Shown here one piece after another: positions 1 to 64,000 of a stretch of 64,000 nucleotides of DNA (the stretch's first letter is position 1; each line of letters starts with the position of its first letter). The stretch covers positions 1 to 64,000 of the forward strand of contig NZ_LHVK01000022.1 of NCBI RefSeq assembly GCF_001269905.1, given 5' to 3'. This DNA comes from Pseudomonas corrugata. GTDB taxonomy: Bacteria; Pseudomonadota; Gammaproteobacteria; Pseudomonadales; Pseudomonadaceae. Made by a program: the position numbers and the translations under genes. A model generated the notes under the pieces. The model was not told where the DNA came from, did no database searches, and was given only the letters and a program-made list of their open reading frames with translations.

Positions 1-47
1 ACATCGACACCTACGATTGGCTGGGTGATGGCGATGGGCATTGCCAT
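1..47 (-). CDS. IS110-family transposase, N-terminal fragment cut by window edge
   Basis: Only the first 15 codons are in the window. The ATG at 47-45 has a good GGAGG ribosome site (minus strand, 55-59). The readable peptide ends in IVGVDV, which matches the opening of IS110-type transposases, where the Asp of G-[IV]-D is the first residue of the DEDD catalytic set. IS110 enzymes excise and integrate their element through a circular intermediate and usually lack terminal inverted repeats. The call rests on this short motif and on the neighbouring REP array, a known target of several Pseudomonas IS110 elements (such as ISPpu10). A second in-frame ATG two codons later is also possible. Confidence 0.5.
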   Translation of the reverse strand, partial: MAMPIAITQPIVGVD

Positions 48-252
48 TGAAAATCCTCCGGGCTAAGGTTTGAACACTTGAAGGGTTCACCCAGAGGCGC
101 AGGCTTGTTCCTATCGTCGGTCTAGGCCAGATGCATTCTTTATCGGCGCTTGGGTGAAAGGAGGAGGGGCGAAATCTCCCACGGTCTGTACTGCTGCTAA
201 CAGTCAGAATCGAGCCTTGTCCCTCCTCCTCCCTTCAAGTCCTACCATACAA
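1..252 (-). mobile_element. Probable end of an IS110-type insertion sequence abutting a REP
   Basis: Bases 48-252 hold no gene and no terminal inverted repeat that I can see. The repeat units at 388 and 523 are preceded by TGTGGGA, but the unit at 253 is preceded by CCATACAA. The outer half of this REP is therefore missing and other DNA joins it exactly at the repeat core. This is what insertion into a REP would leave. The IS boundary near 252 is inferred; the other end lies outside the window. Confidence 0.4.
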
Positions 253-625
253 GCGAGCCTGCTCGCGATGACGGCGGAACCTTCAACACAGGAGCAAGCA
301 GACCCACCGCTATCGCGAGCAGGCTCGCTCCCACAATGGGCCAAGGTGCCAGCAGGATTTGAGTCCCACCGCAGGTTCTCTGTGGGAGCGAGCCTGCTCG
401 CGATGACGGTGGCACATTCAACACTGGAGCGGGCAGACCCACCGCTATCGCGAGCAGGCTTGCTCCCACAATGGGCCAAGGTGCCAGCAGGATTTGAGTT
501 TCACCGCAGGTTCTCTGTGGGAGCGAGCCTGCTCGCGATGACGGTGGCACCTTCAACACAGGAGCAAGCAGATCCACCGCTATCGCGAGCAGGCTTGCTC
601 CCACATTGGGCCAAGGTATTGGCAG
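253..625. repeat. Tandem REP/BIME array, 135-bp unit, about 2.7 copies
   Basis: The core GCGAGCCTGCTCGCGAT starts at 253, 388 and 523, a constant period of 135 bp. Each unit also carries an inverted core (ATCGCGAGCAGGCTCGCTCC type) about 50 bp later, so each unit is a paired REP (BIME). The spacers, such as GGGCCAAGGTGCCAGCAGG, are nearly identical too, so the units arose by tandem duplication of a whole BIME. The third unit fades after about 625. The apparent reading frames here are repetitive and not genes. The stretch 48-634 contains only this array and the IS flank. Confidence 0.85.
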
Positions 626-634
626 GTGTTGTGT

Positions 635-1114
635 CTACAACCCCAGCTCGGACAACCCAGGGTGATCATCCGGCCGGCGCCCCAGGGGCCAATGGTATTT
701 GCGTTCGCTTTCCTGGATCGGCAGGTCGTTGATGCAGGCGTAGCGGTTGCGCATCAGGCCTTGTTCATCGAACTCCCAGTTCTCGTTCCCATAAGAACGG
801 AACCAGTTGCCCGAATCGTCGTGCCATTCGTAGGCATAACGCACGGCGATGCGGTTGTCGGTGAACGCCCAGAGTTCCTTGATCAGCCGGTAATCCAGTT
901 CCTTGGCCCATTTTCGGGTCAGGAAGGCCTTGGCGTCTTCGCGACTATGGACGAATTCGGCGCGGTTGCGCCATTGGGTGTCCAGGGTGTAGGCCAGGGA
1001 CACTCGCTGTGGGTCACGAGAGTTCCAGCCGTCCTCGGCCAGGCGAACTTTCTCGATAGCCGATTCACGGGTGAAGGGCGGCAACGGCGGACGAACTTCA
1101 GCAGGGGACGACAT
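635..1114 (-). CDS. DUF1348 / NTF2-like (SnoaL fold) protein
   Basis: A 159-residue soluble protein of the DUF1348 family, single-domain NTF2-like proteins with a small alpha+beta barrel pocket. Family features seen are the N-terminal helix region ([14 protein letters not shown]), [17 protein letters not shown] in the centre and the C-terminal [17 protein letters not shown]. The length is normal for the family. A GGAG ribosome site sits just before ATG 1114. It lies 57 bp downstream of the tetR gene in the same direction, so the two probably form one transcript and this protein is likely controlled by that regulator. No catalytic reaction is established for the family, so no substrate is proposed. 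Confidence 0.85.
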
Positions 1115-1171
1115 GGCAATTCTCCGGCGAGTGATGAATCAAGTTTCATGACCTTTGATGAGGCAGGCTTT

Positions 1172-1741
1172 TTACTGCTTTTCAACCAACAACACTTTCA
1201 ACATGTCCTGGGCGTGATCGGCGGCACTGTGATCGCCCATGACCAGTGCGACAGTAATGGCCCCATCGATCAGAATGAGCAGTTGTCGGGCCAGGGCTTC
1301 GGGATTTTCGGCGCCTTGTTCAACGCACAACCGGGTGACGTAATCGAGCAACTTCTGCTTATGCAACTTCGCCAATTGGCGAACCGGGTCCTGTGGGTCT
1401 CCGGTTTCACCGCTGGTATTGATGAACGCGCAGCCTCTGAAGCCGTCGCTGTCAAACCAGCCCTTGAGCACGGTGAACAGGTTGTACAGCCGTGCAGCCG
1501 GGGTAGGGGCCTTGTCGACCTCGGTGCTGAACCAGTGCATCCAGCGCTCGTCCCTTCGGGCGAGGGCGGCCAGGATCAGCTCGTCCTTGTTGGCGAAATA
1601 GCGGTAGATGCTTTTCCTGGAGACGCCGGCGGTTTTCACCAGAAGATCCATGCCGGTGGCGGCAATGCCACTCTTATAGATCAACTTTTCGGCGACATCG
1701 AGGATGATGTCTCGTGTGTCGTTACTGATGATTTCGTTCAT
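1172..1741 (-). CDS. TetR/AcrR-family transcriptional repressor
   Basis: A 189-residue regulator. The N-terminal HTH covers roughly residues 8-55, with the TetR signature TAGVSRKSIYRYFANKDEL. The C-terminal ligand-binding half is helical. The frame stays open upstream to 1867, but that extension (rich in Arg and Gly) overlaps a REP copy. ATG 1741 begins at MNEIISNDT, just before the HTH, and gives the normal TetR length. It precedes the DUF1348 gene, probably in one operon that it represses itself. The ligand cannot be read from the sequence. Confidence 0.88.
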   Translation of the reverse strand: MNEIISNDTRDIILDVAEKLIYKSGIAATGMDLLVKTAGVSRKSIYRYFANKDELILAALARRDERWMHWFSTEVDKAPTPAARLYNLFTVLKGWFDSDGFRGCAFINTSGETGDPQDPVRQLAKLHKQKLLDYVTRLCVEQGAENPEALARQLLILIDGAITVALVMGDHSAADHAQDMLKVLLVEKQ

Positions 1742-1843
1742 GGCGAATACAGTGGAACGACCGTTCTCCTTGGTCAAATGTTTTTTTCCTGTGGCTGCCC
1801 TTTTTGAAACATGGCTTGCTGGCAATGGGGCTCCGCCATCGTG

Positions 1844-1868
1844 ATCGCGAGCAAGCTGTGCTCCCACA
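1844..1868. repeat. Single REP copy
   Basis: A lone REP (ATCGCGAGCAAGCTGTGCTC then CCACA) lies between the divergent tetR and pssA genes. It has the same core as the arrays at 253, 17290 and 26243. Confidence 0.75.
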
Positions 1869-1935
1869 GAGTCCCAAACCCATCCGCCATGGTGTAAGCT
1901 CAGCGGCTCTTCGGAATCGACCTTTTGCGAGCCCT

Positions 1936-3279
1936 ATGCCGTCGCTTTTCAAACGCTCCCTGCTGCCCAAGCTGCGCAGCTTTGCACTGACCGCCGATGC
2001 CGTGACCATCCTCGATGGCGCAGCCGAGTTTCGCCGTTGCCTGCTGGAAAAAATCGCCCAGGCCACCCAGCGCATCTACATCGTCGCCCTGTATCTGCAA
2101 CAGGACGAAGCCGGCCAGGAAATCCTCGACGCCTTGCATGCCGCCAAAGCGGCGCGCCCGGAACTGGAGGTGGTCGTGGTGGTGGACTGGTTGCGGGCCC
2201 AGCGCGGGCTGATCGGCGCCAAGAAGCAGCCGGGCAACTCGGCGTGGTACCAGGAGCAGACGCGCACCCATGCCAGCAAAGTGCCGATCTACGGCGTGCC
2301 GGTACAGACCCGCGAACTGTTCGGGGTGCTGCACCTGAAAGGTTTCGTGATCGACGATTGCGTGCTCTACAGCGGCGCGAGCTTGAACAACGTCTACCTG
2401 CACAAGTTCGACAAGTACCGCTACGACCGCTATCACCTGCTGCAGAACACGGCGCTGGCCGATTCGATGCACCACCTGGTGCAGCACGGCCTGATCACCT
2501 CCAAGGCCGTGCATCGCCTGGACCTGCCGAACCTGCCCAGCACCCGCAGCTTGCGCAAGGACATTGGTGACCTGCGCAGTCGACTCAAGTACGCGGCCTA
2601 TGACACCACGTCCGGTAGCCTCGACAAGAGTGGCCTGTCAGTGAGCCCGTTGCTGGGCGTCGGCAAGAACAATCCGTTGAGTCGGGTCATCGGCGAACTG
2701 ATCGCCAGCAGCCGCCAGCAACTGACTATTTGTACGCCTTACTTCAACCTGCCCCTGGCGGTGACCCGGGAGCTCAACCGCGCCCTGGCCCGTGGGGTAA
2801 AGATCGACATCATCGTCGGCGACAAGACCGCCAACGACTTCTTCATCCCGCCCAGCGAACCGTTCAAGATCATCGCCGCGCTGCCTTACCTGTATGAGAT
2901 CAGCCTGCGTCGTTTCGCCAAGCGGCACCAGCGCTACATCGACAGTGGTCAATTGAACCTGCACTTGTGGCGTGACGGCGACAACAGCTATCACCTCAAG
3001 GGCATGTGGGTCGACGAGCGCTACACCTTGCTGACCGGCAACAATCTCAACCCACGAGCCTTCCGCCTGGACCTGGAAAACGCCTTGCTGCTGGACGACC
3101 CCAAGGGTGAGTTGCTGGGGCCTCGTCAGGCCGAGCTCGAGCAGATCTACCGGCACACCCGCCGAATCGACCGCTACCTGGACCTGGAAGCGCTGCCGGA
3201 CTACCCGGCCGCGGTGGCCAAGTTCCTGAAACGGGTCAGTCGGGTGCGGATCGAACGGCTGCTTTACCGGATCCTGTGA
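1936..3279 (+). CDS. pssA: CDP-diacylglycerol--serine O-phosphatidyltransferase (phospholipase D superfamily)
   Basis: Makes phosphatidylserine from CDP-diacylglycerol and L-serine, the first step to phosphatidylethanolamine, at the inner face of the inner membrane. The 447-residue length matches E. coli PssA (451). Two HKD-type motifs of the phospholipase D superfamily are visible: HLKGFVIDD (His133, Lys135) and HLKGMWVDE (around residue 353). ATG 1936 (MPSLFKRS) is preferred over in-frame starts from 1804, which translate REP DNA. The stop overlaps a possible GTG start of the following araC-type gene. It is distinct from the integral-membrane type of phosphatidylserine synthase. Confidence 0.93.
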   Translation: MPSLFKRSLLPKLRSFALTADAVTILDGAAEFRRCLLEKIAQATQRIYIVALYLQQDEAGQEILDALHAAKAARPELEVVVVVDWLRAQRGLIGAKKQPGNSAWYQEQTRTHASKVPIYGVPVQTRELFGVLHLKGFVIDDCVLYSGASLNNVYLHKFDKYRYDRYHLLQNTALADSMHHLVQHGLITSKAVHRLDLPNLPSTRSLRKDIGDLRSRLKYAAYDTTSGSLDKSGLSVSPLLGVGKNNPLSRVIGELIASSRQQLTICTPYFNLPLAVTRELNRALARGVKIDIIVGDKTANDFFIPPSEPFKIIAALPYLYEISLRRFAKRHQRYIDSGQLNLHLWRDGDNSYHLKGMWVDERYTLLTGNNLNPRAFRLDLENALLLDDPKGELLGPRQAELEQIYRHTRRIDRYLDLEALPDYPAAVAKFLKRVSRVRIERLLYRIL

Positions 3280-3290
3280 ACGCCGGCACC

Positions 3291-4307
3291 ATGGCCGAAA
3301 AAGACACCATCTCGATACAGCTGGTGCGTGAGGCGCTGCTGCAAAGCTGCGCCCCAGGCCCTGCAACCGATGAAGTGTTGAGCAAGGTCGGCATCGATCC
3401 CGGGTGGCTCGACAATCCCCTGGCGCGGGTGCCTGCCGCAGCCTATGCGCGGCTCTGGCGCTTGCTCGCAAGGCGCCTGGACGATGAGTTCTTCGGCATG
3501 GATCCGCGCAAGCTCAAGTCCGGCAGCCTGGCGTTCCTGTGCCAGTGCGCCATGGCGCAGCCAACACTGGCGACCGGCCTGACAGCGGGGCTGGGGTTCC
3601 TGTCGCTGATGCTTGAGCAGTTGCCTGCCCAATGGGTGCGCCAGCAGAGCCTGGCGGAAATCGTCTTGCTGGAAGACGATCAGGAGCCACGTCGGGCCTT
3701 TACCTACTTCACCTATTGGATGATCGTCCATGGCGTGGCCTGCTGGCTGGCTGGACGGCGCATTCCCATCCTCTCCGTCGAGCTGCGCTGCCCGGCGCCG
3801 GATTTCTGCGACGACTACCGGGTGATGTTTTCCCAGAACCTGCGCTTCGACCGCCCCCGTACCCGGATGATCTTCGCCGCCGAGTACCTGGACCTGCCCA
3901 TTCGCCGCAGTGTCGAAGAACTCAAGCGTTTCCTGGCCCGGGCGCCGGCCAATATCCTGGTCAAATACCGCGACCCGCAGAGCCTGGCCAGCCGGATCCG
4001 GCACGACCTGCGCCAGTTGCCGGCCGAGCAATGGCCGGAAACCGAAGCGCTGGCCCAGCAGTTGTGTGTGTCGGCGTCGACCCTGCGCCGGCGCCTGGCG
4101 GAAGAAGGGCAGACCTATCAGGGACTCAAGGACAGCGTGCGCAAGGAGCTGGCGATCACCTGGCTCGCCGAACCCTCCATCAGTTTCGTCGACATCGCTT
4201 CGCGCCTGGGTTTCGCCGATGCCAGCTCGTTCTACAAGGCATTTCGCAAGTGGTCCGGGTCCAATCCGGGGCATTATCGCAGCTTGATTCTCAACGACCC
4301 CCGCTGA
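3291..4307 (+). CDS. AraC-family regulator with AraC_binding_2-type N-terminal domain
   Basis: A 338-residue regulator. Residues about 10-220 form the all-helical sensor domain seen in OruR/ArgR-like AraC proteins. The last 100 residues carry two HTH motifs: LAQQLCVSASTLRRRLAEEG, then FVDIASRLGFADASSFYKAF leading into the typical FRKWSG-NPG-YR ending. A GTG start at 3276 overlapping the pssA stop is possible; neither site has a clear ribosome signal, so ATG 3291 is a choice, not a proof. The gene is convergent with ugd, 25 bp away. The target is unknown; it may simply share the pssA transcript. Confidence 0.82.
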   Translation: MAEKDTISIQLVREALLQSCAPGPATDEVLSKVGIDPGWLDNPLARVPAAAYARLWRLLARRLDDEFFGMDPRKLKSGSLAFLCQCAMAQPTLATGLTAGLGFLSLMLEQLPAQWVRQQSLAEIVLLEDDQEPRRAFTYFTYWMIVHGVACWLAGRRIPILSVELRCPAPDFCDDYRVMFSQNLRFDRPRTRMIFAAEYLDLPIRRSVEELKRFLARAPANILVKYRDPQSLASRIRHDLRQLPAEQWPETEALAQQLCVSASTLRRRLAEEGQTYQGLKDSVRKELAITWLAEPSISFVDIASRLGFADASSFYKAFRKWSGSNPGHYRSLILNDPR

Positions 4308-4332
4308 TTCATCGGGCCCCGGCTTTCAGCTT

Positions 4333-5712
4333 TCAGCGCGCGATACGGGGCTCCCACTTTGTTTGATGCGAGATCGGCAACTTGCACGAATCGCCACGGC
4401 CTATCGGAAAGTACTGGAACCCCCGCTGCGCCAGGCGCTCCGCGTCGTACAGATTGCGGCCATCGAAGATCACCGGGGCCTTGAGCCGTTTTTGGATCAG
4501 GTCGAAATCCGGCGCCTTGAACTGTTGCCACTCGGTGCAGATGATCAGCGCATCGGCACCGCTGAGGGTCGCTTCCGGTGTGCCCATCAGGCTGAGATTG
4601 AGATGATCCTGGTACAACGATTGGGTCTGGCGCATGGCCTCCGGGTCAAATGCCCGTACGTGAGCGCCGGCTTCCCATAGCGCTTCCATGAGTACCCGGC
4701 TGGGCGCGTCCCGCATGTCATCCGTGTTGGGCTTGAATGCCAGGCCCCACACCGCGAACGTCCGGCCTTGCAGGTCGCCCTCGTAGAACGCATTGACTCG
4801 CTCGAACAGTTTTTGCTTCTGTCGCTGGTTGATCGCTTCCACCGCCTGCAACAGGTCATTGGAGCACTGGACCTGCTGGGCGCTGTGGATCAATGCGCGC
4901 ATGTCCTTGGGAAAGCAGGAACCGCCATAGCCGCAGCCGGGGTAGATGAAGTCATAGCCGATGCGCGAGTCGGCGCCGATGCCCAGGCGTACCGATTCTA
5001 CGTCGGCGCCCAGGTGCTCGGCCAGCTCGGCGATCTGGTTGATGAAGCTGATCTTGGTGGCAAGCATGCAGTTGGCCGCGTACTTGGTCAGCTCGGCGCT
5101 GCGCAGGTCCATGAACATGATGCGTTCATGGTTGCGATTGAACGGTCCATACAGTTCACGCATCACGTCGCGGACATCATCCCGCTCGCATCCGATGACG
5201 ATCCGGTCGGGACGTCTGCAGTCAGCAACGGCTGAGCCTTCCTTGAGAAACTCCGGGTTGGAGACGATAGCGAAATCCAGTATCCGGCTGTGGTGTCGCA
5301 GGGCCTCGTTCATTCGGTCACGCAGGGCATCGCCGGTGCCCACGGGGACCGTGGATTTTTCAACGACGATGACGGGCTCTGTACGGTGCCGGGCAATGGC
5401 TTCCCCCACTGCGAAGACGCTGCCCAGGTCTGCTGAACCGTCCGGGTGCGAAGGGGTGCCTACGGCAATGAACAGGACCTTGCCATGCTCAACGGCAAGC
5501 TTTTCCTCGTAGGTAAAACGCAGCCTTCCATTATCCAGATTGTCCTTTACCAGCGCGGCCAGGCCAGGCTCGAAAATGCTGACGTGGCCCTGATTGAGGG
5601 CCGACACTTTTTCGGCGTCGATGTCCATGCAGACGACATCGTGACCGACCTCTGCCAGTACGGCTGCCTGGACCAGACCGACATAGCCGCTACCGAATAC
5701 GCTGATTTTCAT
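4333..5712 (-). CDS. ugd: UDP-glucose 6-dehydrogenase
   Basis: Oxidises UDP-glucose to UDP-glucuronate with two NAD+, supplying the precursor for ArnA and probably for the uronate epimerase at 13708. The 459 residues carry an N-terminal Rossmann motif (GSGYVGL, residues 8-14), a central dimerisation helix region and the catalytic cysteine in YGGSCFPKD. The C-terminal UDP-binding domain ([14 protein letters not shown]) follows. It is the last gene of the arn operon; its ATG overlaps the arnF stop by 4 nt (ATGA, 5709-5712), so translation is probably coupled. This arrangement matches arnBCADTEF-ugd in P. aeruginosa. Confidence 0.96.
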
Positions 5713-6110
5713 ACGACCTTCCTGGGTTCGGATGCTTGAACGGGGCGAGAGTTGATGGTGAGGACGCCGAGGATGACCAAGGTCACTCCGAGGCTTTTCG
5801 AGAGGCTGAAGCTTTCATTGAAGAGTGGCAGCGCGGCGGCAAGCAGGTACACCAGCGCATAGCTGATGCTGAGCAGCGAATAGGCGCGGCCCAACGGCAG
5901 GTCCCGCAACGCAAACAGCCAACAGAGCATCGACAAGGCATAGGCAAAAATGGCTCCCAGGACCACGACCAGCGCCATTGGGTCGACGCTGCCCGCGAGC
6001 CACTGCCCAGGCAGCGGAAGGCGACTCATGCTCCAGCGCAAAGCCAGCTGCGCGATGCTGACCAGCAACACGCTGCCCAGCGCAAAAATGACACCGCGGC
6101 GAAGATTCAT
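5709..6110 (-). CDS. arnF: 4-amino-4-deoxy-L-arabinose-phosphoundecaprenol flippase subunit ArnF
   Basis: A 133-residue small multidrug-resistance-type membrane protein with four predicted helices (for example [18 protein letters not shown] and [11 protein letters not shown]). With ArnE it moves undecaprenyl-phosphate-L-Ara4N from the cytoplasmic to the periplasmic face of the inner membrane. The start at 6110 (MNLRRG) overlaps the arnE stop by 4 nt. An in-frame start 54 bases upstream would run back into arnE and is disfavoured. The Arg/Lys-rich tail after helix 4 is unremarkable. Confidence 0.92.
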
Positions 6111-6451
6111 GCGTGCTGTCCCAGCAACATCACCCCGACGATCACCAGGGCGACGCCCAGCCAATGGCGACGGTCAACGGTCTCGTGGAATACAAAGCGG
6201 GCGACAAGGGTGATCAATACGAAATTCAGGCTCAGCATGGGGTAGGCGATGCCCACTTCGAGGCGCTGCAGTACCAGCAGCCACACCAGCAGGCCAGCCC
6301 CCAGCGCCGCAAGCGCCAGCCACAACCACGGCGAGCGCAGTTTCTCGCCCCAGCCCGACGACCGGCCGCGCCAACCCTCGACGGCGTACTTCTGGGCAAT
6401 CTGTCCCAGACACGTCAGCACGCAGGCAGCCAATAGCAGCAACAAGCTCAT
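6107..6451 (-). CDS. arnE: 4-amino-4-deoxy-L-arabinose-phosphoundecaprenol flippase subunit ArnE
   Basis: A 114-residue EamA/SMR-like membrane protein with four hydrophobic helices. The family pattern [10 protein letters not shown] is in the first helix and [15 protein letters not shown] in the last. It pairs with ArnF as the flippase for the lipid-linked aminoarabinose. Both ends overlap neighbours by 4 nt (arnT stop/arnE start at 6448-6451, arnE stop/arnF start at 6107-6110), which supports coupled translation of the two subunits. Confidence 0.92.
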
Positions 6452-8097
6452 GATGCGTCCTGAGAAAAGATCAGGATGACCAGGTTGCCCTGTTCATAAC
6501 GTTTTCCGTCCTTGGGTAACCGTTCGATTTCCTCCAGCTCCTCTTCACCCTTGACGCGCATGACCACGCCGACCGAACCGCCTCGACGGGCGTCGCGCAT
6601 CCATTGCTGCACCTGTGGCGGGTCGACCCGTTGCTGCAGGCCGTCAGGGTAGGCAAGGCCATACTTCAATTCACCGATGGTGTTGTACAACGCCACCTCC
6701 GGACGCTTCAGGCGCCAGGCGAGGGCGGATGCGGCGCCAAGGTCGTTGGCCAGCAACTTGTCGGTATGACTTAGTTCATCGAGGTGTTCGAGGATGAACT
6801 GGTCGGGCATCTTGTTGGTGACCACGGACGCGGGCATCGCCATTGGTAGCAAGCCGATCAGCAGCAGGCTGCCGAAGGCCGGGGCCGCCCAGCAGCGCAA
6901 GGGCCTGAGGGCTTGCAGCAGGTTGCTCATGATCCAGCCGATCAGGCCGACAGAAACCAACACAAGATTGTGCGGCTCATGGGCGTACAGCGGTTTCTTC
7001 AGTTGCAGATAGACCAGGGCAAGCAACGCCAGCAAGCCCAGCACCAGGTTGAGCCAACCGTTCATGGCAAGGGAGCGGCCTTGCTTGTGCTCCAGCCGGT
7101 CCGCCAGGGCATGGCCCAACAGCAGCGCCAGCGGCAGCAGGCACGGCAGGATGTAGCTCGGCAGCTTGCCTTTGCTGAGGCTGAAAAACAGCAGTGGCAT
7201 CAACAGCCACAACAACAGGAACGCGATACTCGCCTGACGCCGTGTCTGCCACGCTTGCCGTAGCGCAGGCGGCAGCAGCGCCACCCACGGCAGACTGAAC
7301 GCCACCAGCAGCGGTAGATAGAACCACCAGGGCGAGTCATGCTGGGCATCGTCCCCGGCAAAGCGCCGGATATGCTCATGCCAGAAAAAGAATCGCCAAT
7401 AGTCCGGTTCCTCGGCGTGCACCGCCAGGGCCCAGGGCAGGCTGACGATAATCGCCACCGCGATTGCCAGTGGCCCGAAGACCAGCAACTCACGCCAGCG
7501 TCGTTGCCAGGCCATCCAGGGCAGGGCGATCAGCACCGGCAGCAACCAGGCGAGAAAACCCTTGGTCAAGAAGCCCATGCCGCATGCCAGCCCCAGCATC
7601 GCCCAGCCGATCAGGCGCTGGTTGCGGCCGTTGCTGTCCAGAGCAAACCACAAGGCGGCCAGACTCAGGTTGACCCAGAAGGTGAACTGCGGATCGAGGT
7701 TGGCGTAACCTGCCGCGCCTGCGACCACGGTCAGGCTCATGTACAACAGCGCGCAGACGAAACTCTTGCGAGGATCGTTCCATAGCCGGCGGGCAAGCAG
7801 GTAGCACAGCATCACGCTGAGCCCGATGCTGATGGCCGAGGCAATGCGCACACCGAACAGATTCTCACCGAACAGTGCCTGGCCGAGGGCGATCATCCAA
7901 TAGCCGGCCGCCGGTTTTTCGAAGTAGCGCAGGCTCATGAAGTGGGGCGAAACCCAGTCGCCACTCAGCAGCATGCCCTGGCTGATCTGGGCGTAACGGG
8001 TTTCGTCGGGAATCCATAGCCCATGACTGGCCAGCGGGAGCAGGTATGCCAACAGGCAGGTCGCCAGCAGCAGGGGGAGTGCCCAGGGCTTGCTCAT
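6448..8097 (-). CDS. arnT: Undecaprenyl phosphate-alpha-L-Ara4N transferase (lipid A)
   Basis: Transfers L-Ara4N from undecaprenyl phosphate to lipid A phosphates at the periplasmic face, lowering the negative charge and giving polymyxin resistance. The 549 residues are the normal ArnT length. The catalytic first periplasmic loop, [13 protein letters not shown] after helix 1 (residues about 28-42), is intact, followed by about 12 membrane helices and a soluble C-terminal domain from about residue 420. A second ArnT-like protein is encoded at 15753, so this genome can probably attach two different sugars. Confidence 0.95.
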
Positions 8098-8978
8098 GCG
8101 CCTTGCACTCCCAGCCAGCCTTCACGCCCTTCGAGCGTGCCGCGCTTCACCCGACCTGCTGGCAAGCCTTCAATGGCTGCAGGTAGCAGATCGCCCAGGG
8201 GCTGAAAGCGGATGCTTCGTCGGCCCGCTTGCGCCAGCAATTGGCGGAAAGGGTTGGCCATCAGTATCCCTTCGACTTCGGCATGGATCGTGTAGACGTT
8301 GAGTTTTCCGGCGGCAAAGCGCTCAAGGATGAAAGCGTTGTAATCCTTGGCCATGACGCTTGGGCCAACCACCTCGTCGAAGGTCGGCAGGTCCACGGGG
8401 ATCTGTGGCGTGCCCAGGTCCCCGCCGGCCAGCACGGGCCGGAACAGGCTCTGTCCCCGGCAATCGCTGTTGTAGCGAAAGCCGAACCCTTGCTTGGCCT
8501 CGATCACGCGTTCATCGGCGCGCCAACCAGCTGCCGCCGAACATGTAACGGGTTCGCCGAGGATATCGCCGAGGCTGTCTACGCCTCGGCGAATCTGCTC
8601 GATCAGCCGTGCCTGTCCCCAGCGCCCTGCGTTGGCCTGCCAGCTATGGTGATCCCAAGCGTGCAAACCAACCTCATGCCCAGCCGCCCGAGCCTGACGC
8701 ATCAGGTGCCCGAGATCGCGGCCGATAGGCTTGCCGGGCCAGGCGGTACCGGCCAGGAGAATGTCCCAGCCATACAGCCCAACGGCGTTGGAGCGCAGCA
8801 TTTTCCATAGGAATTGCGGTCGCAGCAGTCGCCACAGATGACGTCCCATGTTGTCCGGCCCGACGCTGAAGAAAAACGTCGCCTTGACCTGTGCCTCCTG
8901 GAGAATATCCAGTAACTGCGGTACGCCTTCGCGCGTGCCCCGGTAGGTGTCGACATCGATTCGAAGACCCGCCTGCAT
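8094..8978 (-). CDS. arnD: 4-deoxy-4-formamido-L-arabinose-phosphoundecaprenol deformylase
   Basis: Removes the formyl group from undecaprenyl-phosphate-L-Ara4FN before export. The 294 residues belong to the polysaccharide-deacetylase (NodB) family. The metal-binding Asp is in IDVDT (residues 7-11) and the second ligand set in [12 protein letters not shown], about residues 98-109. The first base of arnD is the last base of arnA, and its end overlaps arnT by 4 nt. The protein has no signal peptide, as expected for a cytoplasmic-face enzyme. Confidence 0.95.
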
Positions 8979-10969
8979 CAGCGTTGGTCCGCGATTTCAA
9001 GCATCGCTTCGCGCAGGAAGAAGTCCAGCGTGTTGGCGATGGTTTCACTCATCTGCACGGTTGGCGTCCAGTCCAGCAGGCGCTTGGCATTGGCGATGCT
9101 TGGTTTGCGGTGTGAGACGTCCTGGTAACCGGTGCCGTAGAAGGCCTTGCTTTCGACGTCGCGGAACCCGGCGAAAGGCGGAAAGTTGTCGCGCAACGGG
9201 TGCGCCTCGAACTGTCTCAGCAGCTCCTCGCCCAACTGGCGGATACTGGCTTCGTTGTCCGGGTTGCCGATGTTGATGATCTGCCCGTTGCAGGCGTCAT
9301 TCTGGTTGTCGATGATCCGCGCCAAGGCCTCGACACCGTCGGCGATATCAGTGAAACAACGCTTCTGTTCACCACCATCAAACAGGCGGATCGGCGTACC
9401 TTCCACCAGGTTGAGGATCAGTTGGGTAATCGCCCGGGAGCTGCCGATGCGTGCCGAATCCAATCGATCCAGGCGCGGCCCCATCCAGTTGAAGGGGCGG
9501 AACAAGGTGAATTTCAGGCCTTTCTGGCCGTAGGCCCAGATCACCCGGTCGAGCAGTTGCTTGGAAATCGAGTAGATCCAGCGCTGCTTATTGATCGGGC
9601 CGACAACGAGGTTGGAGGTGTCTTCGTCGAAGTTGTTGTCCTGGCACATGCCATAGACTTCGGACGTCGAGGGGAAGATCACGCGCTTGTTGTACTTGAC
9701 GCAGTAGCGCACCAGTTTCAGGTTCTCTTCGAAATCCAGCTCGAACACCCGCAGCGGATTACGGGTGTACTCGATGGGTGTGGCGATGGCTACCAACGGC
9801 AGGATGACGTCGCATTTCTTGATGTGGTATTCGATCCATTCGGAATGGATGCTGATGTCGCCTTCGACGAAGTGGAAATGCGGGTGACTACGCAGGCGCT
9901 CGATGGCATCGGAGCCGATGTCGAGGCCATAGACATCGTATTTGTCGTCGCGCAGCAGTCGTTCCGACAGGTGATTGCCGATGAAGCCGTTGACGCCCAG
10001 GATCAACACCCGGGTACGCCGTGGACCTCGGCGAGACTCCGTGCCGCGTAGCACCGAACCGTCAACCAGTCCCAATTCGTTGGCCAGTTGTGGCCCGCCC
10101 AGGTACAGGCCGTTTTCGTTGCGTTGGCCCGAGGTGATCACCAGCGAATCCACACCACACGCAATGCGCAGCGGGTCGACGCTGATGACGCGCCCCGGAT
10201 CCTGGCCTTCGTTGCCCTCGACGACTTCCGCGCTCCAGACGATCAGCTTGTGTTCGCCAACGGCGCAAAACGCCCCGGGATAGGGTTGGGTCACGGCTCG
10301 GACCAGATTGAACAGTTCCTCGGCCGGGCGCTGCCAGACCAGCTTGCCGTCAGCCGCCGTGCGCCGACCGAACACCGTGGCCTTGGATTCGTCCTGCTCT
10401 CTTTCGCGGACCTCACCGGCAAGCAGGCTGGGCAGCGTGTCGCGCAGCAGGTCGATGGCCGCCTGGCGTAATTTGCCATGCAAACTCAACGCGGTGTCGC
10501 TGCGCTCGATGGCGACCTTTTGCTGGGCCAGGATCGCACCGGCATCCGCGCGTTTGACCATGCGATGCAGGGTTACGCCAGTCTCGGTTTCACCGTTGAC
10601 CAGCACCCAATTGGCCGGCGCCCGTCCGCGATAGCGCGGCAGCAGGGAACCGTGCAGGTTGAACGCGCCTTTAGGAGCAATGGCGAGCAGCGGTTCGCTC
10701 AACAAGTGACGGTAGTAGAAGGAGAACAGGTAATCAGGAGCGAGCTTGCCGATGCGCTCGATCCACAGCGGATGATTGACGTCTTCGGGAGCATGAACCG
10801 GGATGCCCTTGCGCGCGCACAATTGCGCGACGGAGCCGTAGAAGGTGTTCTCCTTGGGGTCGTCGGCGTGGGTAAACACCGCGACAATGTCGAAGCCGGA
10901 ATTGAGCAGGGTTTCGATGCCGGCACAGCCGATATCGTGATAGGCGAAAACTACGGCTTTTGTGCTCAT
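8978..10969 (-). CDS. arnA: Bifunctional UDP-L-Ara4N formyltransferase / UDP-glucuronate decarboxylase
   Basis: The 663 residues have two domains, as in E. coli ArnA (660). The N-terminal half is an N10-formyl-tetrahydrofolate-dependent formyltransferase, with the [13 protein letters not shown] motif near residue 105 and GVTLHRM after it. The C-terminal half is an NAD+-dependent oxidative decarboxylase of UDP-glucuronate, with Rossmann motif [10 protein letters not shown] near residue 327 and the Tyr-Lys pair in [10 protein letters not shown]. It makes the UDP-4-keto-pentose used by ArnB and later formylates UDP-L-Ara4N. It overlaps arnC by 4 nt (10966-10969). Confidence 0.96.
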
Positions 10970-11985
10970 GAGTGAACCTGATCTGAAGAAATGGAAGTAA
11001 GGCCGTCAACGGTGATAACGGGAGCCGGCGTGGCAGGTTGTCCACGCAGGACTTTTTCGACGAAGAAACGGGGGCGGGCACGCACATCGCTGTACATCCG
11101 CCCCAGGTATTCCCCCAGCAAGCCCATGCCAATGAATTGCCCGCCGGTGAACACGAACAGCACGGCGAACAGCACGAAGGTTCCGCCGCCGGCCCAGCCG
11201 GCACCGAAGACCAGCCGCAGGACGATCAAGGCGATGGCGAACAACACGCCCAGACCGGCCATGGCGAAACCAACGATGCTCAGCAGCCGCAGAGGTGTGG
11301 TGGTCATGCAGGTGATCAGGTCGAACATCAGGTTGACCAGGCGCATGGCGCTGTACTTGGATTCCCCGTGCTCGCGCTCGGCGTGGCTCACCAGGATCTC
11401 CGTGGTGTGCCGGGCAAAGCTGTTGGCGAGGATCGGGATGAAAGTGCTGCGTTCGCGGCATGCGAGCATGGCGTCGACGATGGACCGACGATAGGCACGC
11501 AGCATGCAGCCGTAGTCGCTCATGGCAACGCCGGTAGAGCGTTGCACCGCCAGGTTGATCAGCTTCGACGGCCAGCGCCGCAGGGCCGAGTCCTGGCGGT
11601 TGTTGCGCACCGTGGCGACTACGTCATAGCCCAGTTCGGCCTGGGCCACCAGGCGCGGAATCTCTTCGGGCGGGTTTTGCAGGTCCGCGTCGAGGGTGAT
11701 GATGACGTCGCCCTTGCAGTGTTCGAAACCGGCCATGATCGCGGCGTGCTGACCATAATTGCGGTTCAGGATCACCGCGACGATCGGGCTGCCCCGCAGC
11801 GTCGCGGCTTCTTCCAGTATCTGCGCCGACTCGTCCCGACTGCCGTCGTCGACCAGCACGATTTCGTACTTGTGGCGCAATTGCCGACATGCCGCTTCGG
11901 TACGCCGAAGCAATTCGGGCAGACTTTCTTCCTCGTTGTAAACCGGAATGACAATTGACACGCAATTGATCGGATAAGGTTTCAC
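10966..11985 (-). CDS. arnC: Undecaprenyl-phosphate 4-deoxy-4-formamido-L-arabinose transferase
   Basis: A GT2-family enzyme that links L-Ara4FN to undecaprenyl phosphate. The 339 residues show the GT-A start [14 protein letters not shown] (about 9-22), VDDGSRDES, the DxD-type [12 protein letters not shown] and two C-terminal membrane helices (about 237-290) that hold it at the inner membrane. Its start overlaps the arnB stop by 4 nt. It can be compared with the GT2 at 14710, which shares the catalytic domain but lacks the helix pair. Confidence 0.95.
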
Positions 11986-13130
11986 AGGTGTGCATCCAGG
12001 ACGTTTTCAATGGTGTCGACGACGCGACTCACGTCATCGCCGGTCATGTCGGGAAACAGCGGGATCGAGCACAGACGAGCCGAATTCCATTCTGTGTTGG
12101 GCAGATGGACGTCAGGGAAGCGCTGGCGGTAGTAGGTGTGCAGGTGCGTTCCGATAAAGTGGATGCCCGTGCCGATATTTTGCTCCTGCAAGGCTTTCAT
12201 GAACGCTTCGCGGTCCAGGCCGCAGCGCTCGGCATCGATACGCAGGACGAACAGGTGCCAGGCGTGCTGCTGCGCATAGGTCGGGATCGCCAATGGCTGT
12301 ACCTTTGAACCTTCCAGCCGTTGCAAGTACACCTTGGCCAGTTCCGTGCGCTTGGCGTTGATGTCGTCCAGGCGCTCCAATTGCACGAGAGCTATGGCGG
12401 CGTTGATGTCGGCCAGGTTGTATTTGAAGCCTGGCTCCATCACTTGCGCCTGGGGCTTGCGACCATGGGTGAGGCGGTCGTAGGCGTCGACGCCGAGGCC
12501 ATGGAACTTGAGCATGCGCACCCGAGCGGCGAGTGCTTCATCGTCCGTGACGAACATGGCGCCTTCGGCGCAGGTCATGTTCTTGATCGCATGGAATGAG
12601 AAAATGGCCGTGCCCTTGGCGCCGACGTGGCGATCTTTGTAGCGGGTGCCGGCCGCGTGCGCGGCGTCTTCGATAACGGCGATACCGTGTTTTTCCGCCA
12701 ACCCATAGAGAGGGTCGAGGTCGAACGCGGCACCGGCATAGTGCACCGGGACGATCGCCCGGGTACGCGAGGTAATGGCCGCTTCGATGCTCGACAGATC
12801 ACTCATGAGCGTGTCGCGGTCCACGTCGACGAACACCGGTGTGGCGCCTAGCAGGCAGATCATGTTGGCCGTCGACACCCAGGTCTGGGACGGCGTAATG
12901 ACTTCATCGCCCGGGCCAATGCCTAATGCAAGTAACGCGATATGCATACCGCCGGTGGCCGAAGAAAGTGCAACGGCGTGCCGGCAGCCGACATAGGCGG
13001 CGAACTGCTCTTCAAGTTGCTGGCTTTTCGGGCCCGTGGTGATCCAGCCGGAGCGCAGTACCTCATTTACAGCGGCAATCTCTTCCTCGCCGATACTGGG
13101 GCGAGAGAAGGGCAGAAACGTTCGACTCAT
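11982..13130 (-). CDS. arnB: UDP-4-amino-4-deoxy-L-arabinose--oxoglutarate aminotransferase
   Basis: A PLP enzyme of the DegT/DnrJ/EryC1 family, 382 residues, which aminates the UDP-4-keto-pentose with glutamate as donor. The PLP-binding lysine is in [13 protein letters not shown] (about residue 184), and the upstream [10 protein letters not shown] contains the cofactor-ring Asp. It is the first gene of the arn operon, so the operon promoter should lie in 13131-13707. The ribosome site before ATG 13130 is weak (TGAGG). Confidence 0.95.
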
Positions 13131-13707
13131 GGGGGCCTCAGGGACTGAAGAGTAACCGTTGAAACGAGAGATTGGATCCAGCGACAGCGTAGACGCTAAA
13201 AGAAAAGCTGCATCAAAGAGTTACCTTGTAGGAAACACATCCTTGTCATGTTTTCACCACCGGTTGGCGGATGCACACTTATGACAAGTGGCCCCGTATT
13301 CATTGAGGTTAGGCGATTTTCTTTGAAAGGATTGTGAAAAAAAGATCAGTGAAAAAAACTTAACTTGTCAGGTGCGACTCAGGTTTAAGTCTGTTTCGTA
13401 CATCGCTAGTAGCGGAATGCTTACAGGCGATTTTTAATATGTATTACATTTTCGTTACTGGGCAGATATTTTTCTGATACCTATCAACAGGATCGCGCAC
13501 GGAACGTTTTTTTACTGTTGTCACTCCCGCATTTGAGCAAGTCATGTTTCGATCATAAAACCGTCATTTGTTTTTGATAGAAGCTCTGCAAGTGCCGAAA
13601 AAGTTGGGCCATCAAACAGAGTGAAGTATGCAAGTGACCGTTTTGAGTAGCCGGTATGTCAGTTTCAAGGCGCGCGCCTGTCTTCCAGTTGGACAGGAGT
13701 CCGTCGC
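13131..13707. promoter_or_regulatory. AT-rich divergent control region between arn and uronate-modification operons
   Basis: This 577-bp gap is much richer in A/T than its flanks and holds no gene I can support. It carries an exact inverted repeat CTTGTCAT (13242-13249) / ATGACAAG (13281-13288), whose outer ends are 47 bp apart, plus a third CTTGTCA at 13364-13370. GTTTA AGTCT GTTTC at 13383-13397 resembles a PhoP direct repeat, but its period is 10 bp instead of 11. Both operons probably start here. Established: arn operons in Pseudomonas respond to PmrAB and PhoPQ. Which of these sites is used here is not shown. Confidence 0.55.
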
Positions 13708-14679
13708 ATGACCATTCTGGTCACCGGCGCCGCCGGCTTCATTGGCTTCCATACCGTCAAGCGGCTATGCGCCGATGGCCATCAGGTCATTGGCATCGAT
13801 AACCTCAATAGCTACTACAGCGTCGAGTTGAAGCGGGCCCGGCTGGCACAGCTGGATGCCTGCTCCAACTTTCAGTTCCGCTGGCTCGATGTCGCCGACA
13901 ATCAGGCGTTGCGGGAGCTGTTTGCCGAACAACCTTTCGAGCAGGTCATCCACCTGGCTGCCCAGGCCGGCGTGCGTTATTCCATCGACAATCCCGACAC
14001 CTACGCGCAAAGCAATCTGGTGGGGTTCCTCAATATCCTCGAAGCCTGCCGTGCCCATGGACCGGCGCATCTTGTCTACGCCTCGAGCAGCTCGGTATAT
14101 GGCTTGAACGAACACCTGCCATATGCCACGACCGACCCGGTCGATCGGCCCATGTCGTTCTACGCCGCGACCAAGCGCGCAAACGAGTTGATGGCCCATT
14201 CCTACTCCCATCTCTATGGCATCCCTACGACCGGCCTGCGCTTTTTCACCGTGTACGGACCTTGGGGGCGACCCGACATGGCGCTGTTCAAGTTCACTGA
14301 CGCTATCCTGAACGGCCGCGCCATTGATGTGTACAACGATGGCGCGATGTCTCGGGATTTCACCTACATCGACGACATCGTCGAAGGCATCGTCCGACTG
14401 CTGCCACTCCCGCCCACCGACAAGAGCGGTGCACCGAACAAGGTCTACAACATCGGGCACGGTTCGCCGGTGAAGCTTCTGCATTTTGTCGAGTGCATTG
14501 AAGAGGCGACGGGCTTGCGCGCCATCAAGAATTTCTTGCCGTTGCAATCAGGCGACGTGGTCGACACGTGGGCGGACACCCGCGACTTGGAAGAACGGGT
14601 GGATTTTCGCCCTCGGACCCCGGTGTCCAGCGGCGTGCGGTCGTTTGTCGATTGGTACCGCGACTATTACCGCGTTTAA
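13708..14679 (+). CDS. NAD-dependent UDP-sugar epimerase, probable UDP-glucuronate 4-epimerase
   Basis: A 323-residue extended short-chain dehydrogenase. The Rossmann motif TGAAGFIG is at residues 5-12, the Ser-rich SSSSVYG near 130 and the catalytic pair in YAATKRANE near 153. The opening (TGAAGFIGFHTVKRL, then GIDNLNSYY) and the segment RFFTVYGPWGRPDMA are typical of bacterial UDP-glucuronate 4-epimerases (LspL/CapI type), which make UDP-galacturonate. A strong AGGAG site lies 9 bases before the ATG. It starts a four-gene operon divergent from arn, whose ugd product would supply its substrate. A UDP-GlcNAc or UDP-Glc epimerase is less likely. Confidence 0.82.
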   Translation: MTILVTGAAGFIGFHTVKRLCADGHQVIGIDNLNSYYSVELKRARLAQLDACSNFQFRWLDVADNQALRELFAEQPFEQVIHLAAQAGVRYSIDNPDTYAQSNLVGFLNILEACRAHGPAHLVYASSSSVYGLNEHLPYATTDPVDRPMSFYAATKRANELMAHSYSHLYGIPTTGLRFFTVYGPWGRPDMALFKFTDAILNGRAIDVYNDGAMSRDFTYIDDIVEGIVRLLPLPPTDKSGAPNKVYNIGHGSPVKLLHFVECIEEATGLRAIKNFLPLQSGDVVDTWADTRDLEERVDFRPRTPVSSGVRSFVDWYRDYYRV

Positions 14680-14709
14680 CCGCGCATTTGGAATATCTAT
14701 AGGAAAGTC

Positions 14710-15453
14710 ATGCACGAAACCCCTTATGTATCCGTCTTGATCCCGGCGAAGAACGAAGCAGGCAATCTCATCCCCCTGTTGGAGGAGGTGCGTGCGGCGC
14801 TGGTCAACGAGGCATTTGAAGTGATTGTGGTGGACGACGGCAGCACCGATGCCACCGCGGCCGAACTGCGCACGCTGCAAGGCCAGGGCTACCCTCAGTT
14901 GCGGGTGCTCAGCCATGCGCGCTCCCTGGGGCAGAGCACCTCGATCCACCATGCCGCGGTGGTGGCTCGCGGGCACTGGTTGGCGACCCTGGATGGCGAT
15001 GGCCAGAACGATCCGGCCGATTTGCCGAAGATGCTCGACCTCGTACGTGGTTCGGAAGGCAAGCCCGCGGGCGTCAAGCTGGTGGCGGGGCATCGGGTGA
15101 ACCGTCGCGACACGGCGAGCAAGCGCTGGGCTTCACGATTTGCCAACAAGCTGCGGGCCAGCCTGCTGAAGGACCAGACCCCGGACACTGGATGCGGCAT
15201 CAAATTGATCGAGCGCGAGGCATTCCTGCGCCTGCCGTACTTCGATCACATGCACCGCTTCATTCCTGCCCTTATCCGTCGTCATAACGGTCGGATGCTG
15301 GTTCAGCCGGTCAATCACCGTGAACGCGGGGCAGGGGTGTCCAACTACGGGAACCTGGACCGGGCCCTGGTGGGCATCGTCGATCTGTTGGGGGTGTGGT
15401 GGTTGATCAAACGCACCCGTCTGGACGTCAACGCGCAAGAAAGCGAGGCCTGA
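14710..15453 (+). CDS. GT2 polyprenyl-phosphate glycosyltransferase (DPM1/RgtE-like)
   Basis: A 247-residue GT-A enzyme: VSVLIPAKNEAGNL at the start, VVDDGSTDATA near 40, and LDGDGQNDPADL near 97 as the metal and nucleotide site. The closest architecture is dolichyl-phosphate-mannose synthase and ArnC, but there is no C-terminal helix pair, only a short hydrophobic stretch near 225. In rhizobia an enzyme of this type, RgtE, loads galacturonate on a polyprenyl phosphate. Here it follows the uronate epimerase by 30 bp and precedes a LAB_N and an ArnT-like gene, so the same role is inferred. Confidence 0.78.
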   Translation: MHETPYVSVLIPAKNEAGNLIPLLEEVRAALVNEAFEVIVVDDGSTDATAAELRTLQGQGYPQLRVLSHARSLGQSTSIHHAAVVARGHWLATLDGDGQNDPADLPKMLDLVRGSEGKPAGVKLVAGHRVNRRDTASKRWASRFANKLRASLLKDQTPDTGCGIKLIEREAFLRLPYFDHMHRFIPALIRRHNGRMLVQPVNHRERGAGVSNYGNLDRALVGIVDLLGVWWLIKRTRLDVNAQESEA

Positions 15454-15454
15454 C

Positions 15455-15748
15455 ATGGGCAGGGAATCGATGTGGTTGGCCGTGGGATTCATGGGCCAGT
15501 TGGTCTTTACCGGGCGCTTTGCCCTGCAGTGGCTCTACAGTGAGTACAAGAAACGCAGCATGATCCCGGTCGGCTTCTGGTACCTGAGCATCGCTGGCAG
15601 TGCATTGCTGTTGGCGTACGCCATTTATCGCGAAGACCCGGTCTTCATTCTCGGCCAGTCCTTTGGCTTCATCGTGTATCTGCGCAACTTGCAACTGATC
15701 GCTCGGCAGCATGAAAACAAAGGCCTTGAGCTGGATAAAAGAGGCTGA
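15455..15748 (+). CDS. Lipid A biosynthesis N-terminal (LAB_N) domain membrane protein
   Basis: A 97-residue protein of the LAB_N family (PF07578). Three hydrophobic segments are seen: WLAVGFMGQLVFTGRFALQ, WYLSIAGSALLLAYAIY and FILGQSFGFIVYLRNL. The conserved family features RF-LQW--SE-----S--P--FW are all present (RFALQWLYSEYKKRSMIPVG). Its start is 2 bp after the stop of the glycosyltransferase. LAB_N proteins often sit beside polyprenyl-phosphate glycosyltransferases; a part in holding or flipping the lipid-linked sugar is possible but not proven. Confidence 0.85.
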   Translation: MGRESMWLAVGFMGQLVFTGRFALQWLYSEYKKRSMIPVGFWYLSIAGSALLLAYAIYREDPVFILGQSFGFIVYLRNLQLIARQHENKGLELDKRG

Positions 15749-15752
15749 AACG

Positions 15753-17273
15753 GTGCGGATACGATTAGCTTCCCCTCGGTTGGAATTACTGGGCTTTGCA
15801 GTGTTGGCGCTGGTCATGGTGGGGGCCGGGCTTGGCTGGCGGCAACCGCTGAATGTCGATGAAGAGCGTTTCCTCGGCGTGGCTCTGGAAATGCTGCAGA
15901 ATGGCTCGTGGTTCATTCCTCACCGGGCCGGGGAAATCTACGCGGACAAGCCGCCTCTGTTCATGTGGGCCGTGGCGCTGTTCGTGCAACTGACGCACCT
16001 GCCCAAAGTTGCCCTGTACTTGCCGGCGCTGCTGGCCGGCAGTGTGACCACGGTTTGCCTGTATGACCTGGGCCGGCGCTTATGGGGGCGACGTATCGGT
16101 GTGATTGCTGCGCTGCTGTTCCTGGCGACCTACCAGACCTACAGCATTCTGCGCACTGGACAGATCGATGGCTTTCTCGCGCTCTGGACCATTCTGGGTC
16201 TCTATGGCCTGTGCCGGCATCTGTTGCTTGGGCCGGACTGGCGCTGGTACTACGTGGCCTGTGCGGCGATGGGATTCGGCATCATCAGCAAAGGAGTTGG
16301 CTTTCTGCCGGTGTTGATGCTGATTCCTTACGCCTATGCAGTGCGCAAGGGCTGGAAAGGCGTGGTGCCGATGCCTGGCAAGGCCGGTGCCTGGTGGCTG
16401 GGGCTGCTGGTGGCGCTCGCTGCCGTTGCGGTATGGCTGGGCCCGCTGTTGCTGATCGTGGCGCAGGGCAGTGCCGACAGCCTGGCCTATGCCCAGGAAA
16501 TCCTGTTCAAGCAAACGGCGGGGCGCTACGCCAACGCGTGGGAGCATCGCGAACCCTTCTGGTACTTCTTCGTCGAGGTGATTCCCAAGTACTGGTTACC
16601 CATATTCTTCATGCTGCCCTGGCTGGTGCCAGCCTGGCGCAAGCAGTTGCTCAAGCACGATGGTCGGGTGTTGGTATTGCTCGGCTGGGTGGTGCTGGTA
16701 CTGCTGTTCTTCAGCCTGAGCAGCGGCAAACGCAAGTTGTACATTTTCCCCGCTTTGCCCGGGTTGATCCTGCTGGTGGCACCGCTGGTTCCGTGGATGT
16801 TGCACCGCTGGTTCAGCCAGCGTCCGCGAGGCAGGACGGTATTTACCGTGCTGACCGTGGCGTGGCTGTGCGCCTGGTTTGTTCGCGGGTTCATCGAGCC
16901 GCACAAGGAGGGCGTCAATCCCCACGAAACCCTCATGGCTGACGTCGCGCGACTGAGCAATAACGCCGAACTGGTGTTGGTGGGATGGCGCGAAGGGCAC
17001 TGGTTGTTCGCCCGACAACCTATCGTGCACTTCGGTTTCTATAGCAATCAGTCCCTGGAACAGTCCGCGCTGTGGCTTCGCAGCCATCCGCAGGCCTATG
17101 CGCTGGTGCCTGAGCGGGACCTGGCGCGCTGCTACGACCCGCAAAAGGCCCGCAGCGTCGGCGAGACCTCCAGGGCCGAGTGGTTCCTGGTGGGGGCCGA
17201 TGCGGATAACCAGCAGTGCCAGCCTCCGGCACCGGGGAAGGTGTATTCATTCGCGTGGAAGCAGCCTTTGTAG
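15753..17273 (+). CDS. ArnT/PMT-like membrane glycosyltransferase
   Basis: About 507 residues, with around 11-12 membrane helices. An ArnT-type catalytic loop follows helix 1: NVDEERFLGVALEML, with the acidic pair at about 35-36. The second acidic loop residues are in AGEIYADKPPLFMW. The C-terminal soluble part from about 400 is shorter than in ArnT. GTG 15753 is chosen because GAGG lies 8 bases before it; the ATG at 15711 would overlap the LAB_N gene by 38 bases. It probably transfers a sugar from polyprenyl phosphate to lipid A or core in the periplasm, and gene order points to a uronic acid. Confidence 0.8.
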   Translation: MRIRLASPRLELLGFAVLALVMVGAGLGWRQPLNVDEERFLGVALEMLQNGSWFIPHRAGEIYADKPPLFMWAVALFVQLTHLPKVALYLPALLAGSVTTVCLYDLGRRLWGRRIGVIAALLFLATYQTYSILRTGQIDGFLALWTILGLYGLCRHLLLGPDWRWYYVACAAMGFGIISKGVGFLPVLMLIPYAYAVRKGWKGVVPMPGKAGAWWLGLLVALAAVAVWLGPLLLIVAQGSADSLAYAQEILFKQTAGRYANAWEHREPFWYFFVEVIPKYWLPIFFMLPWLVPAWRKQLLKHDGRVLVLLGWVVLVLLFFSLSSGKRKLYIFPALPGLILLVAPLVPWMLHRWFSQRPRGRTVFTVLTVAWLCAWFVRGFIEPHKEGVNPHETLMADVARLSNNAELVLVGWREGHWLFARQPIVHFGFYSNQSLEQSALWLRSHPQAYALVPERDLARCYDPQKARSVGETSRAEWFLVGADADNQQCQPPAPGKVYSFAWKQPL

Positions 17274-17289
17274 CGACTGGGAGATTGCT

Positions 17290-17364
17290 ATCGCGGGCAG
17301 GCTCGCTCCCACAGGGGATTTGTGTTCACCGTGAAACCCTTGTGGGAGCGAGCCTGCTCGCGAT
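17290..17364. repeat. REP pair (BIME) forming a 24-bp-arm inverted repeat
   Basis: Arms 17290-17313 and 17341-17364 are reverse complements with one mismatch (core ATCGCG[AG]GCAGGCTCGCTC). It stands between the LPS-modification operon and the acyl-CoA operon and could end transcription of the former or protect its 3' end. Confidence 0.8.
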
Positions 17365-17514
17365 AAGGCCATGACCGGCAACCCACCCCCAAACCATGGC
17401 CAAACCAGTCAGCCAACTTGATAGCTTTGACCATTGCCGCCCAAGTCCTTCGGCGCGAGTATTCCCCTGTTTACGGTTCCCCCAACCAATAAAAAGTACA
17501 GAGGGATTCTGGTC

Positions 17515-19179
17515 ATGCGCGATTATCTGTCCGCTACGTCGCAGTTCGATTACCTGCACACCGTCAATACCGCACTGCACGGCTCGCTCGAGGCGTTGAA
17601 CGCCTGCGTCGAGTGTTGCGACCGGCATGCGTTGCCGGGACGCATCGCATTGTTCTGGGAGGGCCGTGACGGCAGTGACGCGACCTGGACTTATCGTGAT
17701 CTGCAGGACCGCGCCGCACGCTTCGCCAACTTCCTGCTGGCCCAAGGCGTAAACAAGGGCGACAAGGTGGCCGGTCTGCTGCCGCGTACCGCAGAGTTGC
17801 TGATCGTGGTGCTCGCCACGTGGCGTATCGGGGCGGTGTATCAGCCGTTGTTCACCGCGTTCGGCCCCAAGGCCATCGAGCATCGTCTCGGCAGTTCCGG
17901 CGCCCGTATCGTCGTCACCGACGGGGTCAACCGGCCCAAACTCAATGAAGTGAGCGGTTGCCCCACCGTGGTCACCGTCGGCGGCGAAAAAGGCCGGGGG
18001 ATCGTGCGGGGCGACTACAGCTTCTGGGCTGAAGTCGAGAACCACTCCAATCAATGCGAACCGGTCATGCTCACCGGTGAAGACCCGTTCCTGCTGATGT
18101 TTACGTCCGGTACCACTGGGCCAGCCAAGGCGTTGTCCGTGCCGCTCAAGGCCATCGTTGCCTTTCAGAGCTACACCCGGGACGCTGTGGACCTGCGTCC
18201 CGAAGATGCCTTCTGGAATCTGGCTGATCCGGGCTGGGCCTATGGCATTTACTTCGGCGTGACCGGCCCGTTGGCGATGGGACATCCCGTCACCTTCTAC
18301 GATGGTCCGTTTACCCTGGAAAGCACGTGCCGGGTCATCAACAAGTACGGCATCACCAACCTCACGGGCTCGCCCACGGCCTATCGCCTTTTGATTGCCG
18401 GAGGCGAGCAGTTCGCCCGGTCGATCAAGGGTCGGCTGCGTGTTGTCAGCAGCGCCGGCGAGCCGCTGAACCCGGAGGTGATCCGCTGGTTCGCCGATCA
18501 CCTGAATGTGGTGATCCACGACCATTACGGCCAGACCGAACTGGGCATGGTGCTGTGCAATCACCACGGGCTTGAACATCCGGTTCACCTGGGGGCGGCC
18601 GGCTTCGCCTCGCCGGGCCACCGGATCGTGGTGCTGGATGAAAACCACCAGGAACTGGACGTCGGCCAGCCGGGCATTCTCGCCGTCGACCGCAGCCAGT
18701 CGCCGATGTGCTGGTTCGCCGGTTATCAGGGCGGGCCCACCAAGGCGTTCGTCGGCAATTATTACCTGAGCGGCGATACCGTCGAGCTGAACCCGGACGG
18801 CAGCATCAGTTTCGTCGGTCGCAGTGACGACGTGATCACCACCTCGGGCTACCGCGTTGGTCCCTTCGATGTGGAAAGCGCCTTGATCGAACACCCTGCG
18901 GTGGTGGAAGCCGCCGTGGTCGGCAAGCCCGACCCGGAGCGTACCGAGCTGGTGAAAGCCTTTGTCGTGCTCAATGCCCAGTATCGCGCCGAGCCGGAGC
19001 TGGCCGAAGAGTTGCGCCAACACGTGCGCAAGCGCCTCGCGGCCCATGCGTATCCCCGTGAAATCGAATTTGTCAGCGACTTGCCGAAAACCCCAAGCGG
19101 CAAATTGCAGCGCTTTATCTTGCGCAACCAGGAGATCGCCAAAGCTCAAGAGGCCGCGGCGGCTAACGTTTCAGCTTGA
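17515..19179 (+). CDS. fadDx: Acyl-CoA synthetase (AMP-forming), FadDx type
   Basis: A 554-residue ANL-superfamily enzyme that activates a carboxylic acid to its CoA thioester with ATP. The ATP loop is [12 protein letters not shown] (about 196-207), A5 is HYGQTELG, A8 is [20 protein letters not shown] with [10 protein letters not shown], and the catalytic lysine is in TPSGKLQR near the C-terminus. ATG 17515 has a GAGGGA site; the earlier in-frame ATG 17434 lacks one. It opens a five-gene operon with the same order as P. putida PP_2213-2217, from which the symbol is taken. It resembles medium-chain or acetoacetyl/propionyl-type synthetases; chain length is not readable. Confidence 0.88.
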
Positions 19180-19195
19180 ATCCAAGGAAACCATG

Positions 19196-19957
19196 ATGCA
19201 GATCGACAACAAGATTTTCCTCGTCAGCGGCGGTGCGTCCGGCCTCGGTGCGGCCACCGGCGAGCTGTTGGTCAAGGCCGGCGCCAAGGTGATGCTGGTG
19301 GACCTCAATGCCGAAGCCGTGGCCACCCAGGCACAGAAGCTCGGCTGCCAGAGCGTGGTGGCGGACATCAGCAACGAGGCGGCGGCCGAAGCGGCAATCA
19401 AGGCCACCGTCGAGGCATTTGGCGGCCTGAACGGCCTGGTGAACTGCGCCGGCATCGTGCGTGGCGAGAAGATCCTCGGCAAGAACGGCCCTCACGGGCT
19501 CGCCAGCTTCAGCCAGGTGATCAACGTCAACCTGATCGGTAGCTTCAACTTGCTGCGCCTGGCCGCTGCGGCCATCGCTGAAACCGAGGCCGATGCCGAC
19601 GGCGAGCGTGGCGTGATCATCAACACCGCGTCGGTGGCCGCCTTCGACGGCCAGATCGGCCAGGCGGCCTATGCGGCATCCAAGGGCGCCATTGCCAGCC
19701 TGACCCTGCCCGCTGCCCGGGAGCTGGCGCGTTTCGGCATCCGTGTGATGACCATCGCACCGGGGATCTTCGAAACGCCGATGATGGCCGGCATGACCCC
19801 GGAAGTCCGCGATTCCCTGGCCGCAGGCGTACCATTTCCGCCGCGCCTGGGCAAACCCGCCGAGTACGCGGCGCTGGTCAGGCATATCATTGAAAACAGC
19901 ATGCTCAACGGCGAGGTGATTCGTCTCGACGGCGCCTTGCGCATGGCAGCGAAGTAA
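19196..19957 (+). CDS. fadB2x: SDR 3-hydroxyacyl-CoA dehydrogenase (HSD10-like)
   Basis: A 253-residue short-chain dehydrogenase with NAD-binding [11 protein letters not shown] (about 12-22) and the Ser-Tyr-Lys set in [20 protein letters not shown] followed by KG. This segment and the ending [10 protein letters not shown] are very close to human HSD10, a 2-methyl-3-hydroxybutyryl-CoA dehydrogenase of isoleucine breakdown. ATG 19196 fits the AAGGA site better than the adjacent ATG 19193. Inferred role: third step of beta-oxidation, perhaps of short or 2-methyl-branched chains. Confidence 0.9.
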
Positions 19958-19969
19958 GGAGAATTTGTC

Positions 19970-21157
19970 ATGACCCACGATCCGATTGTCATCGTCAGCG
20001 CCGTCCGCACGCCAATGGGCGGCTTCCAAGGTGAACTCAAGAGCCTCAGCGCCCCGCAATTGGGCGCGGCCGCGATCAAGGCCGCCGTGGAGCGCGCCGG
20101 CATCAGCCCTGGCTCCGTTGAAGAAGTGCTGTTCGGTTGCGTGCTCGCCGCAGGCCTGGGCCAGGCCCCGGCGCGGCAGGCGGCGTTGGGTGCCGGGCTC
20201 GACAAATCGACCCGTTGCACCACCCTGAACAAGATGTGCGGCTCGGGCATGGAAGCGACCATGCTCGCCCATGACATGCTCGTTGCCGGCAGTGCCGAGG
20301 TGGTGGTGGCCGGTGGCATGGAAAGCATGTCCAACGCCCCGTATCTGCTCGACCGCGCCCGTAGCGGCTTGCGCATGGGCCACGGCAAGGTCCTGGACCA
20401 CATGTTTCTCGATGGCCTGGAAGACGCCTACGACAAGGGACGCCTGATGGGTACCTTCGCCGAGGACTGCGCCGAAGCCAACGGTTTCAGCCGTGAAGCC
20501 CAGGACGCCTTTGCCATTGCGTCCACCACCCGCGCCCAGCAGGCGATCAAGGACGGCAGTTTCGACGCCGAGATCGTGCCGCTGCAGGTCATGGTCGGCA
20601 AGGAGCAGGTCACGGTGAGCCACGACGAACAGCCGCCAAAGGCACGAATCGACAAGATATCGTCCCTCAAGCCGGCGTTCCGCGAGGGCGGCACGGTGAC
20701 GGCGGCCAACGCCAGCTCCATCTCCGACGGAGCCGCTGCGCTGGTGCTGATGCGCCAGAGCCAGGCGACTCAGCGGGGCTTGAAGCCCCTTGCAGTGATT
20801 CACGGCCACGCGGCGTTTGCCGACACTCCGAGCCTGTTCCCCACCGCACCGATCGGCGCGGTGAAAAAGCTGATGCAAAAGACCGGCTGGTCGCTGGATC
20901 AAGTCGATCTGTTCGAAATCAACGAAGCGTTTGCCGTGGTAGGGCTGGTGACCATGGACAAGCTGGAGATTCCCCACGACAAGGTCAACATCCACGGTGG
21001 CGCCTGCGCCTTGGGCCACCCGATCGGTGCATCCGGGGCTCGGATCCTCGTGACACTGCTCTCGGCCCTGCGTCAGAAAGGCCTCAAGCGCGGTGTTGCG
21101 GCGATCTGCATCGGCGGCGGCGAAGCTACGGCCATGGCCGTTGAATGCCTGTATTAA
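19970..21157 (+). CDS. fadAx: Acetyl-CoA acyltransferase (thiolase)
   Basis: A 395-residue thiolase II-type enzyme. The acyl-accepting Cys is in NKMCGSGMEA (about 89), NEAFAVVG follows, then HGGACALGHPIGASGAR with the active His, and the second Cys is in CIGGGEA near the end. It cleaves 3-ketoacyl-CoA to acetyl-CoA and a shortened acyl-CoA. It starts 12 bp after the SDR gene behind AAGGAG. Together with the HSD10-like enzyme it could finish isoleucine or 2-methylbutyrate breakdown, giving propionyl-CoA and acetyl-CoA. Confidence 0.94.
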   Translation: MTHDPIVIVSAVRTPMGGFQGELKSLSAPQLGAAAIKAAVERAGISPGSVEEVLFGCVLAAGLGQAPARQAALGAGLDKSTRCTTLNKMCGSGMEATMLAHDMLVAGSAEVVVAGGMESMSNAPYLLDRARSGLRMGHGKVLDHMFLDGLEDAYDKGRLMGTFAEDCAEANGFSREAQDAFAIASTTRAQQAIKDGSFDAEIVPLQVMVGKEQVTVSHDEQPPKARIDKISSLKPAFREGGTVTAANASSISDGAAALVLMRQSQATQRGLKPLAVIHGHAAFADTPSLFPTAPIGAVKKLMQKTGWSLDQVDLFEINEAFAVVGLVTMDKLEIPHDKVNIHGGACALGHPIGASGARILVTLLSALRQKGLKRGVAAICIGGGEATAMAVECLY

Positions 21158-21166
21158 GGAATCACC

Positions 21167-22294
21167 ATGCTCCCAACTGAAGAACAGATACAAATCAGCG
21201 ACGTGGCCCGGCAGTTCGCCCAGGAACGCCTGAAGCCGTTCGCCGCCGAGTGGGACCGCGAGCACCGCTTTCCCAGGGAAGCTATCGCCGAGATGGCCGA
21301 ACTGGGCTTCTTCGGCATGCTCGTGCCGGAGCAGTGGGGTGGTTGCGACACCGGTTACCTGACCTATGCCATGGCCCTGGAGGAGATCGCCGCCGGTGAC
21401 GGGGCGTGCTCGACCATCATGAGCGTGCACAACTCGGTGGGCTGCGTGCCAATCCTCAAGTTCGGCAGCGATGAGCAGAAGGCCCGGTTCCTCACGCCCC
21501 TGGCCAGCGGCGCGATGCTCGGCGCCTTTGCCCTGACCGAGCCCCAGGCCGGCTCGGACGCCAGCAGCCTCAAGACCCGTGCGCGACTGGACGGCGATCA
21601 TTACGTGCTCAACGGTAGCAAGCAGTTCATCACCTCGGGGCAGAATGCCGGGGTGGTGATCGTATTCGCGGTGACCGATCCGAGCGCGGGCAAACGGGGT
21701 ATCAGCGCGTTCATCGTGCCCACCGATTCACCGGGGTATAGCGTGGCGCGGGTCGAGGACAAACTAGGTCAACACGCCTCCGATACCTGTCAGATCCTGT
21801 TCGAGGATGTGAAGGTGCCGGTGGCCAATCGGTTGGGGGAGGAGGGTGAAGGCTACAGGATCGCCCTGGCGAACCTGGAAGGCGGGCGAGTCGGCATCGC
21901 GGCGCAAGCGGTCGGCATGGCACGCGCGGCATTTGAAGCGGCCCGGGATTATGCCCGCGAACGTCAGAGCTTCGGCAAGGCGATCATCGAACACCAGGCC
22001 GTGGCGTTCCGCCTGGCGGATATGGCGACCCAAATCGCCGTGGCGCGGCAGATGGTGCATTACGCCGCCGCGCTGCGGGATAACGATCAGCCTGCACTGG
22101 TAGAGGCTTCCATGGCCAAGTTGTTCGCCTCGGAAATGGCCGAAAAAGTCTGCTCCATGGCGTTGCAAACCCTGGGTGGATACGGTTATCTCAATGACTT
22201 CCCGCTGGAACGCATTTACCGCGACGTACGGGTCTGCCAGATCTATGAAGGCACCAGCGACATTCAGCGCATGGTCATTTCGCGCAATCTTTGA
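21167..22294 (+). CDS. Acyl-CoA dehydrogenase
   Basis: A 375-residue FAD enzyme making the 2-enoyl-CoA. Family marks seen: [15 protein letters not shown] (about 121), ITSGQNAG, the FAD segment [20 protein letters not shown] and the catalytic Glu in [12 protein letters not shown] near residue 362. The Glu in this C-terminal position is that of short/branched and short-chain dehydrogenases. It starts 9 bp after the thiolase stop. It is equivalent in order to P. putida PP_2216. Confidence 0.93.
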
Positions 22295-22307
22295 ACAGGA
22301 GTCCTGC

Positions 22308-23081
22308 ATGAGCTACGAAACGATTTTGTTGGAAATCAAGGACCGCGTCGGCCTGATCACCCTCAACCGGCCCCAGGCGCTGAACGCCTTGAACGCGCAG
22401 ATCGTCAGCGAGTTGAACCACGCGCTGGACAGCCTGGAAGCGGACCCGAAGATCGGCTGCATCGTACTGACCGGCTCGAAGAAAGCCTTCGCCGCCGGGG
22501 CCGATATCAAGGAAATGGCCGAGCTGACCTATCCGCAGATCTACCTCGACGACCTGTTCAGCGACAGCGACCGCGTGGCCAACCGCCGCAAGCCGATCAT
22601 CGCGGCGGTGAACGGCTTCGCCTTGGGTGGCGGTTGTGAGCTGGCCCTGATGTGCGACTTTATCCTGGCCGGCGACAATGCCAAGTTCGGCCAGCCGGAG
22701 ATCAACCTTGGCGTGCTGCCGGGCATGGGCGGCACCCAGCGCCTGACCCGGGCGGTGGGCAAGGCCAAGGCCATGGAAATGTGCCTGACCGGACGCTTCA
22801 TCGATGCGGTGGAGGCGGAACGTTGCGGCATCGTGGCGCGGATTGTACCGGCTGATGAGCTGTTGGACGATGCCCTGAAAACCGCTGCACTGATCGCCTC
22901 CAAGTCGGTGCCGATCAGCATGATGGTCAAGGAAAGCGTCAACCGTGCGTTTGAAGTGAGCCTGTCCGAAGGCGTGCGTTTCGAACGACGCGTGTTCCAT
23001 GCGGCGTTCGCGACCCAGGACCAGAAAGAAGGCATGGCGGCCTTCGTGGCCAAGCGGCCGGCGGAGTTCCAGGACAAGTAA
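22308..23081 (+). CDS. fadB1x: Enoyl-CoA hydratase
   Basis: A 257-residue crotonase. The oxyanion-hole segments are [12 protein letters not shown] (about 61-72) and [13 protein letters not shown] (about 105). Both catalytic glutamates are present, in GGGCELA and [13 protein letters not shown]. It hydrates the product of the acyl-CoA dehydrogenase. ATG 22308 follows AGGAG after the previous stop. As the last gene of the operon it is followed by REPs, which is common at Pseudomonas operon ends. Confidence 0.93.
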
Positions 23082-23099
23082 GCGGCGCCCTGACAGACG

Positions 23100-23260
23100 C
23101 CATCGCGAGCAGGCTCGCTCCCACACGGGATCGGCGCTGTACGCAGCCTTTGCATACGCCGCAGGATCCTGTGGGAGCCGGGCTTGCCCGCGAAGACGGC
23201 AGTCCATCCAACATCACCGTGGTAGACACGCCGCCATCGCGAGCAGGCTCGCGATGGCGG
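23100..23260. repeat. Cluster of three REP copies
   Basis: REP cores occur at 23101-23125 (CATCGCGAGCAGGCTCGCTC type), at 23168-23200 (a variant, GGAGCCGGGCTTGCCCGCGA, of another REP class) and at 23231-23260. The last is a near-perfect hairpin: 14-bp arms CCGCCATCGCGAGC / GCTCGCGATGGCGG with a 2-base AG turn. They fill the gap between the convergent fad operon and the diguanylate cyclase gene. Confidence 0.8.
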
Positions 23261-23295
23261 CCTATCGGCTTGCAGTCATTTGACTGGCAGGTTCG

Positions 23296-24918
23296 CTACG
23301 CGGCCTCGTGGAACTTCGCCTGGGATTTGCCGGCACGCTTGGCCCGGTACAGCGCTTCGTCGGCCTGGGCCAGTGCGTCGGCAAACGCGCCGCCGGTCCA
23401 GAGCGTCCCACCGATACTGCAACCGATCTTGATCGACTGTCCGGCTAATACGACCGGTTCGGCCAGCTTCGCCAGGATGCGTTGCGCAGCGCCCTGGATG
23501 CTGGCCAGGGTTTCTCCGTTGTTCAGGCGCAGCAGGAGCACGAATTCGTCCCCGCCGTGGCGCACGGCAATGTCGCCCTCGCGCACTGCCGTCAGCAGCC
23601 GAATGCCGACTTCATGAAGTAACGCGTCGCCAGCGGCATGGCCGAAGTCATCATTGACGGGTTTGAAACCGTCGAGATCCACGCACAGCACGCCGAAGTC
23701 GCACTGTGTTTCAACTTCGCGACCCACGGCTTCGACATACTTGTTCAGGGCCGCCCGGTTAGGCAGGCCAGTGACGACATCGCGATAGGCAATGCCTTCG
23801 ACCACCGCCAGTTGGCCTCTCTTTCTGGTCAGGCTGTCGACGAGGTGGCGGATCGCAACACTCAGCGTTTCGACCTCCCGACTGCCCTTGAGCAGAGGGA
23901 TGCTGACATCGGCGCCCTCGGACAGCCGGGCGGCCGCCTCGGCGATTTTATTGATGGGGCCGGTAATGATGCCCGCGACAAACCACCCGATCACGGCAAA
24001 CAGGACGGACAGCAGGGCACCCCACATGAGGATATCGTTACGCAATCGATGCGCTTCAGCGAAAGCCGCTTCAGTCGGCTGTCGCGTGACCACAGTCCAG
24101 CCCAGGCCGCGATAATCGCCGACGCCAACGCTCCGGGCCGAACCTGCCATGTACACGTTACCGTCCTGCCAGCGCTTGACCGACCAGCTTTGCCCGACAC
24201 CTTCGTTGACAGTGATGCCGATAGGTTTACCGATCATTTCGTCAGGCCCCAGGATGACGGTGCCATCTTTGCTGATCACCAGGAACTCCAGCCCAGGCAG
24301 GCGCTTTTGCAAGGGTGCGAACAATGACCGTCCAACCTCGTCAGCCCACTTCCACGACAGGTGCGCCGCCAGCACTCCCATGAATTGGCCGGAGTTGTCC
24401 CGGACTGGCATGCTGATGTCGACAAACTTCATCGCTTCACCGGAAGGGTTGGGCAGCAGCTTCGCTAGCATGACCGCCTCATGGACATCGCCGATAAAGG
24501 CCTCGTCCTGACCATTGACGAAGACAGGGCGGTGTGAAATGTCGACGCCTTCGAGCAGTCTTTCGGTCGAGGCGACCACGGTGCCATGGGCATCGGTAAG
24601 GCCGATCCATGAATAGCTCGGGAACTGATCGCTGAGATGATTGAGCAGTGCCCGTGCTTCGTCGATGTTCGCAGCGTTGCGCAATGTCTCCAACTGACTC
24701 AGGACGGTGAGCGCCTTTGACCGGTTACTCATGTCGCGATCAAGGCGATCAACCATCGAGTACGCATATTCGCTCAGTTGAAGACCGGTTTTGCCTTTGA
24801 GCCTGGAGATGGACGATTCGCCTATAACGGTACCGAACAGGCAACTGAGGACCAGCACGACCAATGCGACAGTCAGCGCAAGTCGCGCTCGTAAACTCTG
24901 AAAGGGAAGGGAATACAT
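23296..24918 (-). CDS. Membrane diguanylate cyclase with dCache sensor, HAMP and GGDEF
   Basis: A 540-residue protein that makes c-di-GMP. An N-terminal helix (about 12-32, LALTVALVVLVLSCLFG), a periplasmic dCache sensor (about 35-290) with PAS-like features such as GLTDAHGTVVASTERLL, and a second helix (LSVLFAVIGWFVAGIITG) lead into HAMP and GGDEF. The active site RHGGDEF is intact, and REGD lies five residues before it, a normal inhibitory I-site, so product feedback is likely. No EAL domain is present. ATG 24918 is preferred to 24963, which would put 15 polar residues before the signal anchor. The sensed ligand is unknown. Confidence 0.92.
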   Translation of the reverse strand: MYSLPFQSLRARLALTVALVVLVLSCLFGTVIGESSISRLKGKTGLQLSEYAYSMVDRLDRDMSNRSKALTVLSQLETLRNAANIDEARALLNHLSDQFPSYSWIGLTDAHGTVVASTERLLEGVDISHRPVFVNGQDEAFIGDVHEAVMLAKLLPNPSGEAMKFVDISMPVRDNSGQFMGVLAAHLSWKWADEVGRSLFAPLQKRLPGLEFLVISKDGTVILGPDEMIGKPIGITVNEGVGQSWSVKRWQDGNVYMAGSARSVGVGDYRGLGWTVVTRQPTEAAFAEAHRLRNDILMWGALLSVLFAVIGWFVAGIITGPINKIAEAAARLSEGADVSIPLLKGSREVETLSVAIRHLVDSLTRKRGQLAVVEGIAYRDVVTGLPNRAALNKYVEAVGREVETQCDFGVLCVDLDGFKPVNDDFGHAAGDALLHEVGIRLLTAVREGDIAVRHGGDEFVLLLRLNNGETLASIQGAAQRILAKLAEPVVLAGQSIKIGCSIGGTLWTGGAFADALAQADEALYRAKRAGKSQAKFHEAA

Positions 24919-25143
24919 GTGAGCCGCCAAAGGGATGGAATCGAATACCTGGGTCCCTGGCATCCTGTTGTTTCGTTATCGTCTCAGAATTCCCTCGTCC
25001 AGGGTACTGCAGTCGGTAAATGGAGATGGCTACGCGCCGTCTCCACGCTGACTCGATAGGTAGTTGGCGCACAAAGCAGGAGAATATCCGCCGGGCTCAC
25101 GACGCACGGGAGACGCGCGACCCAAACCCGGCAGCTGTTTCAG

Positions 25144-25230
25144 TCAGAAGATGAATTTGAGTAGCGCGATGACCACGATCAGGCCGATCAGGAAAATAAT
25201 GCCAACGGTACTGCCAAGAAATTTCAACAT
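25144..25230 (-). CDS. 28-residue single-span membrane peptide
   Basis: The minus-strand frame from ATG 25230 to TGA 25144 encodes a peptide starting MLKFLGSTVGIIF and ending in ALLKFIF. Nearly all of it is one hydrophobic helix, with Lys at positions 3 and 25. GAGAG lies about 10 bases before the ATG. The shape (short Lys cap, one helix, Lys-Phe end) is that of bacterial small membrane proteins that bind larger partners. It is alone between the cyclase and the DeoR gene. Function unknown; its coding nature is supported by composition and ribosome site only. Confidence 0.55.
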   Translation of the reverse strand: MLKFLGSTVGIIFLIGLIVVIALLKFIF

Positions 25231-25360
25231 GGGAAGTGCTCTCATCGGATGGGCTTAATGGTCTAGACCTCTGGTGCGGGAGCTCGTTTCGATTATTTTT
25301 CGATGGCTTCCACCTATCCGAATGCTCGGTTTGACGATCCTCGACATAAGCGGCATTATT

Positions 25361-25389
25361 GCTCGATTGCGAGCATTGTTGCTCGATTG
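25361..25389 (+). promoter_or_regulatory. Direct repeat GCTCGATTG, candidate DeoR operator
   Basis: GCTCGATTG occurs at 25361-25369 and again at 25381-25389, a 20-bp period or two helical turns; the first is followed by CGAGC, giving GCTCGATTGCGAGC, a partial palindrome. The second ends 16 bases before the proposed DeoR start. DeoR-family repressors often bind such repeated sites in their own promoter, so autorepression is inferred. Confidence 0.4.
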
Positions 25390-25405
25390 TGCGGATTGTG
25401 AACTC

Positions 25406-26185
25406 ATGGGCTCATCCAACGACGTATTTCCCGGCGAACGCCAGCAATTGATCAGCGAACGCCTTGCCCGATATGGCCGTGTGATTGCGGCTGACCTGGC
25501 CAGTGAACTGAATGTATCCGAGCACTCGATCCGACGTGACCTGGGCGCGCTGGCGGCGGCAGGGTTGTGCAAGCGCGTGTATGGTGGCGCTATCCTGCTG
25601 CCTGCGGCGGAACGACCGATAGGTGTTCGCGTCAGGCAGGATGCCGGACGCAAGGACTGTCTCGGCCAGACCGCTGTCTCGTTGCTGAGCGCCGGCCAGC
25701 ACGTTTTCATCGATGCCGGGTCGACCAACCTCGCTATCGCCTGCGCCATTGATCCCCAGCTCCCGCTCACCATCACCACCAACTCGCCGTTGATTGCGGT
25801 GCAACTGATGAAGTTGCCTCGCGCCGAGGTCATCGTGTTGGGCGGGCGCTTGAACACTGTCGCGGGAGGCGCAATCGGGCTGGCTGCAGCACAGCAACTA
25901 CGGCAGTTCAGTTTCGACCTGTGCTTTCTCGGCGCTTGCGCCATCGATCCGGACAACGGCATTACAGCCTTCGGCCTGGACGACGCCGAGTTCAAGCGCG
26001 CAGTGGTCGCGGCGAGCGGCCAGGTGGTCGTGGCAGTGACCAACGAAAAACTCTCCAGCGTTGCGCATTATCAAGTGGCCGCGTGTGGCGAAGTGTCTAC
26101 CCTGGTGGTGGAACACGATGCGCCGCGGGAGCGCCTGGAGCCGTTTTTCAACCGGATCTCCAATGTCGTCACGGCCGCTCGTTAA
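25406..26185 (+). CDS. DeoR/GlpR-family transcriptional repressor
   Basis: About 259 residues. The N-terminal winged HTH (residues 10-65) shows ERLARYGRVIAADLASELNV then SEHSIRRDL, the DeoR signature. The C-terminal sugar-phosphate sensing domain (DeoRC) has the motifs FIDAGSTNLAIA, TNSPLIA and VLGGRLN. The frame is open from 25274, but the family HTH begins right after MGSSNDVFPG, so ATG 25406 is chosen. No sugar gene lies next to it, so the target is probably elsewhere or is the gene itself. The effector is likely a phosphorylated sugar or polyol by family rule. Confidence 0.88.
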   Translation: MGSSNDVFPGERQQLISERLARYGRVIAADLASELNVSEHSIRRDLGALAAAGLCKRVYGGAILLPAAERPIGVRVRQDAGRKDCLGQTAVSLLSAGQHVFIDAGSTNLAIACAIDPQLPLTITTNSPLIAVQLMKLPRAEVIVLGGRLNTVAGGAIGLAAAQQLRQFSFDLCFLGACAIDPDNGITAFGLDDAEFKRAVVAASGQVVVAVTNEKLSSVAHYQVAACGEVSTLVVEHDAPRERLEPFFNRISNVVTAAR

Positions 26186-26242
26186 GTCGCTGGCTGTCGG
26201 GCTTGCCCCAATGCCAGTCAGTTGAGGAGCAAACGGCGCAAA

Positions 26243-26339
26243 TCCTGTGGGAGCAAAGCTTGCTCGCGACAGCGACAGACCAGTCAACATTGTTGCTGAC
26301 TGACTTACCGCAATCGCGAGCAAGCTTTACTCCCACAGG
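26243..26339. repeat. REP pair (BIME), 26-bp arms
   Basis: Arms 26243-26268 and 26314-26339 (outer ends CCTGTGGGAGC and GCTTTACTCCCACAGG) pair with one mismatch. It separates the convergent DeoR and EamA genes and can serve as a two-way transcript end. Confidence 0.8.
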
Positions 26340-26360
26340 TTGTGGCTTAACTGATTGGCA

Positions 26361-27281
26361 TTAGGCTTGCCGGGCCTCGACGCGAACGACCATCCAGATG
26401 CCGCCCCCGGACACCAGTATTCCCAATGCCATCGGCCACGACAGTGGTTCGTTGAACATGGCCCACGCCCAAAGCATCGTAACCGGTGGGCTGAGGTAGA
26501 GGATGCTCGCAACGCGAGTGGCAGTTGCGCGGCGCAGGCAGAGCCAATAGAGCCCATAGCCGCCTATCGTGGACAACCCTACCGTCCATAGCACGCTCAA
26601 GGCAAACCCGGCGCTGGGTATCGGAACCAGGCTAGCCGGTATGCCTTCAAGAAGAGCGAATACCACGCCCGAAACACAGCATTGCAGCCAAAGGTTGGGC
26701 ATCAGGCCCAGTGATTCGGACGCTGGCAAATACTTTTGCCACAAGGTCGCGACAGCCAGGGAAAGCATGCCCAGCAGGGGCAGGGCGTAGGCCCACCCTG
26801 GCGCGTTTCCCCAGGTGAGTGCACCGTGGGTGGCCAGCGCAGCGCCAGCCAGGCCGATTATCAGGCCTGCCCAGACCTGCCAGGCCAGTCGTTGTCCGAG
26901 TACGCAAGCCGCCAACAGCGCCATGCCCATCGGCAAAAGGTCGGCAAACAGCGCGGCAAGGCCCGCTGGCACGCCCAGGGCAATGCCTTGGGTAATGCCG
27001 GCGAGATAGCCCCCCATGGCCAGCAGGCCGATGCCGGCGTTTTTCAGGAGCACCGCCACCGTCGCCTGTCGTAACTGCTTCGCGACGAAGGGAAACAGTA
27101 CCAGCGTGACAACCAAGCAGCGCCAGAACACCACCAGCAACGGAGGAGCGTAATCGATGGAAAAGCGCGCGCCGACAAAACCGGAGCTCCACGTCAGGAT
27201 CAACGCGGCTTCCAGAAAGGGTAACGGAATCATCCAGTACCAGGCTGAACGGGGTGAGGCTGTGCATGGGGTCGCTTTCAT
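26361..27281 (-). CDS. EamA/DMT-family transporter
   Basis: A 306-residue inner-membrane protein with about ten hydrophobic helices in two EamA halves, the normal drug/metabolite transporter design. Family marks are ALILTWSSGFVGARFSIDY in the first helix and PPVTMLWAWAMFNEPLSWP in the second half. Such proteins mostly export amino acids or related metabolites by proton exchange. It is divergent from a LysR gene 74 bp away, which probably controls it. A slightly later start at the second Met (residue 20, MIPLPFLEA) is possible. Substrate unknown. Confidence 0.87.
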   Translation of the reverse strand: MKATPCTASPRSAWYWMIPLPFLEAALILTWSSGFVGARFSIDYAPPLLVVFWRCLVVTLVLFPFVAKQLRQATVAVLLKNAGIGLLAMGGYLAGITQGIALGVPAGLAALFADLLPMGMALLAACVLGQRLAWQVWAGLIIGLAGAALATHGALTWGNAPGWAYALPLLGMLSLAVATLWQKYLPASESLGLMPNLWLQCCVSGVVFALLEGIPASLVPIPSAGFALSVLWTVGLSTIGGYGLYWLCLRRATATRVASILYLSPPVTMLWAWAMFNEPLSWPMALGILVSGGGIWMVVRVEARQA

Positions 27282-27355
27282 GACTCCACGCTACAAAAAC
27301 GGCGTAATCTGATAAATCAAAATGTATTGCAGCAGTCCTTCATAAAAGGTGAATC

Positions 27356-28210
27356 ATGGCGGCCGTACTCGACATTGAGCTGATTCGTACATTTCACGCC
27401 GTCGCGCGTATCGGCAAGTTCAGCGCCGCGGCAGAACACCTGCATAAAAGCCCGGCGGCGGTGAGCGTGCACGTGCAGCGGCTGGAGACGGTTGCCGGGG
27501 GGCGCTTGCTCAACCGTGATAATCAGTCGGTCTCGCTGACGGCGCTGGGCAAGCGCCTGCTCGTGTCGACCACAGAGCTGCTGAGCGCCCACGACCGGGT
27601 GCTGGCCGACCTGCATGGCAACCGTCTGGCTGGACGCATCAGCCTGGGGGTGCCGGACGAATATGCGAACCATGTCATCCGTGACATTCTTCCGACGTTC
27701 GTAGCGGCCTGGCCGAACGTGGTGCTGGAGCTCAAGACTGCCCCCAGCTATGCGCTACAGGACCTGGTGCAGCGTGGAAAACTCCAGGCGGCTGTCGTTA
27801 CCCGGCCGAAGGAACGGCCGGACGCGCCAGGGCAGGTGCTGGTACCCACAGCGCCCGTCTGGGTCGGACCGATCAACATGATGCTGGCCTCATCGCAGCC
27901 GCTCCCACTGGCCGTGCACGCGGCACAATGCCCTTACCGACAAGCCATGCTCGAATCGCTCAGGCACAGTGGACGCAAGGTGCGCATCGTGCTGGAGAGT
28001 CCCTCCAACCAGGCCGTCAAGGCGTGCGTCGAGGCCGGATTGGCAATCAGCCTGATCGATCGCGCCCGTGTGACGGAGAAGATGCAGATACTCGCCGGCC
28101 TGCCGGTCATCCCGGAGCATGAGGTGGTGTTCATGCGCTCGCGCATCGGCGAGACCGATGCAGCGGTGGATCTGCTGGGCCAGGCCATGGGGCAGCTGTT
28201 TCGGCTCTAG
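27356..28210 (+). CDS. LysR-family transcriptional regulator
   Basis: A 284-residue LysR protein. HTH at residues 5-60 (LIRTFHAVARIGKFSAAAEH, then KSPAAVSVHVQRLE), with the periplasmic-binding-protein-like effector domain from about 90. AAGGTGA precedes the ATG. It is divergent from the EamA transporter gene across a 74-bp gap, the usual LysR target layout, so it likely governs that exporter. It converges on the chemoreceptor gene with 18 bp between the stops. Confidence 0.9.
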   Translation: MAAVLDIELIRTFHAVARIGKFSAAAEHLHKSPAAVSVHVQRLETVAGGRLLNRDNQSVSLTALGKRLLVSTTELLSAHDRVLADLHGNRLAGRISLGVPDEYANHVIRDILPTFVAAWPNVVLELKTAPSYALQDLVQRGKLQAAVVTRPKERPDAPGQVLVPTAPVWVGPINMMLASSQPLPLAVHAAQCPYRQAMLESLRHSGRKVRIVLESPSNQAVKACVEAGLAISLIDRARVTEKMQILAGLPVIPEHEVVFMRSRIGETDAAVDLLGQAMGQLFRL

Positions 28211-28228
28211 GGACTGTCGGTACGTCCC

Positions 28229-30280
28229 TCAGGTGCGGAAATGCCCCACCCGTTGCTGCTGATGGTTCGCCATCTCATAGAGCTGGAGGCTGGCTTGCGA
28301 CGCGTCCTGCATCCGGCTGGTCAATGTTTCGCTGATCGTGCGGATGTCGCTGACGCGATGACTGATGTCTTCGACCACTGAGCTTTGTTCCAGGGCAGCG
28401 CTGGCGATCTGCTGGTTCATTTGTTCGATCACTTCCACGGCGTCGCTGATGTTCTGCAGCGCCACCTGGGTCTGTTCGACCTGAACCACGCTGCCCCTGG
28501 CCAGTTCACGGCTGAGTTGGGTGTTGTGCACCACCTCCTGGCTGAGCTGTTGCAGCGCTTCGATCACCCTGCGGATATGTTCGACCGAGTTCTGGGTGTT
28601 GCTGGCCAGGTGCCGGACTTCGTCGGCCACCACTGCGAAGCCGCGCCCCTGTTCACCGGCCCTGGCCGCTTCAATCGCAGCATTGAGGGCTAACAGGTTG
28701 GTCTGCTGGGCGATGGCGCAGATCACATCCAACACTTGGTTGATCTGCTGGCTGTTGTCGGCGAGGGTCTGCACCTGACCGAGGGTGGTTTCGAGGCTTT
28801 GATCAAGGGTGCCGATACTGCTGAAAGCGTTGGCGAACAGGGCTCGTCCGGATCGGCTGGCACTTTCGGCGCGAGTGGCCGCATCGGCCGCTTGATGGGA
28901 ATGACGGGCTACTTCTTGGGCGCTGGCGCTCATTTCATGCAGGGCGGTGGCGGCCAGTTCGACATCCCGGTACTGCCTGGACATGCCGGTGCTCACCTCC
29001 TGGGCCACTTGCGAGGAGGTGTCGGCAGTGTTGCGGGTGTCTCGAGAGGCTTGCTGGATATCGCGGATGATGGGTTGCAGTTTGGCGAGGAAGCGGTTGA
29101 ACCCATTGGCCAGTTGGCCCAGCTCGTCGCTGCGGTGGTCGGGCAGGCGCCGGGTAAGGTCGCCATCGCCTTCGACAATGGCATTGAGCATGTCGGCGAC
29201 GCTGAGCAGCGGTCGAGTCACGCCGTAGGCGGTCAGCCATATGAGTGACAATCCCAGCCCGCCGGCCAGCAGTCCCAGTCCGAGATTGACCCAGTTGGCG
29301 TATTGCTGCCTTTCATCCAACTGAGCCTGCATCTGCAAGGCCGGCGCCTGAACCAACGCCTCGGGAACGCGTATCTGCAACTGCCAGGGGGCGCTGTTGG
29401 CGACCGTCTGCACAGCCTGATGCACGTCGACCGAGGTCTCCGACACGCTGCCGCTGTGGCCGGCAGGCTGGCCCGACGGGGACAGAATGCTGATCTCGCT
29501 ATGGCCTGGATACAGGTCATCGGCCAGGGTCGCGGCGAGCTTCTGCAGGGTATCGAGGCTGATGTCCATACCCACGACGCCAATGGCCTGGCCGTTGTCC
29601 ATCAACGGGATCGAGATGCTGCTCATGAGAGTTTTCCGGCCCTCGACTTCAACCTCGTAGGGTTCCGTCATGCAGGTACGCCGCTCGGTCTGTGGGCAGA
29701 AGTACCAGGCGTTCCCCGGCTCGCTGCCTGGCGGCGCAGTGTTGGCAATGATCTGGGCTTCGCTGAGCACTTCCTGAACCAGTTGCCCAGGCTGGCTTTG
29801 CGACCAATACAAGGCAAAGCGTCCCCTTTCGTTCCCGGCCAGGTTCCGCTGGCCGGAGAAACCGGCATCGGCTCCGGCGAGCGCGTCAGGCAACAACACA
29901 ACGTACAGCCCGAGGATCTTCTCGCGTTTAAGCAGAGCCCGGCGGGCGGCGCCGATCAGCGCCTGGCGCAGTTGGGTGGCGGTCAATCGCCCATCCAGGG
30001 TTTGGGCGCGTAGCTGCAGAACCTCTTGGGCGAATCCTTCCCCATACAGCGCTGTTTCGTTGAAAAAACGCTCCACCCGCTGGCCATGGGCGAGGGCTTG
30101 GGCCTGCAAGCGCTCCAGGGCTGACCGGCCCAGCAGAAGACTGCTCTGATGCTTCAACAACTTTGCGCTCTGTTGGTTCTGGTACAGGGACGCGCCGGTC
30201 AGCGCGCCGACGACGGCCAGGAGGGACAATCCACTCAAGAGTGTGATCCGCCACTGAATACTGAGACGCGCGAAGAACAT
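28229..30280 (-). CDS. Methyl-accepting chemotaxis protein with dCache ligand domain
   Basis: A 683-residue chemoreceptor. TM1 is at about 9-32 ([17 protein letters not shown]), the periplasmic dCache domain at 35-325, TM2 at about 335-360, then HAMP and a long cytoplasmic signalling domain with the hairpin tip [23 protein letters not shown] 30280 ([10 protein letters not shown]) has AGGAAG before it; an earlier ATG at 30322 would add a 14-residue extension. The membrane-distal module has aromatic residues (ALYWSQ, NAWYF) and a late Asp (VVGMDISL), the general layout of amine- or amino-acid-binding dCache domains. Ligand not assigned. The nearby amine catabolism makes an amine or amino acid plausible. 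Confidence 0.9.
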
Positions 30281-30641
30281 GCCGGGACTTCCTGCTGGAG
30301 GCTTCAGATCGCACGCAGACAAAGCCTGGGGTGGCGTTGGAAGGCGCGTCCCACCTGATTGTTATTGTTGGGTACCCGGCACTTGGTTCAAGGCCGGCGA
30401 GGCCATCTTGCTGGACGCAATGTCCGCGCCGTTAGCCCGAATCGGCAGCAACTGCCGGGTACCGGACTTCAAGGCTGCCCCACTTTGGGGCGAGGCTCCC
30501 GATGCTGCCGATTTGGGATAGCGAACGGTTTTGGCGAGGGCATAGGATCGACCCCGGCAACACACAACAAGTCTGTGCGGAACGGTAAGTCTGGCGTGCA
30601 CCGATCCTGCAACAGCGGCCTCATACAATAAGGTTAAAAAA
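30281..30641 (+). promoter_or_regulatory. Intergenic leader of the first APC permease
   Basis: A 361-bp gap without a supported gene. An 11-bp inverted repeat, GGTACCCGGCA (30371-30381) / TGCCGGGTACC (30453-30463), encloses a 71-bp loop. From 30539 on, the sequence matches the leader of the paralogous permease at 59645 in blocks: GGCATAGGATCGA (30539) and CCTCATACAATAAGGT (30619-30634, next to the start). The promoter is probably in or just before the first block, since both copies keep it at 103-110 bp from the ATG. AAGGT is the ribosome site. Confidence 0.5.
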
Positions 30642-32090
30642 ATGAGCGTATCTTTTCCGATCAGCAGCTCCACGGAGTTGAAGCGAGGCGCCTTGGGTGT
30701 CGGCTTCATCATCTTCTTTGTGGTATCGGCGGCGAGCCCACTGAGTGTCATCGCGGGGGGCTTCCCCATCGGCATCATGCTGGGTAACGGTGCCGGTACG
30801 CCGGCGTTGTTGATCCTGGCCCTGCTGGTGTTACTGGCGTTCTCGGCGGGATACACCGCCATGTCCCGGCACATGACCAACGCCGGCGGTTTCTACGCCT
30901 TTACATCCCGCGGCCTGGGCGGTCTGGCCGGCGGCGCGGCGGGGGTATTGGCAATGTTCGCCTACAACATCCTTCAGGTCGGCCTGTACGGCATGTTCGG
31001 CGGAGTCGTCAGCGGCACGATGGCCAGCGTGTTCGGCCTGGAGCTGCCCTGGTGGGCTTATTCGCTGATGGCCATGGCGAGCGTGGCGATTCTTGGCTAT
31101 CGCAAGATCGACCTCTCTGCGCGGGTGCTCTCGGTGGTGGTCATCGCCGAGTACCTGGCCATCCTGATCCTGGACTTCGCCATCCTCAAGACCGGCGGCG
31201 ACAGTGGCATCAATTTCGATTCGTTCGACCGCAGCCACGTGTTCAGCGGCACGCCGTCCATTGGCCTGCTGTTCTGTTTCGCCGCCTTTATCGGCTTTGA
31301 GGCCACCACCATTTATGGCGAAGAAGCCCGGGATCCGCACCGCACCATTCCGATTGCCACCTATAGCTCGGTGCTGTTGATCGGCGGCTTCTATGCCTTG
31401 TCGGTGTGGGCCATGGTGGTGGGCGTGGGGGCGGACAAGATTGTCCCGACGTTGCAGGCATTGCAGGACCCGACCACGTTCATCTATGGCATGTCCGATC
31501 ACTTTGTCGGCCCGTACCTGACCCAGGTCATCCGTATCCTGTTCATGGTCAGCATCTATGCCGGACTGCTGGCGTTCCACAATGCCGCGGCCCGTTATTT
31601 CTACGCCATTGGGCGTGACGGGCTGCTGCATCGCCAATTGGGCACGACCCACCGCGTCCACCAGAGCCCGCACATGGGCTCGGCGCTGCAAAGCCTGATT
31701 GCCGCCGTGGTGGTGCTGATTTTCGCCGCGCTGGATGCCGACCCGATCCTGCAACTGTTCGCCTGGTTCTCCAACCTGGCGACCCTGTGCGTGATCCTGC
31801 TGATGGCGCTGACCTCGGCCGCAGTGGTGGTGTATTTCCAACGTCACCCGGAACTGAAGCTCGGGGTTTGGCGCGGACGGATCCTGCCGGTTTTTTCCTG
31901 CCTGGCATTGTTGGTGGTCCTGGCGCTGGCGGTGATTCATTTCGACGTGCTGACCGGGGCCAGCGCGCTGCTGTCCTACGCCCTCTGCGCCATCATCCCC
32001 GTCGCGCTGATTGTCGGTGTAGGCCTGGCGATCCGGCTGCGCAGGATTTCCCCCGAGCGGTTCATGGCGTTGGGTAGCCACAAACTTTAG
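30642..32090 (+). CDS. APC-superfamily amino acid/amine permease, copy A
   Basis: A 482-residue inner-membrane permease with 12 predicted helices. The APC helix-1 glycine motif is replaced by VSAASPLSVIAGGFP (about 28-42), and helix 6 has IGFEATTIYGEEARDP, the usual F-[GE]-F-E-x-x-x-x-x-x-E-[EA]-x-[ND]-P pattern. It imports an amino acid or amine by proton or sodium symport. It precedes an aldehyde dehydrogenase and a class III aminotransferase, so the substrate is probably an omega-amino compound. A near-identical copy lies at 59645. Confidence 0.9.
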   Translation: MSVSFPISSSTELKRGALGVGFIIFFVVSAASPLSVIAGGFPIGIMLGNGAGTPALLILALLVLLAFSAGYTAMSRHMTNAGGFYAFTSRGLGGLAGGAAGVLAMFAYNILQVGLYGMFGGVVSGTMASVFGLELPWWAYSLMAMASVAILGYRKIDLSARVLSVVVIAEYLAILILDFAILKTGGDSGINFDSFDRSHVFSGTPSIGLLFCFAAFIGFEATTIYGEEARDPHRTIPIATYSSVLLIGGFYALSVWAMVVGVGADKIVPTLQALQDPTTFIYGMSDHFVGPYLTQVIRILFMVSIYAGLLAFHNAAARYFYAIGRDGLLHRQLGTTHRVHQSPHMGSALQSLIAAVVVLIFAALDADPILQLFAWFSNLATLCVILLMALTSAAVVVYFQRHPELKLGVWRGRILPVFSCLALLVVLALAVIHFDVLTGASALLSYALCAIIPVALIVGVGLAIRLRRISPERFMALGSHKL

Positions 32091-32178
32091 GGCCTCACGC
32101 GGCACTGTTCAATTCTCACGAAAAATACCGGTCCGCGCGGTACGGGACGGCCCGTCCGCGCGCGAAAGGGAGGTACTG

Positions 32179-33600
32179 ATGCACGATTATCAAATGCTCA
32201 TCAACGGGGTTGCGGTCAGCGGCGAACAGGGTGGCTTCGATGTCATCAACCCGGCCACCGGCAGCGCCTTTGCCCGCTGCCCCGCCGGCTCCCTGGCCCA
32301 GTTGGACCTGGCGGTCGATGCAGCCCAGGCGGCTTTCAGCGAGTGGCGCCACAGCACGCACGAAGACCGGCGGGAGCGCTTGCTGGGCATCGCCGCGGAC
32401 ATCGAAGCGCAAGCCGAGGCGTTGGCACGATTGATTGTCCAAGAGCAGGGCAAGCCGCTGGCTCTCGCGCTTTTCGAAGTCATGGGGGCGGTGGCCTGGA
32501 CGCGCTACACCGCCGAACAGCAGATTCCGGTGGAGCGGGTGGAAGAAACCCCGACCCAGCGTATCGAGCTGCACCGCAAGCCGTTGGGGGTGGTGGCCTC
32601 GATCACGCCTTGGAACTGGCCGTTCATGATCGCCATCTGGCACATCATGCCGGCGCTGCGGGCCGGCAATTGCGTGATCAGCAAACCGTCCAGCCTCACC
32701 CCCTTGAGCACCCTGAGCCTGGTGCACCTTATCGCCCGGCATGTGCCCAAGGGCGTGATCAACGTCGTGACCGGAGAACAGGGTTTCGGCAGCGCGATCA
32801 CCTCTCATGCCGGCATCCACAAGATCGTATTCACCGGCTCGACGGCCACCGGCCAGAGCGTGATGCGCGGCGCCGCGAGCAATCTCAAGCGCCTGACGCT
32901 GGAGCTGGGGGGTAATGACGCCGCCATCGTGTTGCCCGGCACCCCGGTGGAGGCCGTGGCCGAAGACATTTTCCAGGCCGCCTTCCTGAACATGGGCCAG
33001 ACCTGTGCCGCCCTCAAGCGCCTGTACATCCACCAATCCCAATACGAGGCCTTTGCCGACGCGCTGGTGCGGATCGCTGCGCGCCAGGTGGTGGGTGACG
33101 GCCTGGAGCCCGGCGTCACTTTCGGGCCGGTGCAGAACCTTGAACAGCTGGAACTGGTCGAGGCGCTGGTCGCCGATGCCCGTGCCCATGGCGGCCGGGT
33201 GTTGTGCGGCGGTGCTCGGTTGGACCGGCCGGGGTTTTTCTATCCACCGACCCTGGTGGCCGATGTGACAGACGGGCATCGCCTGGTCGATGAAGAACAG
33301 TTCGGTCCGGTCCTGCCGCTGATTGCCTATCAGGATGTCGAGGATGTGCTGCGCCGCGCCAATGCCAGCGACATGGGCTTGGGAGGCTCGGTATGGGGTG
33401 GCAACGTCGAGCAGGCACAGGCCTTGGCCAGTCGCCTGGAAAGCGGCGTGGCCTGGGTCAACTGTCACGCGCAGATCCAACCGAATACGCCTTTTGGCGG
33501 CAGCAAAATGTCCGGGTTCGGTGTCGAGTTCGGTCTTGAAGGGTTGCTGGAGTTCACAGGCCAACAACTGCTGTTTGTACGCACCCGTGAAACTGAGTGA
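32179..33600 (+). CDS. NAD(P)-dependent aldehyde dehydrogenase
   Basis: A 473-residue ALDH-superfamily enzyme. PWNWPFMIAIW is the cofactor loop (about 142-152), FTGSTATGQ the Rossmann turn (about 219), the general base Glu is in LELGGND and the nucleophile Cys in MGQTCAAL (about 276). It oxidises the aldehyde left after transamination or amine oxidation to a carboxylate. It begins 88 bp after the permease behind GGGAGG, and the aminotransferase follows after 11 bp. It is not closely alike to the ALDHs at 38996 and 55289, so each probably serves its own aldehyde. Confidence 0.92.
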   Translation: MHDYQMLINGVAVSGEQGGFDVINPATGSAFARCPAGSLAQLDLAVDAAQAAFSEWRHSTHEDRRERLLGIAADIEAQAEALARLIVQEQGKPLALALFEVMGAVAWTRYTAEQQIPVERVEETPTQRIELHRKPLGVVASITPWNWPFMIAIWHIMPALRAGNCVISKPSSLTPLSTLSLVHLIARHVPKGVINVVTGEQGFGSAITSHAGIHKIVFTGSTATGQSVMRGAASNLKRLTLELGGNDAAIVLPGTPVEAVAEDIFQAAFLNMGQTCAALKRLYIHQSQYEAFADALVRIAARQVVGDGLEPGVTFGPVQNLEQLELVEALVADARAHGGRVLCGGARLDRPGFFYPPTLVADVTDGHRLVDEEQFGPVLPLIAYQDVEDVLRRANASDMGLGGSVWGGNVEQAQALASRLESGVAWVNCHAQIQPNTPFGGSKMSGFGVEFGLEGLLEFTGQQLLFVRTRETE

Positions 33601-33611
33601 GGACTTGAATC

Positions 33612-34961
33612 ATGTACGAGCAATACAAGACAGCGCAGAAGAAGTTCTGGCATCCGATGAGCTCCGCGGCACCGGCCCAGCGTTCGAAAACCCTGATCAT
33701 CGCCAAGGGAGACGGCAACTACATCACTGATATCGACGGCCAGCGCATGCTCGACGGCGTCGGCGGCTTGTGGAACGTCAACGTGGGCCACAATCGAGCC
33801 TCGGTAAAGGCCGCCATTGCCGCGCAACTGGACGAACTGGCGTATTACCAGACGTTCGATGGCATCGCCCATCCGCGGGTGTTCGACCTGGCTGAGCGGC
33901 TGATCTCGATGTTTGCCCAGGAGAACATGGCCAGGGTGCTGTTCAGCGCCGGTGGTTCGGACGCGGTGGAGACCGCATTGAAAATGGCCCGCCAGTACTG
34001 GATCGCCAGCGGCGAGCCGGGGCGTACCCGTTTCCTGTCATTGCGCAACGGTTACCACGGCGTGCACATGGGCGGCACTTCGGTGGGCGGTAACGGTGTG
34101 TATCACTACAACCACGGGCCATTGCTCGCGGGCTGCCATTTGCTCGACACGCCGTGGCTGTATCGCAACCCCTGGGATTGCCGCGATCCGGAAGAACTGA
34201 CTGCCCACTGCATTCGTCAGTTGGAAGACCAGATCGCGCTGTTGGGCGGGCAAACCATCGCTGCGCTGATCGCCGAACCGGTGCAGGGGGCGGGCGGCGT
34301 CATCGTGCCGCCGGCGAACTACTGGAAGAGGCTGCGGGAAGTCTGCGATCGCCACGGCATTCTGTTGATCGCCGATGAAGTGGTGACGGGGTTCGGCCGC
34401 ACGGGTTGCATGCTCGGCAGTCGGGGTTGGGGCGTCGCGCCGGACGTGTTGTGCCTGGCCAAGGGCATCACCGCCGGTTACATCCCGATGGGCGCCACGG
34501 TGTTCAACCAGCGGATCGCCGATGCCATTGAGAGCGGGCCGGGGTTCAGCAGTGTGATCATGCATGGCTACACCTATAGCGGCCACCCGACCGCGTGTGC
34601 CGCGGCCCTGGCGGTGCTGGACATTGTCGAGGCCGAGGATCTGCCGGGCAACGCCGGGAAAATCGGCGCTCAGTTGCTGGAGCAGCTGCAACCGCTGGCG
34701 GAGCGCTACGCGGTGGTCGGTGAGGCGCGCGGCAAGGGCTTGATGATCGCCCTGGACCTGGTAACGGACAAGGCCACCCGCGAGCCCCTCGATCCGGCGA
34801 CCGGCCTTGCTACGCGGATTGCCGATGAAGCGCGCCGTGGCGGTGTGCTGGTGCGTCCGATCGGCAACAAGATCGTCTTGTCGCCGCCGCTGACCCTGAC
34901 ATCAGAAGAAGCCGGTTTGATCGTTCGGGCCCTCGATCACGGCCTGGCCACCTGCCGCTGA
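33612..34961 (+). CDS. Class III (omega-amino acid) aminotransferase
   Basis: A 449-residue PLP enzyme of the ornithine/omega-amino-acid:pyruvate group. It shows KKFWHPMSS at the start, GGSDAVETALKMARQY (about 117), the PLP-stacking YHGVHMGG, the Asp in LIADEVVTGFGRTG and the Schiff-base Lys in CLAKGITAGYIPMG (about 289). It moves the terminal amino group of a diamine, beta-alanine-like or arylalkylamine-like substrate to pyruvate or 2-oxoglutarate. The permease, ALDH and this enzyme make a plausible import-transaminate-oxidise module. Confidence 0.9.
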   Translation: MYEQYKTAQKKFWHPMSSAAPAQRSKTLIIAKGDGNYITDIDGQRMLDGVGGLWNVNVGHNRASVKAAIAAQLDELAYYQTFDGIAHPRVFDLAERLISMFAQENMARVLFSAGGSDAVETALKMARQYWIASGEPGRTRFLSLRNGYHGVHMGGTSVGGNGVYHYNHGPLLAGCHLLDTPWLYRNPWDCRDPEELTAHCIRQLEDQIALLGGQTIAALIAEPVQGAGGVIVPPANYWKRLREVCDRHGILLIADEVVTGFGRTGCMLGSRGWGVAPDVLCLAKGITAGYIPMGATVFNQRIADAIESGPGFSSVIMHGYTYSGHPTACAAALAVLDIVEAEDLPGNAGKIGAQLLEQLQPLAERYAVVGEARGKGLMIALDLVTDKATREPLDPATGLATRIADEARRGGVLVRPIGNKIVLSPPLTLTSEEAGLIVRALDHGLATCR

Positions 34962-34967
34962 CCTGCA

Positions 34968-34995
34968 AAGCCGGTGCGGTCATCTGCACCGGCTT
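34968..34995. terminator. Hairpin after the aminotransferase gene
   Basis: AAGCCGGTGC (34968-34977) and GCACCGGCTT (34986-34995) form a perfect 10-bp stem with an 8-base loop, 6 bp after the stop. No T-run follows, so it may weaken rather than end transcription into the porin gene 51 bp on. Confidence 0.55.
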
Positions 34996-35046
34996 CACGA
35001 ATCGCCAAGACAGCCTTTGAAAGGCGCACCACAAGGAGCTTCAGCC

Positions 35047-36372
35047 ATGCGGTATCCATCGCGTATTGAATTTTTCAGCAGCGGTCTCGCCTGCACGTTG
35101 GCGTTCTGCGCCATGGGCCAGGCCCAGGCCTATGAGCTGTACGCCGACGAAGACAGCCACCTCAACGCCGACCTGCTGGCGGTGTTCGGTCATTTCAACA
35201 GCCGCAAGAACTACGACGGCACACCGGGCGGGTCTACCTGGCGGGAAGGTTTCATCAAGTATGGCGTGAGTGGCGATCAGGCCCTGGCCGGCCGTGGCAC
35301 CGCCTACGGCGCATTCAGCCTGGTCAGTTCCGCGACCTGGGGAGACGGTGACGCGGCGGGGAACAGCCTGGGCACCGAGCGGACCACGAAAATCGAAGAC
35401 GCTTACCTGGGCTGGCGATCCGCCGATCTGTTCCCGCTGTTGGGCCAGGACGGCGTCGACATCTCCGGCGGACGCCAGGTGGTCAAGTTGGGCAGGGGAT
35501 TCTTGATCAACGACGACGGGCCGAACATGGGCAAGGGACCCGCCGATGGCCGCCTGAACCGCGGTGGCGCCTATTACCTGGCGGCTCGACACGCTTTCGA
35601 CCAAACCGCCGTGGTGCGCCTGGGTGGGCAGGACGGTGTGCATGGCAGTGTGGCGTGGCTCAAGTCCGACAACCGCGCCCAGGCCGAAACCGAACTGGCC
35701 GCCAGTACCCTGGACTACACCGCCAAGGCCGGAACGCTGGGGCTGACCTGGGTCCATGGCATTGACGTGAGTGACCGCTGGGCCAGTGATTTCCAGAAAC
35801 AACGCAAAGGCATGAACGTCTACAGCATTCGCGGTGAGGGTGACGCAGGCATCGAGAACGCCAGCCTGGCGTTTGAATATGCCTGGCAAGACAAGGACGC
35901 CGGTCCCGAGAAAGCCTGGTACGCCGAGGCCGGATATACCTTTGCCGACGTGACCTGGTCACCGAAACTGACATACCGCTATTCCCGCTACTCGCAGAAA
36001 TGGGACTCGCTGTTTACCGGCCAGAGTACCGGCTACGGGACCTGGTTCCAGGGCGAAGTGGCCGGCAACTACGCCGGGCCATTCAACAGCAATACCGCCA
36101 TCCACCACGTCGGCCTGAAGGCCGCCCCACTGGAGAACCTGACCCTCGGCGTGCTGTTCTTCGATTTCAACACGGTGCGCAAAAGCAATGCGCTGGACCT
36201 GGATGCGCGGGAGCTGGACCTCTATGCCGAGTGGGCCGTCAATCCGCACCTGATCGTCACCCCGCTCATAGGGCTCTACAAACCGGACCGGGACTCGACC
36301 ACAGGCGGCAATCAAGCCACCGGCAACGGCACCAACGTGTACAGCCAGGTGAGTGTGGCCGTTCCGTTCTGA
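35047..36372 (+). CDS. Outer-membrane beta-barrel porin-like protein
   Basis: A 441-residue exported protein: signal peptide of about 25 residues ending AMGQAQA-YEL, then alternating polar/hydrophobic strands rich in Tyr, Trp and Gly, ending in VSVAVPF with the C-terminal Phe read by the BAM machinery. It resembles barrel proteins of the alginate-export/OprD-like size class but lacks clear OprD marks, so the substrate is open. ATG 35047 has AAGGAG 8 bases upstream and directly opens the signal peptide; the TTG 35017 alternative does not. By position it probably brings the substrate of this catabolic region across the outer membrane. Confidence 0.8.
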   Translation: MRYPSRIEFFSSGLACTLAFCAMGQAQAYELYADEDSHLNADLLAVFGHFNSRKNYDGTPGGSTWREGFIKYGVSGDQALAGRGTAYGAFSLVSSATWGDGDAAGNSLGTERTTKIEDAYLGWRSADLFPLLGQDGVDISGGRQVVKLGRGFLINDDGPNMGKGPADGRLNRGGAYYLAARHAFDQTAVVRLGGQDGVHGSVAWLKSDNRAQAETELAASTLDYTAKAGTLGLTWVHGIDVSDRWASDFQKQRKGMNVYSIRGEGDAGIENASLAFEYAWQDKDAGPEKAWYAEAGYTFADVTWSPKLTYRYSRYSQKWDSLFTGQSTGYGTWFQGEVAGNYAGPFNSNTAIHHVGLKAAPLENLTLGVLFFDFNTVRKSNALDLDARELDLYAEWAVNPHLIVTPLIGLYKPDRDSTTGGNQATGNGTNVYSQVSVAVPF

Positions 36373-36412
36373 GGCACGGGCTGCGGCTGTCATGACGCCG
36401 CGGCGTCGCGGT

Positions 36413-37171
36413 CTAGCGCTGAAGGGGAGCGGGTGGATTCTGCATTTTTTCGGCAATGCGCCGGGTGGTCTCCATCACCATTTCAACCACGGTTTCCTGG
36501 CGCAGCAGCTTGAAGCTCTGGGTGCTGCCGACCGCGGAAAGGCTGCCCACCACCTCGTCGATCTCGGAATTGATGATCGGCGCGGCGATACCGGTCAGTC
36601 CCTGGTTGAGTTCGTCATGGGTCAGGCAGTAGCCATCCTTGCGGATCTTTTTCGCCGCCTTGGAAAAGCTGGCCCAGTCGTAGGGATTGTCCGGGTCGTT
36701 GGCCAGGTGCTCGTCGTACAGGCGTTGCAGGCGCCGGCTCTTCTGGAAGGCGATCAGAACCTTGGACTGCGCACCGCGAAAAAACGGCAGCGGCTGGCCG
36801 CGACCGAAGGCAAAGCGGTACGTGTCAGTGGGTTCGGCGATGTAGGTGTTGATGATGTGACCGTCGTAGAAAACGCTGGCGAACACTGCCAGGCCGGTTT
36901 CTTCGGACAGCTCGTGCATCAGCTCGCGGCCGGCCACAAGGATCGGATCGTACTGCCGCATCATCCAGTCCAGCTCGATGATCCGTGGACCCAGGCCATA
37001 GCTGCCGGCATCCACCCGACTCAGCAGGCCGGCGTCGCACAGGTCCTTGACGTAGCGGTACACGGTCGCCCGTGAGAGGCCCATGTGCTCGGCGATGGTG
37101 TCGGGGTCGATCTTCAACCGTTGCGGGCCGAACAGGTCCAGGACACTCAACATTTTACTCAGACTGCTCAT
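36413..37171 (-). CDS. IclR-family transcriptional regulator
   Basis: A 252-residue regulator: winged HTH in residues 5-65 (DTIAEHMGLSRATVYRYVKD) and the IclR effector domain after it (LMHELSEETGLAVFASVF, FSKAAKKIRKDGY, GIAAPI). ATG 37171 (MSSLSKML) gives the normal family length; the open frame to 37303 adds an unlike 44-residue head. It is divergent from the nine-gene operon starting at 37444 and is probably its regulator, as IclR proteins commonly control adjacent aromatic-acid operons. Confidence 0.9.
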   Translation of the reverse strand: MSSLSKMLSVLDLFGPQRLKIDPDTIAEHMGLSRATVYRYVKDLCDAGLLSRVDAGSYGLGPRIIELDWMMRQYDPILVAGRELMHELSEETGLAVFASVFYDGHIINTYIAEPTDTYRFAFGRGQPLPFFRGAQSKVLIAFQKSRRLQRLYDEHLANDPDNPYDWASFSKAAKKIRKDGYCLTHDELNQGLTGIAAPIINSEIDEVVGSLSAVGSTQSFKLLRQETVVEMVMETTRRIAEKMQNPPAPLQR

Positions 37172-37443
37172 TTGGCTCCTAAAGGGGAAGGGCGCGTGGC
37201 TGGCCGTTTGGTGAGCACTATAGGTAGACGCGCCTGGGATGGAAAGCCTGCTCACCGGCTGATGCAAGCGCTGCCACGTTACTCCAGAGCTTGAGAAATG
37301 CAAGCGGATTTGCAGGTTGTGATGCGCTATAAACTCACGTTAATCTCAAAATACGAGCTTTATGCAAATAAAATACTTGTTTTGTTGGTTTTGATGTGTG
37401 ATAAATCTCAGCCATTGCAAACGCTCGAACAAGAGGGCTGGAA
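37172..37443 (+). promoter_or_regulatory. AT-rich control region between IclR and the nine-gene operon
   Basis: A 272-bp divergent gap, AT-rich from 37310 to 37430. AAAATAC occurs at 37348-37354 and 37370-37376, 22 bp apart on the same strand (two helical turns). IclR binding and both promoters probably lie here. I could not fix the -10 and -35 elements. Confidence 0.4.
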
Positions 37444-38985
37444 ATGAATGGCGCGCAATTGATAGTGAAGGCGGCGGTGGCAAGCGGTATCGAGTACTGC
37501 TTCGCCAACCCCGGAACGACCGAAATCCCCCTGGTGGCCGCCATGGCCAGCGCCCCGGCCCTCAAGCCGGTCCTGTCCTTGTTCGAAGGTGTGTGCACCG
37601 GCGCCGCGGACGGTTACGGCCGGATTGCCGGCAAGCCGGCGATGACCCTGACGCACCTGGGGCCTGGTTTCGCCAACGGCATTGCCAACCTGCACAACGC
37701 CCGTCGCGCCAACACGCCGATTGTCAACGTCATCGGCGATCACGCCTCCTGGCACGTCAACTACGATCCGCCGCTGGCCAGCGATATCCAGGCATTGGCC
37801 GGGAGCGTCTCCGGCTGGGTGCGTACCTCGCGCACGGCATCGGGTATCGGCGAGGATCTCCAGGAGGCCGTGCGGTCCGCCTGGCAAGCCAAGGGCCAGA
37901 TCGCCAGCCTGATCCTGCCGATGGACCTGCAAGCCAACGAAGTGGCGCGGGAAACGGCCTTCAGCACCTTGCACGCGCCGGTTCGGCGGTTTGCCGGTGA
38001 CCGGATCGAAGCCATCGCCCAGGCACTGCGCAATGGTCAGCGGCTGGTGTTTATCGTGGGTGACCAGGGCCTGTCGGTTGCCGGCCTTGAAGCCGCGGGA
38101 CGCCTGGCGCGATTGCCCGGCGTGCACCTGTTCGCCGAAACCTTCCCGCGCTTGAGCTATCGCGGCGGTGGTCTGCCGGACCTGGATCGCTTGCCCTATT
38201 TCCCCGAAGTGGCCATCGGCGTCCTGGACCAATACGACGCGGTGGTGTGTGCCGGCATTCCAGAGCCGATCAGTTACTTCGGCTACGAAGGTATTCCTTC
38301 TCGCCTGGCGGAACGTGATCGCCTGCTTTACCTGGCCGACGTCGGGGACGACGTGGCCGGTGCACTCACCGCACTGGCCGATGCACTGGAAGCACCGGCC
38401 TTCGTGCCGACGCCGATGGGTGTCGAGTTGCCGCCCGCCACCGACGAGTTGACCCCGCAGTCGATAGGGCAGGTGTTGGCCGCTTCGTTGCCGGATGACT
38501 GCATTGTCTCGGTGGAGGGTGGCACTTGCGGCTACCCGTTCTTCACCGCGTCGGCCCGTGCCGCACGGCATCGGGTGCTGACCAATACCGGGGGCGCCAT
38601 CGGCCAGGGCATTCCGGTGGGGTTCGGTGCTGCGCTGGCCGAGCGAGGCAATCGGGTGTTCTGCCTGCAATCGGACGGCAGTGCCCAGTACACCATCCAG
38701 ACCCTGTGGAGCATCGCCCGGGAACAGCTGCCGGTGGTGATTCTGATCGCCGCCAACCATCGCTACGCAATTTTGCAGAACGAGTTGCGCCGGTTTGGCA
38801 TGACCGATTTCGGTCCCGAAGCCCTGAGCCTGACCGTGCTGGACCGTCCACGCATCGATTGGAAGGCCCTGGCCAAGGGCTACGGCCTGGCGGCGAGCAC
38901 GGTGCACACCAATGCCGAATTGCAACGCGCCTTGGCCAATGCGGCCGTCGATGGCGGTCCTTGCCTGATTGAAATGGCGCTGTGA
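37444..38985 (+). CDS. ThDP-dependent 2-oxo-acid decarboxylase / acetolactate-synthase-like enzyme
   Basis: A 513-residue thiamine-diphosphate enzyme. The cofactor-activating Glu is in LFEGVCTGAADGYGR (Glu48), the central domain follows, and the ThDP/Mg site is QSDGSAQYTIQTLW with the closing Asn in AANHRYAI. No FAD-type acetolactate synthase partner (small subunit) is present. Benzoylformate or phenylpyruvate decarboxylase-like activity fits the following phenylacetaldehyde-dehydrogenase-like gene. It is the first gene of the IclR-controlled operon; the next begins 10 bp after its stop. The real 2-oxo acid cannot be named from sequence. Confidence 0.82.
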   Translation: MNGAQLIVKAAVASGIEYCFANPGTTEIPLVAAMASAPALKPVLSLFEGVCTGAADGYGRIAGKPAMTLTHLGPGFANGIANLHNARRANTPIVNVIGDHASWHVNYDPPLASDIQALAGSVSGWVRTSRTASGIGEDLQEAVRSAWQAKGQIASLILPMDLQANEVARETAFSTLHAPVRRFAGDRIEAIAQALRNGQRLVFIVGDQGLSVAGLEAAGRLARLPGVHLFAETFPRLSYRGGGLPDLDRLPYFPEVAIGVLDQYDAVVCAGIPEPISYFGYEGIPSRLAERDRLLYLADVGDDVAGALTALADALEAPAFVPTPMGVELPPATDELTPQSIGQVLAASLPDDCIVSVEGGTCGYPFFTASARAARHRVLTNTGGAIGQGIPVGFGAALAERGNRVFCLQSDGSAQYTIQTLWSIAREQLPVVILIAANHRYAILQNELRRFGMTDFGPEALSLTVLDRPRIDWKALAKGYGLAASTVHTNAELQRALANAAVDGGPCLIEMAL

Positions 38986-38995
38986 AGGAGGGGAT

Positions 38996-40486
38996 ATGAG
39001 CCAGATCCAATTGTTACCTGCCGTCGAGAAATTCCTTGCGCAACCCGGCCGCTTGTTCATTGGCGGCACCTGGCAGGACGCCGCCAGCGGTCGCCGGTTT
39101 GCCGTGGAAAACCCGGCCAGCGAAAGCAGCGTGGCTGAAGTGGCGGAAGGCGGTGAACGCGATGTCGACGCGGCCGTCGCAGCGGCCCGCGCAGCTTTCA
39201 CCGGGCCGTGGGCGCAGCATTCGCCGGCCCAGCGTGGCCTGTTGTTGTTCCGCCTGGCGGAATTGCTGGATCAGCACCGCGAAGAACTGGCCCAGTTGAT
39301 CACGCTGGAGAACGGCAAGCCGATTGCCATTGCCCGCGGTGAAGCGGCCAGCGCCGCCAACATAATTCGTTATTTTGCCGGCTGGCCGACCAAGATCGAG
39401 GGCAGCACGCACCCGGTGTCTCCCGCCAGCGGCGCGCCGATGCTCAATTACACCGTGCGTGAGCCCGTGGGTGTCTGCGCATTGATCGTGCCTTGGAACT
39501 TCCCGTTGACCATGTGCGTGTGGAAGCTCGGCCCGGTGCTGGCGACCGGTTGCGTCGCGGTGCTCAAGCCGGCCGAACAGACGCCCCTGGCTGCGATTCG
39601 CCTGGTGCAGTTGATCGAGGCCGCCGGCTTCCCGGCCGGGGTGGTCAACCTGATCACCGGCCTGGGCGCCCATACCGGCGCGCCGCTGGCCGGGCACCCG
39701 GACGTGGACAAGATCGCCTTTACCGGTTCGACCCAAGTCGGTCGGCTGATCGCTCAAGCGGCCACCGGCAACATGAAAAAGGTGTCCCTGGAGCTCGGCG
39801 GAAAGTCGCCCAACATCATCTTGCCCGACGCCGATATCGTGCGCGCCGCCAAGGGCGCCGCCGATGGCATCTTCTACAACCAGGGCCAGGTCTGCACCGC
39901 CGGCTCGCGTCTGTATGTGCACGCCAGCGTCCTCGACCAGGTACTGGAAGAGCTCCAGCGCCACGCAGCCGCCCATGTGTTGGGCCCTGGGCTGGATCCG
40001 GCCAGCAGCATGGGGCCGCTGGTGTCGGCCCGCCAACTGGGCTCGGTCCGTGGCTATCTGCAGCGGGGCCAGGAAGAAGGCGCCGAGCTGATCTGCGGCG
40101 GCGACCGGCCGGCCCACCTGGAGCGCGGCCATTTCATTCAGCCCAGCGTGTTCCTTGACCGCGCCGAGCGGGCCTGCGTCGCCCGCGAGGAAATCTTCGG
40201 CCCGGTGCTGACTGTCATGAGCTGGACCGAGGTCGATGAGCTGGTCCTGCGGGCCAACGACTCGCCCTACGGCCTGGCGGCCGGTCTCTGGACCCGGGAC
40301 TTGCGCTCCGCGCACCGCATAGCCGCGCAGCTGAAGGCCGGTTCGGTGTGGATCAACTGCTGGAACGTCGTCGACCCGGCCTCGCCATTCGGTGGCTACA
40401 AACAGTCCGGATGGGGACGGGAAATGAGCAAGAACGTGATCGACGCCTACACCGAAACCAAAAGTGTTTTCGTCGATCTCGCCTGA
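38996..40486 (+). CDS. Aldehyde dehydrogenase, phenylacetaldehyde-dehydrogenase-like
   Basis: A 496-residue ALDH with the N-terminal AVEKFLAQPGRLFIGGTWQD, close in pattern to FeaB/PadA phenylacetaldehyde dehydrogenases. VPWNFPLTMCVWK is the cofactor loop, FTGSTQVGR the Rossmann turn, LELGGKSP carries the base Glu and NQGQVCTAG the catalytic Cys (about 297). It would oxidise the aldehyde released by the preceding decarboxylase. ATG 38996 follows GGAGGGG. Substrate preference (aryl versus alkyl) is inferred from overall pattern and neighbourhood. Confidence 0.88.
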   Translation: MSQIQLLPAVEKFLAQPGRLFIGGTWQDAASGRRFAVENPASESSVAEVAEGGERDVDAAVAAARAAFTGPWAQHSPAQRGLLLFRLAELLDQHREELAQLITLENGKPIAIARGEAASAANIIRYFAGWPTKIEGSTHPVSPASGAPMLNYTVREPVGVCALIVPWNFPLTMCVWKLGPVLATGCVAVLKPAEQTPLAAIRLVQLIEAAGFPAGVVNLITGLGAHTGAPLAGHPDVDKIAFTGSTQVGRLIAQAATGNMKKVSLELGGKSPNIILPDADIVRAAKGAADGIFYNQGQVCTAGSRLYVHASVLDQVLEELQRHAAAHVLGPGLDPASSMGPLVSARQLGSVRGYLQRGQEEGAELICGGDRPAHLERGHFIQPSVFLDRAERACVAREEIFGPVLTVMSWTEVDELVLRANDSPYGLAAGLWTRDLRSAHRIAAQLKAGSVWINCWNVVDPASPFGGYKQSGWGREMSKNVIDAYTETKSVFVDLA

Positions 40487-40512
40487 GCCGAACAATCACA
40501 AGAGGAACTGCT

Positions 40513-41307
40513 ATGGATCTGGAATTACAAGGCCGCGTGGCCATCGTCACCGGCGGTGGCATGGGCATCGGCAAGGAAGTCGCACGCTTTCTGTCCCAGG
40601 AAGGTTGCAAGGTGGTGATCTGCGCGCGGCGCATGGAGTATCTCGAACAGGCCGCTGAAGAAATCACCGCAGAGACCGGCAACGAAGTGCTGCCGCTGTT
40701 CTGTGACACCAACCAGATGTCGGCCGTGTCCGACATGGTGCACGCCGCCCACAAGCACTTCGGCCGCATCGACATCCTGGTCAACGGTGCCGCGGCGCCG
40801 TCCGGCGTGGTGCGCAATGACATCGAGCACGCGGGCGACGATGAACTGCTCTCGGACCTCAACACCAAGGTCATCGGCTATTTCCGGTGTGCCAAGGCCG
40901 TGACCCCGCACATGAAGGCGGGCGGCTTCGGTCGCATCATCAACATCGGCGGCCTGACCGGTCGCGGCAGCAAGGTCCTCTCGGGGATGCGCAACCTGGC
41001 CATTGCCCACATGACCAAGACGCTCTCCGACCAGCTCGGCCCAGCCGGCATCACCGTCAACCTTATCCACCCCGGCGTGGTGGACACCCCGCACATCCAG
41101 GAGCTGTACGAACGCGAAGGGATCAAGCAGGGCAAGACACCGGGGCAGGTCGAGCAGGGCTACATCGACGCGACGCCGATCCGACGCACCCTCGCGCCCA
41201 TCGAAATGGGATGGCTGATCGGCTTCCTGGCATCGCCCAAGGCCGGCGCGGTGACGGGCGAATCCATCGGCATCGATGGCGGCCTGACACGTGGCATCTT
41301 CATTTGA
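40513..41307 (+). CDS. Short-chain dehydrogenase/reductase
   Basis: A 264-residue classical SDR: GGGMGIGKEVA (about 14-24), NGAAAPSG near 92 and the C-terminal GESIGIDGGLTRG. The usual catalytic Y-x-x-x-K is not in its normal form: after NIGGLTGRGSKVLSGM the sequence reads RNLAIAHMTKTL, so the Tyr is replaced and the active site is altered (the Lys may be that of HMTK). This is worth noting because classical SDRs need Tyr. The start with AGAGGAA is clear. Role: an oxidoreductase or, if Tyr-less, a dehydratase/other reaction in the pathway. Confidence 0.8.
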   Translation: MDLELQGRVAIVTGGGMGIGKEVARFLSQEGCKVVICARRMEYLEQAAEEITAETGNEVLPLFCDTNQMSAVSDMVHAAHKHFGRIDILVNGAAAPSGVVRNDIEHAGDDELLSDLNTKVIGYFRCAKAVTPHMKAGGFGRIINIGGLTGRGSKVLSGMRNLAIAHMTKTLSDQLGPAGITVNLIHPGVVDTPHIQELYEREGIKQGKTPGQVEQGYIDATPIRRTLAPIEMGWLIGFLASPKAGAVTGESIGIDGGLTRGIFI

Positions 41308-41319
41308 GGAGCAGCAGCA

Positions 41320-42360
41320 ATGAGTAACGGAACCCTTTTGGTCGCCACCGTCGGGCAGGCGGTGATCCGCAGTGCCGACGACGGCCGCACCTGGCACCGC
41401 CTGGGCCTGGGGCAGGACCTTGAGTTCGATGCAATCACCCGATCCCTGAGTGTCCACCCTGGCACGCCTGAAGTGATCTATGCCGGCACCGACGTCGGCC
41501 TGTGCGTCAGCCACGACACCGGAGGTCACTGGCAGCAGGTGGACTCGCCGTTCAACGGCCAGACCGTGTGGAAGGTGGCCGTGGATCCGGCGGATGCCCA
41601 GCGCATCTTCGTCGGTACGGGCGCTCCTTCCCGAGCCGTGCTCTGGCGCACCCTCGACGGTGGCCGGAGCTGGGACCGTGCCCCGGTGGAAATTCCGGAG
41701 TTCTGCGAGGGTGTCAGTCGACCACGCTTGCTGGCTTTCGCCTATGACCCCACGGATCGCAACCAGCTCTGGTTCGGCCTGGAAGAGGGTGGCCTGTTCC
41801 ACAGCCACGATGGCGGAGACAGTTGGACCCGCGTCGACGACCGACTGCTGTGGGACTTCAACTCGGATGTCCACAACATCCTGGTGCTGCCCAACCATGG
41901 CCAGAAAGTCATCGTGGTGGTGTGCGTCAACGCGGTCTACCGCAGCCTCGATGAAGGACAGACCTGGACCGGGATCATTGCCCGCGAAACTTTCGGCTTG
42001 TACTACGTGCGGGCCATGAACGCACCGTTGGGCAGCGAGAACACGCTCTACCTGAGCATTTCCGACGGCACGCCCGGCACCACCAGCAAAGTGCTCGTCT
42101 CCCGCGATGCGGCGGTCAGTTGGGAGGTGTTGCCACTGCCGCAGCAACCCAATTCGTGCGTCTGGGCGATTGCCTGCAACCCGGCTGATCCGCGCCAGAT
42201 CGTCGCCGGCACCAAGTACGGGCACCTGTTCACTTCCGAGAACGGCGGTGACGGCTGGCAGAAGCAGTGGCGTGAGTTCAGTGAGATCGCTGATGTGCTC
42301 TGGACGCCGGCGGTGGCGCAGATCAAGTCCGGGCACCAATCCATCATCAAGAAGAACTGA
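41320..42360 (+). CDS. Cytoplasmic Asp-box (BNR) beta-propeller protein
   Basis: A 346-residue protein with seven Asp-box-like turns: SADDGRTW, SHDTGGHW, TLDGGRSW, SHDGGDSW, SLDEGQTW, SRDAAVSW and SENGGDGW, spaced about 40-50 residues apart. This predicts a six- to seven-bladed propeller like sialidase/sortilin/YCF48 folds. There is no signal peptide and no sialidase RIP motif, so it is not a secreted glycosidase. It is embedded with 12-bp spacing in the catabolic operon. Possible roles are a pathway enzyme such as a lactonase or a scaffold; neither is shown. Confidence 0.8.
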   Translation: MSNGTLLVATVGQAVIRSADDGRTWHRLGLGQDLEFDAITRSLSVHPGTPEVIYAGTDVGLCVSHDTGGHWQQVDSPFNGQTVWKVAVDPADAQRIFVGTGAPSRAVLWRTLDGGRSWDRAPVEIPEFCEGVSRPRLLAFAYDPTDRNQLWFGLEEGGLFHSHDGGDSWTRVDDRLLWDFNSDVHNILVLPNHGQKVIVVVCVNAVYRSLDEGQTWTGIIARETFGLYYVRAMNAPLGSENTLYLSISDGTPGTTSKVLVSRDAAVSWEVLPLPQQPNSCVWAIACNPADPRQIVAGTKYGHLFTSENGGDGWQKQWREFSEIADVLWTPAVAQIKSGHQSIIKKN

Positions 42361-42371
42361 GGTATCGCGCG

Positions 42372-42821
42372 ATGAAAGTCGAGGTCGTTCGTACTCACCT
42401 GTCGCTGTTCGTTCGCGACCCGGAAACGTCGGCACGCTGGTACGCCGATGTGCTGGGCATGCACGAAAGTGCCCGGGGGGAGAGCTGGATCATGATGGCG
42501 TTCGGTGCCAAGCACCACGACATCGCGTTACTCCGCGCCGAGCCGGGGGCCCATCAGGGTGGCCTGGGATTGCAGCACTACGGGCTGGAAATCGCAGGTG
42601 ACTTGACCACGCTGCGCCAGCTGTACGGCATGTTGCTCAGCAAGGGGATCGAAGTGGTGAAAATCACCGATCACGAAATCGGCAATGGCGTGTACTTCAA
42701 CGACCCCGACGGCAACCGCATGGAATTCTTCCTCGAGACTGAACATGACGATGAGCGCGGCAAGGCCCGTTTCAGGGCCGCCGGAGCACCCAGTCGCAAG
42801 TTTGATCTCGATCCACTTTGA
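42372..42821 (+). CDS. Small VOC-fold protein, extradiol-dioxygenase-like
   Basis: A 149-residue vicinal-oxygen-chelate protein. The metal triad is visible as His9 (RTHLSLFV), His69 (LQHYGLEI) and Glu118 (RMEFFLE), and the segment GVYFNDPDGNRMEFF is the family's extradiol-dioxygenase C-terminal mark. At one module pair it is half the length of common type I extradiol dioxygenases (about 290) and near the small one-domain class. It may cleave the ring after the flavin hydroxylase, or be an isomerase/glyoxalase. The former fits the order with hydrolase and hydratase. Confidence 0.8.
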   Translation: MKVEVVRTHLSLFVRDPETSARWYADVLGMHESARGESWIMMAFGAKHHDIALLRAEPGAHQGGLGLQHYGLEIAGDLTTLRQLYGMLLSKGIEVVKITDHEIGNGVYFNDPDGNRMEFFLETEHDDERGKARFRAAGAPSRKFDLDPL

Positions 42822-42835
42822 AAGAGCACCGAGCC

Positions 42836-43438
42836 ATGAAAACCGCGAATTTTGCTACTTACCACATCCGTAAATGGTACAGCTTCGTCGAAGAAACCCT
42901 GGCCAACGAAAGTGGCCAACTGGCCGATGGCGAGCCCTTGTTCAAATATGCCATTGGCGCCGTGATCGCCAATCCCTATGCCGGGCGCTTCAGCGAAAGC
43001 CTGGCCGAGTTGATCGAGCCGTCGCCCTTGCTGGGCCAGGAGTTCGGTCGGCGCATCCAGGCACTGGCGGGCGAGCACGAGATCGTCAGCTATGGCAAGG
43101 CGTGCCTGGTCGGCAGCCAGGGCGAGTATGAGCATGGCAATGCGCTGTTGACCAATCCGGCGGCGGATCCGATTCGTGTCGCCCTGGGCGGCGGCAAGTC
43201 CTGGGTACCGTCCACCGGCAAGCGTGGCGGCCCTGGCGTGACCATCGACGTGCCGCTGGCTCACAAGGATGCGCTGTACGTGCGTTCGCACTACGACAGC
43301 ATTTCGCTTTCATTTGGCGACGGCCCCTCTGCTGACGAACTGGTCATCATCTGGGCGTTCGCCACCCGTGGGCGTTTGCACGCGCGTCTGGGCGGCCTGC
43401 AAGCCGCGGACGTCAAGGGCAACGACGGCTTGTATTAA
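42836..43438 (+). CDS. DUF1185 / amino acid synthesis family protein
   Basis: A 200-residue protein of the PF06684 family (named AA_synth, though no reaction is established). Marks seen: RKWYSFVEETL, AVIANPYAG, SYGKACLVGSQGEYEHGNAL and GGGKSWVPSTGKRGGPG. The last has a Gly/Lys-rich, phosphate-loop-like look. Soluble, no signal. ATG 42836 is chosen over 42818, which overlaps the VOC stop. Its presence in an aromatic-type catabolic operon suggests a catabolic step, contrary to the family name. Confidence 0.85.
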   Translation: MKTANFATYHIRKWYSFVEETLANESGQLADGEPLFKYAIGAVIANPYAGRFSESLAELIEPSPLLGQEFGRRIQALAGEHEIVSYGKACLVGSQGEYEHGNALLTNPAADPIRVALGGGKSWVPSTGKRGGPGVTIDVPLAHKDALYVRSHYDSISLSFGDGPSADELVIIWAFATRGRLHARLGGLQAADVKGNDGLY

Positions 43439-43450
43439 GGGGCGTTGATC

Positions 43451-44332
43451 GTGGGAACCGAACGAATGTCCGCAAACAGCCATTTCTTCAGCAATCGGAC
43501 GGGGATGCGCCTGCACTATCTGTCCTGGGGCAGCCCGTCAGGCATCCCGGTGGTGCTGCTCCATGGGCTGCGATCCTACGCCCAGACCTGGCAATCCCTG
43601 GCCGATGCCTTGGGTGCGCCCTATTGTTGCTATGCCCTGGACCAGCGTGGCCGAGGGCACAGCGACTGGGCGCCCGCCGACACCTACCGGACCGAGGCCT
43701 ATGTCAGCGATCTGGAAGACCTGGTTGCGCACCTGGGGTTGCAGAGATTCGTCCTGCTGGGCCACTCCCTCGGGGGTACCAATGCGCTGGAGTATGCACG
43801 GCTCAATCCCGGGCGGCTCCAGGCGCTGGTGATCGAGGATATCGGGCCCGGTTCCTCCATCAGCGGCGATGGCGCCGAGCGCATTCGCCGGGAAATGAGC
43901 GAAACGCCCCTGTGTTTTCCTGACTGGGAAAGTGCCGCTCAATTCTGGCTGCAGGCGCGTCCGGGGTTGTCCCAGCAGGCGCTGGCGTCCAGGTTGACGT
44001 ATTCCATGAAGGAAACCCTCAAAGGCATCGAATGGCGTCACGACCAGCAAGGCATTGCCCAGGCACGCCTGAGTATTACGCCGACGGACCTGTGGCCGGC
44101 GGTGCGGGCGCTGGATTGCCCGACGCTGTTCATCCGTGGCGGGCGTTCCGACTTTCTTCCGGCGGCAACCCTGGAAGCCATGAAGACCGCCAATCCGCTG
44201 GTGCACACCACGGAAGTCGCCGATGCCAGTCACTACGTCCATGATGACCAGGGGAAAACCTTCAACCGTGTCGTCAGGGATTACTTGCACGGCCAGCACC
44301 TACAACCACAACAACGAAGCGGTGAAGCGTGA
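43451..44332 (+). CDS. Alpha/beta hydrolase (MhpC-like class)
   Basis: A 293-residue alpha/beta-fold hydrolase. LLHGLRSYAQTW is the oxyanion segment, GHSLGG holds the nucleophile Ser (about residue 106), the acid is Asp in RGGRSDFLP and the base His in ASHYVHDDQG. It fits a C-C hydrolase cleaving a ring-fission product, or an ester or enol-lactone hydrolase. GTG 43451 lies 10 bases after AAGGGG; ATG 43466 would give 288 residues and is the alternative. Its stop overlaps the next start (ATGA, 44332). Confidence 0.85.
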   Translation: MGTERMSANSHFFSNRTGMRLHYLSWGSPSGIPVVLLHGLRSYAQTWQSLADALGAPYCCYALDQRGRGHSDWAPADTYRTEAYVSDLEDLVAHLGLQRFVLLGHSLGGTNALEYARLNPGRLQALVIEDIGPGSSISGDGAERIRREMSETPLCFPDWESAAQFWLQARPGLSQQALASRLTYSMKETLKGIEWRHDQQGIAQARLSITPTDLWPAVRALDCPTLFIRGGRSDFLPAATLEAMKTANPLVHTTEVADASHYVHDDQGKTFNRVVRDYLHGQHLQPQQRSGEA

Positions 44333-45939
44333 TGAAGCAGGACAAAACCCAGGTGGTCATCGTGGGCGGTGGCCCGAACGGGATCACCGCCGCGCATTAC
44401 ATGGGCCTGTACGGTATCGATTGCGTCGTCCTCGAACTGGCGGACGGGATCCTGCCGTACCCCCGCGCGGTGGGCATGGATGATGAAGCGTTGCGGGTGT
44501 TGCAGGGCATCGACATCGCTGAGCTGGCCAGCCGGGACATGATCTGCAATGTGCCCTTGCGCTACTACAACGCCCGCGGCGTGTGCTTTGCTGAAGTCAA
44601 GCCGAGTACCGCCCACTATGGTTGGCCGATGCGCAACATTTTCATGCAGCAGTTGCTGGAAGGGACGTTGCGGGAACAACTGGACCGGCACCCCGGTGTC
44701 GATCTGCGCCAGGGGCATGAAATGCTCGACCTGGAGCAGGACGGGCAAGGGGTGACGTTGCAGGTGCGCGACGCCCAGGGCGAGTTGTACCAGTTGCAGG
44801 CGCAATACGTGATTGGCGCCGATGGCGGCCGTTCCAGCGTGCGCAAGAAGCTCGGCATCGAGCTGCTGGGCCTGACCCATCCGCGCAAATGGGTGGTGGT
44901 CGACACGGCCAACGATACCCAGGATGCACCCTATACGGCCTTGCACGCCGATCCTCAACGGCCCTTCGTCTGCATCTACCTGCCGTACCAGCAGCGCCGC
45001 TGGGAGTTCATGCTGCTGGAGGGCGAAGATGAAAACACGATGTGCGAGGAAGCGACCATCCGTGGCTTGATCCGCGGGCACATCGGCAATGCCGCGGATG
45101 AACTGGAGATCATCCGCATACGCGCCTACACCCATAACTCCCGGGTCGCGGCGCGGTTTGTCGAAGGGCACGTGGCCTTGGTGGGCGATGCGGCGCACAT
45201 TTCCCCGCCGTGGGCCGGGCAGGGGCTCAATTCGGGTCTGCGGGACGTGGTGAACATCGCCTGGAAAATCGCCGCCATCATCCAGGGGCGTGCGTCGGCA
45301 TCGATACTTGCCAGTTACGACCAGGAGCGACGTGGGCACGCCACCGACCTCATTGCCTTGGCCGATAACATGGGCGCCGTATTGGGGCTGACCAATCCGC
45401 TGATGGCGGGTGTGCGGGACTGGCTGTTCCAGGCCGTCAACAGTGTCGACAATCTGCGCTCGCACCTGCTGGAGTTCAAGTTCAAACCCAAGGCGACCAT
45501 TACCAAAGGCCTGGTGCATCACGAACGGGCGGAGCTGCACGAGGATGACCTGGTGGGGCAGTTGTTCATCCAGCCGACCGTCGAAGATGAGCAAGGCCAG
45601 CGTCGGCGCTTGGACGAGGTGCTGGGAACTTCATATGCCGTGCTGGGTTATCGGGTCAATCCGAACGAGCCGCTCAGCGAAGAGACCCGTGCCTACTGGG
45701 CGCGCTGGAACACCCGCTTCATTCAGGTCAACCGTTCCCGAAGCGGCAAGGGGCGTAACCAGCCGTTGTCCGCGAGCCAGGCGATCTGCGTCGAAGACGT
45801 CGATAACCGCTTGGGAGAGTGGTTTGCCAAGGTGCGGGACTGCGTCGTGGTGGTGCGGCCAGACCGTTTCGTTGCCGCGATTACCACGCCCGAGAGGCTG
45901 GAAGGCGTACTGCGCAAACTCGCGGAGCAGCTGTCATGA
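44332..45939 (+). CDS. FAD-dependent aromatic hydroxylase, MhpA-like
   Basis: A 535-residue class A flavoprotein monooxygenase. Dinucleotide motif IVGGGPNGITAA (residues 10-21), the DG motif GADGGRSSVRKK (about 163) and GDAAHISPPWAGQGLNSG (about 285-302). The C-terminal thioredoxin-like part present in MhpA/phenol hydroxylases reads DRFVAAITTPERLEG. MhpA converts 3-(3-hydroxyphenyl)propionate to the 2,3-dihydroxy form; the real substrate here may be any hydroxyaryl carboxylate. GTG 44329 is an alternative start. Overlaps by 1 base upstream and 4 downstream. Confidence 0.9.
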   Translation: MKQDKTQVVIVGGGPNGITAAHYMGLYGIDCVVLELADGILPYPRAVGMDDEALRVLQGIDIAELASRDMICNVPLRYYNARGVCFAEVKPSTAHYGWPMRNIFMQQLLEGTLREQLDRHPGVDLRQGHEMLDLEQDGQGVTLQVRDAQGELYQLQAQYVIGADGGRSSVRKKLGIELLGLTHPRKWVVVDTANDTQDAPYTALHADPQRPFVCIYLPYQQRRWEFMLLEGEDENTMCEEATIRGLIRGHIGNAADELEIIRIRAYTHNSRVAARFVEGHVALVGDAAHISPPWAGQGLNSGLRDVVNIAWKIAAIIQGRASASILASYDQERRGHATDLIALADNMGAVLGLTNPLMAGVRDWLFQAVNSVDNLRSHLLEFKFKPKATITKGLVHHERAELHEDDLVGQLFIQPTVEDEQGQRRRLDEVLGTSYAVLGYRVNPNEPLSEETRAYWARWNTRFIQVNRSRSGKGRNQPLSASQAICVEDVDNRLGEWFAKVRDCVVVVRPDRFVAAITTPERLEGVLRKLAEQLS

Positions 45940-46715
45940 AGCCATGGGATGAACTGCCGGGCCAGCTTCATCAGGCGACGTTGACGGCGCGGGCGCTACC
46001 GCCATTGGCCCCCCAGGCCTTTGACTTGTCGACCGGCTACGTCCTGCAGCGCGAGGCGTTGCGCCAGCGTCAGGCCCGAGGCGAGCAGTTGAGCGGATGG
46101 AAGGTGGCCTTCGCCGGGGGCGCGGCGCAGAAGCGGATGGGTATCGAAGAACCGGTGCTGGGTGCGCTGACCGACGCCATGGCCGTCGAGCCCGGCGGTT
46201 CGGTAGACCTGGCGAGCCTGATCCAGCCCAAGCTGGAGATCGAAATGGCATGCTTCCTGGGACGGACCCTGGCGCCGGGTGAGCACAGTGACGAGGCGAT
46301 CCTGGCGTGCGTGTCCGCAGTCGCCCCGGCCTTCGAGATCGCCGATTGTCGATGGCAGGGCTGGAGCTTCGGCGTCGGGGCGTTCCTGGCCGACAACGCG
46401 GCGGCGGGGCGGTATTGCGTGGGCCCGCGTATTGAACTCGAGCCGGGCCAGTTACCCCACGTGAGCTATTGCCTGGAACGGGATGGGGTGGACTGCGGTA
46501 ACGGTGACACCCAAGCGCGGGAGGATACGCCACAGGTCAATCTCTGTTGGCTGATCCGGCGATTGCTGGCGGATGGGCAGCGCCTCGAGGCGGGGCAGGT
46601 CGTATTGTCGGGGGCGTTGCTGCCGCCCATGGACATCCAGCCCGCGCAATACCGTTTGCACATGCTTGGCACGGAACTGGCTATGGCTTTCCGGGCGGGC
46701 GCTGGCGCTCCGTAA
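45936..46715 (+). CDS. 2-keto-4-pentenoate hydratase-like (MhpD/FAH superfamily) protein
   Basis: A 259-residue protein of the fumarylacetoacetate hydrolase/hydratase superfamily. GWKVAFAG (about 48), the metal-binding acid cluster in IQPKLEIEMACFLGR (Glu-x-Glu near 97) and APAFEIADCRWQGW agree with MhpD/HpcG hydratases; the length is near the usual 260-270. It would add water to a 2-hydroxydienoate. No aldolase or acetaldehyde dehydrogenase follows, unlike mhpABCDFE. It overlaps the hydroxylase stop by 4 nt. Last gene of the operon. Confidence 0.87.
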   Translation: MKPWDELPGQLHQATLTARALPPLAPQAFDLSTGYVLQREALRQRQARGEQLSGWKVAFAGGAAQKRMGIEEPVLGALTDAMAVEPGGSVDLASLIQPKLEIEMACFLGRTLAPGEHSDEAILACVSAVAPAFEIADCRWQGWSFGVGAFLADNAAAGRYCVGPRIELEPGQLPHVSYCLERDGVDCGNGDTQAREDTPQVNLCWLIRRLLADGQRLEAGQVVLSGALLPPMDIQPAQYRLHMLGTELAMAFRAGAGAP

Positions 46716-46754
46716 ACCCTGCCGCTGTCATGGACGATCGAGCACCTTACGCAC

Positions 46755-46777
46755 GGTCGGTCAATCAAAGACCGACC
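46755..46777. promoter_or_regulatory. Hairpin or operator GGTCGGTC-N7-GACCGACC
   Basis: A perfect 8-bp inverted repeat with a 7-base spacer lies 40 bp after the hydratase stop and 18 bp before the AraC start. It lacks a T-run, so it may be an operator or an attenuating hairpin between the operon and its downstream regulator. Confidence 0.45.
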
Positions 46778-46794
46778 CTCGAGGAACACTGATC

Positions 46795-47730
46795 ATGCTC
46801 GCCGAAGTCCGTACCTTCAATGATCCTCAACAGCATGCCGGCTCGATCCTGGGCTGGCAGCAGGTCTATGACCAGCTCGGGCGCGGATGCCTGTCCAGCG
46901 AGCTGCAGCAGATTTGCGCCGAGCGTTTCCAGATCTTCCAGGAAGTGCTGGATAAGCGTGTGGTGCAGCGCGGCTGCGCGCCAAAGGGACGCCTGTGCAT
47001 TGCCATGTCCCTGGGCAGCGCGCCGGTGGTCCAGGGGCATCAGGTCGATGCTCACAACGTCGTGCTGCTGCGCGACGGAGAAGACTTTGTCCTGCACGCC
47101 CCGGAAGGGACGCGGTTCTTCGCGATCAACGTCGACATGGTGCGTTTCGCCAAGCTGGCGGCCTATGAGCTGCCGGACGAGCAGCTCAAGCGCTTGAAAA
47201 ACGTGTCCCAGGTCAGCGTGGATGAGACGGTTCTGCTGCGTGTTCAGCAGAGGATTCATCCGCTGTTTCGCCGACTCCTGGAGCAGCCGGACGCGATCAC
47301 TCCGGCCTCGGAAAAAGTTCTGGAGGACGTCCTCCTCGATGCCTTCCTCGATCTGTTCAGCCATGCCTCGGACGAAGTCCGGGGACGGCGCGGTAATTTT
47401 GCCGTCAGCGCCTATCTGGTCAAGCGCTGCCAGGAGCTGGTAGGGGACAGCGATACATCCCTGAGCATCCTCGATCTTTGCGAGCAACTACGGGTCAGTC
47501 GCAGGACCCTGCAGAACAGTTTTCAGGCCGTGACCGGTATGCGTCCGGTCGAGTACCTGCGCAACCTGCGGCTCAATGCCGTGCGGCGTCGCTTGATCAC
47601 TACCCAGGCAACCGCGCAGAACGTTGGCGAGATCGCCGTGGCCATGGGCTTCTTTCACCTGAGCCACTTCGCGACGCATTACCGGGAGTTGTTCGGCGAG
47701 TCACCCTCGGAAACCCCCAGGGTCAGATAA
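46795..47730 (+). CDS. AraC-family regulator, EutR-like (copy 1)
   Basis: A 311-residue regulator. The C-terminal double HTH reads LDLCEQLRVSRRTLQNSFQ, then TGMRPVEYLRNLRLNAVRRR and IAVAMGFFHLSHFATHYREL, the pattern of EutR, the ethanolamine regulator of enterobacteria. The N-terminal 190 residues are a beta-rich sensor. GAGGAA precedes ATG 46795. It resembles the AraC protein at 58370, by eye about one third identical in the sensor part and more in the HTH. It probably activates the operon before it or the transport block after it. Confidence 0.85.
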   Translation: MLAEVRTFNDPQQHAGSILGWQQVYDQLGRGCLSSELQQICAERFQIFQEVLDKRVVQRGCAPKGRLCIAMSLGSAPVVQGHQVDAHNVVLLRDGEDFVLHAPEGTRFFAINVDMVRFAKLAAYELPDEQLKRLKNVSQVSVDETVLLRVQQRIHPLFRRLLEQPDAITPASEKVLEDVLLDAFLDLFSHASDEVRGRRGNFAVSAYLVKRCQELVGDSDTSLSILDLCEQLRVSRRTLQNSFQAVTGMRPVEYLRNLRLNAVRRRLITTQATAQNVGEIAVAMGFFHLSHFATHYRELFGESPSETPRVR

Positions 47731-47948
47731 TGCTGTTCACTTAAGAAAAGCGATGAACCGCATTACAGGAGCCAGAGGTGGATAACCTGGCAATGTTACC
47801 GGGCTACCTCTTTGCACATTAATGGGCGTCCCTGAGCCAATAAGTAGCACACCAGCACGGCCTCGCCGTGATTGCTGAGTACCTAACCAGCCTGTCTGGC
47901 TATTCCCAATCCCTTTAAATCAATCACTTGTGCGTGAGCCGGATGTCT

Positions 47949-47964
47949 TGGCACGCATCCTGCT
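47949..47964 (+). promoter_or_regulatory. Sigma-54 (RpoN) -24/-12 promoter
   Basis: TGGCACG at 47949-47955, four bases, then CTGCT at 47960-47964 matches the consensus TGGCACG-N4-TTGC[AT] in all but one base, with exact GG-to-GC spacing. Transcription would start about 12 bases on, near 47975, toward the GntR gene. RpoN control links this block to nitrogen supply. No enhancer-binding activator gene is adjacent, so NtrC or a distant activator is presumed. Confidence 0.65.
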
Positions 47965-47973
47965 ATTTTTTGA

Positions 47974-47995
47974 ATCCATGGATAATTGGATACAA
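47974..47995. promoter_or_regulatory. Candidate GntR operators: ATCCATGGAT and TTGGATACAA
   Basis: ATCCATGGAT (47974-47983) is a perfect 10-bp palindrome sitting on the predicted sigma-54 start. TTGGATACAA (47986-47995) is close to the T-T-G-T-A-T-A-C-A-A type of FCD-GntR sites. Both lie within 45 bp of the GntR start, suitable for self-repression. Inferred from shape only. Confidence 0.4.
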
Positions 47996-48014
47996 AAATA
48001 CAAGGGGTGCGGCC

Positions 48015-48683
48015 ATGCAATTTGCTCCGTCTTACACTGAACGTCCCCCGGTGACCGCCGAGGAAGAGGCTTACAACTTTTTGCTGGAGGCCATCTGCGG
48101 TGGCCGGTTCCATAAGGGGGATCGGCTGATCGCCGAGGACATCGCCAGTGAAATCGGCATGAGCCGGATGCCAGTGCGCGAGGCGTTCCGGCGCCTGGAT
48201 GCCCAGGGCCTGGTCACGCTCCGACCCAATCGCGGAGCCGTCGTCAGCGGCCTGGACATCGACGAACTGCAGGAAGTGTTCGAGATGCGCAGCGCCCTCG
48301 AAGGCCTGGCGATCCGGGTCGCGGTGGGGCGCATTGGCGATCGCCAGCTGGCTGCCCTGGAACGTCTGCTGGACGAGATGGACGACTACCGCGACGAAAG
48401 CGCCGAGTGGGTCAGCCGTCATCGGGCTTTTCACGAATACCTGTGCAGCCTCAGCGGTCGTCCCAGACTGCTGAAGCAGATCAGTGCCCTTTATTCCCTG
48501 GTGGAGGCGCCCATGCGCCTGTGGTTGCAGCACGTTGAGAAACCCGTGAGCGCGCGCCAGGAACACGTGGTGATCCTCGAAGCGATCCGGGCCGGTGACG
48601 CCGACAAGGCGGAGGCGGTGGTACGTGCGCACATCGAAGGCACCATCCCTGAATTGATCGAGTTCCTGCAAGCGAAAAAATAA
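48015..48683 (+). CDS. GntR-family regulator, FCD (FadR-like) subgroup
   Basis: A 222-residue regulator: winged HTH in residues 15-80 (IASEIGMSRMPVREAFRRLD, then LVTLRPNRGAVVS) and a helical FCD effector domain with the metal/acid ligands in RHRAFHEYLC and the late HVVILEAIRAGD. FCD regulators bind small organic acids. It stands alone behind the sigma-54 promoter and precedes the amino-acid ABC transporter by 75 bp with a weak hairpin between, so it probably controls that block. ATG 48015 is preferred over an open upstream frame that lacks a ribosome site. Confidence 0.9.
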   Translation: MQFAPSYTERPPVTAEEEAYNFLLEAICGGRFHKGDRLIAEDIASEIGMSRMPVREAFRRLDAQGLVTLRPNRGAVVSGLDIDELQEVFEMRSALEGLAIRVAVGRIGDRQLAALERLLDEMDDYRDESAEWVSRHRAFHEYLCSLSGRPRLLKQISALYSLVEAPMRLWLQHVEKPVSARQEHVVILEAIRAGDADKAEAVVRAHIEGTIPELIEFLQAKK

Positions 48684-48688
48684 GCAGA

Positions 48689-48704
48689 GCAGGCCTGAGC
48701 CTGC
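48689..48704 (+). terminator. Short hairpin after gntR
   Basis: GCAGGC-CTGA-GCCTGC, a 6-bp stem with a 4-base loop, lies 6 bp after the stop. No T-run follows, so read-through into the transporter operon is likely. Confidence 0.35.
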
Positions 48705-48758
48705 CCGTGTTCTGACTCTGAGTACTGCCCGTTACCCACTGAACTGGAGTGTCTGGTC

Positions 48759-49565
48759 ATGCATAAGCCTCGCGTGTTGATTGCCGCAATATCCTTGGGA
48801 TTCTGTGCACAGTGGGCGGCTGCCGCCCCCGTGGTGCCGGAGCGCTTGATCAAGGCCGACAAACTGGTCTATTGCTCGGGTATGGACTCCCCGCCGCTGG
48901 TGTCCTTTGACGAGGCACAGAAACCCAAGGGATTGACCGTCGACCTGGGCCTGGAAATCGCCAAGCGCCTGGACGACAAGAAGGTGGAGTGGCGGGTCGT
49001 GCCGTTTTCCGGGTTGCTCCCCGCGTTGCTGGCCAAACAGTGCGACATGATCGTCGACCAGCTGTTCGACAAGCCCGAACGCCGCGAGGTGATCGATATC
49101 GTCAACTACATGTACTCCAGCCAGGCGGTGGTGGTGCCCAAGGGCAATCCCAAAGCCATCAAGACGCTCCCGGACCTTTCCGCGCGCAAGGTGGCGGTGC
49201 TCAACGGCTCCACCATCAAGACCCTGCTCGATGCCGAGAATGAGAAGCTGACCAAGGCCGGAAAACCGGCGATGAAGCTGGTGGTCTATAACACCGACAC
49301 CGATGCGTTCCAGGCGCTGCGCATCAGTCAGGTCGATGCCTATGGCACCACCGTGGAAACCGCCGGTTATTACGCCGCCATGGCCCCCGACTTGTTCGAG
49401 GAAGGGGTGCCGGCCTTCAGTCGGATTCTCACCGGCATCGGCATCCGCAAGGACGATCCGCAACTGAGCGTCGCGGTGCAGCAGGTGATCAGCGACATGC
49501 GCGGCGACGGCAGCTACAGCCAGTTGCTCAACAAATGGCATGTCGCCGGTGACTCTCTCGATTGA
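48759..49565 (+). CDS. Amino-acid ABC transporter, substrate-binding protein
   Basis: A 268-residue periplasmic binding protein of the type 3 solute-binding family. The signal peptide of about 23 residues ends WAAA-APVV. The mature part starts [18 protein letters not shown] and has the family line [20 protein letters not shown] and [20 protein letters not shown]. It captures a polar amino acid or small peptide-like amine. The permease begins 11 bp after its stop. The specificity is open; the neighbouring gamma-glutamyltransferase-like enzyme points to gamma-glutamyl compounds. Confidence 0.92.
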
Positions 49566-49576
49566 GGTAAGCGTTG

Positions 49577-50353
49577 ATGAATTTCAATTGGGATGTGTTC
49601 TGGCAGTATTTGCTGCAGCCCAGTGGGGTCTATCTCACCGGGCTCTGGCTGACTTGCCTGATCAGCGTGCTGGCGATGTTGCTGGGCTGCGCCCTGGGTC
49701 TGGCGGCGGCGCTCTTGCGGCTGTCGAAGAACCCGTTGCTGCACCTGCCGGTGCGCTTTTACGTGTGGCTGATGCGCGGCACGCCGCTGCTGGTGCAAAT
49801 TGTCTTTCTCTACACCGCACTGGCCGCCGGCGGGATCTTCCGCTTCGAGGACATCGATCTGTTCGGCTTGGTGATACCCGGCAATATCCAGGCGGCGATC
49901 ATCGCCCTGGGCCTGAACGAAGGCGCCTACATGGCCGAGATCATTCGCGCCGGCATCGGCGCGGTCGACAAGGGCCAGTACGAGGCCGGGCGGTCCCTGG
50001 GCATGACCTTCGCCAGGCTGATGCGCCGCATCATTCTGCCCCAGGCGTTCCGGGTCATCGTGCCGCCGCTGGGCAACGAGTTCAACGTGATGCTCAAGAA
50101 CACCACCCTGGTCAGCGTGATCGGCGTTCAGGAATTGCTGCTCAGCACCCAAATGGTGACGTCGGCGACGTTCCGAGTGTTCGAGCTGTACCTGGTGGTG
50201 GCGATCTACTTCCTGCTGCTGACCACCCTCTGGGGCTTCTTCCAGCGCTGGCTGGAGGCCCGCTTCGGTCAGTCGGACCGTCCGTCTTCGCCGCCGCCAG
50301 CCGCTACGCGGATGTTCGGCCGCAGCACCTTGAAACTGCTGAGGGAACGTTAA
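49577..50353 (+). CDS. Amino-acid ABC transporter, permease
   Basis: A 258-residue inner-membrane permease with about five helices. It has the family N-terminal helix with [27 protein letters not shown] and the EAA loop [20 protein letters not shown] for ATPase contact. A single permease gene suggests a homodimer. ATG 49577 has GAGGT; a TTG one codon earlier is less likely. The C-terminal tail (about 235-258) is longer than usual and rich in Ser and Pro. Confidence 0.92.
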
Positions 50354-50355
50354 CC

Positions 50356-51135
50356 ATGGCGCACAAAAGTGAAGAGCTGATCATCGAGGCGCTGGATGTC
50401 CACAAATCCTTCGGTGATCTGCAGATCCTCAAGGGTATTTCCCTGCAGGTACGCCGTGGCGAAGTGGTGGTGCTGATCGGCGCCTCCGGATCCGGCAAGA
50501 CCACCTTCATCCGCTGTATCAATCTGCTGGAGGACATTCAGGGCGGGCGCATCCGCGTCAATGGCCAGGCCATGGGCTACCGGGAACGGGCCGACGGCAG
50601 CCTGGTGCGCGATTCGGAGCGCAACATCGCCCGCCAGCGCCGGGACATCGGCATGGTGTTCCAACGCTTCAACCTGTTCCCCCACATGACCGCCCTGGAG
50701 AACATCATCGAGGCGCCGATCCAGGTCCTCGGGATACCGCGCGCCACCGCGTTGGAGCAGGCCCGCAGCCTGCTGGCGCGGGTCGGCCTGGCGGACAAGG
50801 CCAGCCATTACCCCTCCATGCTCTCTGGCGGACAGCAACAGCGCGTGGCGATAGCCCGGGCGTTGGCGATGAAGCCCCAGGCCATGCTATTCGACGAGCC
50901 CACCAGTGCCCTCGACCCGGAAACCGTGGGCGAGGTGCTGCAGGTGATGAAGGAACTGGCGGAAGAGGGCATGACCATGGTGGTGGTGACCCACGAAATG
51001 GGCTTTGCCCGGGAGGTGGCCGACCGTGTGGTGGTCCTGGACCAGGGCGAGCTCATCGAGCAAGGTCCGCCGGAGCAGATTTTCAGCCACCCCAGCCATC
51101 CGCGTACCCAGGCCTTTCTCAGTCGCGTGCTCTGA
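50356..51135 (+). CDS. Amino-acid ABC transporter, ATP-binding protein
   Basis: A 259-residue ATPase of the polar amino-acid family (GlnQ/HisP type). Walker A is GASGSGKTT (about 39-47), the signature [14 protein letters not shown], Walker [14 protein letters not shown] and the switch His in [12 protein letters not shown]. The extra segment [18 protein letters not shown] after strand 3 is typical of the HisP subgroup. Its ATG is 2 bp after the permease stop; the gamma-glutamyltransferase-like gene follows after 28 bp and probably belongs to the operon. Confidence 0.94.
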
Positions 51136-51163
51136 CTCATTTTGTCTGTGAAGAGATTCTGCC

Positions 51164-52774
51164 ATGTTGAAATTTTCTGCTCACGAGTACCCGTATCCGT
51201 CGCAACGCCAGAGCGTCTTTGCCCGTCGCGGCATGGTCGCCGCCTCTCAACCCCTGGCCGCACAGGCAGGTATCGAAATCATGCACAAGGGCGGCAACGC
51301 CATTGACGCCGCCATTGCCACGGCGGTGGCGCTGACAGTGGTGGAGCCCACCGGCTGCGGCATCGGCGGTGATGCCTTTGCCTTGGTCTGGTGCAAGGGC
51401 CAGTTGCACGGCCTTAACGGCAACGGGCATGCGCCGGCGTCTCTGAGCGTCGAAGCGGTGCAGGCGGCGGGCCATGAATGCATGCCGCTCTATGGCTGGA
51501 CGCCGGTGACGGTGCCCGGTTGCCCATCGGCCTGGGCCGAATTGTCGCAACGCTTCGGCAAGCTGCCCTTTGCCGATCTGTTGCAACCGGCGATCAGCCT
51601 GGCGCGGGGTGGCTTTGCGGTGTCGCCGGTGGTTGCCCATCAATGGCAGATCGCCGTGAAGGAGTTCACCCCCCATCGCGACCCGGTGCTGGAGGCGTGG
51701 TTCGATACCTTCCTGATCGAAGGGCGCGCGCCGCGGGCAGGAGAGATCTTCCGCAACCCCGCCCAGGCCCGCACCCTCGAAGAACTCGCCGCCACCCGTT
51801 GCGAAAGTCTCTATCGCGGTGCCCTGGCCGAGCGCCTGGATAGCCATTCCCGCGCCACCGGCGGCTACCTGCGCAGTACCGACCTCAAGGATTATCGCGC
51901 CCAATGGGTGGAGCCGATCCACGTCAGTTACCGAGGCATCGATGTCTGGGAAATCCCGCCGAGCGGGCAGGGCCTGGTGGCCTTGATGGCGCTGAACATA
52001 CTCGAAGGCTTCAGCTTCGATCACCGCGACAGCCAGCAGACCTGGCACCGCCAACTGGAAGCGATGAAGCTGGCCTACAGTGACGGCCTGCACTACATCA
52101 CCGATCCACGGCACATGCGCGTGGCGGTGGCCGACCTGCTGAGTGACGCATACAGTGCCCGGCGCCGTGAACAGATCGGCGAGCAGGCATTGTCGCCCGC
52201 GCCCGGCGATCCCCACGCCAGTGGCACGGTGTACCTGGCGACCGCCGACGAAGAAGGCAACATGGTTTCGTTCATCCAGAGCAACTACCACGGCTTTGGC
52301 TCCGGTGTGGTATTGCCCCACAGTGGGATTGCCCTGCAGAACCGCGGGCAGGAATTCAGCCTTGACCCGACACACGCCAACTGCCTTGCGCCGGGCAAGA
52401 AGACCTTCCACACCATCATCCCCGGCTTCCTCACCCAGAACGGTCAGGCCCTTGGTCCTTTCGGCGTCATGGGCGGCTACATGCAGCCCCAGGGACACGT
52501 GCAGATGGTCATGAACCTGGTGGACTTCGGCCTGAATCCCCAGGCGGCCCTGGACGCGCCGCGCTGGCAATGGCTGGGCGGGATGAAGGTCGGCATCGAG
52601 CACGGCGCCTCACCGGACCTGGTCAATGCTCTGGCGCGTCGCGGTCATGAGGTGCAGGTCAGCAGCGACCTGACCGACTACGGGCGCGGGCAGATCATCC
52701 TCCGCGATCCGGTCAGTGGTGTGCTGTGCGGAGGGACCGAGCCCCGGGCAGATTCGCATATTGCGGTTTGGTAA
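51164..52774 (+). CDS. Gamma-glutamyltransferase-family N-terminal nucleophile hydrolase
   Basis: A 536-residue proenzyme of the gamma-glutamyltransferase family. The small-subunit start is Thr355 in ASGTVYLATADEEGNMVSF, where autocleavage makes the nucleophile. The large part has MVAASQPLAAQAGIEIMHKGGN and GGDAFALVW, and the small part GFGSGVVLP, then QNRGQEFSL. It lacks a signal peptide, unlike periplasmic Ggt, so it should act in the cytoplasm on imported gamma-glutamyl amides or on an acylase-type substrate. Next to the ABC transporter it probably processes the compound taken up. Confidence 0.88.
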   Translation: MLKFSAHEYPYPSQRQSVFARRGMVAASQPLAAQAGIEIMHKGGNAIDAAIATAVALTVVEPTGCGIGGDAFALVWCKGQLHGLNGNGHAPASLSVEAVQAAGHECMPLYGWTPVTVPGCPSAWAELSQRFGKLPFADLLQPAISLARGGFAVSPVVAHQWQIAVKEFTPHRDPVLEAWFDTFLIEGRAPRAGEIFRNPAQARTLEELAATRCESLYRGALAERLDSHSRATGGYLRSTDLKDYRAQWVEPIHVSYRGIDVWEIPPSGQGLVALMALNILEGFSFDHRDSQQTWHRQLEAMKLAYSDGLHYITDPRHMRVAVADLLSDAYSARRREQIGEQALSPAPGDPHASGTVYLATADEEGNMVSFIQSNYHGFGSGVVLPHSGIALQNRGQEFSLDPTHANCLAPGKKTFHTIIPGFLTQNGQALGPFGVMGGYMQPQGHVQMVMNLVDFGLNPQAALDAPRWQWLGGMKVGIEHGASPDLVNALARRGHEVQVSSDLTDYGRGQIILRDPVSGVLCGGTEPRADSHIAVW

Positions 52775-52910
52775 TGCGGTAGGCTTCTGCCGCGGGAAAG
52801 CCTTTCGCATCGGTCGTGTGGTTGAAAAAAAATGTATCACTGTGCCACTATTGTTCTGGCCATTGCTGCCGACACAGGCAGCATCGTTTTTAATCATAGG
52901 GACTTGATGC

Positions 52911-53606
52911 ATGTCTTTTCGTACACTCCGCACTCTTGCGGCACTGTCGCTGTTCGCCTGCTTGACACTGACCGGCTGCGCCCACGTTCAACCCCCGGTA
53001 CCGCTGGATAATCAATTCTGGGATGCCAAAGAGCCAACGATCGGTGTGGCAATTACCGTGGTGCCGGAACCGGTGTTGGCACTGACCGGCAATCAAGGCA
53101 TTCTGGATTTTGCAATCAACAAAGGTGTCAACAGCAAGCTCAGCGATAATGTCGAAAAATGGCAAGTGCGCGACCTCAACACCTTGCCCGATGCCATTGT
53201 TGCCAAGTTGCAGGCCAAGGGTTTCAAAGCCAAGCGAATCAATGAGCCAGTGGACCTGAAGATATATAAGGAAGTCAGTTTCCGCGAAGGTTACATGGCC
53301 CGCGACCTGACCCCAATCAAGGCGGCCTATGGTGTTGATCGTCTGTTGTTGGTGAACATCCTCGGCACGGGCGCCACTCGTAGCTACTACAGTGTCGTGC
53401 CGACCAGCGTGCCCATGGCCCAAGTGGGCGGGCAAGGGATGGTGGTCGATCTGGCCGACAACAAATTGCTCTGGTTCAAACCCTTCGCTGTCGTGCAAGC
53501 CGCTCAGGGCGAGTGGGACGAGCCGACCTACACCAATCTGACCAATGCCTTCTACCAGGCCATGGACACCAGCCGTCAGCAAATGATCACCCCATTCGAA
53601 CAATGA
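52911..53606 (+). CDS. Lipoprotein of unknown function, first of a pair
   Basis: A 231-residue protein with a lipoprotein signal: hydrophobic FACLTLTGC-AHV, Cys near residue 23. The mature part has no Cys and reads as an alpha/beta domain, with IGVAITVVPEPVLALTG, LQAKGFKAKRINEP, and YGVDRLLLVNILGTGATRSYY. This layout reminds one of the DUF799/CsgG-associated outer-membrane lipoproteins, but I do not recognise the family with confidence. The next gene starts inside its stop (ATGA, 53603-53606), so the two are made together. The 136-bp leader before it is AT-rich. Confidence 0.75.
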   Translation: MSFRTLRTLAALSLFACLTLTGCAHVQPPVPLDNQFWDAKEPTIGVAITVVPEPVLALTGNQGILDFAINKGVNSKLSDNVEKWQVRDLNTLPDAIVAKLQAKGFKAKRINEPVDLKIYKEVSFREGYMARDLTPIKAAYGVDRLLLVNILGTGATRSYYSVVPTSVPMAQVGGQGMVVDLADNKLLWFKPFAVVQAAQGEWDEPTYTNLTNAFYQAMDTSRQQMITPFEQ

Positions 53607-54511
53607 GGTGCTCGCTGATAGCGTTCAGTGCGCTGACATTGCTGACGCTGGCCGGCTGTGCACAGAAACCGGCACCGGAAACCGGTTTCAAGTCGCAAGA
53701 GGCAGTAGCCTACGTCCAGACCCATGGGGTCAAAGTAGATGTGCAACTGCCTCAAGCATTTGTAGGGGCCAGTACCGTAGTGGATGCCGCGGCCGCGCAG
53801 AATGCCGCGACGGCGAGTTATACCCTGGTTGCGAGTTCTGGTAACTCTGCCGGGGTCGCCGGTTTGCTGGTCGCCAGCCTGATCAATACTCAGATGGGCA
53901 GCGGCAGCTTGCAACGTGACGCGGAAAATACCGCCGCCAAGGAGTCACGACCGCTCGCCGACTTGTTGGCCGGGGTGCCATTGCAGGAGCGTTTGCAACA
54001 ACGCTTTCAGCAAGCGTCGGCGGCGGCCGGTATCAAGCAGGGAGCAGGGCAGGTCAGCGCACGTCTGTTGATCGAGCCTAAACTGATACTCACACCGGAT
54101 CGCGGCAGTTTCGTACTGGTCAATCAGGTGCAAGTCCAGGATATTGCCGGTTCGGCGCTGTATCGCATGCGCATTGAAGTTACCAGCCAGCCGATTCGAC
54201 GCTGCGGCAAACAATGCGTGGATGACGGCACCCTGGAGCTTTCTCAAGTCACGACTGTACTCGACGAATGCATCGATGAGTCGATGCGCGTGCTTGCCAC
54301 TGACATGATGCTGCCGACACCGCCACAGGCTGCCCAGGAAACCTTGCGCTATGTTCTGGATGGACAACGGGTAGTCGAGCGTGGCTATCAGTTGGCGAGT
54401 CATGGAAACTATCGGCGTTATCGCAACCTTTACGGTGCGGTGAAATCCATTCCGGTGCCCTTCGAGGATGCGTTGACGCAGGAACAGTTGCGGGCGGCTT
54501 ATGAACGCTAG
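53603..54511 (+). CDS. Lipoprotein of unknown function, second of a pair
   Basis: A 302-residue protein with lipobox TLAGC-AQK, Cys about residue 19. Its middle has an Ala/Ser-rich helical run (TVVDAAAAQNAATASYTLV, then SGNSAGVAGLLVASL) and the end carries SQPIRRCGKQCVDDGTL with two Cys that may form a disulfide. The start is coupled to the previous lipoprotein by a 4-nt overlap, which suggests a complex of the two on the inner or outer membrane. The residue after the Cys is Ala, so outer-membrane sorting is expected. No family is recognised. Confidence 0.75.
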   Translation: MRCSLIAFSALTLLTLAGCAQKPAPETGFKSQEAVAYVQTHGVKVDVQLPQAFVGASTVVDAAAAQNAATASYTLVASSGNSAGVAGLLVASLINTQMGSGSLQRDAENTAAKESRPLADLLAGVPLQERLQQRFQQASAAAGIKQGAGQVSARLLIEPKLILTPDRGSFVLVNQVQVQDIAGSALYRMRIEVTSQPIRRCGKQCVDDGTLELSQVTTVLDECIDESMRVLATDMMLPTPPQAAQETLRYVLDGQRVVERGYQLASHGNYRRYRNLYGAVKSIPVPFEDALTQEQLRAAYER

Positions 54512-54619
54512 CTAAACCCCTCCCTGTCGAACTGTCGGCGGGTCATGCCATCAGGGGGTTGCTTCAGAGGGGGCAGCATGAAGCGGGCGTAGACGTCTTG
54601 CGCCCACGCCCTCGTGCAG

Positions 54620-55183
54620 TCAAAGCATGCGACGCAGAACGTCTTTTTCTGGATCCCGGTCGAGGAACCGATGCTTGAGAGCGCCGGCGATGTGCAGCAG
54701 TATCAGGACGAGCAGGGAATAGGCGAGTACTTTGTGCAGCCACTGGAACACGACGAACCAATCATCATTTTTCGGGAGCAGCTCCGGGAGGTTGACCCCG
54801 AAGAAGAACACCCCGTCACTCATCGTGTAGGTGCTCGACATGGAGTAACCCATCAACGGCACGATCACCAGCAGCCCATACATGACCCGTTGCACCAGGT
54901 TTGACATCACCTGTTCAGGCCCGGTCAGCGTGTGCAGCGGCTTCGGCAACCTGGGCGTCATGTAGCGCAGGGCGATCTGGACCAGCACCACCATGAACGT
55001 CAACACGCCGAAGGATTTGTGCCAGGGGTAATAGAGTTCGTACTTGCTTGCCACTTCATCATTCATCCCGGTCATGTGCCAGCCTGCCCAGAGGAGACCG
55101 GCTACGAGCACGGCACGCACCCAGTGCAACAGCAGCAGGGACGTTGGATACCGATCAATTATCTCTTGATTTGTGGTGTTCAT
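54620..55183 (-). CDS. Cytochrome b561
   Basis: A 187-residue inner-membrane di-heme protein with four helices. Heme-ligand histidines are seen at His20 (LLHWVR), His55 (PWHKSFG), His150 (WLHKVLAY) and His164 (LLHIAGALKHRF), as in E. coli CybB. It transfers electrons from quinol, for example to superoxide. ATG 55183 (MNTTNQE) is chosen over 55213. It stands alone between the lipoproteins and the ALDH gene, with a gap of about 105 bp on each side in which I see nothing definite. Confidence 0.9.
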   Translation of the reverse strand: MNTTNQEIIDRYPTSLLLLHWVRAVLVAGLLWAGWHMTGMNDEVASKYELYYPWHKSFGVLTFMVVLVQIALRYMTPRLPKPLHTLTGPEQVMSNLVQRVMYGLLVIVPLMGYSMSSTYTMSDGVFFFGVNLPELLPKNDDWFVVFQWLHKVLAYSLLVLILLHIAGALKHRFLDRDPEKDVLRRML

Positions 55184-55288
55184 CGCAGTCGCCTCATCAA
55201 TCGTCAAAGACATCGGGAACGCACTTGAACCACCACCCTCGGCACCTCGCAGGGTTTGGAGGGTGGTTCGCTCAGTGCAATATTGTTC

Positions 55289-56743
55289 TCAGGCCGGTAG
55301 CAGTACGGTAATGACCTTCTCCTCGGTGTAGGCCAGTGCGCCGCTGAACCCTCCTTCACGGCCAATGCCGCTGTCCTTGACGCCGCCCCAGGGCAGGTTG
55401 GCGTCCAGCGGGCTCCAGCAGTTGATGCCTACGGCACCGGCCTTCACCGCAGCGGCCACGCGATGCGCTCGCACCAGGTCGCTCGTCCACACCGTGGCGG
55501 CGAGACCATAGCTGGAATCGTTGGCCAGCGCGACAGCCTCATCTTCGGTGTCGAAGACGATCACCGTGCCGACCGGGCCGAAGATCTCGTCCCGGGCGAT
55601 CGCCATGTCATTGCGGGCATTGGCGAAAATCGTCGGCCGCACGAACCAACCTTGCTCAGGGTTCGATACACCACCGGCCAGCAGCGTAGCGCCTTGATCG
55701 ATGCCCAGTTGGATGTAGCGGTTGACCCGATCGAACTGCGCTTTCTTGGCCACCGGTCCCATCTGCACGTCGGGCTGCCGGGGGTCACCCACCTTGACGG
55801 CACACGCGGCATTGGCAAGCGCGGCGGCGAAACGCTCTGCGAGGCTGCGCTGGACCAGGATGCGCGAACCGGCGGCACAGACCTGGCCCTGGTTGGCGAA
55901 CAGGCCGAGGGTACAACCAAACAGCGCATCGTCGAAGGAGGCGTCATCGAAGACAATCTGCGGGCTCTTGCCGCCCAGCTCCAGTGCCACGCGCTTGAAC
56001 AGTACACCGGCAGTGCGCTGGATCTCGCGTCCGGCCTCGGGGCTGCCGGTGAAGCTGATCTTGGCGACATCCGGGTGCTCGCACAGGGCACGGCCGACTT
56101 CATTGCCGTAACCGGTGACCACGTTGATCACACCGTCGGGAAAGCCCGCTTCCTGGGCCAGGGCCGCCAGGTGCAGGGCTGACTGCGGCGTTTCTTCCGA
56201 CGGTTTGATCACCACGGTGCAACCTGCCGCCAACAACGCGGCGAGTTTCCAGACCGTGATCATCAGCGGTGAATTCCAAGGCACGATGGCCCCGACCACG
56301 CCCACCGGTTCGCGTACCGTGTACGAGAGGGTCTTGGTGCCAAAGTAGCCACCGGAAGGGATGGTGCGACCTTCGAACTGGTTGGCCCAGCCGGCGGCGG
56401 CACGCAAGTTGGCGAGCACGTTGGGAATGTCCAGGCGACGCGGCTCGATCGGCGAGCGCCCGATGGCGTCGGCGTCCATGTCGGCGAGCAAGTCGGTGTC
56501 GCGTTCCACCAGGTCCGCCAGCTTCAGCAGCAGCCGGCCGCGCTGGGCTCCGTCGAGCTGGCTCCAGGCGCCACCTTCAAGCTGCTTGCGCGCCGCTGCC
56601 ACGGCGCGGTTCACGTCCTCGGCCGTACCGCGCGCGGCGCTGCCGTAGACCTGTTCCGTCACGGGGTTGATGAGGTTCGTTCGACGGCCGTCGGAGGCCT
56701 CGAAGGAGCCGCCTTCGATGAAGTGATTCAGATGCTGTGTCAT
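55289..56743 (-). CDS. Aldehyde dehydrogenase (betaine/gamma-aminobutyraldehyde-like)
   Basis: A 484-residue ALDH: VPWNSPLMITVWK (cofactor loop), FTGSPEAGREI, LELGGKSPQ with the base Glu and NQGQVCAAGSR with the catalytic Cys (about 286). Its C-terminal half (WGGVKDSGIGREGGF) is of the betaine/aminobutyraldehyde-type group. It is downstream of the aminotransferase at 56787 in the same direction, 43 bp apart, and would oxidise the aldehyde formed. The start may be 56743 (MTQHLN) or 56755 (MDPNMT); neither has a clear ribosome site. Confidence 0.88.
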   Translation of the reverse strand: MTQHLNHFIEGGSFEASDGRRTNLINPVTEQVYGSAARGTAEDVNRAVAAARKQLEGGAWSQLDGAQRGRLLLKLADLVERDTDLLADMDADAIGRSPIEPRRLDIPNVLANLRAAAGWANQFEGRTIPSGGYFGTKTLSYTVREPVGVVGAIVPWNSPLMITVWKLAALLAAGCTVVIKPSEETPQSALHLAALAQEAGFPDGVINVVTGYGNEVGRALCEHPDVAKISFTGSPEAGREIQRTAGVLFKRVALELGGKSPQIVFDDASFDDALFGCTLGLFANQGQVCAAGSRILVQRSLAERFAAALANAACAVKVGDPRQPDVQMGPVAKKAQFDRVNRYIQLGIDQGATLLAGGVSNPEQGWFVRPTIFANARNDMAIARDEIFGPVGTVIVFDTEDEAVALANDSSYGLAATVWTSDLVRAHRVAAAVKAGAVGINCWSPLDANLPWGGVKDSGIGREGGFSGALAYTEEKVITVLLPA

Positions 56744-56786
56744 GTTTGGATCCATGAATGTTGTGCAGTGGTCAGGTAGACCCGTT

Positions 56787-58163
56787 TCATGCCTTGAGCG
56801 AGGCCAGGGCGTCGCCGAAGATGTCCAGCGCCTTGAAGAACAGCGAGCGCGAGATCGTCAGCGAAGGCATGACACGCATCACGTTGCTGTAGCGACCGCA
56901 GGGGATCATCAGCACGCCGTGGTTCAGCAGGTAGCCCATGAGTTGGCCGATCCTGGCGCCTTCCAGCGGTGCCTTGGTGGCCGGGTCTTCAACCAGTTCG
57001 ATGCCGATCATCAGGCCGCGGCCGCGCACCTCACCCACGAACGGGCTGTTGAAGCCACGGATACGTTCCTGCGCTTCCAGCCCCAGGGTGTGCGCACGGT
57101 TGAGCAGATCGAGCTCTGGATCCTGCAGGATGCTGATGTTGGTCAACGCCACGGCGGCGGACAACGAGTTGGCAGCGAAGGTGTTGGGCACCGAGCCGTC
57201 AGGAATCGCAGCGGCCAGGTCCGAGCGCATGATCAGGCCCGCCATGGGCAGGTCGCTGCCGATGCCTTTGCCGAACGTGAGCATGTCGGGTTTGACGCCC
57301 GAGTGTTCAACTGCCCACATCTTGCCTGTCCGCCCGGCGCCGGATTGCACTTCATCGACGATCAGCAGCGCGCCGCTGCGGTCGCAGGCCTTGCGCAAGA
57401 GCTGCAGGAACTCAGGCGAGGGAGGCACGTAGCCGCCTTCGCCCTGTACGGGCTCGACGATCACGGCGGCGACGTCATCGGCGGCGGTGTAGGGAGTGTT
57501 CAGCAAGTAGTCCACGTAATCGCCGGCGATCTGCTCGGCGCTTTTGTGGGTGGTATCGAACGGGAAACGGTAGGCATAAGGGTAGGGCGCGTGAATGACA
57601 CCGCCCATCATGGCGCCGTAGCCCTTGCGGTAGGCCGTACCTGTCGTCAGCGCGCCTGATGCGTTCCACACGCCATGGTAGCCTCCATGGAAGGCGATGA
57701 TCTGGTGCCGGCCGGTGATGCGCTTGGCGAACTTGACCGCGGCCTCCAATGCATCGCTGCCGCTTTGGGTAAAGAATGTGGTGCAATCGCCGCGCAAGCC
57801 ATCGGGCGCGATCTCGGATATCTTGGCTGCCAGCTCGGTGCGTCGGGTGCTGTTGACTTCCAGGGCGTGCATCAACACTTCGGACTGTTCGCGGATGGCC
57901 TGTACCACTTTCGGGTGGCAGCGGCCCACGCTGCTGACGCCCACGCCGGCGGACAGGTCGATGTAGGTGTTGCCGTCCGGATCCTTGAAGGTCGCGCCGA
58001 ACGCCCGGTCCATGGCCACCGGCATGCGTCCGCCGCCGCGGGCCATGGACTCGGTACGCGCCGACAACGCCAGGGCTTCGCGGGTCATGGGACCGGGGAG
58101 GGTGCTGGAAATAATCCGCGGGGCATCCGCGAAGTGGAGGGATTCAAGTTTGGCTTCACTCAT
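56787..58163 (-). CDS. Class III aminotransferase
   Basis: A 458-residue PLP enzyme of the 4-aminobutyrate/diaminobutyrate class. GSDALEAAVKFAKRI (about 131) and YHGVWNASG bind the cofactor phosphate and ring, LIVDEVQSGAGRTG holds the Asp, and the Schiff-base Lys is in TFGKGIGSDLPMAG (about 290). ATG 58163 with GAGAGA is chosen; the frame runs open to 58343 into the divergent promoter. It is paired with the ALDH below and with the AraC gene across a 206-bp gap. It is unlike the aminotransferase at 33612 in detail, so the two modules probably serve different amines. Confidence 0.88.
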   Translation of the reverse strand: MSEAKLESLHFADAPRIISSTLPGPMTREALALSARTESMARGGGRMPVAMDRAFGATFKDPDGNTYIDLSAGVGVSSVGRCHPKVVQAIREQSEVLMHALEVNSTRRTELAAKISEIAPDGLRGDCTTFFTQSGSDALEAAVKFAKRITGRHQIIAFHGGYHGVWNASGALTTGTAYRKGYGAMMGGVIHAPYPYAYRFPFDTTHKSAEQIAGDYVDYLLNTPYTAADDVAAVIVEPVQGEGGYVPPSPEFLQLLRKACDRSGALLIVDEVQSGAGRTGKMWAVEHSGVKPDMLTFGKGIGSDLPMAGLIMRSDLAAAIPDGSVPNTFAANSLSAAVALTNISILQDPELDLLNRAHTLGLEAQERIRGFNSPFVGEVRGRGLMIGIELVEDPATKAPLEGARIGQLMGYLLNHGVLMIPCGRYSNVMRVMPSLTISRSLFFKALDIFGDALASLKA

Positions 58164-58283
58164 GACGGTCTCTCTGGATGTCGATTGGAGTGTGCCGATC
58201 ATCTCCAGCGCGCCTCCCCAAGCGGTAGCCCGAATCGGCACATGGGTGAATTGCGCCGAAGGTGGAGAGTGATATTCTGCTAT

Positions 58284-58301
58284 GGAATTTTTCGAAATTC
58301 C
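58284..58301. promoter_or_regulatory. Perfect GGAATTT-TTCG-AAATTCC hairpin/operator
   Basis: A 7-bp perfect palindrome with a TTCG centre lies in the 206-bp gap between the divergent aminotransferase and AraC genes, 68 bp before the AraC start. In RNA it would be a stable UUCG-capped hairpin in the AraC leader; in DNA it could be a regulator site. Which one is right cannot be told here. Confidence 0.4.
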
Positions 58302-58369
58302 TTTAATGTGCGAATATCGGTCAAGAAGGCAGGATAAGAACAATAATATTTGAGAGGCTTTCGCGTATT

Positions 58370-59332
58370 ATGAGAAATATTCACATAAACCACTTTCGCG
58401 ACGTCCACCTCCATGCCGCTACCGTCCAGGAGTGGAGTCAGGACTACAACCAGCTCACCGCCGGTTCGGCCGAAAGTACGCTCATGCAGCTGACCACTGC
58501 CCATTGCCACGTCTTTCGCGAGCAGATCAACCAGCGTGTCGTGCAGCACGGCGTGGCTCCTCGAGGCAAAATGTGTTTCGCGGTGCCGATCAACGTCCCG
58601 GGCGCGATTCGGATGCAAGGGCGCGACGTGGACGACAGCAGCCTGTTCTTTCTTCACGGCGGTGAGGAGTTCATGTTCCATATGCCGATGGGCATGGAGC
58701 TGCTTTCAATCACCTTCGAGCGAGAGTTGTTCGAGCAGGCGCTGGCGCAAACGGCCTCGGCGAAGGACATCAGCCAGCTGCTGCGTCAACCGGTGATCAG
58801 GGTTTCCACGCCGCACTTCGCGCAGGCGCGTCGGCGGTTGCTGGCGATATTCTCCCAGGCCCTGGTGAACGAAGAGCTCGACTATGTGTGGGAACAGGAG
58901 CTGGAACAGGCGATGCTCGGCGAGATGCTGCAGCTCATGACCGATCCGGCCTGCGACAAATACCAACGCACCACGAGCTCCACCCGTAGCTTCATTGTCG
59001 AGAAATGCCACCGTCTGACCACTGCCGAAATGAACAACGTGCCCAGCGTGGATGAGTTGTGCCAGCGCCTGCAGGTGAGTCGGCGTACCGTGCAGAACAG
59101 CTTCCGTGCGGTGGCCGAGACGACGCCGCTGAACTACCTGCGCTCGGTCAGGCTGAACGGTGTGCGCCGCACCTTGATGTCCACCCAGGCGTCGCATCTG
59201 TCGATTGGCGATGCCGCTGCCCAGTGGGGCTTTTATCACCTGAGCCACTTCGCGGCGGAGTACCAGGAACTGTTCGCGGAGCTGCCGTCTCATACCCAGC
59301 GCGCGGCCATTCCCGAGTGCGCCCTCGCCTGA
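58370..59332 (+). CDS. AraC-family regulator, EutR-like (copy 2)
   Basis: A 320-residue regulator with a beta-rich sensor in the first 200 residues (INQRVVQHGVAPRGKMCFAV) and a C-terminal double HTH: VDELCQRLQVSRRTVQNSFR and AAQWGFYHLSHFAAEYQELF, leading to the short tail HTQRAAIPE. It shares the build and many residues with the regulator at 46795. Divergent from the aminotransferase/ALDH pair and upstream of the second permease, it is the natural activator of this amine module. Confidence 0.87.
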   Translation: MRNIHINHFRDVHLHAATVQEWSQDYNQLTAGSAESTLMQLTTAHCHVFREQINQRVVQHGVAPRGKMCFAVPINVPGAIRMQGRDVDDSSLFFLHGGEEFMFHMPMGMELLSITFERELFEQALAQTASAKDISQLLRQPVIRVSTPHFAQARRRLLAIFSQALVNEELDYVWEQELEQAMLGEMLQLMTDPACDKYQRTTSSTRSFIVEKCHRLTTAEMNNVPSVDELCQRLQVSRRTVQNSFRAVAETTPLNYLRSVRLNGVRRTLMSTQASHLSIGDAAAQWGFYHLSHFAAEYQELFAELPSHTQRAAIPECALA

Positions 59333-59644
59333 GCAACACAACCCCTGTGGCGAGGGGATTTATCCCCGCTGGGCTGCGTAGCGGCCCCCATAAGGCTGGT
59401 GATAGTTGGCTGATACTCCACAAAACAGGGTTTGGGGCTGCTTCGCAGCCCAGCGGGGATAAATCCCCTCGCCACGGTTTTTGTGGGAAGGGCTGTCTGA
59501 TGACCGATTTGGGTTACTGGGGCGTTGATGGGCAGGCATAGGATCGAACCCGGCGTGCAACAAGAACAATAAGCCATTCGGTGCCGGTGAACGGATGACT
59601 GCATCGATCCCACAGCGACTGCCTCATACAATAAGGTCAAGCAC
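59333..59644 (+). promoter_or_regulatory. Intergenic region with long repeat and leader of the second APC permease
   Basis: The 312 bp hold no gene. The first half is the 32-bp-arm inverted repeat listed separately. The second half shares blocks with the leader of permease A: GGCATAGGATCGA (59535) and CCTCATACAATAAGGT (59622-59637). A promoter is presumed around the first block; AAGGT is the ribosome site. GGATCGAACCC (59541-59551) looks like a tRNA T-loop on the other strand, but no tRNA body surrounds it. Confidence 0.5.
59347..59475. repeat. Perfect 32-bp inverted repeat, second repeat family
   Basis: Arms 59347-59378 and 59444-59475 are exact reverse complements (outer end GTGGCGAGGGGATTTATCCC, inner end GGGCTGCG) with a 65-base loop, followed by GGTTTTTGTGGG. 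This is another Pseudomonas intergenic repeat family, unlike the REP of the other gaps. It lies 14 bp after the AraC stop and can act as its transcript end. Confidence 0.85.
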
Positions 59645-61093
59645 ATGAGTGTATCTCTCCCGGTCAACAGCTCCACGGAGCTCAAGCGTGGTGCCTTGGG
59701 TGTCGGCTTCATCATTTTCTTCGTGGTGTCGGCGGCGAGCCCGCTGAGTGTCATCGCCGGTGGCTTCCCCATTGGCATCATGCTGGGTAACGGCGCCGGT
59801 ACACCGGCGTTGCTGATCCTGGCCTTGCTGGTGTTGTTGATGTTCTCGGTGGGCTACACCACCATGTCCCGGCACGTCACCAATGCCGGTGGTTTCTACG
59901 CGTTCACCTCCCGTGGCCTGGGTGGCCTGGCGGGTGGTGCGGCAGGGGTGTTGGCGATGTTTGCCTACAACATCCTTCAGGTGGGGTTGTACGGCATGTT
60001 CGGCGGCGTGGTCAGCGGCACCATGGCCAGCGTGTTTGGCCTGGAACTGCCCTGGTGGGCTTATTCGTTGATGGCAATGGCCAGCGTCGCGATCCTGGGG
60101 TATCGCAAGATCGATCTCTCGGCCCGGGTGCTGTCGGTCATCGTGATTGCCGAGTACCTGGCGATCCTGAGCCTGGACTTCGCCATCCTCAGCACGGGCG
60201 GCGACAGTGGCGTCAATCTCGACGCGTTCGATCGCAGCCACGTGTTCAGCGGCACGCCGTCGATCGGCCTGCTGTTCTGCTTCGCCGCGTTCATCGGTTT
60301 CGAGGCCACGACCATCTATGGCGAAGAAGCCAGGAACCCGCAACGGACGATTCCGATTGCCACCTACTGCTCGGTACTGCTGATCGGCGGGTTTTATGCG
60401 CTGTCGGTCTGGTCGATGGTGGTGGGGGTGGGCGCGGACAAGATCGTGCCGATGCTGCAGGCCCTGCAGGATCCCACGACCTTTATCTACGGCATGTCCG
60501 ATCACTTTGTCGGCCCGCACCTGACCCAGATTATCCGGGTGCTGTTCATGGTCAGTATCTATGCCGGGCTGCTGGCCTTTCATAACGCCGCCGCCCGTTA
60601 CTTCTACGCCATCGGACGCGACGGGCTGTTGCCGCGCCAACTGGGAACGACTCATCGGGTCCACCAGAGTCCCCATATGGGCTCTGCCTTGCAGAGCTTG
60701 ATTTCTGCGGTGGTGGTGCTGATTTTCGCCGCCATGGATGCCGATCCGATCCTGCAGTTGTTTGCCTGGCTGTCCAACCTGGCCACGCTGTGCGTGATCC
60801 TGCTGATGGCGCTCACGTCCGCCGCGGTATTTGCCTTTTCCCGCAGCCACCCCGAGCTGAGGCTCGGACTCTGGCGTGGGGGGATCTTTCCCGCGCTATC
60901 CTGCCTGGTCCTGTTGGCGGTCCTGATCATCGCGGTGCTGCATTTCGATGTGCTGACAGGCGCCAGCCAGACCTTGTCCTATGGCCTCTGCGCGATTATC
61001 CCCGCAGCTTTGCTGGCTGGAGTGTTCCTGGCGGCTCGACTGCGCAAGAGCGCCCCGGAGCGGTATCTGGCATTGGGGAGCCACAAGCTCTAG
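59645..61093 (+). CDS. APC-superfamily amino acid/amine permease, copy B
   Basis: A 482-residue permease with 12 predicted helices, the same length as copy A at 30642 and, by eye, about nine in ten residues the same. It starts MSVSLPVNSSTELKRG where A has MSVSFPISSSTELKRG, and both end ALGSHKL. The motif FEATTIYGEEARNP in helix 6 is kept. Most differences are conservative and in loops near the C-terminus (for example FAFSRSHPELRLG). Its position next to the amine module of 55289-59332 suggests both modules use nearly the same imported compound type. Confidence 0.9.
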   Translation: MSVSLPVNSSTELKRGALGVGFIIFFVVSAASPLSVIAGGFPIGIMLGNGAGTPALLILALLVLLMFSVGYTTMSRHVTNAGGFYAFTSRGLGGLAGGAAGVLAMFAYNILQVGLYGMFGGVVSGTMASVFGLELPWWAYSLMAMASVAILGYRKIDLSARVLSVIVIAEYLAILSLDFAILSTGGDSGVNLDAFDRSHVFSGTPSIGLLFCFAAFIGFEATTIYGEEARNPQRTIPIATYCSVLLIGGFYALSVWSMVVGVGADKIVPMLQALQDPTTFIYGMSDHFVGPHLTQIIRVLFMVSIYAGLLAFHNAAARYFYAIGRDGLLPRQLGTTHRVHQSPHMGSALQSLISAVVVLIFAAMDADPILQLFAWLSNLATLCVILLMALTSAAVFAFSRSHPELRLGLWRGGIFPALSCLVLLAVLIIAVLHFDVLTGASQTLSYGLCAIIPAALLAGVFLAARLRKSAPERYLALGSHKL

Positions 61094-61097
61094 GAGG

Positions 61098-61967
61098 TCA
61101 CAGGTGCTGCTTCAGGACGCGTATAAACTCAAGGGCCAGTTGCGAAGGTTCTTCCTGGGTAGGCAGCAGCAAGGCAATCTCGTACTTGATGGCGGGCTTG
61201 AAGGGTTTCAGGACCAGGTTGCGGGCGAAGGGACGGCTGACCACCGGATCGACCATACCGACGCCCATTCCGGAGCGGACCAGTTCGCATGCTGTCGCAA
61301 AGAACTCTGTCTCGGCCACCACGTTCCAGGATGACCCGTACGCCGAAAACGCCATTGCCAGTTGCTGGTAGAGGGGGTCGCCCTTGAACAGCGAAACGAA
61401 CGGCACGCCATCCAGCTCCGCCGGGGTAATCATGTCCAATGCTGCCAGCGGGTGATCGGCAGGCATCATGCACTGGCATTCATAGGCAATCACCTCCATG
61501 CGGGACGTCGGATAGTCGAGCGGCAGCTCGGCAATGGCCAGGTCGAATTGCTGCGTCGTGATCAACTCACGAACGGACTGGGAGTTGCGGGTGATGACCT
61601 TGAGCTCCAGGCCCGGGCGCTCCCTGGCGAATTCGGCCATCAGGCGTGGCAGCAAACTGATCGAGATGCTGGCGTAGGCGGCGATCGCCAGATGACCGCG
61701 CTTGCCCGTGCGGATTTCCTTGGCGATGCGTTGGGTTTTCTCCACGGCCTCCAGCGCCCGTTCCGCCTCGATGAAGAACAGCCGGGCTTCAGGGGTAGGT
61801 TGCAGGCGACCGCCCTTGCGCACGAACAGTTTGAGGCCGGTTTCATGTTCCAGGTTGGCGATGGTGCTGCTGATCGCCGGCTGGGAAATATTCAAGAGCT
61901 CCGCAGCGCGGGTCATCGTGCCGTGAATCATCAAGGTTCTGAAGCACTCGAGCTGGCGGATTCGCAT
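61098..61967 (-). CDS. LysR-family transcriptional regulator
   Basis: A 289-residue LysR: HTH in residues 1-58 (LECFRTLMIHGTMTRAAELL, then NISQPAISSTIANLE) and an effector domain with FVRKGGRLQPTPEA just after. It is close to OccR/NocR-type regulators of opine and arginine catabolism in general layout. It ends 4 bp after the permease stop (convergent) and is divergent from the DUF1989 gene, with 112 bp between starts, so it likely controls the DUF1989 gene. Confidence 0.9.
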   Translation of the reverse strand: MRIRQLECFRTLMIHGTMTRAAELLNISQPAISSTIANLEHETGLKLFVRKGGRLQPTPEARLFFIEAERALEAVEKTQRIAKEIRTGKRGHLAIAAYASISISLLPRLMAEFARERPGLELKVITRNSQSVRELITTQQFDLAIAELPLDYPTSRMEVIAYECQCMMPADHPLAALDMITPAELDGVPFVSLFKGDPLYQQLAMAFSAYGSSWNVVAETEFFATACELVRSGMGVGMVDPVVSRPFARNLVLKPFKPAIKYEIALLLPTQEEPSQLALEFIRVLKQHL

Positions 61968-62079
61968 GGGTTGACCTATAGATCCAACTTATACTGAAGC
62001 CACTTTATATTATTGGTTTGAGGTTTTCTTCTGTGTTTTCCTTGATAGCAGGCCCATCAGCGCAGAGGAAAACCGCGAC

Positions 62080-62694
62080 ATGAACACGATGACTTCGATG
62101 ACCCCCGGTGAGCGGCTTCTCCTGCCAGCGCGGCAGGGTGTAGCGCTACGGTTGAAGCAGGGGCAGACCCTCCAGGTGGTCAACACCCATGGCAAACAGG
62201 TGGTGGACACCTGGGCCTTCAACCCGGGCGACCTGCAGGAAGCCATGTCGATGGAGCACAGTCGTCCCTTCTGGTTGAAACTCAACCCACGGGAAGGCGA
62301 CAGCTTGCTGACCAACAAGCGTCGCAGGATCCTGACGCTGGTCGAGGACACGACGCCGGGCATCCACGACACCCTGGTCGCCGCCTGTGACCCGACCCGC
62401 TATGTTCAACTGGGCGTCGTCGGCCATCACGCCAGCTGCAACGAAAACCTCTTCCTGGCCCTGGAGGCCATCGGTCTGTTGGCGCCTGATACGCCGAGCC
62501 CCTTGAACCTCTTCATGAACGTCCCGGTGCGCGAAGATGGACGCATCGAGTTTGCCGAGCCTGTCAGCAAGCCAGGACAATATGTCTGCCTCAAAGCGGA
62601 AATGGACGCTATTGTGGTGCTGTCCGCCTGCCCTCAGGACGTGACGGCGGTAAACGGCATGCGGCCCCAGGACGTCCATTACCGCATCCTCTGA
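62080..62694 (+). CDS. DUF1989 (urea carboxylase-associated) protein
   Basis: A 204-residue protein of the DUF1989 family. Marks seen: VNTHGKQVVDTWAFNPGD (about 34-51), MEHSRPFWLKLNPREGD, then VGHHASCNENLFLALE and YVCLKAEMDAIVVLSACPQD. Two DUF1989 proteins together (CgdA/CgdB) form carboxyguanidine deiminase in guanidine use; here only one copy is present and no carboxylase lies nearby, so another amidine or amine-linked role is likely. Divergent LysR (61098) is the probable regulator. An inverted repeat follows its stop. Confidence 0.85.
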   Translation: MNTMTSMTPGERLLLPARQGVALRLKQGQTLQVVNTHGKQVVDTWAFNPGDLQEAMSMEHSRPFWLKLNPREGDSLLTNKRRRILTLVEDTTPGIHDTLVAACDPTRYVQLGVVGHHASCNENLFLALEAIGLLAPDTPSPLNLFMNVPVREDGRIEFAEPVSKPGQYVCLKAEMDAIVVLSACPQDVTAVNGMRPQDVHYRIL

Positions 62695-62705
62695 CGGATC
62701 GCCAA

Positions 62706-62734
62706 CCTGCTGGCACCTGTTGCTCGCCAGCAGG
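62706..62734. terminator. Hairpin after the DUF1989 gene
   Basis: CCTGCTGGC (62706-62714) and GCCAGCAGG (62726-62734) form a perfect 9-bp stem with an 11-base loop, 12 bp after the stop. There is no strong T-run, so it is a weak or Rho-assisted end. Confidence 0.5.
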
Positions 62735-62780
62735 ATACTGAATACGTCGCAAGCACCCCGTCGGGTGCCCGGAGAAAACC

Positions 62781-63722
62781 ATGCGCAAAATCCCCCCTCT
62801 GAATTCCGTGCGCGCGTTTGAGGCGGTCGCACGGCACCAGAGTTTTTCTGCCGCGGCGAACGAGCTCTCGGTGACGGTCGCCGCGGTCAGCCATCAAGTG
62901 CGCCAATTGGAAGAAGGCTTGGGGCAAAAGCTCCTGGAAAGAGGCCGAATGGTGACCCTCACGCCTGCCGGGAAGGCGATCTATCCGTTGCTGCGCGAGG
63001 GCTTCGACCAGATTGCCCAGGCGTTTGCCTTGTTGGGCGGGGCAAAGGAGGGCGATGCCATCCACGTGTCCACCACACGGGCCTTCGCCGAACGTTGGCT
63101 CATGCCGCGTCTGGCGAAGTTCAACGAGATTTATCCGAACATCGTGGTGTCCATCCACGCCTCGGAAAAAGTCGTGGACTTGCGTGCTGAGACCGTCGAC
63201 CTGGCGATCCGATATGGACCGGTCGATGCCGAAGTGCGCGGGCCGGTGTTGTTCGAAGACCGGTTCATCGCGGTCGCGGACAAGCGCATTTGCCCACTGG
63301 AACACAACGCAACGATCAACGATTTCCCTAATCGATCGCTGCTGGCGTTCAAATGGAAGAACCAGGCACTCGAAGCCCCCTCGTGGTCGGCCTGGCTGGC
63401 CGGGGTCAAACGCGATACCTCGGGTGATTTGCGAATCTCCTGGTACAGCGAGGAAACCCTGGCGCTGCATGCGCTGGAGCGGGGCCTGGGGCCCTTGCTG
63501 TGCAGCGATGTGCTGATTGACGATGAGTTGCGTTCGGGGCGGATCCGGCGGCTAGAAGGACCGACCTTGGCGGGCTTCACCTATCACCTGATTGAAAACA
63601 GCCATGGCCACCCACGACGCAGCCTGGCGCTGTTCAGGGAATGGCTCCTGGACGAGGCCAGGTCATTCAGGGGCAATGCCCTCAATGACCTGGCGGGACA
63701 TCAACGGTTACTCACCACCTGA
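62781..63722 (+). CDS. LysR-family regulator, GcvA-like
   Basis: A 313-residue LysR with the typical GcvA/AmpR-type start KIPPLNSVRAFEAVARHQSF, HTH AAANELSVTVAAVSHQVRQL and an effector domain with STTRAFAERWLMPRLAKF. A GGAGA site precedes the ATG. It overlaps the amidase gene tail-to-tail by 11 bases (63712-63722). GcvA-like proteins control amino-acid and amine use; the amidase or the DUF1989 gene is a plausible target. Confidence 0.9.
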   Translation: MRKIPPLNSVRAFEAVARHQSFSAAANELSVTVAAVSHQVRQLEEGLGQKLLERGRMVTLTPAGKAIYPLLREGFDQIAQAFALLGGAKEGDAIHVSTTRAFAERWLMPRLAKFNEIYPNIVVSIHASEKVVDLRAETVDLAIRYGPVDAEVRGPVLFEDRFIAVADKRICPLEHNATINDFPNRSLLAFKWKNQALEAPSWSAWLAGVKRDTSGDLRISWYSEETLALHALERGLGPLLCSDVLIDDELRSGRIRRLEGPTLAGFTYHLIENSHGHPRRSLALFREWLLDEARSFRGNALNDLAGHQRLLTT

Positions 63723-64000
63723 GGCCATCCGCGAGCATGGCCGACTCTATGGCCAGGCATGCGCTGAGCAGTGGGTCATCGCGACCCCGGGTCGTCGAGA
63801 ACAGCACTGAAGTGGCAAGCCCGAGGCTGTCCTGGCCGGATGGGAGGGCAACCCCCGGCATGTCCAGCAGGCTGCCGATCATAGTGAGTGACAAGGTCTC
63901 CAGATTGACCGCCGCGAACAGCGCGTCGTCCTGCTCCAGGGGCGCCATGGGCGGGGCGACATGCTTGACCGTCGGCATCACCAGCAAGGCACCGTCGAGC
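63712..64000 (-). CDS. Amidase-signature enzyme, C-terminal part, cut by window edge
   Basis: The last 96 codons of a gene that continues past the right edge. The readable part has the amidase C-terminal pattern: LVMPTVKHVAPPM, then NLETLSLTMIGSLLDMPGVA with the LPSGQDSLGLATSV segment (P-x-G-x-x-x-x-G-L), and DDPLLSACLAIESAM near the end. These match amidase-signature hydrolases (Ser-Ser-Lys), whose catalytic part lies outside the window. It would release ammonia from an amide, in line with the nitrogen-use genes near it. Confidence 0.75.
   Translation of the reverse strand, partial: LDGALLVMPTVKHVAPPMAPLEQDDALFAAVNLETLSLTMIGSLLDMPGVALPSGQDSLGLATSVLFSTTRGRDDPLLSACLAIESAMLADGLRW

Follow-up and report, generated by a model that had tools for sequence, protein, structure and literature searches.

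What might a tightly packed run of nine genes in Pseudomonas corrugata degrade, and by what sequence of reactions? The genes occupy positions 37444-46715 of the plus strand in the ORF listing of the window (the whole 64,000-nucleotide stretch that was analyzed). All nine ORFs were recovered on one strand with the families named in the first-pass annotation, which had described a catabolic operon matching no named pathway (Table 1). The open-access literature that we searched likewise yielded no named pathway with this gene set and no function for the operon. Intergenic gaps are at most 27 bp: 10 bp between the ThDP enzyme and aldehyde dehydrogenase (ALDH) genes, 26 bp before the short-chain dehydrogenase (SDR) gene, 12 bp before the Asp-box (BNR) propeller gene, 11 bp before the VOC gene, 14 bp before the DUF1185 gene, and 27 bp before the hydrolase gene. 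The two remaining junctions are overlaps of 1 bp (hydrolase and flavin hydroxylase, FMO) and 4 bp (FMO and MhpD-like). The gene caller called eight of the genes and missed the MhpD-like one, for which the ORF listing gives a longer frame, 45819-46715. The Pfam families of the operon proteins are TPP_enzyme N and C, Aldedh (580.6 bits), adh_short, Sortilin/PSII_BNR, Glyoxalase, AA_synth (DUF1185), Abhydrolase_1, and FAD_binding_3.

Table 1. Genes of the operon and of its surroundings, with proposed roles.
Feature	Coordinates	Strand	Basis
ThDP-dependent decarboxylase, benzoylformate-decarboxylase-like; proposed 2-oxo acid decarboxylase	37444..38985	+	NF005760, PDB relatives
Aldehyde dehydrogenase, phenylacetaldehyde-dehydrogenase-like	38996..40486	+	NF045735 (StyD) best model
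AerF/BacG-type SDR without YxxxK; proposed conjugate (enone) reductase	40513..41307	+	Alignment, profile search, structural table
Asp-box propeller (BNR); lactonase/isomerase-like step as a guess	41320..42360	+	AF2 model
Single-domain VOC protein; proposed extradiol ring-cleavage dioxygenase	42372..42821	+	Conserved residues, PDB relatives
DUF1185/PF06684 (TgnF/HcdD family) accessory protein	42836..43438	+	Pfam, 211.9 bits
Alpha/beta hydrolase	43466..44332	+	Invariant residues, PDB relatives
MhpA-like class A flavin hydroxylase (FMO)	44332..45939	+	NF004831, FAD_binding_3
MhpD/4-oxalocrotonate-decarboxylase superfamily enzyme	45936..46715	+	TIGR03220, TIGR03218, both below cut-off
Divergent IclR-family regulator; proposed controller	36413..37303	-	TIGR02431 (PcaR/PcaU/PobR family), 92.8 bits, below cut-off
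AraC-family regulator, directly downstream	46795..47730	+	Named by eye; start 46795 chosen by us
Amine unit 1: APC-type permease, aldehyde dehydrogenase, class III aminotransferase, OprD-like porin	30642..36372	+	Porin named by eye
Amine unit 2: cytochrome b561-like, phenylacetaldehyde-dehydrogenase-like, class III aminotransferase (all -); AraC-type regulator, APC-type permease (+)	54620..61093	mixed	

When genomes were scanned with the Asp-box propeller as query, 79 loci were retained, in Pseudomonadota and in Streptomyces/Nonomuraea; 67 of these had room on both sides and, together with the window and three plasmid copies, formed the set of 71 loci compared here. The ThDP enzyme, SDR, VOC protein, DUF1185, and hydroxylase were each kept in 67-70 of them, and the pairwise identities of seven operon genes were correlated over 52 loci (Spearman 0.90-0.95; counts of co-occurrence ignore relatedness). 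Gene order is conserved between phyla, and the recurrence of both content and order in two phyla argues against a chance assembly. The SDR and DUF1185 mostly travel with the ThDP decarboxylase, and the next gene after a called ThDP gene was the ALDH in 62 of 75 cases and the SDR in 10. Three loci, one from Ideonella and two from Curvibacter (L079, L083, and L084), possess the FMO, VOC, and BNR genes without those for the ThDP enzyme, SDR, DUF1185, and hydrolase. The division into two gene blocks is not strict, because a Bradyrhizobium locus (L103) has the propeller, DUF1185, hydrolase, and ThDP genes without VOC, FMO, or SDR, and another locus (L101) has the SDR without the ThDP enzyme.

Two members of the FMO-VOC-BNR set, the FMO and the VOC protein, suggest the hydroxylation and opening of an aromatic ring. 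The hydroxylase scored 760.6 bits on NF004831 (cut-off 546) and 231.4 bits on FAD_binding_3, and its earlier naming as MhpA-like was right. In the VOC protein, H69, Y108, and E118 are present in 73 of 73 aligned sequences, H101 in 72, and H9 in 70, with gaps in the other three. These five residues correspond to the 2-His-1-Glu iron site and the catalytic His and Tyr of type I extradiol enzymes, roles that we assign by comparison with catechol 2,3-dioxygenase. Its PDB relatives are homoprotocatechuate 2,3-dioxygenase (E 4.6e-6), catechol 2,3-dioxygenase (E 2.2e-5), and then FosA (6.9e-5); FosA-type models are matched as well, and the catechol 2,3-dioxygenase model gave 39.6 bits (cut-off 320.2). 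We propose from these residues that the VOC protein is an extradiol ring-cleavage dioxygenase. The propeller showed no export signal on inspection by eye. Its AF2 model (pLDDT 89.9) resembles 3b7f (Z 32.2, rmsd 3.0 over 321), the PpgL gluconolactonase (Z 28.6), and the Neurospora muconate lactonizing enzyme (Z 28.0), and a lactonase- or isomerase-like step is our guess from the model.

The hydrolase has S101, D125, D229, and H256 invariant in 66 of 66 sequences. It falls below the equivalog cut-offs for the meta-cleavage C-C hydrolases BphD and HsaD (TIGR03343, 29.6 vs 462.15 bits; NF045632, 53.4 vs 400 bits), and its nearest named PDB enzyme is not of that type but a C-N (enamide) hydrolase, alpha-(N-acetylaminomethylene)succinate hydrolase (3kxp, E 2.3e-18; HsaD 7zjt, E 1.4e-11). 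DUF1185 lies well above the Pfam gathering cut-off of 27 bits and belongs to the family of TgnF (PMC7913881). Both likenesses, an Asp kept at the aligned place in 3kxp, and the presence in the B. pyrrocinia cluster of a gene annotated as succinate-semialdehyde dehydrogenase would suit an N-heterocycle or enamide ring-opening product as substrate, as for trigonelline or vitamin B6, with the hydrolase releasing a semialdehyde, an amine, and CO2 and with DUF1185 acting like TgnF. However, the FMO and VOC proteins speak for a phenol being hydroxylated and a catechol being cleaved, and the second conserved Asp of the hydrolase, D229, has no Asp opposite it in the 3kxp alignment; such a substrate appears quite unlikely.

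The first-pass annotation had noted an SDR without the usual Tyr, and the departure proved stronger than stated: both Tyr and Lys of the YxxxK catalytic pair of classical SDRs are replaced, by Ser157 and Asn161, and S157/R160/N161 are present in 74 of 74 aligned proteins. A profile search matched AerF (6jh7, E 8.4e-61) and BacG (3u49, E 5.2e-44). AerF is the closest PDB sequence (35-36% identity in the structural table) and, in the alignment, carries S-G-x-x-N at the YxxxK place. Closest sequence and motif both assign the SDR to the AerF/BacG type, with AerF ranking only fifth among structural ties and BacG only 13th by single sequence. H2HPP and H4HPP are hydroxyphenylpyruvate-type 2-oxo acids. 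BacG acts on an H2HPP compound to give an H4HPP compound (PMC9147277), and by analogy we propose that the SDR is a conjugate (enone) reductase acting on a C=C bond next to a ketone.

The ThDP enzyme scored 661 bits on NF005760 (cut-off 363), has benzoylformate decarboxylases as its best PDB relatives (E 1.5e-28), and keeps Glu48 and His71 in 74 of 74 sequences. It may still work like benzoylformate decarboxylase despite remaining under that equivalog cut-off (NF005485, 172.7 bits vs 493). The best model for the ALDH was StyD (NF045735, 592.6 bits, below the cut-off of 850). The MhpD-like protein was to be a hydratase in the first-pass annotation, which now looks weaker: it scored 118.8 bits on TIGR03220 (cut-off 408.8) and 110.6 bits on TIGR03218, also below cut-off, and its sole Pfam match, FAA_hydrolase, gave 19.5 bits (cut-off 23.9), although E101, E103, and E134 are invariant in 53 of 53 sequences. 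A relative is present in 49 of the 71 loci; other lineages have a NIPSNAP or a carboxymuconolactone-decarboxylase-like protein in its place.

At which end of the pathway would the decarboxylase act? The first-pass annotation started with it, taking an aryl 2-oxo acid to an arylacetaldehyde and, through the ALDH, to an arylacetate, which would then be hydroxylated, cleaved, hydrolyzed, and hydrated. Its view of an aromatic catabolic operon with hydroxylation and extradiol ring opening stands. The ThDP-first order is suggested by the benzoylformate-decarboxylase and phenylacetaldehyde-dehydrogenase likenesses, by the position of the two genes at the head of the operon, and by the AerF crystal structure, which according to its title contains 4-hydroxyphenylpyruvate and might equally indicate that an aryl-pyruvate is used at an early step. 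Nevertheless, we regard this order as unlikely. The FMO-VOC-BNR set occurs without the ThDP enzyme in three loci, a hydratase-like relative was not found in 22 of 71 loci (Burkholderia, Streptomyces, and others), and a hydrated product needs an aldolase, for which the genome has no TIGR03217 match over the cut-off. This order also left the propeller, SDR, and DUF1185 without roles. Because FMO, VOC, and BNR stand without them in these loci and because the SDR resembles AerF and BacG, we tentatively place the ThDP enzyme and SDR late, on the ring-cleavage product, which fits better than an opening role on an aryl 2-oxo acid.

The surroundings suggest where the substrate comes from. The divergent IclR-family regulator has a relative in 56 of 71 loci, and the downstream AraC regulator is 34% identical to the product of 58370-59332. 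The aminotransferase of amine unit 1 has a relative (at least 55%) in only 25 of 71 loci; relatives of unit 2 (StyD-like ALDH, AraC, cytochrome b) adjoin the operon loci of Curvibacter, Burkholderia, and Novosphingobium. Phenylacetaldehyde-dehydrogenase-like, aminotransferase, and TynB-family ('tyramine oxidase subunit B') genes recur near operon loci. The last of these adjoins a relocated hydrolase gene in 7 genomes and occurs in 10 of 18 propeller-bearing genomes; genome G397 has a moved hydrolase yet no TynB match, and the P. corrugata genome itself has no close TynB. The substrate acid is probably amine-derived and made by the neighboring permease, aminotransferase, and ALDH.

Our preferred reading, held tentatively and at somewhat under an even chance, is the aerobic degradation, in seven steps, of a phenolic (hydroxyaryl) carboxylic acid that would most likely derive from a phenolic amine; we infer the reactions, their order, and the substrate from the gene set, its conservation, the catalytic residues, and the linkage. 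The FMO would add a ring hydroxyl beside the existing one, and the one-domain VOC enzyme would open the ring by extradiol cleavage. The propeller would act alongside them, perhaps as a lactonase or isomerase on the ring-opening product, and the hydrolase would then cut the opened chain. The resulting alpha,beta-unsaturated 2-oxo acid would have its C=C bond reduced by the SDR with NAD(P)H, be decarboxylated to an aldehyde by the ThDP enzyme, and be oxidized by the ALDH, giving a carboxylic acid that enters central metabolism. The MhpD-like protein may tautomerize, hydrate, or decarboxylate an intermediate, and DUF1185 may be an accessory factor for the hydrolase or aldehyde steps. This SDR-ThDP-ALDH ending would replace the hydratase, aldolase, and acylating dehydrogenase of classical meta pathways. 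That it forms another, aldolase-free ending of meta-cleavage, with a Tyr-less AerF-type SDR and the help of propeller and DUF1185, in a cassette common to Pseudomonadota and Actinomycetota, is a rather doubtful but possible extension.

New here are the loss of the YxxxK Tyr and Lys, the kinship with AerF, the extradiol metal triad of the VOC protein, and the three loci with FMO, VOC, and BNR but no ThDP enzyme, SDR, DUF1185, or hydrolase. If true, the reading would assign roles to four enigmatic families: DUF1185 (currently annotated as amino acid synthesis protein), the soluble Asp-box propeller (sialidase), the Tyr-less SDR (SDR/glucose dehydrogenase), and PRK07586 (acetolactate synthase). 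Its frequency among soil and marine bacteria makes the operon relevant to annotation.

Several known systems share parts of this set. The mandelate pathway employs MdlC and MdlD, and a benzoylformate-decarboxylase-like enzyme next to an aldehyde dehydrogenase is found here too, but no mandelate dehydrogenase is among the nine genes and the ThDP enzyme scores low on the benzoylformate decarboxylase model. In the tgn system, a two-component monooxygenase opens the ring, and a hydrolase, TgnD, is present as it is here. The DUF1185 protein TgnF, which is reported to stimulate aldehyde oxidation by TgnE of the trigonelline genes in Acinetobacter baylyi (PMC7913881), is another common element, whereas VOC, BNR, SDR, and ThDP are extra in our operon.

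A variant of the mhp (3-(3-hydroxyphenyl)propionate) or hcd (7-hydroxycoumarin) pathway would explain the hydroxylase, which shares approximately 39% identity with E. coli MhpA, as well as the MhpD-superfamily protein. MhpB is of the LigB type. In contrast, the only dioxygenase-like gene among the nine is a VOC gene, and the mhp aldolase and acyl-aldehyde dehydrogenase are indeed absent from the operon, as claimed earlier; in the genome, TIGR03215 (MhpF) had no match and TIGR03217 (MhpE) reached 140.6 bits at best (cut-off 286), and two HpcH/HpaI-family proteins encoded elsewhere could supply an aldolase. The hcd set of Pseudomonas mandelii 7HK4, in its accessible description, likewise comprises a flavin hydroxylase (HcdA), a small extradiol dioxygenase (HcdB), an FAH-family protein (HcdC), and DUF1185 (HcdD), along with a Zn-alcohol dehydrogenase, a cupin, and an FMN reductase, and that description mentions no ThDP enzyme or BNR protein. 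Compared with a look-alike locus (L167) standing in for the published hcd sequences, identities were 27% for FMO, 26% for VOC (over 121 residues), and 43% for DUF1185, and the HcdC-like FAH protein had no operon match at E 0.01. The ThDP enzyme, BNR, and AerF-type SDR were seen in neither set as far as accessible descriptions go, and we judge such a variant very unlikely. By its sequences, the operon is neither mhp nor hcd. With the aeruginosin and bacilysin reductases AerF and BacG it shares the SDR fold, and with AerF the S-G-x-x-N in place of YxxxK; those enzymes are biosynthetic, whereas here their relative sits in a degradative-looking operon.

The nine-gene catabolic operon proposed in the first-pass annotation was borne out: all nine ORFs were recovered in the same order on the + strand, and Pfam and NCBIfam models back the family names, namely ThDP, ALDH, SDR, Asp-box propeller (BNR), VOC, DUF1185, hydrolase, MhpA-like hydroxylase (FMO) and MhpD-like. 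The MhpD-like (hydratase-like) protein scores under the curated cut-offs. Intergenic gaps of 10-27 bp across the first seven genes and overlaps at the last two junctions make a single transcript for all nine genes likely. A scan for promoters and terminators gave counts not above those in shuffled sequence; the region 5' of the ThDP gene includes a segment of partial conservation (42 loci). The APC-type permeases flanking the island, 29 kb apart, are 88.6% identical, which suggests two related amine uptake systems, and the chemoreceptor-like gene may sense the amine. A gamma-glutamyltransferase gene also lies near the operon copy in B. pyrrocinia.

Coordinates of the operon, its surroundings and the loci compared
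Feature	Sequence	Position	Strand	Remarks
Chemoreceptor-like gene	window	28229-30322	-	named by eye; adjoins first permease
Unit 1: APC-type permease, aldehyde dehydrogenase, class III aminotransferase, OprD-like porin	window	30642-36372		amine-type gene group
First APC-type permease	window	30642-32090		
IclR gene	window		divergent	upstream of operon
Nine-gene operon	window	37444-46715	+	
AraC-type gene	window			downstream of operon; named by eye
GntR, amino-acid ABC transporter and gamma-glutamyltransferase genes	window	48000-52774		after operon; named by eye
Unit 2: cytochrome b561-like, phenylacetaldehyde-dehydrogenase-like, class III aminotransferase, AraC-type regulator, second permease	window	54620-61093		amine-type gene group
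Second APC-type permease	window	59645-61093		
Sulfatase-like gene	Achromobacter L096	14789-16384		near operon; by eye
Sulfatase-like gene	Marinobacterium L065	2723-4327		near operon; by eye
Sulfatase-like gene	Pseudomaricurvus L071	19735-21027		near operon; by eye
Carboxymuconolactone-decarboxylase-like protein	L065	4632-5018		128 residues; by eye
Second BNR-VOC-FMO cassette	Marinobacterium ramblicola L073	17630-20929		right after operon
NIPSNAP protein	L027 (plasmid record)	15604-15936		after FMO, at place of Pseudomonas MhpD-like gene
Locus with second DUF1185 gene (L137)	window's genome, G000:C28	1-17000		by alpha/beta hydrolase and two aldehyde dehydrogenases
hcd look-alike (L167)	Pseudomonas, G030:C108	41000-59000		FMN reductase, cupin, Zn-ADH, DUF1185, FAH, VOC, FMO; most by eye

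Among named organisms, Pseudomonas species carry the nearest relatives of the propeller (97% in P. mediterranea, for instance), and the protein occurs in 18 of 398 sampled genomes of the window's family, its own genome counted. An SDR search of the 398 genomes gave four matches at E 1e-70, each in a genome known to carry the propeller. A genome-collection scan with the propeller, in which the best 80 of 166 relatives were kept, yielded 79 loci. Genera among these best 80 include Pseudomonas, Marinomonas, Marinobacterium, Vibrio, Acinetobacter, Nitrincola, Amphritea, Achromobacter, Hydrogenophaga, Janthinobacterium, Curvibacter and Ideonella, as well as Bradyrhizobium, Dongia, Streptomyces and Nonomuraea. 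Relatives of the propeller reach E 1e-20 or better in nine plasmid records (among the records opened, only two had a gene table at the propeller), and the propeller patterns had no match in viral contigs. Gene maps of the 79 loci and three plasmid copies mostly follow the order ThDP-[ALDH]-SDR-BNR-VOC-DUF1185-hydrolase-FMO.

Gene content was counted in 71 loci that extend 5.5 kb or more to each side of BNR, comprising the window, three plasmid records (L026-L028) and 67 of the 79 scan loci; the 12 loci left out had less than 5.5 kb on one side (11) or an uncalled propeller gene (L090). Relatives, counted by tblastn with identity thresholds that we set, were present for VOC in 70 loci, FMO and DUF1185 in 68 each, ThDP and SDR in 67 each, the hydrolase in 58, ALDH (at least 50% identity) likewise in 58, IclR in 56, MhpD in 49 and the aminotransferase in 25. 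Genes in the relatives were called with a home-made script that may miss or mis-start genes, and the conservation counts rest on these calls. In the 52 loci that carry all seven core proteins, their pairwise identities correlate with one another at 0.90-0.95, a measure of common descent, without correction for the species tree. NIPSNAP relatives occur in Burkholderia, Variovorax, Janthinobacterium, Hydrogenophaga and Streptomyces, and the carboxymuconolactone-decarboxylase-like protein recurs near the operon in nine groups, mostly marine. DUF1185 by itself is no useful marker of the operon, since 41 genomes in a phylum-wide sample of 299 carry it and the operon was found at none of 36 DUF1185 loci fetched (five examined gene by gene). 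The second DUF1185 gene of the window's genome, which also neighbours flavin-reductase-like and carboxymuconolactone-decarboxylase-like genes (both named by eye), possibly belongs to an N-heterocycle cluster.

Incomplete copies, in which a missing gene means one absent from the stretch of up to 10 kb on either side rather than genome-wide, suggest a division of the operon in two. Only BNR, VOC and FMO are found in Ideonella (L079) and Curvibacter (L083 and L084), where ThDP, SDR, DUF1185 and the hydrolase are missing. Novosphingobium humi carries BNR, VOC, DUF1185, hydrolase, ThDP and SDR, with FMO absent within 21 kb, and locus L107 lacks FMO and the hydrolase. We read FMO, VOC and BNR as a ring-opening block and ThDP, SDR, DUF1185 and the hydrolase as a processing block. 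The division is loose, because Bradyrhizobium L103 lacks VOC, FMO and SDR but keeps BNR, DUF1185, hydrolase and ThDP, and L101 is without ThDP and FMO. The hydrolase is retained in all 17 tested Pseudomonadaceae propeller genomes, within the operon in nine and, in the other eight, at a distance of about 8.5-12.3 kb from the propeller gene.

Within the first block, the VOC protein has an almost invariant triad (His9, His69 and Glu118) and pair (His101/Tyr108); extradiol dioxygenases are its nearest PDB enzymes, and FosA transferases follow closely. The propeller gave a confident predicted model whose top structural match is a putative BNR-repeat glycosyl hydrolase (3b7f); next come lactonases, a muconate lactonizing enzyme, GH74 enzymes and others. 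From its gene company and modelled fold, a lactonase or isomerase role can be guessed at, and only guessed, because unrelated WD40-type proteins score not far behind (Z 25-27 vs 32 and 28). A distant relative (~30%) in N. pentaromativorans also adjoins a VOC gene.

In the second block, the hydrolase has invariant Ser, His and two Asp residues, and its nearest named PDB enzyme is the enamide hydrolase 3kxp. The closest PDB relatives of ThDP are benzoylformate decarboxylases, whereas its NCBIfam score says that it is not one. The SDR, annotated earlier as lacking the usual Tyr, has in fact lost both catalytic residues, and Ser157, Arg160 and Asn161 are invariant (74/74). AerF and BacG catalyze reduction of a C=C bond conjugated to a ketone. 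Microcystis AerF is the best PDB sequence match of the SDR by a wide margin, both by single sequence (E 9.8e-47 vs 1e-30 for the next) and by profile (8.4e-61 vs 2.1e-44), and its alignment has S-G-x-x-N at the same place. AerF is distinctive by sequence; in the structure comparison it ranks fifth among ties. PDB entry 6jhb is titled as AerF with NADPH and 4-hydroxyphenylpyruvic acid. BacG, which ranks third by profile but thirteenth by single sequence, has been described as a reductase converting epoxy-3E-H2HPP to epoxy-4S-H4HPP (PMC9147277).

Classical meta pathways finish in three steps, catalyzed in turn by hydratase, aldolase and acylating aldehyde dehydrogenase. In the window's genome, the acylating aldehyde dehydrogenase had no match and the aldolase model gave sub-cut-off matches only (best 140.6 bits vs a cut-off of 286); two HpcH/HpaI-family proteins encoded elsewhere in the genome could, by family, supply another aldolase. 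As an alternative to the classical ending, the SDR would reduce the unsaturated 2-oxo acid, ThDP would then decarboxylate the product and ALDH would oxidize the resulting compound. ALDH follows 62 of 75 called ThDP genes and SDR follows 10. The observation made in the first-pass annotation stands, but the route drawn there, which began with ThDP acting on a 2-oxo acid, is revised: with modest confidence, we place ThDP and SDR after ring opening.

Histamine-, tyramine- and nicotinate-type substrates were weighed, with amine-gene linkage as the only data. Beside the Curvibacter minimal cassette are relatives of the unit 2 ALDH (81%), AraC (57%) and cytochrome b (only 26%); Burkholderia has relatives of the unit 2 ALDH (52%), cytochrome b (56%), AraC (43%) and permease (39-40%), and N. 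humi one of the cytochrome b (53%). In genomes with a moved hydrolase, this gene is preceded by those of a 'tyramine oxidase subunit B' family protein, a Rid-like protein and a glycine/sarcosine-oxidase-type FAD oxidase, as read in five loci (L042, L053, L086, L183 and L184). The first of these proteins takes its name from an NCBI family (NF004848, 732.6 bits vs a cut-off of 362); the phrase occurs in none of the 12 papers that one search listed. The 'tyramine oxidase subunit B' family gene occurs in 19 of 397 family genomes and in 10 of the 18 propeller genomes (Fisher p 1.4e-10, ignoring kinship and taking the 397 and 398 samples as one); in 7 of the 10 it lies no more than about 10 kb from the operon. 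As a counter-example, G397 lacks the gene although its hydrolase has moved, and the window's own genome has no close copy. This co-occurrence and the linkage of amine genes to the operon favour a phenolic amine as substrate, a tentative assignment in which a hydroxyaryl acid would enter the ring pathway. The sulfatase-like genes could point to sulfated phenols. A hydroxylase relative in Rhodococcus (43%), whose neighbours include genes for CoA-transferase, enoyl-CoA hydratase and P450, gives no help on the substrate.

Searches of open-access PMC gave no paper on this gene set among the matches listed; the nearest literature comprises two papers on the 7-hydroxycoumarin (hcd) cluster (PMC7913881, PMC6222606) and a DUF1185 structure paper (PMC2954203). 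For HcdD, the authors state that all attempts to detect an effect failed (PMC7913881). Identity of the operon with hcd was rejected: L167 has the same types of gene as the hcd cluster in print, and its proteins show low identity to those of the window. Identity with the 3-(3-hydroxyphenyl)propionate (mhp) pathway was likewise rejected, as VOC replaces MhpB, MhpF has no match and MhpE none over cut-off. We conclude that the catabolic operon is real, is conserved widely and has apparently not been described before; we read it as a variant of the aromatic meta-cleavage pathways.
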